DNA of 30,930 nt from Fragilaria crotonensis (lineage: Eukaryota > Bacillariophyta > Fragilariophyceae > Fragilariales > Fragilariaceae), in NCBI GenBank assembly GCA_022925895.1, contig JAKSYS010000714.1, forward strand, positions 1 through 30,930, in the 5' to 3' direction. Each line of letters starts with the position of its first letter. The stretch's first letter is position 1. A program made the translations under genes and the position numbers. This document shows, one piece after another, positions 1 to 30,930 of the stretch. The notes below the pieces were generated by a model, which saw only the letters and a program-made list of their open reading frames with translations, was not told where the DNA came from and made no database searches.

Positions 1-2403
1 TTCTCAAGACAGTCGAGCAAAATAAGTGACCCTCGCTACACGTTACAACGGCACAGCGTCGTTTGACGAATGCTGTTTCAGTGCAGTTGTCACAAAAGCC
101 AAGACCCTCCTTAAACAAGATCGCGTGGAGCTTGTCCATGGCATCCCTTGGTACATCGCCACTTATCCCAGCTTGTAGATTGCTGGCATGTTTGAGCAGG
201 ACAAGGAGCACGTCCGTGCTCAACCTTCCGTGAGAGATACGAATGAGACACCCAATCACTGTCTTGCAAACTAGTTCAAGAGCGGCTGTATTCCAGGTGA
301 CCTTTTTATCCGCATCTTTTTCGAGCTGTTTCCATCCACCAACGGTAGCCGTTTCCCGCTTCAGGACGTACTTCTCTAGGACATTTGTTGGCTTGCCGTC
401 ATTCAAGTGCCATAAAATTAGCTCTGCCATGACAACGCCAAAAGAATACACATCAAAGGCTGGAATATAGTCACACTTGAATGTGGTTCGCCTTGTACCA
501 GGTATATTCTGGGCACATGTACCCATGGGTTCCAAGTGCGGGGCCTAGTGCTGAGCCAGTTTGTATTTTCGACTCCGACGAAACAGTTTCGTGCTCGTCC
601 ACAACAAACTTGGCCAGCCCACAATCAATGAGCTTTGGTTTAAAATCGTTCATCAGACAAATGTTTGCACTCTTGATATCGCGGTGAAGCACTTTGACGC
701 CGTTTACACCAGTGTGCAAGCAGTGCACTGCTTTCGCCACTTGATACATGATTGACAGTCGGTCAGCTGCAGGAAGGTCGGCTCGCTTGCTCTCGTCCTC
801 GAGAAAGTGGTCGAGGGAGCCGTTGGACGCATACTCATACACCAGAAATTGTTGTTCATGCTTGACATTTAAATTGTAGCCGTACAAGACAATGATATTG
901 TCATGCTGAAATCTTCTGAGTGTCTGGCGGCATTGTGCAACATTGTTAGAACTCGATGGAGATGGGGGCAGGAATAATTGTTCATTGTTCAACACGGGGC
1001 AACACTCAATGAAGGCACAACGTACCAAAAGTTCCCTCTGGAAGGACTCCAAAATGCCGTGTTTGGGGCCATCAGAACTTTGAGAAAGTTTGATCATTTT
1101 GAGTGCGAACTTTTTGGGTTCAGGGAGATCAGGATCTTCGACCAAAAAACATCGCCATAGGTACCCGATCCAAGTTTGCGGATTTCGATGCAACGCTTAA
1201 TATACTGATAAGAGAGTTCAACAGGTTCAGTCTTGCGGGTTGTCATCACCTTAGCAAGCGATTTCCGGTTCTCTTTACTTCCTCCAAAGTCTTAGTATGA
1301 TCACGGAAGGCCTTGATCGCAGCAAACTGTCTATGTTTATGAGCCACTTCAAGAGCTGTTAATTCGTCATTATCTTTGAGATTCGCATTCACCTTGCTGT
1401 TTTGGAGCAACTCGCGGACGACTTCCCCACGGTCATAATGACTCGCAATGTGAAGGGGTGTTGCACCATTCGTACATGGGAGATTCACATCCACAATGTT
1501 GTGCTGAGCAACTCTTGACGACTTCCTGATAGCCTTCTCGGCTTGCCTTGAAAGGGCTGTTTCACCATTCTTATTTTGGGCATTCACGTCCACATTGTCG
1601 TTCTGGAGCAACTCACGGACGACATGCAGATTGTTGTGTTGACTCGCCATGCTTAAGACTGTATCACCATCCTTGTTTTTGGCATTCACATTCACCTTGC
1701 TGTGCTGGAGCAACTCGCGGAAGACTTCCAAACCACCAAGTACACTCGCAGCGTGAAGGGCTGTGTCACAATCATCAGTACCAAGGATATTCACATCCGC
1801 CTTGCTGTTTTGGAGCAGCTCGCGGACGACATCCACATGACCCTTTTGACTCGCAATGTACAGGGCTGTTACACCACTAGTAGATTGGAGATTCACATCC
1901 ACATTGCCGTTCTTAAGCAACTCGCGGACGACTTCCAAATGACCATTTTGACTCGCCACGTACAGGGCTGTTGCACCACTCGTACATTGGAGATTCATTT
2001 CCACATTGTCGTGCTGAAGCAACGCGCGGACGACTTCCAAATGACCATGTTGACTCGCAATGTGAAGGGCTGTTGCACCACGAGTAGATTGGAGATTCAC
2101 ATCCACATTGTCGTGCTGAAGCAACTCGCGGACGACTTCCAAATGACCATTTTGACTCGCCATGTGAAGGGCAGTTTTTCCATCATCAGGACATTGGAGA
2201 TTCACATCCACATTGTCGATTTGAAGCAACGCACGGACGACTTCCAAATGACCATTTTGACTCGCAGTATAAAGGGCTGTTGCACCATAACTATCACCTT
2301 GGGCATTCACATTGGCTCCATCAAGCAATAGGGCACGAACTTCTTTGAGATTGCCATATAAGGCGTTGAAGATCAAAGCAACGTCGTTGTCACTCCACGG
2401 CAT
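1..2403 (-). pseudogene. Ankyrin-repeat/protein kinase gene, copy 1 (frameshifted; 3' end outside window)
   Basis: The gene starts at 2403 with MPWSDNDVALIF, the conserved start of this family. About 10 ankyrin units of roughly 34 residues follow (2400-1290), with the usual TALxxASQxGHxEVVRELL pattern. A TKL-like kinase follows (about 1190-250) with HRDIKSAN, an unusual DCG in place of DFG, and CPEY. The left edge of the window cuts it inside the RING-like region. Compared with copies 2 and 3, it has lost one base in a T run near 1271-1277 and one A in the run at 1144-1149, gained a G at about 479, and lost another base near 16. These separate an ankyrin frame (2403-1246) from a kinase frame (1193-471). 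Ankyrin unit 9 is scrambled by indels that cancel out. The kinase half matches copy 3 and the end of the ankyrin half matches copy 2. It is probably a pseudogene, though sequencing errors in homopolymers cannot be excluded. Confidence 0.85.
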
Positions 2404-2592
2404 GCTTCTGAAGTACTCCGAGTTCTGCAGTATTAAACCATAGACTCGGCTGTTGGCTGTGCGATAGATGTATGGGCTGAGTACGAGTCAGAAGTGCACA
2501 CCATACCGAGATAGAATTGGAATTAATCGCTCGGGGCGGGAGGCGGGAATCAAGCTGATCCACCTCCTGATTCTTGAACGGAAGAAAATGTA
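2404..2592 (-). promoter_or_regulatory. Conserved upstream region of ankyrin-kinase copy 1
   Basis: This stretch aligns with 24912-25104 upstream of copy 3. Both share a block next to the start codon (2404-2470, also present in copy 2) and a distal block containing ATCGCTCGGGGCGGG and CTGATCCACCTCCTGAT. Conservation outside the coding frame suggests a promoter or 5' UTR. No TATA box or known site was identified. It could simply reflect recent duplication. Confidence 0.4.
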
Positions 2593-2599
2593 ATATTCT

Positions 2600-4255
2600 C
2601 TGTGATACTGTACTAACGCATACTGTAGTACATCTGTGCTTATGTGGCTCATTAACTTCATACAGGCATATGGATCGTACAGTATTTGTAGACGTCCAGC
2701 TCTCAGTATAGTGTGTTTTGTGGGGCAAATTTTAATAGGCTGTATCACTGCTGTACTTTATCCTGAAAGGCTGGAAAAGATGGTAGATCAAATTCGCTCT
2801 GTTTCTCTAAGAGTTGTCGTATTCGTGAATTTTTCATTCTTTATTCCGACTCGTTGGACATTTTTGTCGTCGAGTTTTGTCCGAGTGTGATTTCAAGAGA
2901 TTGGATTTCGAGCACTTCAGAGATTCAAAAGCTAATCTCGTCGAATCCTACTGTACTACCGTAGCAATGATATTAGACCGTTCGTTAACCTGGCATGCCA
3001 CACTAAAGTCAGACGCATTCTCCACTGCGGCCCTGCATTTGATAGACACAGGTCTTCCGTTTTCACGGAGTGTTCACGCTTGTCTACATCGTTGGGTTTC
3101 ACTTGCCCATGGACAATCGATATCGACATTATGTGAAGGAAAATCAGCGGCGCATTACTCTCTTCGTCATATGACAGGCCCTTGGAACGTCAGGCTCTGA
3201 ATTGCTGCTCGCTAATGTCCGTGTCTGCAATCGACAGACGCTCATGTTGGAATCATTTTCCAGCTCTCGACGATATCAATTTCGCAACCACGTCGTCGTT
3301 TGATGCAACGATCACGACGTTCAACAACATTAGATGACACAAAAAGCGGACGCAGAAAAGCTGGGTTTGACAAGATTGGCCCGGTCAAGGAGCTACAGCT
3401 TTGGTGGCCATTCGTATCTCTGCGCAGATTTTGCGACTCAAGTTTTCCAGCATCATTAATTCTGTCGAGCACCAGAATTTCCCCTGACTACAAATCAATT
3501 ACAGAATTTCCCAAACATCCTATCACGAACTCCAAAGACCCTCTACTCTCTGCCAGTAGATACTAGAGACTTGAGACTATCGGGTTGAAATGCGAATGAC
3601 GCGACAATCAGAGGGATATGCATTCATGCATGCAGAAGTCTATCATATTATTCACGAGGAAGCCATCGCTGCTCTCTCAACTCTTGAGTAGCACTCGGAA
3701 CATATATAACACAGTCGCGGGAATCAGGTTGCTGTGTTTGGCGTTGCAACAAGTGCCGGGACAAAGCCTCATCCATCTGGTTCAAGGACGAAATGGGGTT
3801 AGCACGAGGGAAGTCTTTCAAACGCTATTTGGTGCCGTGGATGAATTTGGTTGGCTGTGCCGCCACTCAAAGCCAAGGGACAGCGGGCTGCCGGCACCGT
3901 GCACGCCTCAACTAAGAGCACAGAATGGGCTGAGGTCCACGAGCGAGGACTTCTTCGAGACCTTGTAAGGACCTTTGTGATGCAGGGATGAAGCATTCAC
4001 GAGACGAGTGACCCGTTGATTTGGTCTAGATGGCATTGAGACCACATCACTTAAATAGGCTAGTGGTTACAACTCGACATGACTTCCTACCTCGTGAGAC
4101 AAGATCTCCTAGCAAACGACACGTCCAAGTTTGAGTTGAGTGTATTTCCGTTCCAAAAGATGGTGGCCATGAACCAACAATGAGCGAAACGTATGCAAGG
4201 TTTGTTATGGAATATAGCAAAGAAGGTAGAAAAGGTCTTGGCAGTACATCCGGGA
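2600..4255. other. Intergenic stretch with no recognisable gene
   Basis: Both strands carry only short open frames (for example 2877-3200 and 3618-3968 on plus, 4047-4259 on minus) with no motif I recognise. No LTR, ankyrin or helicase signal is visible. It may be decayed transposon or intergenic DNA. Confidence 0.5.
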
Positions 4256-5020
4256 TCATGGATAATCAGATTGACACTGCCACGCCGGCAAACACCATGG
4301 CCAGTTGGTGATCACACGTTTGAATTAACACATTGCCGTTGTGTTTTGCCGGTAGATTAATGATACAATAATCATCAAACTCCTCCACAGTAGGTGCATT
4401 CGGCAATCATGCACCATACGTCAGGACTTGACATTGCGACTTGTCGTGGAACCTCCTGCAACGAGCGCCATCACCTCCAGAGTCATGGCCGCAACTGGGA
4501 TTTCACCACAATCCACGTCGACTCCCTCGACTTGGGGCGCGACGGCCGTATCTCAGGTGATGGTGATACTGTTGGGAGCCCATGACGCAGCGGTATACCC
4601 AGCTGTACCATCAAGTTGGCGAATGGTGCATCACCGGTAATGGCAGCGTCTGCCAAAGTAACTTTGATTCTCTCCTTCAACGTCAAACGAACGCCGCACT
4701 TATTCATGAGACCAATTGTCAACGCAACATGGGGGTCTGAATTGAGTTCATCCATGATGGCAAATGGTAACATACATCGCCATCACCGCAAGGGTCTGGC
4801 CATTATCCCGCTAATCGGGGTCTACTAGTGTGGTGTGTGCGTGTGTGATGATGCTGCGAGAGCAAAGCATCAAATGCGTCAAATGCGTCAAACAAGGATC
4901 ACTAGGACAAAACAAGCGATATCGTGGTGGTCGTACCGTCCCTCCAGGCAGTGGTGCGCCATTGGATGTGACAATTACGACGAATATCGAAGTTGAACGT
5001 TGTCCATACGATTCCACGAG
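4256..5020 (-). pseudogene. Decayed member of an unidentified gene family, copy A
   Basis: This region aligns in patches with 5715-6360 (copy B) and 20125-20850 (copy C). Shared minus-strand peptide fragments include FAIMDEL and LTIGLMNKCGV near the N-terminal side, VTLADAAITGDAPFANLM in the middle, and EFDDYCI close to the C-terminal side (about 4360-4390). No single frame is intact, because stops and frameshifts interrupt it. The upstream part (4830-5020) also resembles 20740-20850, which suggests that a promoter or first exon was copied too. I do not recognise the family. Calling it a gene rather than a non-coding repeat rests on the matching peptide fragments and on a signal-peptide-like start in copy C. 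Confidence 0.4.
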
Positions 5021-5126
5021 ATCACGTCGCGATTATGATTATCCTTTGTCCATTGTCCGATATTGACTTGAAAATTGTCAAAAGTTTCAAAGTCAACAAT
5101 TCTGTGTTGTGATTGTTCAGGGGGTG

Positions 5127-5203
5127 CCTCACACCTCACACCTCACACCTCACACCTCACACCTCACACCTCACACCTCACACCTCACACCTCACACCTC
5201 ACA
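5127..5203. repeat. Tandem 7-bp satellite (CCTCACA)x11
   Basis: Eleven perfect head-to-tail copies of CCTCACA cover 77 bp and are followed by TGCCTCA. The unit length is not a multiple of three and no coding role is seen. Confidence 0.97.
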
Positions 5204-5319
5204 TGCCTCATTGTCAAAAACCGATCCACGGCGACGTGTGACGCATCATTTATCGAGTTGGGAGTTGGGAGCCACCAACGCTTTGAGACTGACTGTGTGC
5301 AGAAAAGTCTTCTCTCTGG

Positions 5320-5455
5320 GTTACTGCGAGTACTTGTACTCTACTGGAGTACTCGTAGCTAACACCATTCTATCTACAGTCTACAGTACCTGGTACTCCG
5401 AGTATGACATACTCCGAGTTTGTACTACTCGTAGCACAGGTACGGTAACAGTAGC
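5320..5455. repeat. GTAC-rich palindromic patch
   Basis: This is a dense run of short palindromes and near-palindromes built from GTAC, AGTACT, CTCGTA and TACTCCGAGTA. Similar patches lie at 17225-17395, 19318-19350, 21535-21620 and 30430-30600. It may be foldback-element debris or a simple-sequence class of this genome. Confidence 0.6.
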
Positions 5456-5714
5456 TCGGCAACAGGAATCTGAGTTTGTTTGGCATTGCATCAAGCGAGG
5501 AAGGAACAAGAAGAAAAGGAAAATTCAGGAGGGGGAGCGCGTCAGTCAAACACAACTTCATCTACGCAAGGACGCAAGTCACGGATACGCCAAACCAAAA
5601 GTCTCCACTCTATAAATCCAATTAGACCACCAGGGCTCTATACTAGTATAAGAGGGGATGCCATCGGGTACTATGGACGAGACCAGTGACAAGACCAGTT
5701 TCGTCTCTACGGCA

Positions 5715-6360
5715 GGACACAGCGTCGGCGTCATCCCACAGGCAGCCAGGACAAACGCCGTCATGGTCATTTGGTGATCAACGCTCGTTGTCAATCGAAA
5801 CGTTGTTGTTGCGTTTTGACGGTGGACGAGTGATGCAATAATCATCAAACTCTTACACGGTAGCACCCAACTTGTTGCACTCGGCAATCATGCGCTAAGG
5901 CTCTTTCTTATGCCAGGACTACTACGACGTAGGCATGTGCAAATCATTGTGAGACCTTTGGCAAAGAGCGCCACCACCGCCAAAAGTCATGGCGGCATCT
6001 GGGATTCTACCAAAATCCACACCAACTCCCTTGAGTTTGGGTGCGACGACTGTATCTCTCAGGTGCAGGTGATACTGTTGGGACGACGACGACAAGGTGT
6101 CACCCATTTGCTCCATCACGTTGGCGAATGTTACATCACCGTGGACGTCTTCTCATCCACATCCGTGAACAATGTAATGGTTCCGCCGGAACTAACATTG
6201 CCTGCCAAAAAGTCACGCGTGATTTGTAACTTTGATCCTTCTTCACTATTGTCAAGAAAGGCCGAAAGCCGTTCCGTGCTGGGTCGCCTTCCATGTCATC
6301 TTCGACACCTTCGACACTGCACTTGTTCATGAGACCAATTGCGGGTCCAGTGTTGACAAA
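5715..6360 (-). pseudogene. Decayed member of an unidentified gene family, copy B
   Basis: It aligns with copies A and C over several blocks. On the minus strand one can read IGLMNKC near 6330-6350, FGRIPDAAMTFGGGGALCQR near 5950-6010, and at the far end a remnant resembling EFDDYCI of copy A (about 5830-5860). Several frames are needed to follow it, so it is broken. Copies A and B lie in the same orientation within about 1.5 kb, which fits local tandem duplication followed by decay. Function unknown. Confidence 0.4.
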
Positions 6361-6399
6361 GATGTTGAAAATATTCAAACTTTTGAATAGAAAAGAGTG

Positions 6400-8100
6400 C
6401 TTCGATGATTCTAAAGCAAACAAGGTGTGTTGGATGGTATTCCACAAATGACACTCTGGCCGCGAGAAAACTGACCGCAGCGTCTCTCTTGTTCTTTGGG
6501 ATTACTAATGTTGGTGGAGTTCCAAGGAGCAGTCCTAATCTGGTGCTCGCGGTGTCCTATGCAATGAGACTGGAGTCCCCCCGATGGGTCTCTCAAGTGC
6601 TAGATTGATTTGCTATCGTTGTTACAGAATCAATGCCGACATCTAATCAGTGTGGGTCCGAACGACACCGAATAATGAAGGACAGGACTCGTTTTTACAT
6701 TTTCGAAACGCGGGTGCCAATGTCTGGGAAGAAGTCAACGAACGTGATGCTGACTCTACTGGCCCAAGCTTTGGATTGGAGACGCGAGCAAACGCGAGAG
6801 TGCCTCATCAAGCTGCAAGGTTCAGTCTACATTCTAGTATCCGATCTATGAGGATGCACATCGACGGTATGCATCAGCTGCCGCCATAACCGTTGGTGCC
6901 TTTGCTGCAAATATACTTTGACCGTCGAACAATGACAATTCATACTTGATTGCTGACGTTTGTGGAGATTTACATTTGGAAAGACGGTGGAGCGGACTGC
7001 AGAACTTGCCGCCCGCCACCTTGGAAGTGTACGAATGAGATTTTTTACGGAGCTAGCCTCGTGGTGGTTGTGTTGTTGGTTCCCACCCAAGATATGCTAG
7101 GCCACTACTATGCGCCTGTCGCTGTTTGTTAATCTTGTCCGTCAAATCAGTTACGCAGGAATCAGCAATCGTTGTCCAACTGCCAGAAGATCATTACTGT
7201 GGGTCTGCTGAAGGTAGGATACCGGGACGTTCCAGAAACGATTTGAGACCGAAGTATGACCATTAGCGACTAAGACCAAGACCCACCTCGAGCATGCACT
7301 TGGCTTCACTGACACCATTGGCGGCAGCGCTTGCTGTAACATGTTCCTGTTGCCTGGCCAACCCTGCAGACAGCAGAGTACAAATCCACCACCACAGATT
7401 AACTTGTTCTACTCAACAGTAGCGACTGCTCTTGTTTCACAGTACCTTGAAGAGAAGCCGCCATTGAACTGATCAAGGTAAATACCGTGCCACGGGAGCG
7501 ATCCTCCAACTGCCACGCAACCAACGATGAGGAATTCAACGTGCCCGTAGTCCATGGTAACTGGATAGCAACCCAGAAATCTTCGTAATCGCCCGACGAC
7601 GGCACCTCCATCAAATGAATAATGCTGGTGGCATTCATAATCGCATGGTTCCGCGAGAACCCAAAGACGAAGAGATTAATGATGAAATCAGACCGGCAGC
7701 AGCAGCTGACCTGGCAAGGGGCGTGGAGAACCTCCTGATCAGTTGGGTCCTTCGTGATGCGATTTGGCATCAGCATGGTTAACTGCGACATTTTGTGCAG
7801 TCGTATAAAGGCAGCTACTATAGCTGGATCACTTTTGAAGTTGCAACACCATCACGTCCCAGGATCCAGACTCGGTATGTGTCATAATAAACGTGTGATC
7901 CATCCTCCATAATGGGAGTGCGAACGTACGTCATACGTCTCTCTCACATGTTTCTTTCGTTTACATTAAATGTTAAACATTCATATATATATGCGAACAT
8001 CAAGTTGATGTCCAGTCGTCCAATCAGATATCGGTCAGGCAGTCGCCGATCAACCACTGCACACTGTATACTGCATCGACCGTATTTAATGTGTCATTGG
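6400..8100. other. Mostly non-genic stretch; one weak open frame
   Basis: The longest uninterrupted frame on the minus strand runs from 7791 to 7399 (130 codons). It has no domain I recognise, no signal peptide and no clear codon bias, so it may be chance. A plus-strand frame at 6650-6889 is equally anonymous. No RNA gene or transposon end was recognised. Confidence 0.4.
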
Positions 8101-8109
8101 GACGCGAAA

Positions 8110-11100
8110 TCAAGCCCATATGGTCTCCTCGTCGTCGTCGTGTGACACGTCGTCAACCTTCTTCACCCAAATCGTCCTTCCGTTCTCAAGCAGGACAGGT
8201 TCCATCTTTGTCCTCCACTCCGATTCGTGCTCTTTGGCCATGTCTGCCATCGCCTTTAACGCCTTTCCTTCCAAGGTCTGCTGTTTATCATGGTTCTTTT
8301 CGTCCGCCAACTCTTTGATTAATTTCTTCATCTCTTTGGTATGCTCTTTTATTCGATACGTCTTACATACGGCCAGCAACACTTTCGAGGGATCCCAGGC
8401 AGCTGCTACATCGATGGCAATTTGAAGCAACGGTAAAACCGTTACCATCCATTGTTTGTCCACCGAAATCTCAAAGGGATCATGACCTGCATCGCCCGAG
8501 CGCTCACAATAGAAGGTCACCTCGTATTTTTGCTTCGCTGGATTTGTGAACCACGTTTTGAGAGTTTTCGAACGATCAGCGTCGATGCGAGTGATCACCA
8601 CGAGAGTTGGGCACACACTACGATGTTGCAAATGCGCATTGTTCCACGCCAGCCCTTTCAAGCAGTGATGCATTGCGGACGACAACTTATCAAAACGTTT
8701 TTGGTTGTCTTTCAGCGAAAGCGTGATTTGGTCTAATTTTTTGTCGGCTCTCTTCTGCCAGTGGAAGGACCACGTGCTAGCAGGTACGTGCTCACAAATA
8801 TCATCAATTGTGAAAGGTTGGCTCGGACACCCACTGACCAAGCACCGAAGTTGAAAAGTGGCAGGGGTGCTGGCAGGGGCTTCCCAAACCGCTTTTTCAA
8901 GACATTTGGCGCACAATGGGTGAGACTCTTTTTTACACTTTACAACAAAAAGCCGTTCATCAAAGTAACATGGGAGGCCTTGGCCAGCGCAGTCCGGGTC
9001 AGAGTTCGGTTTATCAGTGTTGTGCAGGATATTGTCCAGATCAGCTATGGCATCCTTCGGCTCAACACAGGTTATCCCGTTGTGTACATCTTTGGCATAT
9101 TTCAACAGGTCACGAAGCTTGCCCGTGCTCAATCTTCTTTCAGAGGGAAGGGTGATGCACCCAATCACGGTCTTGCAAACAAGTTCAAGAGCTTCTGCAT
9201 TCCAGTCGGCCCGGCCATCTGCATGGTTTTTGAGCTGTTTCCATCCATCAACGATAGGCGTTTCCTCATTCAAGACGTACGTCTGCAAGACATTCGTTGC
9301 CTTTCCATCATTCAAATGCCCTATAATTAGCTCAGCCATGACAACGCCAAAAGAATACACATCATAGGCAGGAATGTAGTCACAGTTGATGCCTTTTCCT
9401 TTCTTCGAGATATACTCTGGGCACCTGTACAAATGAGTTCCTATTGCGGTGCCTTGCGTTGAGCCACTTTGTAGGATCGACTCCGACGGAACAGCTTCGT
9501 GCCTGTCCAAAACAAACGTCGCCAGCCCACAATCAATGAGCTTCGGTGTAAAATCGTTCATCAGACAAATGTTTGCACTCTTTATATCGCGGTGATACAC
9601 TTTGACACCTGCTGCACCAGTGTGCAAGCAGTGCACTGCTTTCGCCACTTGGTACATGATCGACAGCCGGTTATCTGCAGGAAGGAGGGCTCTCTTGTCA
9701 TCATCCTTGAGAAAGCAGTCGAGGGAGCCGTTGGCTGCGTATTCATACACCAAAAACTGCTCTCCAGCTCTGCCTTTGAAGTTGTAGCCGTACAAGACAA
9801 TGATATTGGGATGACGAAATCTTTTGAGTGTCTGGCAGAATCGTGCATGAGTGTTAGAACTCGAAGGAGATGGGGGCAGGGTACATATACATTGTTCCAC
9901 ACGAGGCAATGGCTCAATGCAGAACACACAACGTACCGAAAGTTCCTTCTGGAAGGATATCAAAATTTCGTCGTTGGGGCCATCGGTTCTTTGAGAAAGA
10001 TTCATCATCTTCACAACGAACTTTTTGGGTTCAGGGAGATAACCATCTTCGACCAAAAAAACATTGCCATAGGCACCCGATCCAAGTTTGCGGATTTTGA
10101 TGCAATGCTTGATGTAGTGATAAGAGAGTTCAACAGGTTCAGCCTTGCAGGTTGTCATCACCTTTGCAAGCGATTCCCGGTTCTTATTTACTTCCTCCAA
10201 AGTCTTAGTATGATCACGGAAGGCTTTGATCGTAGCAAACTTTCTATGTTTGTAAGCCACATCAAAAGCTGTTAATCCTTCATTATCTTTGATATTCGCA
10301 TCCACCTTGCTGTTTTGGAGCAACTCGCGGAAGACTTCCACACGGCCATATTGACTCGCAATGTGAAGGGCCGTTGCACCGGTATTACACTTGAGATTAA
10401 CATCCACATTGTTGTGCTCGAGCAACTTCTTGACGACTTCCTGATTGCCTTCTCGGCTTGCCTGGAATAGGGCTGTTTCACCATTTTTATTTTGGGCATT
10501 CACGTCCACATTGTCGTTCCGGAGCAACTCACGGACGACATCCAGATTGCTGGAGTGACTCGCAATGATAAGGGCTGTATCACCATTCTCATCATAGGCA
10601 TTCACCTCCACATTTTCGTGCTGAAGCAACTCGCGGAAGAGTTCCACATGGCCATTTCGACTCGCAGTGTGCAGGGCTGTTCTACCATCTTTACGTTGGA
10701 GATTCACCTCCACCTTGCCGTGATGAAGCAACTCGCGGACGACTTCCAAACGACCCCTTTGACTCGCCATGTAAAGGGCAGTTGTACCATCATTAGTGCA
10801 TTGGAGATTCACATCCACATTGTCGTGCTGAAGCAACTCGCGGACGACTTCCAAATGACCATCTTGACTCGCAATGTAGAGGGCTGTTGTACCATCAGTA
10901 GATTGGATATTCACATCCACATTGTCGATTTGAAGCAACTTGCGGACGACTTCCACATGACCATTTTGGATCGCGGTGTAAAGGGCAGTTGCACCACTCG
11001 TACATTGGAGATTCACATCCACATTGTCGTGCTGAAGCAACTCGCGGACGACTTCCAAATGACCTTGTTGACTCGCCATGTAGAGGGCTGTTGCACCATC

Positions 11101-11316
11101 ATCAGTACATTGGAGATTCACATCCACATTGTCGTGCTGGAGCAGCTCGCGGACGACTTCCAAATGACCATTTTGACTCGCAATGTAAAGGGCTGTTGCA
11201 CCATAACTATCTTGGGCATTCACATTGGCTCCATCAAGCAATAGGGCACGAACCTTATTGAGATTGCCATCATAGGCGTTGAAGAACAAAGCAACGTCGT
11301 TGTCACTCAACGGCAT
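8110..11316 (-). CDS. Ankyrin-repeat / TKL-like protein kinase / RING-IBR-like protein, copy 2 (intact)
   Basis: This is an intact frame of 1068 residues. The start at 11316 (MPLSDNDVALFF) is chosen because copies 1 and 3 start at the same place; the frame stays open to a Met at 11430. Residues about 5-345 hold 10 ankyrin units and a partial eleventh. Residues about 405-700 are a kinase with glycine loop LGSGAYG (from G412), the VVK lysine (K436), HRDIKSAN (D577), DCG instead of DFG (D595), CPEY and DVYSFGVVMAEL. Around 775-850 is a Cys/His module containing HPLCAKC (C802) and CLVSGC, like RING/IBR zinc folds of ubiquitin ligases. Residues about 915-1055 form a domain shared with copies 3 and 4 (GHDPFEIS, KALKAMADMAKE, GRTIWVKK). 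The tail is acidic. The inferred role is a cytoplasmic signalling kinase whose ankyrin array binds a partner, perhaps linked to ubiquitin transfer. Substrate and pathway are unknown. Confidence 0.9.
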   Translation of the reverse strand: MPLSDNDVALFFNAYDGNLNKVRALLLDGANVNAQDSYGATALYIASQNGHLEVVRELLQHDNVDVNLQCTDDGATALYMASQQGHLEVVRELLQHDNVDVNLQCTSGATALYTAIQNGHVEVVRKLLQIDNVDVNIQSTDGTTALYIASQDGHLEVVRELLQHDNVDVNLQCTNDGTTALYMASQRGRLEVVRELLHHGKVEVNLQRKDGRTALHTASRNGHVELFRELLQHENVEVNAYDENGDTALIIASHSSNLDVVRELLRNDNVDVNAQNKNGETALFQASREGNQEVVKKLLEHNNVDVNLKCNTGATALHIASQYGRVEVFRELLQNSKVDANIKDNEGLTAFDVAYKHRKFATIKAFRDHTKTLEEVNKNRESLAKVMTTCKAEPVELSYHYIKHCIKIRKLGSGAYGNVFLVEDGYLPEPKKFVVKMMNLSQRTDGPNDEILISFQKELSVRCVFCIEPLPRVEQCICTLPPSPSSSNTHARFCQTLKRFRHPNIIVLYGYNFKGRAGEQFLVYEYAANGSLDCFLKDDDKRALLPADNRLSIMYQVAKAVHCLHTGAAGVKVYHRDIKSANICLMNDFTPKLIDCGLATFVLDRHEAVPSESILQSGSTQGTAIGTHLYRCPEYISKKGKGINCDYIPAYDVYSFGVVMAELIIGHLNDGKATNVLQTYVLNEETPIVDGWKQLKNHADGRADWNAEALELVCKTVIGCITLPSERRLSTGKLRDLLKYAKDVHNGITCVEPKDAIADLDNILHNTDKPNSDPDCAGQGLPCYFDERLFVVKCKKESHPLCAKCLEKAVWEAPASTPATFQLRCLVSGCPSQPFTIDDICEHVPASTWSFHWQKRADKKLDQITLSLKDNQKRFDKLSSAMHHCLKGLAWNNAHLQHRSVCPTLVVITRIDADRSKTLKTWFTNPAKQKYEVTFYCERSGDAGHDPFEISVDKQWMVTVLPLLQIAIDVAAAWDPSKVLLAVCKTYRIKEHTKEMKKLIKELADEKNHDKQQTLEGKALKAMADMAKEHESEWRTKMEPVLLENGRTIWVKKVDDVSHDDDEETIWA

Positions 11317-11512
11317 GCTTCTGAAGTACTCCGAGTTCTGCAGTATTAAACCATAGAGTCGGTTGTTGGCTGTGCAATAGCGTGTAAATTGGATCTGAGT
11401 GACAAATCTTACCTGAAATGGATAGATCAAGGTAATAAGGAAGATGATAAGATCTGTTGATGCTAAAAGCGAATTTGTGTAATGATATATCTAATCGCTG
11501 TCTTCGCATTTG

Positions 11513-11517
11513 ATTAG
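11513..11517. repeat. Target site duplication ATTAG (left)
   Basis: The 5 bp ATTAG lies immediately outside the LTR at 11518 and is repeated at 17194-17198 outside the other LTR. Five bp is the usual duplication made by Ty1/copia integrases. Confidence 0.95.
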
Positions 11518-11915
11518 TGTTGAAACTACTAGTGTAGTAGAGTACGACTGTACAGTATAGTAACAGATCCCGTAATCTAGCTTGCTAGAGTGGTTCGATT
11601 TCAGTAAACCAGATTTTAAATTAATATGAGTTCATCATTCGATGTGCTCAGTCCCATAATTCAATCGCTGATTCTCCCTTCGCCATTCGTGATCGTGCAC
11701 ACTCCTGTGTTCTCCATCGCTGTTAATGTTGCAATGATTCGTCTTCATTGCATTGACGTTTCCGATCCCAGCAGCATCAATGGTCTCATCGTATCCGTTG
11801 TTCCCGATGGATCGCTTTATAGTCGCCACTTCCTCATGTCGCGGATCCTTCATTTTGTGCGCGACCTTCGTCCATCCACCGTCTGTCCACAGTTCGGCTT
11901 CAACGATATTCAACA
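11518..11915 (-). repeat. 3' LTR of the copia element
   Basis: 398 bp, starting TGTTGAA and ending TTCAACA on the plus strand. Nucleotides 11635-11915 are also the last 281 bp of the gag-pol frame, so most of its U3 is protein coding. The pol stop lies just upstream of the AT-rich motif at 11613-11626. Confidence 0.96.
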
Positions 11916-14900
11916 CACTCCTGTAATCCTGGTTAGGATCCTCATCAGGATTAATATTCATAATTTGATCGCGGAAGGTCTTGAACTGTGCACCTTGCAA
12001 GGGCTTAGTAAAATAATCCGCCACCATCTGTTTCGTCGGACAATATTCAATCCTGACCTCTCCGTTCGCCACGCGGTCAGTGATGAAAAAATATCGAATG
12101 TTGATGTGGCGCGTTCGCTTGCTGCTCGATGCTCGCCCATTCTTCTCCAGCAGAATGGCGCTTTGGTTGTCCTGGTATACAACGGATTCACTGATGTTGT
12201 ACCCTTGCGCATCCAAGAAGTATCGAGTCCAAATGACTTGAGCGAGGATATCACTCACGCCAACAAGCTCCGCTTCTGTTGAACTCTTCGTGCCGAGCTT
12301 CTGGCGGCAAGACGTCGCGTACACCGCACCCTTCCCAAGAGACAAAACACCGCCGGTGTGGCTTCGCATGTCTGGATGCACCGCATATGATGCATCGGCC
12401 CACCATTTAACAACGTTGCTTCCGTCGGCTTCCAGTGTCAGTGGCATGTTTGCGGTCGCCCGCAGGTATTTCATCACGCGGGCCAGTTTCTTATAGTCGT
12501 CGGAGTCAGGTCCTTTCACGCGAGTACAGAGGAAAGCGACAGTTGGCTGCACGTCGGGTCTCGCACGTTTGCATAAGAACAATAGTTTGGCCGTGTTGTG
12601 ATGAAAGAAGTCGGCCGTTTCTGAGTCTAGCTTTTCACAAGCATCGTCAACCTCGAATAGGTAGTTCGACGCTGGTGTTGCACACTCTCCATTCATGTCA
12701 TCTGGCAACTCGTCAAGCATTCCCTGCACATAGTCGATCATTGAGAATCGAACTTTACCATCGGTCGAGAAGTCGATCGTCATTCCGAGATATTCGTGAA
12801 CGCTTCCGCGGGTCTTAGTCAGAGGCGCCTCCTTCCCGAACTCTGCCTCGATCATGTCAATTATGTTTGTCACCACTTCGGGGTCGGTGTGGGAGATTTT
12901 TAGGTCATCGACGTGCCACAAGATTGTGCATTGCGTTCCATTAATCACTTGGTTGACAACGCAAGAGTCGTATGGATTCGCAATGAACCCCCAATCCTTC
13001 AGTTGTGTTGACAGCCTTCTCCAGAAGAGCAGAGCCGCCCTGAGTGTTCCGTATAGAGCCTTCTTCAGCTTCACGTACAGAACTGGCTTACCGTTCTCGT
13101 ACACGATATATTTCTCGTATAGGTCAGGGTTGACGCACACGAGTAGTTCTGCCATCTTCCCGTCAAGTCTCATGTACACAAGCTCGTCCATATCCGCCTG
13201 CATAAATGCGCCGGGGATGTCCACAGTCGCCACGTCACGACGCTCGTTTGCATCCATGACACACGAGAGCATGACCGCCTCAATTGCCACAGTGGGTGAG
13301 CTGGCATCTTCTTTAGTTGTATGTAGCCTCTGTTTCCTGCCGTCTGCGCAGCCGCGTCCCTTAATCCTGCCATTGCGCTTCTTCTTCAAGAACATCAGAT
13401 AGTGTAGCGCCGCTCGCTTCTCTTCCCTGGTTAGCTCGGTGGCATCCATCGGCTCCAGCACGTCACGATCATGGAGCTGCTGTAGCTCGCTTAACACCGC
13501 ATCAACTCCGGCGTCACCAAATTCCTTGATGCCCTTCTTCATATTGAGTTGGGTCATCACAGTGTGTTCCAGCGTCGTGTGCATATGTCCATAGTCCCTG
13601 GGTTTGCGTGGGCGTAGGTTGTAGGCTGCGGTCCGTTCGCCGTATTGTTGGTCCATTTCTGCCTCGACGTCCTCGTTGTCTGGAACCTCTTCAATCATCG
13701 TTGCATCGATTGATTCGTTCTCCACGGCAGCGTTTTGGTCGATAATGGCATCGTCGTCATCGTCGTCATCGTCGTCATCCGGTTCAGGTTCGACGGCGTT
13801 TGGTTCGAGTTCCGCGAAATTGGGAAGGTCGTCGTCGTTGTTGGGGGCGTCGATTGCGGCAACGTCGTCGTCGGCCATTGCAGGTTGGTCGGAGTTAATT
13901 GCAGGTTGATTCACGTTTGGTGGGTAGTAGACCTCCACTCCTGCGATGTGGCCAGGGTCATCTGGCGGATCATCGTCGTCCTCATCAAACGGGTAATCAA
14001 TCTCCTCATCGTCGTCGTTAGGAGTGTAGTCGGCGTCGTTGTCATCGTCGTCGTCATCGTCCGGGATGATGTCGCCATGCCGGTCAGTGAAGGTGAGTGC
14101 GACGTTTGCAGCGGCGCGACGAGCGAGAGTGTGAACGCGATCGACAACGTCTTGTGGCATCGGCAACTCCGTCCAGTTGTTACGATTGAGCACCCGACCG
14201 GTGCTGAGGCTGTACAGGTAGTAGCCTCCTTGAGCGTTGCCCGTAGGGCGGAGTGCAATAGCACCGGTGGTACGAGTGGCCATGGTGTTGTCGTGTTCTT
14301 CGTGTGCCTGGACATAGGCACCGAATTCAAGTTTGCAGTGTTTGTTAAAATCGATGTGGGAGCCCGTCACGATGGCACGTGGGCTCAGAGTATCTGATAT
14401 ACCATCCCGTGCCGGAAATGTGTTCAACCAGAACACGCAATAGTAGATCAATTCTGCGACCATTCTTCCAGGGATTTTGCGAAACGGCATCGTGTTATAT
14501 ACGCAGCGGGCTCGTTCTTTGATAGTGCGGATGTAACGCTCGGCTTCTGGGACGTGTTCGCCTCTGGCGACAGTGTTGAGGGTGACACCGAACTCGGCAA
14601 GATCGCCAGTAATTCCTTCGAACTGTCCGTCCATGAGCATCGTTCCGGTTGTGAATCCTCGTTTCTTGTACACATTGCGAACGTCCTCGGCCGCCTTGAC
14701 CAATGTCTCGTGTTTCTGGTCAGACATGAGCACCGCCGTTCCAAACTTGATGTTGCGCGAGATGGTCACAAAGAAGGGTAGTTTGTTAACGAACATGATG
14801 TCTGCACCGATAATGACATCACGATACTGGGACATTAATTCTGATGGCACCGGCACGGCGGCGACCTCCACATGTTCGGTGACACGACGAACTGTCTTTC

Positions 14901-16758
14901 CTTTCAATGATCCCACGTCGGCTCCAAAGATCTTTTCGGCAATCAGGATATCTTCACGGGTCACAGGGCAGTTTGGCAGGAGATTCATGTCAACAATCTT
15001 GACGAATTCCTTCGTTGTTGGACGTCCAATCATCTTTTGGATATTCCTGGCCATTACGGCACGGGCATACGCCCGATTCGTGAAGCCAGCCTTATTGTTC
15101 GCAACAGTATTGATCATAACGGTTGCGACGTCACTGACCGGGTCACTGGCATCCAGGAAGTATAGCCCCCGTCCGGACTCGTTGAATACTCGGCTGGTTC
15201 CGTTGGGCTTGATTACGGTGAACTTGTTCCCACCTTCGCTGTCGTAGGTCACGTGGTACCCGTGTTCCTTAACCCTTGACAACGACAAAATGTTGGCGAT
15301 CCCGTTTGGGTGGTACCACACCGTACCGTACCCAGCAAGGTCACCAATAAGATTCGTACTCGCAATTCCGGCGTTGCAGTGTATCTCCATGGATTCCGTA
15401 TCTTCCCGGATGTTGCTGAGAAGGTCACCGTTACAAAAAACGTCCACCGTTGACTGGTTGTCCAGGAGAATCCAGGTCTTGGGGAGCTTTCCATCCTCTC
15501 CAATCTGACATGCGATTCCGTCCGATGCGTTCAAGAACTGGAAATGCATGGTCGGTTCATTGAATTCCCCGCTGGCAATTCCTGCGTTGAGCAACATTGC
15601 TCCGGTCTTAGCCCCGTTCCCTCCGGAGGTGCCTTCCTTCACCTCGTTTCTCTCTGGACATTCCGATGCGTAGTGGCCCTTCTTCTCGCATCTGTGACAT
15701 GTGATGTGAGCCTTCCCGGCTCGTGGAGTCTTGGACTTGTCATCGATGTTGGCGAAAGCCACTCCGTCGGCAGTCGGCGTACGCCATCCGGTTCGCTCTT
15801 GTTTCCAATTTGTGAGCAGGTTATACGCCTCTGCGACGGTGCCTGGGTAGTGGTTGCGGCCTTGGAGGAAGTCGTTCTCGAGGTCGTCGATGAGTCTCCC
15901 GTAACGGCTTCGGTCGCATCCCAGTAAGAAAGCCATGGCCGTGGATCGAGCCGTTGTCTTGTTCGTCACTTCGCGCAGCTGTTCCTCTGTCATGTCTGCA
16001 CGTGGGATCGTCCCTTCGGCTATGACCACGTTGTCTACTCCTGGGTGCGCGGCGATTGATCCACCGCTTTCGGTCACGACAGCGATCACGTTCTGGAAGT
16101 GCTCGAGATAGACTTGAGTGGTTGCGTACTTTCCTTGTGCGCAGTTGTAGTAGCGTTTCAAGGCTTCGTGGAGCGCGTGGGGCAGGTACTTTTGACTCTG
16201 GAACTGGAAGGCAACTCCCTTGACCAGTTTGAGGAGTCCAAGGCCGTCACCAGTGGATGACACTCCTGCAAACAATTCGTGGGCTTCAAGTCTCTGACGC
16301 ATGATCTCGGTGCACTGTCCCCAGACAAGAGAGTAGAGCGTCTTCATGTTTTCGGCGAGGTACGAGAGCTGTTTGACGTGCTCGTCGACGGTTTTCTCCC
16401 AGATGCGTGTTTCAGTTCTGCTGGCATCTTCAGGTGGGTCAGTTGGCATGGCAAACATTGGCAATGTGAGAGTTTCAACAGCCAACCTGGCATCTCCACC
16501 GTAGGTGTAGGTCCTTCCAACAAACTCGGCAATCTCCTTTGTCGTCTTGGTGTACTGATCGGACTGGCGAACGTCCGAGCAGTCGTACACGTGTCCCTTG
16601 AGGTCGGCGCATTTACCTTCAAACTTGGGTGTCCTTGGCGCGAACCCCTTGGCTTGCTGTCCTGAATTCCCGGTCTTCTTCCCAGCGGTTCCGGCCTCCT
16701 TCTGCGAAGTCCCCGCTCCTCCACCATCGGTATCTTTCGACGACGATTCCTCTGGCAT
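11635..16758 (-). CDS. Copia Gag-Pol polyprotein (Gag, protease, integrase, reverse transcriptase, RNase H)
   Basis: One 1707-residue frame encodes the polyprotein that packages, copies and integrates the element. Gag occupies about 1-350 and ends in a CX2CX4HX4C zinc knuckle (CHRCEKKGHYASEC, 354-367). The protease motif is LLDNQSTVDVF with D433. The integrase core has candidate residues D653 (GADIMF), D710 (LMDGQFEG) and E738 or E740 (HVPEAERYIR). A strongly acidic Asp-rich linker covers about 895-1010. Reverse transcriptase shows D1180 (VDIPGAF) and HVDD with D1284/D1285. RNase H shows D1455 (ADASYAVHPD), E1497 (SSTEAELVG) and D1530 (YQDNQSAIL). Gag and Pol share one frame, with no frameshift or stop between them. 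The start at 16758 lies 37 nt after the 5' LTR. The last 93 or so residues are encoded inside the 3' LTR. All key motifs are present, so the element is potentially active. Confidence 0.96.
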   Translation of the reverse strand: MPEESSSKDTDGGGAGTSQKEAGTAGKKTGNSGQQAKGFAPRTPKFEGKCADLKGHVYDCSDVRQSDQYTKTTKEIAEFVGRTYTYGGDARLAVETLTLPMFAMPTDPPEDASRTETRIWEKTVDEHVKQLSYLAENMKTLYSLVWGQCTEIMRQRLEAHELFAGVSSTGDGLGLLKLVKGVAFQFQSQKYLPHALHEALKRYYNCAQGKYATTQVYLEHFQNVIAVVTESGGSIAAHPGVDNVVIAEGTIPRADMTEEQLREVTNKTTARSTAMAFLLGCDRSRYGRLIDDLENDFLQGRNHYPGTVAEAYNLLTNWKQERTGWRTPTADGVAFANIDDKSKTPRAGKAHITCHRCEKKGHYASECPERNEVKEGTSGGNGAKTGAMLLNAGIASGEFNEPTMHFQFLNASDGIACQIGEDGKLPKTWILLDNQSTVDVFCNGDLLSNIREDTESMEIHCNAGIASTNLIGDLAGYGTVWYHPNGIANILSLSRVKEHGYHVTYDSEGGNKFTVIKPNGTSRVFNESGRGLYFLDASDPVSDVATVMINTVANNKAGFTNRAYARAVMARNIQKMIGRPTTKEFVKIVDMNLLPNCPVTREDILIAEKIFGADVGSLKGKTVRRVTEHVEVAAVPVPSELMSQYRDVIIGADIMFVNKLPFFVTISRNIKFGTAVLMSDQKHETLVKAAEDVRNVYKKRGFTTGTMLMDGQFEGITGDLAEFGVTLNTVARGEHVPEAERYIRTIKERARCVYNTMPFRKIPGRMVAELIYYCVFWLNTFPARDGISDTLSPRAIVTGSHIDFNKHCKLEFGAYVQAHEEHDNTMATRTTGAIALRPTGNAQGGYYLYSLSTGRVLNRNNWTELPMPQDVVDRVHTLARRAAANVALTFTDRHGDIIPDDDDDDDNDADYTPNDDDEEIDYPFDEDDDDPPDDPGHIAGVEVYYPPNVNQPAINSDQPAMADDDVAAIDAPNNDDDLPNFAELEPNAVEPEPDDDDDDDDDDAIIDQNAAVENESIDATMIEEVPDNEDVEAEMDQQYGERTAAYNLRPRKPRDYGHMHTTLEHTVMTQLNMKKGIKEFGDAGVDAVLSELQQLHDRDVLEPMDATELTREEKRAALHYLMFLKKKRNGRIKGRGCADGRKQRLHTTKEDASSPTVAIEAVMLSCVMDANERRDVATVDIPGAFMQADMDELVYMRLDGKMAELLVCVNPDLYEKYIVYENGKPVLYVKLKKALYGTLRAALLFWRRLSTQLKDWGFIANPYDSCVVNQVINGTQCTILWHVDDLKISHTDPEVVTNIIDMIEAEFGKEAPLTKTRGSVHEYLGMTIDFSTDGKVRFSMIDYVQGMLDELPDDMNGECATPASNYLFEVDDACEKLDSETADFFHHNTAKLLFLCKRARPDVQPTVAFLCTRVKGPDSDDYKKLARVMKYLRATANMPLTLEADGSNVVKWWADASYAVHPDMRSHTGGVLSLGKGAVYATSCRQKLGTKSSTEAELVGVSDILAQVIWTRYFLDAQGYNISESVVYQDNQSAILLEKNGRASSSKRTRHINIRYFFITDRVANGEVRIEYCPTKQMVADYFTKPLQGAQFKTFRDQIMNINPDEDPNQDYRSVLNIVEAELWTDGGWTKVAHKMKDPRHEEVATIKRSIGNNGYDETIDAAGIGNVNAMKTNHCNINSDGEHRSVHDHEWRRENQRLNYGTEHIE

Positions 16759-16782
16759 GATGTTCGTAGGTATCGGCTTGCG

Positions 16783-16796
16783 TATTAATTTAAAAT
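16783..16796 (-). promoter_or_regulatory. Putative self-complementary primer-binding site of the copia element
   Basis: In the sense RNA the last LTR base and first 13 leader bases read ATTTTAAATTAATA. This is the exact reverse complement of a site inside the LTR (16891-16904, repeated at 11613-11626). It sits where a tRNA primer-binding site normally lies, and no TGG-type tRNA site is seen. By analogy with the self-primed Tf1 element, the 5' end of the RNA could anneal here and prime reverse transcription. This is an inference. Confidence 0.4.
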
Positions 16797-17193
16797 GTTG
16801 AAACTACTAGTGTAGTAGAGTACGACTGTACAGTATAGTAACAGATCCCGTAATCTAGCTTGCTAGAGTGGTTCGATTTCAGTAAACCAGATTTTAAATT
16901 AATATGAGTTCATCATTCGATGTGCTCAGTCCCATAATTCAATCGCTGATTCTCCCTTCGCCATTCGTGATCGTGCACACTCCTGTGTTCTCCATCGCTG
17001 TTAATGTTGCAATGATTCGTCTTCATTGCATTGACGTTTCCGATCCCAGCAGCATCAATGGTCTCATCGTATCCGTTGTTCCCGATGGATCGCTTTATAG
17101 TCGCCACTTCCTCATGTCGCGGATCCTTCATTTTGTGCGCGACCTTCGTCCATCCACCGTCTGTCCACAGTTCGGCTTCAACGATATTCAACA
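16796..17193 (-). repeat. 5' LTR of the copia element
   Basis: 398 bp, apparently identical to 11518-11915, with the same TGTTGAA...TTCAACA ends. It carries the promoter by position. It also contains a headless copy of the Pol C-terminus (open from 17194 to 16913), which should not be needed for Pol expression. Confidence 0.96.
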
Positions 17194-17198
17194 ATTAG
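17194..17198. repeat. Target site duplication ATTAG (right)
   Basis: ATTAG directly follows the LTR end at 17193 and matches 11513-11517. Confidence 0.95.
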
Positions 17199-17224
17199 GG
17201 CTTCGCGTTTTGCATTCTTTCCTT

Positions 17225-17395
17225 CGATCTCGAATCCTTGTACTACGGTACTATACGGGCACCCGTGCCAGTACCGTGACCAGAGCGTTCGGATTCTCGC
17301 GGTCCCCGTAAATCGTGAACGATCCATCAAGACCAGGTACTAGTAGTACCTGGTACCAGGTACACGTACCTAATACCTGGTCTATGTACCCACGG
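17225..17395. repeat. GTAC-rich palindromic patch with an 18-bp perfect palindrome
   Basis: Clustered GTAC and TACC/GGTA words include the perfect palindrome GTACCTGGTACCAGGTAC at 17346-17363. No gene is seen here. The patch lies between the young copia and the older copia fragments and could be a remnant of an LTR or foldback element. Confidence 0.65.
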
Positions 17396-17481
17396 CTCGG
17401 TGGCCGCCCAGGAGGTATGCACACAAGAGGGAGTGCCCAGTGCCCATGCTACACCCACCAATAACCTTGGGTTCATGCGAT

Positions 17482-17646
17482 TCAGTAAATGATATGGCGA
17501 CAAAGAGCACGTCGTCTATCAGCGGTCAAGATCTTCGTAAAGAGGTCTGCTAGGTTTGTCATTCCATCCTCTTTGCCAACTCGAAGTATCTTAGCAGCCA
17601 CTGCTTCATGGATGGCATGATAATTGATTGCGTTGTGCTTTTTTCA
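17482..17646 (-). pseudogene. Copia RNase H C-terminal fragment
   Basis: Translated from 17643 to 17482, the minus strand gives KKHNAINYHAIHEAVAAKIL, then a segment containing GKEDGMTNLADLFTKIL, then DRRRALCRHIIY and a stop. This is the conserved end of copia RNase H in diatom-type elements (the NYHxxxEAVAA and TNLADxxTK blocks). The frame is closed by a stop directly upstream, and sequence of the opposite orientation begins within about 15 bp. It is therefore a truncated relic. Its sequence differs from the RNase H of the intact element, so it belongs to another copia lineage. Confidence 0.8.
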
Positions 17647-17658
17647 TGAGGGTCGATT

Positions 17659-18545
17659 GTGGCATACTCGTATTTTTCACCACTCCTGTCTGGCCTGATT
17701 GCTGCTACTATTCACTCCGCTGCACAGCTGGATTATGCAGCACGACATGCTGCAGGAAAGCGACGATACGTCAGTGCCATTGACTCCCAGCAGAGCGGTG
17801 GCAGAGGTCGATTCGGAGCCGACTATAGAGGTTGCGGTGGCCGCGGCCGCGATGCTGCTCACGCTGGGCGAGGTCGTGATGGTCGCCGCGTGCGAATCAA
17901 CAACGTTGACGCTACTGACGTCAACCGAAGTTTTACATCAGAGGAATGGGAACGACTCGGACAAGCCCGGTCGTATGTCATCCAACAACGTAACAACGCC
18001 GGACGCGGCCGTGACGGCAGAAACCCAGGTCGTGGAAGTCAATCTGCCGCCGGTCAGCAGGGCGATGCGCGAAACACTAGCGCCGCACAAGTGACAGATC
18101 GTACATCCACCAACGGTGCTGACGACGCTAATTCACAGGTAGGCGACCAGTCTACCATTATCACGACAGTTTCAGAACGTGGGTCTCAAAACGGCCGTAA
18201 TTTTGGCCGTGGCGCGTATAGTACCTGACACGCGGAGGGCGGTGCTGGTAAACGTGCGGCGATGCCAGTCATCTCCAGCATGAGAAAGACAGCCAGCACT
18301 ACCCTGACTCAACACCCCACTGTCCATGAAGGGCAAGTTGGCCGAAACGAGATTGATAATCATGCGGACACCATTTGTGCGGGACCCAAATTGGCGGGTT
18401 TTGGAGTTTACTGGACAGTTTTGCAGCGTCGCCCCCTTCTCGATGGAATACAGTCCCAAAGTGAATGTCCCGGTGGCCAAGTGTGCTTCGACGTACTTGT
18501 GCCCTACAACAGGACAATCGGTCTTATTGATCGTAGACCAAGCAT
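17659..18545 (+). pseudogene. Copia Gag-protease fragment (degenerate)
   Basis: The plus strand encodes an RG/Q-rich Gag tail with repeated GRGRDGR motifs (17790-18210). After an in-frame TGA at 18226-18228 the same frame continues to EIDNHADTICAG (about 18345-18385), the diatom copia protease site. A frameshift near 18385-18395 moves the rest to another frame: NWRVLEFTGQFC, then NVPVAKCASTYLCPTTGQSV and QALWF. Integrase and everything downstream are missing. The protease and the opposed RNase H tail at 17482-17646 look like the same lineage, so they could be the two ends of one rearranged element. Not functional. Confidence 0.8.
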
Positions 18546-18827
18546 TGTGGTTTACATCATGTGCTAACAACATGAGAACCATCATCATCGTCATCAACAA
18601 CATCCGCAATCAACCATTCTACCATTATTCATGGTGGAGCGGAACAGCGGCGGCGGACATTAGGGTACGAGTGCCGCCGGCATTGTTGGGTTTCTTCGTC
18701 ATGGAGGTTCGGTTGTGGTTTGAGGACTAATTTTAGACTTGCTTTTCAATGCAAGTTGGCGAGCAGGTTTGATTCCTCACCAGTGCTGATGGCAGAACCT
18801 TGATCCATCGCGACAGGAGTTTGATCA

Positions 18828-18929
18828 CTACCAGGTACTTCCGCCACGAAGAAGGCGGTGCTGGTGATCATCAGCAGAAGCCTGCAAGGCAAAAAGGAGA
18901 AGAACAACGGCGAGGAAGGCTGATTTCAT
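18828..18929 (-). CDS. Short secreted-protein start or first exon (signal peptide only)
   Basis: The frame reads MKSAFLAVVLLLFALQASA, a textbook signal peptide with likely cleavage after ASA, then DDHQHRLLRGGSTW and a stop after 33 residues. A Met six codons upstream (18947) is an alternative start. The frame may be a first exon, because GT dinucleotides follow near the stop, or the remnant of a broken secreted-protein gene. No downstream domain is recognised. Confidence 0.35.
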   Translation of the reverse strand: MKSAFLAVVLLLFALQASADDHQHRLLRGGSTW

Positions 18930-18949
18930 CAACAAATGGCAGCTCATTT

Positions 18950-19354
18950 TATTATTGTTTTGGAGAGGAAAGTCAAAGTTAAAAAGGTATCGCTGTCGAA
19001 GTTCGCTTTTGGTCATGCTGTGGCTCCGCATGTCATGAGAAGTCGGATGTAAAGAACATGCTCTAGTCGAAATGACAAGGCACTGGTAGTTCCTTCCACG
19101 TTCGCTTAGGGCTGACACAATTCACATATGTTATCATTTGAAACACTATTCAGATTAATTCTCATTTGCAACACCGTTTGCTTTGCATTTCCCTTTCCGC
19201 GATCATTGGAGCGATCGCCCAGAGACTTGTGGCATGCCAGGACGTCAGCTGAAAGAGGTCCACAAGTCTCGCCGGTCAACCGACTACACCGCCGTATTTC
19301 GCTCGTGCATTGCCGGGGTAGTCTACGGTAGTACAAGTACTGTAGCATACCACC
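18950..19354. other. Intergenic stretch with no recognisable gene
   Basis: Only short anonymous frames occur. The end (19318-19350) is another small GTAC-rich patch that touches the stop of the ankyrin-kinase fragment. Confidence 0.5.
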
Positions 19355-20119
19355 TTAACACCAATGACCTCTATCCTCTAATCGTTTTTTCACCCACATC
19401 GTCCGTCCGTTCTCACCGACAACTGGTTCCATCTCATCGCGCCACTTCTTCGAATTCTCCTCCTCGTTGGCCATGTCTGCCATCGCCTTTAACGCATTTT
19501 CTTCGAAGGTCTGCTGCTCACCATGTTTTTCTTTGACACCCAACGCATCGATTAAAGCCTTCATCTCTTTGGTTTTCTTAGGAAATAATGGAAACTCCTT
19601 GAGTACGGCCAACGCCACTTTGAGGGTCCATTCGGCTCCGATGTTGACGACAATTCGAAGCCAAGGTGCAACCGTTACCATCCACTTTCTGTCCACCGAA
19701 ATCTCAAAGGGCAGACCACCTGGTATTTTTGCTCCACAGCATTTGTGAACCACGTGTTGAGATCTTTCGAACGATCCGCTGCGATGCGAGTATAATCACG
19801 ACTGTTGGGCACAGCTTCAATTGTTCCGCATTCGCATTGTTCAACGCCCACCCTGGCAAGTGACGGTCAATTACAGACAACTTTTCACCTCATCATTGAT
19901 GTCGTCGACAACTTGTTGGACGACGTCAACTTTCGATGCGACTGTTTCGATGAGAGGTTGCAGAAAGAAGTATTGGATTATCGAATGGTCTATGCGTCCA
20001 ACAATCTCTCCCTCCTGGAAAGGTAGACCCGAGCACCCGCCGATCCGGCACGGAAGGTGGCGGTCGCCATGTACGGCGCCAGGTTTCACCATCGCGTCCT
20101 CAGAAGGCATTTGGAGCAA
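19355..20119 (-). pseudogene. Truncated ankyrin-kinase family C-terminus, copy 4
   Basis: Two minus-strand segments match the end of the family. At 20119-19960, GAVHGDRHLPCRIGGCSGLP matches the second half of the RING/IBR-like module of copy 3. At 19753-19355, PFEISVDRKWMVTVAP, NALKAMADMANEEE and NGRTMWVKK match the C-terminal domain of copy 2. The DNA between them (19740-19860) is also clearly related to 8540-8660 of copy 2, with an internal deletion of tens of bases near 19720-19740. Ankyrin repeats and kinase are absent. Its upstream end is fused to copy C of the unidentified family. It is a dead fragment, closest to copy 2. Confidence 0.8.
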
Positions 20120-20124
20120 AGTGC

Positions 20125-20850
20125 GTGGCAGTCGCTACATGTTCCACCGGTAGCGAGCGCCACCTCCGCCAGAGAAATTGGGCATGACGGCCGTATCTGG
20201 GATCATTGTGATACTCCCGATTGTTCCATCACATTGGCGAATGCTGAACTCTTTGATTAGATTCGGATCCGCATTCGCGAGCTGCAATCGTTCCGCCAGT
20301 AACGGCAGCGTCGTCGACCAAAAAGTAACTGACGGAACCGGCATCTCCCTCAACCACAATGGTCCCGGCTGTTTTGTCATATTGATCAGTGGATATATGG
20401 ATAACCAAGATTTGCCGCCGTCCATGTTTCCCTAAATGTCAACTGCGACGCCCGAATTGCTCATAAGACCAATCGTCAAGGCAGCAAAGGGGGCCAAAAA
20501 GTGGGTTCATCCCTGATGGCAATGAAAGCATCGCCAACAGCGAGAGGGGCGGCCACGAGCCGAGACAATAGGAACCGAGACATCATTTTCCCGCTGACCG
20601 AGACATGGTGTGTGCTTGTGTTGTATAGTATGACGAGTATCAAGAACGTATGCTTCGAGAAGGCATCGATGGTGAAGTACAGACGTGCCCATCTCGATAT
20701 AACCAACGTGACAATCAATAATAAAAAGAATGCATCGCAAGGATCAGAAGTACAAAACTTGCGACATCATGATGGTGGTGGTACAGTGTCTCCGGGAATC
20801 GGTGCGCCGGTTGTCGCATCGATGACGACTGGAGGACAGTCTCAGTTCTA
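20125..20850 (-). pseudogene. Decayed member of an unidentified gene family, copy C
   Basis: Related to 4256-5020 and 5715-6360. It has the best preserved start: about 20608 on the minus strand begins MMSRFLLSRLVAAPLAVGDA, which resembles a signal peptide, followed by FIAIRDE. After a frameshift come LTIGLMSNSGVAVDI, then DDAAVTGGT in another frame, and PNFSGGGGARYR near 20150-20175. The downstream half seen in copies A and B (EFDDYCI) is missing and is replaced at about 20120 by the ankyrin-kinase fragment. The region upstream of the start (20740-20850) resembles that of copy A. Product unknown, possibly secreted. Confidence 0.4.
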
Positions 20851-20859
20851 ACGGCAGTC

Positions 20860-21530
20860 TCTTGGCAGTTCCAGCATTTTTTCAAGATACAGGATCAGCT
20901 TGGACTTTCTCGATGCGATTGATAGAAGGGTTGCTTTGCAATGTCAAGAACGGCAGTCCTCAAGGCAGCTGGATTACTGGTGCCCTCGTTCAGGGAAGGA
21001 ATTCTTGTTCTTCTGACTCTGTTCAAGTCCTCCAACCAGTGTGTAAGTGAAGAATCCGAAGCGAGTAACGTGTTCGACAACCGCCGAAGATGAACATCCA
21101 TCGCCGATTAGGCGTCGTCCATAGGATTCCGTGTGATCGCGACTACCATATGGCTTCCATGATATCTATATGTGAATAGTTTATTGTTGATTCAAGACCT
21201 TCGAGTGTGTGACGAATAACTAACGCTCTTCCTTCGAATGAATGTATCATCCAGCTCGCTCGTTTCTTTGTCATTCTGCTTGCTGGTGAATCGACGACAG
21301 ACAGCAAATGCTTTCCCCCCATCATCTGCGTGTCAGAAATCGATACGCCATTTTGACTTTTTGACTACAACATTCTTTCTCTCTTTTTATCAACAATCAA
21401 ACTACGAATAACAACAACAACACGTCCCCGGATCCTGACCCTGACAAAAAGAATAATGATGCTCTGGGCTCTGGGGTTGCGGGAAAGGTCTTGAATGCGG
21501 TTGGTGTTTCCCGCATCCTCAGTAAGAGTC
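20860..21530. other. Intergenic stretch with no recognisable gene
   Basis: Only short frames without motifs were found (for example 21101-20895 on minus). No repeat end or RNA gene was recognised. Confidence 0.45.
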
Positions 21531-21534
21531 CAGG

Positions 21535-21620
21535 TATTGTACATAGTACATAGTACTGGTGCTGGTATACTTGTACTCTGGACTCTGGAGTACAGGAGTG
21601 GCTGGTACTAGAAGTACTAA
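21535..21620. repeat. GTAC-rich patch at the 3' end of ankyrin-kinase copy 3
   Basis: Repeated GTAC, TAGTAC and GGAGTAC words occur here. The patch reaches the stop codon of copy 3 at 21617, so it forms the start of that gene's 3' flank. Confidence 0.55.
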
Positions 21621-24600
21621 AGTAGATTGCAGACCACGAGACCCCGAGACTGCGAGGATTGCTCTTGACTCTGCTCGAGACCCTGCTCTTGGCCCTGCTC
21701 TTGGCCCTGCTCTTGACTCTGCTCTTGACTCTGCACTTGACTCTGCTCCTGACTCTGCTCCTGACTCTGCTCCTGACTCTGCTCCTGACTCTGCTCCTGA
21801 CTCTGCTCCTGACTCTGCTCCTGACTCGTGACATCCACATCTATAGGGATACTACTTTGTTCGCGTGCTTGCGTCACCCAAATCCTCGTTCCGTTCGAAC
21901 TGACTTCCACCATCCACTTCGTCATGTTCTGCTCATTCGCCCCCCGCTTCCACTTCACCAAATTCTCCGGCTCTTTTGCCATTTCAGCCATCACTGTTAA
22001 CGCTTCTCCCGATAAGGTCAACGTTTCAGCATGGTTTCCATTGTTCCACAACGCCCTGGCTAAAGCCCTCATTCCTGCACTGGGACCAGGTATCTGTGAG
22101 GTGGCCGTCGATAGTTTGGTATGGTCAAAAGGTGATCCTATCCTGAGCACGGGGCGGATCTCATCAAGAAAATCTGAAGCCTCTACCAACCATACAGGGC
22201 GCACCGAAACCTCAAAGAAATCGTTGTGACCTTGCTCCCCCGTGCGATCACAGCAGAAAAACACCTTGTATTTTTGCCAAAGGAAATCTCCCGGACATTC
22301 CATCGCGATGGGAGTCACCTTCACTTTAGTTGGACAAGGATTCGATTGCCCGGCAAATGGTTGCACAAAGAAGTAGTGATATACCCCAGCTTCTATGTAT
22401 CGACAAAGATCTCTGTCCTGGAAAGGTAGGCTCGTGCACCCGTCGATCAGGCACGGTAGTCGGCAGTCCCCATTTTTGGCGTCGGGTTTCACCATCGCAC
22501 CCTGAAGACAGTCGGAGCAAAATAAGTGACCCTCGCTACACGTTACAACGGCACGGCGTCGTTTGTCGAATGCTGTTTCAGTGCAGTTGTCACACTCGCC
22601 AAGACCCTCCTTATGCAAGATCGCGTGGAGCGTGTCCATGGCAACCTTCGGTACATCGCCACTTATCCCAGCCTGTAGATTGCTGGCATGTTTCAACAGG
22701 TTGAGGAGCGCGTCCGTGCTCAACCTTCCGTGAGAGATACGAATGAGACACCCAATCACAGTCTTGCAAAGAAGTTCAAGAGCGTCTGCATTCCAGCCGT
22801 CCTGGATATCTGCATCTTTTTCGAGCTGTTTCCATCCACCAACGGTAGCCGTTTCCCGCTTCAGGACGTACTTCTCTAGGACATTTGTTGGCTTGCCATC
22901 ATTCAAGTGCCATAAAATTAGCTCTGCCATGACAACGCCAAAAGAATACACATCAAAGGCTGAAATATAGTCACACTTAATGTGGTTCGCCTTGTACCAG
23001 GTATATTCTGGGCACATGTACCCTTCGGTTCCAAGTGCGCGGCCTAGTGCTGAGCCAGTTTGTATGATCGACTCCGACGGACCAGCTTCGTGCTCATCCA
23101 CAACAAACTTGGCCAGCCCACAATCAATGAGCTTTGGTGTAAAATCGTTCATCAGACAAATGTTCGCACTCTTGATATCGCGGTGAAGCACTTTGACGCC
23201 GTTTACACCAGTGTGCAAGCAGTGCACTGCTTTCGCCACTTGGTACATGATTGACAGTCGGCCAGCTGCAGGAAGGTCGGCTCGCATGCTCTCGTCCTCG
23301 AGAAAGTGGTCGAGGGAGCCGTTGGACGCATACTCATACACCAGAAATTGTTGTTCATGCTTGACATTTAAATTGTAGCCGTACAAGACAATGATATTGT
23401 CATGCTGAAATCTTCTGAGTGTCTGGCGGCATTGTGCAACATTGTTAGACCTCGATGGAGATGGGGGCAGGAATAATTGTTCATTGTTCAACACGCGGAA
23501 CACTCAATGAAGACACAACGTACCAAAAGTTCCCTCTGGAAGGACTCCAAAATGCCGTGTTTGGGGCCATCAGAACTTGGAGAAAGTTTGATCATTTTCA
23601 GCGCGAATAGTTTGGGTTCAGGGAGATCAGGATCTTTGACCAAAAAAACATTGCCATAGGTACCCGATCCAAGTTTGCGGATTTCGATGCAACGCTTGAT
23701 ATACTGATAAGAGAGTTCAACAGGTTCAGTCTTGCGGGTTGTCATCACCTTAGCAAGCGATTTCCGGCTCTCTTTTACTTCCTCCAAAGCCTTGCTTTGA
23801 TCTAGGAAGACCCTCATAACAGCAACCTTTTCATCACGCCTAGCCACATCAAAAGCTGTTAATCCGTCATTATCTTTGAGATTCGTATCCACCTTGCTGT
23901 TTTGGAGCAATGCACGGACGACTCCCACACGGCCATATTGACTCGCAATGTGAAGGGCCGTTGCACTGGTATTACACTTGAGATTCACGTCCACATTGTT
24001 GTGCTCGAGCAACTTCTTGACGATTTTCTGATCTCCTTCTTGACTTGCCTTGAATAGGGCTGTTTCACCATTCTTATTTTGGGCATTCACGTCAACCTTT
24101 TCGTTCTGGAGCAATATGCCGACGATGTCCAGATCCCTGTAGTAACTCGCTATGATTAGGGGCGGTATCACCCTCCTTATTTTGAGCATTTACGTTCACC
24201 TTGTCGCGCCGGAGCAACTCGCGAACGACGTCCGAACCAGCATATCTACACGCGGTGTGAAGGGCTGTTGTACAATCATAAGTACATTGGATATTCACCT
24301 CCACCTTGTCATGATTAAGCAACTCGCGGACTATTCCGACATAGTCATCTCCATTCGCAAAAACAACGGCTTTTGTATCAACATCAATACCTTCGAGATT
24401 CACAGCCAGATGGCCGTACTCGAACAATCGGACGACATCTGAATTGCCCCGTGCACTCGCAACATAAAGGGCTGTTACACCATTATCAGTCAATTGGGAG
24501 ATTCACATCCACATCGTCGATTTGAAGCAACTCGCGGACGACTTCCACATGACCATTTTGACTCGCAATAATCAGGGCTGTTGCACCATCATCAGTACAT

Positions 24601-24911
24601 TGGAGATTCACATCCACATTGTCGTGCTGAAGCAACTCGCGGACGACTTCCACATGACCATTTTGACTCGCAAAGTAAAGGGCTGTTGCACCACCAGTAG
24701 ATTGGAGATTCACATCCACATTGTCGCGTTGAAGCAACTCGCAGACGACGTCCACATGACCATTTAGACTTGCCAATATGAGGGCTGCTACACCACCAAT
24801 ATCATGTTGGGCATTCACATTGGCTCCATCAAGCAATAGGGCACGAACCTCATTGAGATTGCCATCATAGGCGTTGATGATCAAAGCAACGTCGTTGTCA
24901 CTCAACGGCAT
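21617..24911 (-). pseudogene. Ankyrin-repeat / TKL-like kinase / RING-IBR-like gene, copy 3 (frameshifted)
   Basis: It starts at 24911 with MPLSDNDVALII. Ankyrin units run to about 23820, with the middle ones more divergent than in copies 1 and 2. The kinase spans about 23690-22820 (LGSGTYG, HRDIKSAN, DCG, CPEY, DVYSFGVV). The zinc module shows CDNC, TCSEGHLFCSDC and CLIDGC at about 22620-22430. The C-terminal domain contains GHNDFFEVSV and ALTVMAEMAKEPE. Relative to copies 1 and 2 there is one extra base near 24491-24500, one extra near 24155-24165 and one missing near 23494-23500. This splits it into four frames: 24911-24486, 24493-24092, 24189-23488 and 23503-21617. The last frame alone could still encode a 628-residue kinase-RING protein lacking the glycine loop. 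It ends in an EQSQ repeat tail not found in copy 2. Confidence 0.87.
21660..21830 (-). repeat. 12-bp minisatellite coding for EQSQ repeats
   Basis: About 14 copies of a 12-bp unit (CTCCTGACTCTG and variants) encode SQEQ/GQEQ repeats at the C-terminus of copy 3. Because the unit is a multiple of three, copy-number change keeps the frame. Confidence 0.93.
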
Positions 24912-25104
24912 GCTTCTGAAGTACTCCGAGTTCTGCAGTATTAAACCATAGAGTCGGTTGTTGGCTGTGCAATAGATGTATGGGCTCAGTAGGAGTCATA
25001 GGTGCTCACAATACCGAGATTGAAATTGGTGTATGATAATCGCTCGGGGCGGGAATCAAGCTGATCCACCTCCTGATCTTGAACAGGAGAAAACTTAATG
25101 TCTA
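24912..25104 (-). promoter_or_regulatory. Conserved upstream region of ankyrin-kinase copy 3
   Basis: It aligns with 2404-2592, including ATCGCTCGGGGCGGG and CTGATCCACCTCCTGAT. Similarity to copy 1 fades out around 25097-25104, next to the proposed Helitron end. Probably a promoter or 5' UTR, though shared ancestry alone could explain it. Confidence 0.4.
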
Positions 25105-25113
25105 CTAGTGGGT

Positions 25114-25210
25114 GCCTCCCAATTGGTCGGACTTTTGGAATACGTGTACGGTAAAAACGAAAAAACCCACGCCTCCCAATCGGTCGGACTTTTGGAATAC
25201 ATGTACGGTA
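25114..25210. repeat. Pair of 40-bp direct repeats
   Basis: 25114-25153 and 25171-25210 match at 38 of 40 positions (GCCTCCCAAT ... TGTACGGTA), spaced 57 bp apart. They sit just inside the proposed Helitron 3' end and may be a duplicated terminal segment. Confidence 0.85.
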
Positions 25211-25348
25211 TGGGTTGTGCACGGTTGTGTGTAGTGGCAAGCGTGCTGCAAATGATGTGTTTTACAACACAATTAGATGAGGAAAAAAGTGACAAATTCA
25301 TAGAAATTTGCTAATTTAGATTGCCAAAATACACAGTATTGAAGTTGT

Positions 25349-28300
25349 TTACAAATCCTGTTGATGATACTGAGGGCACAGTTTTGATATCAGGACCTCC
25401 TTATAAACAATGTTGTGCAGAAGATGACCATCAGTAAATATGAAAAGATCATGTGGGTTACGAACTCTTGAGAGAGCAACGTAAAGCTGGCCATGTGCAA
25501 ATACACCTTGTGGCAAGAAAATGCCAACTCTTCGCAATGTTTGACCTTGACTCTTGTTGATCGTCATTGCATATGCTGGTTGAACTGGAAACTGACGTCG
25601 TTTGAAGACAAATGGCAGCTCATCTTGAGGTGATAGGAGAGCAATCCGTGGTATGTCCACAATTTCTGCAGTGGTAGGAATCAAACACTGGAGGACAGAC
25701 TGTGAGATACGGCGAACAATGAGACGGGTGCCATTGCTGAGTGTGCTTGATAGGTTTCGAGCAGCATGACCAACATGCCTTTTTTCAGAGTGAGGCAATG
25801 TGGTGGAAGGCCAGATAGCTCCAAAGAGTTCAGGAATTCAGGAGGATAGAGGGTATGTGCAGGATCATTAGGTTCCTCAGATATGATGTTGTCAATACTG
25901 AGAAACACATGTTCATCATGAGGTAGCCTTGAGGTTACCATATCATTGATTCTTTGAACATCTTTGTTTTTAGGACATAGAATAGCACGCTCAGACCAAT
26001 AGGCTGGTTCATTGGAAGAAAAATCATCAAACACATGCTCAACCAGTTCGCTTGTATCCTGAGGCTGGAATATATAAGATGGTAGATTTATTGGGGAAGG
26101 CTCCATATCCTCGATCCTCAACAGGAAAGATGCAAAATGGGAAAGTACTTCTTGGAACTCTGGGTTAGCATTTGTGTTCTGTAAGTCCATTCGCAATCGC
26201 ATATTTTCAGAGAGTTGCATTACATTCACAGATGATGTTTGCCAGACTTTGGATTGTAGGACAGTTGAATGCACAGTGGTAGCTCTTCCAGCATGGCGTA
26301 GTATGGGAAGCACTTGACGAAAGTCACCACCCATGACGACAACCAAGCCACCAAATGGAGCATCATTACGCTCAAGTAAATCACAAAGAGACTGTGAAAG
26401 AACATCAAGACCAACACCCTTAAGCATTGTGATCTCATCAATGATCAAAATCTTTGCAACCTTCATAACTTCTGCCTTCTCTTTTGATAGGTTGCACATG
26501 GATGTTTCATATAATTGAATTGGAAGCCCGGATATATAGTGCAGAGTACGGCCCAAAGGGGCAAAGTTTGAGGCAGCAATGCCTGATATGGCCGTTGCAA
26601 GGGCAACCTTCCCTTCACTGCGCACCTTGGCAAGGATCATCCTGAACAACTCCGTCTTACCTGAGCCTGCAGGTCCATCAACAAAATAAACATTTTTCTG
26701 ATTTTCAGTACCAGCATTGTTGTTCACAGAAGCAAGTACAGCATCAAAAATAGCACGCTGTTCAAGATTCAGGAGAGGGAGGCGATCCAGCTGCTGTTGA
26801 ATATCAGTGTTGGATGATGACAGCTGCAATTCTAACAAATGGTTGACTGAATTGTTGTCCATGGCACTCCCATGCTCCTCAACCAGAAGTGTGCGGAGGG
26901 ATGGTATCCATTCGAATACAGAACGGCTGTGCATTATCCCCAGAAGGGCATCAAGTTTACGCACAAGGAGGTCCTGCAGGTGTTGTTCACTAAGGCTGGG
27001 TTGACGGTGTGCATAGTCTTCTGACAGGGCAGCCCAGTGAGAGTCATAGAGTGACCTTGGGTCAGAGACATCACAGTTGAAGAGGATGATTGCAAAAGTC
27101 TTCTGAGCCTTGCTGGGGAGAGTGTCTGTGTGGCTTCCTGCATGGCTCGATGCCACTCAGTATCATCATCTAGAAGACCCAATGTACGACAGGCATCTTG
27201 AAATGTTGGACAAAGTACATCATCAACGGTTCAGAGCTTCAAAGCTTGTTGCACCTTTCACTACAGTCAACATCCTTCGCAGGAAGTATCTCTCACCAGA
27301 AGAAGGGGAAGCACTGTAGAGGCGAGACACAGTGGGGAATGTCTGCCGGTGATTGGAGCGTCGTACCCAGCACTTCTCGACACCAGCACTTTTCCATGTG
27401 TAGTGTTGTGGGATGTCATGATAAAGGAACTGGCGAGCATACTGATCATGCCGATTGAGGTCCAACCAGGCAGTCAATTGTGTACAGGGTGGTCCTCTTG
27501 CAAGCACTTGAGCAACATTTTCATTTTCCTCAAAAACCACTGATTGCTGATTGGGAAGATGGAACATTAGGCGCATCACATTGGGCTTCTCTGAATGTAG
27601 ACGAAGGCTGAAGAGGCGCCAGCATGCCTCTGATGCAGAGACATAACGTCCATCAAGATAGAGCTTGATCTCATCAACATCTTCCCCCATCTGGACTGCA
27701 GCACGGTCGTGTCCCTTGTATACATACTTGTAGAGGTACTTGACGGCCTGCACTGAATTGCACACCTCAACATTGATATGACAATCATACTTCTTGGTAA
27801 GATGGCAATTATATGGCACAACCCAGCGGTTGTCCAACTCAGCTCCTCGAACAGTTACAGTCCTTCCATCATCACGCCGATGATATTGAGGGAATCCATC
27901 ATCATTGAGTGTTGTCTCATCTTGAAAGGGCCGGGGATACTTGTCCTTGCATTCACCTGCTGGCTTTGTAGAACTATTACAACACTTCAAATTTTTCCAT
28001 CGATTGGGGGAAACTTTGGTGCCACAGGGCCCATGCAACATACACCTCTTCACAGTTGCAAAAAGTTCAGGATCTATCAATGCATCTGGGATCTCAGCTG
28101 AAACAATATGGTCAATGTCAGATTCTGTGCGCGGTTTGTCATTCTCTGCCAAAATGACCAGTACATGTGCATGTGGCAATCCTCGCTTCTGAAATTCGAT
28201 GGTGTAGATAGCAGCCACAACCCTTCCAAGCACTTGCCGCTTCTGGAGGTCAAACATCATCTCTGTAAATTTGAGATGGAACACTCGTGCCACCAAATCT

Positions 28301-30432
28301 GGTCTGTCATTTACAGTTTGGCCAGGAAGAAGGTTTTCAACAACTTCTGGCCACTGCGGATTGGTTGTCATTGTAATAAAGAGGTCTGGCTTGCCCATTC
28401 GGCGCACAATTGCCAATGCATCCTGGCAAAGCTGGTGCATGTTTCTTGCACTTCCAATGTGAGATGAAGGCAGAATGATTCGTCGCCCCAGCTGTCGAGT
28501 GTTTGTCACATCCTCACCAGCAACAGCATCTGCAATGCCTTGATAAAGTTCAGCACGCAATCTTGGTTGATTAAGACGGATGAAATTAAGACGGCCTTGT
28601 TCCACTTGGGCATAGCAGTCCACAATGTATTGGTGAAACAGCTTCCTGCAAAGTGAAGGTGATTGGAGAACTGAGCAGCAGGTCGCAAAAAGCCGAAATG
28701 CAGCATGCATGAGGCAAGTTAATCTTGTCAAATGTGGAGTCGTAGCATTTGGACCAGTTTGCATCATGCCAGGATGCCAGCCTCTTGGGGAGCCTGTTGG
28801 AAAAAGGAGTACATATGCCAGTGGAGAATAGTCGGGATGGAGCTCTGAGATTGACTGAATTGCTCCAGCACGGCAATACTCGAATATCACGGTTACCTGA
28901 ACCTTCGTCAGGAAGAATCACAGCTACCTCACTGGAACTTGGTGCATTGTACCGTCTGTTGTCCAATTCAGGTTGATCCAGGATATGCATTGCAACATTG
29001 TGGCCAGGCAATTCAACATCATGATTACCATCAGTATTACTGGCCAAGGTTTCTCATCAAGAGCTTGCTTGAATAATCCATACAGCCGGTTTTGATTCTG
29101 AATCATTTGCTGCAATAAAACCAAAGTATTCCTGTCCAAGGTATTCAAATGATGTAAACGATTGTCCACCTCATGGTTAGTGTCATAGAAATAGAGTTGT
29201 GCAAAAGCAGGATGCTGTCCAGGTTCTGGGAGCAATGATCCTAACCGGTGGTACATTGAGCCATGAATGCGAAAAGTATAAATTCCACAACTCCTATCAA
29301 TCAAAGCATCATCCACATTAGCGCCTATTGAGGCAAAACTCAAGGCAGAGTTGTAGGCACGGATGTGTGGCATGAACAATTCATGTGCATGAAAAATCCA
29401 TCATCAACACATTTGGTGTGGGATCGAGAGGGAGGAGAGATACCTTGCCCTTGGCACAGCAAGATGAAAAGTAGCCCCTTTCAGACCTTGATTCATTTGG
29501 AAAATGCAGTGCAGAGCAGCCCTGACATTCAACTGTGCATGGGCCAAGGACATGACGTGCTGGAGCAGGAGCAGATGAATAGGCTGCGCCATTGGTGCGT
29601 TGGCAACTTTGGCGTGTTTGTCTCATGTGCTCTTGGTGCTGAGTGGTGATGGCAGCCATCTGTGTGGCAGCAACAGGGTCACCTTCTTGAGATCTCTGGA
29701 GGCGCTCCAGACGTGTTTGTCTCATCTGCTCTTGGTTCCTAGTGGTGATGGCAGCCATCTGTGTGGCAGCTACAGGGTCACCTTCTTGAGATCTCTGGAG
29801 GCGCTCCAGACGTGTTTGTCTCATGTGCTCTTGGTGCTGAGTGGTGATGGCAGCCATCTGTGTGGCAGCAACAGGGTCACCTTCTTGAGATCTCTGGAGG
29901 CGCTCCAGACGTGTTTGTCTCATCTGCTCTTGGTGCTGAGTGGTGATGGCAGCCATCTGTGTGGCAGCAACAGGGTCACCTTCTTGAGATCTCTGGAGGC
30001 GCTCCAGACGTGTTTGTCTCATGTTCTCTTGGTGCTGAGTGGTGATGGCAGCCATCTGTGTGACAGCAACAGGGTCACCTTCTTGAGATCTCTGAGGCGC
30101 TCCAGACGTGTTTGTCTCTTCTGCTCACGGTTCCTGGTGGTGATGGTGGCCATCTGTGTGACAGCAACAGGGTCACCTTCTTGAGATCTCTGGAGGTGCT
30201 CCAGACGTGTTTGTCTCTTCTGCTCACGGTTCCTGGTGGTGATGGCGGCCATCTGTGTGGCAGCTACAGGGTCACCACCTTCTTCTTGGGACAGGTTGCG
30301 AAGTTTGGCACGCCTTTTCCTTGCTGCAATGGCAGCTGGCTTTGTTGATAGTGAATGTTTACTTGGGTGTGACATAATGGTTATATGCTGATTGGAAAGA
30401 ATTGGAAGCAAGGAATTATGTGAGCGGTACAA
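25349..30432 (-). pseudogene. Helitron Rep-helicase (multiple frameshifts)
   Basis: The frame starts near 30432 or 30375 with a basic, repeat-rich N-terminus. Then come the Cys-containing block CQGCSALHFPNE and FSSCCAKGKV (29540-29440), HIRAYNSALSFASIGANVD (29370-29310), the Rep region with HUH motif GLPHAHVLV (His codons 28165-28173), and the Tyr-rich motif YLYKYVYKGHDR (about 27745-27705). A PIF1-type helicase follows with Walker A GPAGSGKTEL (about 26680-26650), Walker B LIIDEITML (about 26450-26425), GGDFRQVLP, and the C-terminal MTINKSQGQTL and YVALSRVRNP. Frameshifts fall near 30093, 29385, 29045, 28880, 27228 (extra A), 27110 (short T run) and 25763. The product would nick and unwind DNA for rolling-circle transposition, but this copy is broken. 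Confidence 0.9.
29608..30282 (-). repeat. 99-bp tandem repeat (33-residue unit) in the Helitron N-terminus
   Basis: Nearly seven units of 99 bp encode MAAITTQHQEHMRQTRLERL followed by QRSQEGDPVAATQ, with small variants (QHQEHM, QHQEQM, RNQEQM, RNREQK). Most units hold the hairpin-capable TCTGGAG-GCG-CTCCAGA. One unit lost a G near 30093, which breaks the frame. The charged, Gln-rich repeats could form helices. Confidence 0.95.
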
Positions 30433-30600
30433 TTACTGTAGGTGTATGAGGTACTGGAGTCTACAGTACAGCGTACAGTACCATACTGTACAGTACTCGG
30501 AGTACATCTTATAGTGAGTGAGTGTATGAGGTACTGGAGTACAATGTAGAGTCGTAACAGGGACTACAGTACAGCCAGCGTACAGTACTGTGCAATGACC
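30430..30600. repeat. GTAC-rich palindromic patch
   Basis: TACAGTAC, CTGTACAG, AGTACTCGGAGTAC and related words are clustered, and GTGTATGAGGTACTGGAGT occurs twice (30442-30460 and 30522-30540). It lies upstream of the Helitron coding region. Confidence 0.6.
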
Positions 30601-30631
30601 ACCAATAATACAACTTCACGACGCAACCCGC

Positions 30632-30805
30632 CGTTAATTAAGCGTTATTTTTCAAAAAACCAAAACACCCACCGTTAATAAAACGTTATTTGAGTAAGGG
30701 ATGGCTTTTGTAATCAAAAAATTTGCGTTCATGGGGGGGCCAAGCACCAATACTGGCGAAGCTTCTTGGTTACTGTTACTTTCAGTACTCAACCCTGGCG
30801 AAGCT
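30632..30805. repeat. Short direct repeats upstream of the Helitron gene
   Basis: CGTTAATTAAGCGTTATTT (30632-30650) and CGTTAATAAAACGTTATTT (30673-30691) are near-identical. CTGGCGAAGCT occurs at 30753-30763 and 30795-30805. They could be Helitron subterminal repeats. Confidence 0.6.
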
Positions 30806-30876
30806 CCGTAGTGAAAAAATTCAGACAGTATTCATTTGATCCAGTACCCCAGAGTGGTCATACTCCGTAACAGACG

Positions 30877-30902
30877 GACGCACGCACGCACACACGCACA
30901 CA
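30877..30902. repeat. CA/CG-rich microsatellite
   Basis: A run of GACGCACGCACGCACACACGCACACA near the right edge, with no coding role visible. Confidence 0.8.
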
Positions 30903-30930
30903 ATTAATTTATAATATAGTAGGATATATT

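Follow-up and report, generated by a model that had tools for sequence, protein, structure and literature searches.

How can an ankyrin array, a kinase and a zinc module resembling that of ubiquitin ligases come to stand in one chain, and what might such a chain do in a single-celled alga? The question is raised by an open frame, here called copy 2, on contig JAKSYS010000714.1 of the diatom Fragilaria crotonensis, whose 30,930 nucleotides make up the window that was analysed. A preliminary description took this frame for an intact gene of ankyrin repeats, a TKL-like kinase, a RING/IBR-like module and a conserved C-terminal domain, with three further copies in the same order, and proposed an immune or recognition role. 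How viruses, bacteria and parasites are detected within the cells of such algae is poorly understood. The features of the four copies are collected in Table 1; the cluster also harbours a helicase of Helitron type and one young Copia element.

Table 1. Positions of the four family copies and of the parts of copy 2 in the window.
Feature	Position	Strand	Remark
Copy 2, open frame	8110..11316	(-)	1068 codons; 1033 aa without the predicted intron
Copy 2, ankyrin array (residues 1-370)	10207..11316	(-)	Pfam Ank_2; 10 units by strict pattern
Copy 2, kinase N-lobe, exon 1 part	9937..10191	(-)	lysine motif FVVKM
Copy 2, glycine loop GSGAYGNV	10060-10083	(-)	in the exon 1 part of the kinase N-lobe
Copy 2, predicted intron	9832..9936	(-)	105 nt, GT-AG, phase-0, in frame, stop-free, inside the kinase N-lobe
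Copy 2, kinase C-lobe	9112..9831	(-)	HRDIKSAN at 9571-9594; IDCG replaces DFG
Copy 2, RING-like C3HC4 zinc module	8788..8973	(-)	first ligand pair C-x2-D, not C-x2-C
Copy 2, variable linker, RING to C-terminal domain	8614..8787	(-)	from the 26-copy alignment
Copy 2, conserved unnamed C-terminal domain	8158..8613	(-)	CPxLV ... QKYxVxFxC ... GHxPFEI ... W ... NGxxxWVK
Copy 1	2..2403	(-)	ankyrin array, frame-changed kinase, intron 924-1025, start of RING; contig end cuts the rest
Copy 3	21617..24911	(-)	ankyrin pieces, intron 23423-23523, kinase, eight-ligand RING, C-terminal domain
Copy 4	19364..20127	(-)	decayed remnant: RING region and C-terminal domain only

The ankyrin repeats and the kinase of copy 2 are readily recognised by Pfam (Ank_2, E 4.3e-77; Pkinase, E 1.7e-27 for the whole frame). 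Is the frame intact, then? The 1068 codons read through a predicted intron, and removal of this stretch raises the Pkinase match from 96.9 bits (profile 47-198, unspliced frame) to 115.1 bits (profile 3-198, spliced kinase segment of 336 aa). A pattern search across the family, in which GT and AG ends were required a priori and which was anchored on a conserved exon motif at either side, gave 15 different forms of 89-105 nt at this site, only nine of them a multiple of three in length. From these intron forms and the better Pkinase match, the intact 1068-aa protein was rejected, and the predicted spliced product of 1033 aa is preferred. The second ligand of the zinc module is missing as well, so that the word intact had to be given up; with a missing zinc ligand and an intron inside its frame, copy 2 is a weak model molecule.

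What about the other copies on the contig? The predicted intron of copy 3 is 101 nt long, and therefore the frame changes inside its kinase; there is a frame change in its ankyrin region too. Ankyrin and kinase sequences were sought in copy 4 and gave no match at E 1e-6, so that the whole module order is absent there. Thus, the earlier statement that copies 1, 3 and 4 share the order of copy 2 stands for copy 3 and, as far as the start of the RING, for copy 1, and falls for copy 4.

Is the architecture nevertheless real, and not a chance fusion? The family counts, alignments and selection tests given here all refer to one diatom genome of 62 Mb, in which the C-terminal region has 77 matching stretches, of which one copy may yield several, on 28 contigs, among 88 candidates. 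All four modules occur in order in 15 of 20 fetched loci, not always in a single frame; four of the others lie in pieces under overlapping loci, and one has no ankyrin match. Many family copies are frame-broken. Thirteen gene models could be drawn, with ankyrin repeats and N-lobe followed by C-lobe, RING and C-terminal domain, and seven of them are a single open frame. The existence of a clustered multi-domain family of ankyrin repeats, putatively TKL-type kinase, RING-like module and C-terminal domain is thus strongly supported, as had been proposed for the architecture from the window. The preliminary description would have been undermined by homologues that always carry the kinase and lack the zinc module and C-terminal domain; the 20 loci display the contrary pattern. 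None of the titles and abstract openings in the literature listed describes such an ankyrin-kinase-RING-C-terminal architecture in diatoms.

The kinase keeps the motifs of active kinases. HRD is intact in 26 of 27 C-lobes and D-C-G was found in 24 of the 27, while the lysine motif and the glycine loop were found in 24 and 25 of 31 N-lobes, respectively. By pattern, only 14 of 27 kinases have the conserved PE that follows the activation segment; four carry a different residue and nine fall off the pattern. Among the best 60 of 399 PDB matches of the copy 3 kinase fragment, plant receptor-type kinases come at the top, SYMRK first, with IRAK and RIPK further down, where the MAP kinase FUS3 appears as well. 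Median pairwise dN/dS is 0.43 over 97 kinase pairs. The kinase is probably active and putatively of TKL type.

What kind of zinc module follows the kinase? By a loose pattern, all eight zinc ligands are kept in 35 of 37 distinct family segments, and copy 3 has all eight; the textbook RING spacing fits only 7 of the 37, and a C-x3-H spacing is found in 24 of 36. A family profile built from 27 of the 37 segments was searched against PDB to E 10, and 33 of 38 matches were RING-protein sequences from 12 different proteins, as against none of two matches for the reversed profile. The best match, TRIM69 at E 0.001, is the sole one significant alone, the next being at 0.06. Matches of Pfam models are weak: SINA-type and XB3-type RING models match 16 and 6 of 27 segments, the best RING-model E across family members is 7e-4, three RING models score 16.6 of 29.3, 15.6 of 27.9 and 14.2 of 27.3 bits in copy 3, all below cut-off, locus L028 reaches 13.2 of 29.3 bits, again below cut-off, and copy 2 has no match to Pfam RING models. 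Two AlphaFold models for the region around C802, on four-row alignments taken from the window only, have mean pLDDT values of 36.9 and 36.4, and neither is a confident model. Ligand conservation and profile matches together support a RING-like module in the family. An IBR unit was also considered. IBR models matched 2 of 26 copies at best E 0.1, and, in a set of 27, one each (IBR, 0.047; IBR_1, 0.064); neither Pfam nor the 26-copy alignment gave a second RING-type or IBR module in copy 2, nor did that alignment contain a further Cys-rich module. The RBR reading was rejected; the module is one single C3HC4 RING-like unit. Of the domain set first proposed, the order and the RING-like unit are therefore retained, and the IBR part is dropped.

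Can this module transfer ubiquitin? A proline after ligand 7 and a linchpin Arg or Lys after C8 are typical of active RING ligases. The proline is present in 3 of 36 segments, and the linchpin position is Arg or Lys in none and Ser in 27 of 36. It might be possible that the module, B-box-like or RING-like in fold, has a structural role and no ligase activity, which would leave the proteins as mere ankyrin receptor kinases, a view which we hold at somewhat less than even and which is compatible with the explanation preferred below. Besides the mostly missing residues, the lack of a Pfam RING match in copy 2, the sub-cut-off scores in copy 3 and weak matches of ANCHR-like B-box models (8 of 27, best E 3e-4) speak for it, against which stand the eight-ligand C3HC4 order, the predominance of RING proteins among the PDB matches and the SINA and XB3 matches. 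Ubiquitin transfer by the RING-like module is possible.

The C-terminal domain was said to be conserved and could not be named, and so it remains: it is conserved across the 26-copy alignment, common to many genome copies, and matches no named Pfam domain. A PDB search to E 10 gave a single match, at E 1.6, which is not significant. Searches relying on short conserved patterns confirmed no such domain in viral or prokaryote contigs. A segment taken to be that of a fungal (Mortierella-type) protein aligns with the domain in register (probability 38.5, P 3e-4), and this match is a lead only.

If the array binds other molecules, is its binding face diversified? Six positions of a unit, taken to be target-binding after designed ankyrin proteins, were compared with 23 framework positions. 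Omega in the first fit over repeat units was 2.22 at the former and 0.73 at the latter, where it is to be noted that the binding set was settled after a variability table and a first test with a hand-chosen set were known, and that sequence exchange between repeat units breaks the single-tree model underlying omega. A replicate in other units gave 1.77 and 0.78, and the units of the 13 gene models 1.69 and 0.72, these 92 units overlapping with the other two sets. None of 25 random six-position framework sets reached 2.22, and four whole-array comparisons with copy 2, using the hand-chosen set, went in the same direction. Two of the six binding positions, 0 and 24, stay under an omega of 0.5, while position 8 reaches the level of the highest although it is grouped with the framework. 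An early run with the designed-ankyrin set counted some pattern-fixed positions as framework, which the three fits above exclude, and its confidence limits treat unit-sharing pairs as independent; in the three fits, likelihood differences are slightly generous because kappa, with omega set to 1, was left at the value from the free fit. These results suggest diversifying selection on the ankyrin binding face, with gene conversion as a caveat. Clustered copies with omega above 1 on the binding face are the pattern of a diversifying receptor, subject to that caveat and to the choice of positions. With omega exceeding 1 at the binding positions of the repeats, the recognition role becomes stronger than first thought, and it may serve immunity.

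Could the same pattern come from a mostly neutral expansion, in which unequal crossing over and mobile elements close by multiplied a repeat-rich gene, many of its copies decay, and omega above 1 arises from exchange of units? The decayed copies within the window, the Helitron-type and Copia elements of the cluster and the dN/dS of the copy 2 C-terminal domain, about 1 in comparison with two close relatives (1.08 and 1.09) and lower with two others (0.81 and 0.74), would agree with it. However, kinase and RING are constrained in most pairs, the copy 2 C-lobe has dN/dS of 0.34-0.39 against three close relatives, and the high omega persists in units which the first fit did not include, as well as in those of the 13 best gene models. 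The position set, moreover, came untuned from designed-ankyrin work, with two low positions inside it and one high position left out. Such an expansion seems to us unlikely.

We lean, if only slightly, to a diversifying recognition repertoire as the best reading, and it is somewhat probable that copy 2 belongs to a clustered, expanded family for intracellular recognition and signalling which works as follows. The ankyrin array would bind a protein ligand, and its binding-face residues would diversify with the framework held; the targets would therefore be expected to differ from copy to copy or to change. Binding would be relayed to the TKL-type kinase with its intact catalytic residues, and the adjoining RING may recruit a ubiquitin-conjugating enzyme, or at least form a zinc-stabilised assembly surface. 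Either the receptor or the target that it has bound would then be phosphorylated and possibly ubiquitinated, in defence or in discrimination of self from non-self. A clustered family with a variable, selected-looking binding face and two candidate signalling outputs per chain is a concrete candidate which can be tested.

How do known systems compare with it? RIPK4, ANKK1, TNNI3K and plant ankyrin kinases, like the diatom family, combine ankyrin repeats with a kinase, in their case of TKL or RLK/Pelle type; they are not known to carry a RING or a C-terminal domain of this kind. XB3 combines ankyrin repeats and RING; the SINA/SIAH and XB3/XBAT31 ligases are not known to have a kinase. The diatom module resembles these ligases by its weak RING-model matches and its C-x3-H spacing, and differs from them in that the textbook spacing, the C7 proline and the linchpin arginine are mostly absent. 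More tentatively, the family may be a diatom counterpart of NLR repertoires made of other parts, with diversified ankyrin arrays, kinase and RING clustered like plant resistance genes and recognising pathogens or incompatible partners inside the cell; neither copy 2 nor copy 3 has a Pfam match to an NB-ARC or NACHT ATPase, the hallmark of NLR/STAND proteins.

Closest in composition is KEEP ON GOING (KEG) of Arabidopsis, in which RING, kinase, ankyrin and HERC2-like repeats follow in that order (PMC4022593). Are the diatom proteins, then, KEG-like regulatory ligases, which turn over endogenous signalling or trafficking proteins in stress, with the copies as ordinary lineage-specific duplicates? 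The shared module set, with the RING-like module counted as a RING, would favour this, as would dN/dS below 0.5 in 61% of the 97 kinase pairs and 69% of 48 RING-segment pairs. KEG, however, is a single-gene group in a table of PMC6118397, whereas there are many clustered copies here with binding-face omega above 1, the order is ankyrin, kinase, RING and C-terminal domain, and Pfam gives no HERC2-like repeat in copy 2 or copy 3. We regard such a ligase as rather improbable. The recognition family that we prefer would also suggest that kinase, ankyrin and RING came together more than once, in different orders and lineages. Among stramenopiles, Phytophthora infestans likewise has ankyrin on kinases, three being tabulated in the AGC and TKL groups, in a paper whose main text does not contain the word RING (PMC3019232). 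Brown algal LRR-ROCO candidate immune receptors, also a family of repeat receptors in stramenopiles, show positive selection at positions of the ligand face, and have LRR and a ROC-COR GTPase in place of ankyrin, kinase and RING (PMC11378527).

How far does the combination of an ankyrin array, a kinase, a RING-like module and a C-terminal domain extend beyond the window, whose contig (C685) is one of 881 in a genome of 62.1 Mb? Silicon transporters have 19 family matches in this genome, 18 of which pass the Pfam cut-off, and it is taken to be a diatom's on that ground. The whole protein of copy 2, the member with the open frame at 8110-11316, has at least 101 matches in the genome, a lower bound since 43 of 817 candidates were scored, and its C-terminal region has 77 matching stretches from 88 candidates on 28 contigs (counted by hand from the table; a single copy may yield several stretches). 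The modules follow each other in this order at 15 of 20 loci, some with broken frames. Four others (L044, L047, L050 and L051) have ankyrin repeats and kinase, with the remaining modules under the overlapping loci L019, L032, L033 and L038, and L058 has no ankyrin match among the 20 checked. An open-frame rule gave 13 gene models, seven of them single-frame and some truncated at the ends of the retrieved loci. The multi-domain chain proposed in the preliminary description is a true family, real and interesting.

The open frame of copy 2 is confirmed. Pfam matches its ankyrin repeats and kinase and, with an E limit of 1, nothing past residue 720; the kinase keeps the lysine, HRD, Asn and DCG. 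Family relatives shift frame at a single site within the kinase N-lobe, where a pattern search over 58 loci and the window, requiring GT and AG ends flanked by a pair of conserved exon motifs, yielded 15 different introns of 89-105 nt. Nine are multiples of three, and five of these nine are stop-free. Copy 2 appears unbroken because its own predicted intron is of this in-frame, stop-free kind. The Pkinase score is 96.9 bits for the whole frame (profile 47-198) and 115.1 bits for the 336-aa spliced segment free of the predicted intron (profile 3-198). Read-through of the five forms, in copy 2 and at other loci, would add about 30-35 kinase residues, and regulated retention may be possible.

Features of the window discussed in the text
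Feature	Position	Strand	Basis or character
Copy 2 open frame	8110-11316	-	
RING-C-terminal linker of copy 2	8614-8787		
Predicted copy 2 intron	9832-9936	-	GT-AG pattern; in frame, stop-free, one of five such forms
Copia retroelement, looks complete	11518-17193		LTRs; one long frame, 11635-16758, with RVT_2 match
Copy 3 tail past the conserved domain	21641-21844		QEQS/QEQG repeat run; not in copy 2
Helitron-type element	25681-28767		Helitron_like_N (E 8.9e-60) and PIF1 helicase (E 2.9e-52), separate frames
Unnamed ORF	29381-30055		Near-identical 33-residue repeat

What is the module after the kinase? Eight ligands in C3HC4 order are found with a loose pattern in 35 of 37 distinct segments. Two kinds of segment depart from this: the copy 2 type, whose first pair is C-x2-D as in a close relative on another contig (C294), and the second RING of L046; at this locus (3716-4423) two RING-like segments stand in tandem in two open frames, the second one ligand short. 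Ligands 3 and 4 are separated by three residues in 24 of 36 segments, four in nine and five in three, and only 7 of 37 have the textbook RING spacing. Pfam RING models match copy 3 weakly, under the cut-offs, and Sina_RING matches 16 of 27 family members weakly (best E 7e-4). A profile built from 27 of the 37 segments, every one with eight ligands, had 38 PDB matches to E 10: 33 to RING proteins (12 different proteins; TRIM69 on top at E 0.001, the second at E 0.06) while the other five comprise non-RING zinc or DNA-binding proteins along with an unrelated one. The reversed alignment, as a control, had two matches, neither of them RING. Active RING ligases usually carry Pro after ligand 7 and Arg after ligand 8. 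Here, Leu follows ligand 7 in 31 of 36 segments and Pro in three, while Ser follows ligand 8 in 27 and Arg or Lys in none. Therefore, from ligand conservation and the profile against its reversed control, a RING-like identity is well supported by sequence at the family level, and from the post-ligand residues ligase activity is not well supported. The RING-like part of the earlier proposal stands, but its case for ubiquitin transfer is weakened.

The ankyrin units, of which 259 distinct ones were analyzed, vary most at positions 1, 3, 8, 11, 12 and 33-34. A first test with hand-picked positions, comparing four arrays with copy 2, gave 1.2-2.0 for binding positions versus 0.47-0.74 elsewhere. 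The set was then replaced by the six positions that are randomised when ankyrin proteins are designed, which we take to be binding; it should be kept in mind that this set was fixed after the variability table and the first test. Nearest-neighbour unit pairs (n = 174) gave 1.45 at the six positions versus 0.49 elsewhere, a ratio attained by 12 of 1000 random position sets. In a codon model of 120 units, omega (dN/dS), for which gene conversion among units is a caveat throughout, was 2.22 at the six positions (lnL -1680.7 versus -1690.9 at omega 1) and 0.73 at 23 framework positions, pattern-fixed positions excluded; all 25 random framework sets stayed below 2.22 (top value 1.44). Taken singly, positions 1, 3, 11 and 12 exceed 1 and 0 and 24 are below 0.5; of three positions tried outside the set, 7 and 33 are slightly above 1, and the value at 8 is very high. 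The remaining 139 units gave 1.77 versus 0.78 for binding versus framework, and 92 units from the 13 gene models 1.69 versus 0.72. The recognition role now has a stronger case than the preliminary description gave it.

Outside the ankyrins, codon-model omegas for 26 copies are 0.71 in the RING (0.80 minus ligand columns), 0.60 in the C-terminal domain and 0.69 at the kinase end, and constraint on these modules is therefore moderate. Pairwise dN/dS medians are 0.43 for the kinase C-lobe (97 pairs), 0.35 for the RING (48) and 0.67 for the C-terminal domain (54); in this last domain copy 2 gives 1.09, 1.08, 0.81 and 0.74 against four relatives. The copy 2 linker reaches about 4.0 in comparisons with two close relatives, but silent changes are very few there and the limits are wide (0.85-34 and 1.08-33). 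The C-terminal domain, of about 150 residues, has invariant Cys-Pro, Phe-x-Cys, Gly-His, Phe and Trp in 26 copies, and no relatives of it were found in Pfam, PDB, viral and prokaryote collections within the extent searched.

Two mobile elements accompany the family in the window. The Copia element, whose insertion site is about 200 bp upstream of the start codon of copy 2, has 398-bp LTRs (11518-11915 and 16796-17193) that are 100% identical, TG...CA ends and a 5-bp target duplication, ATTAG, and is apparently young. The Helitron-type element adjoins copy 3 and could relate to the spread of the family. The repeat of the unnamed ORF (MAAITTQHQE.MRQTRLERLQRSQEGDPVAATQ) is present in four full copies and one partial.

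How might such a protein act? In the most economical reading, the ankyrin array would bind first, and the kinase and RING would then give the output. The copy 2 protein is likely intracellular, since no transmembrane segment stands out in it (19-residue hydropathy peak 1.63). Defence against viruses, bacteria or parasites and partner recognition are both possible roles; the ankyrin selection pattern does not separate them. The ankyrin-kinase-RING combination has a precedent, since the plant protein KEG (KEEP ON GOING) is described as consisting of RING, kinase, ankyrin and HERC2-like repeats (PMC4022593). The diatom family differs from KEG in how its modules are ordered, in how many copies there are, in its C-terminal domain and in its diversification. 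As a diversifying repeat receptor, its nearest stramenopile analogue found is the brown algal LRR-ROCO genes (PMC11378527).
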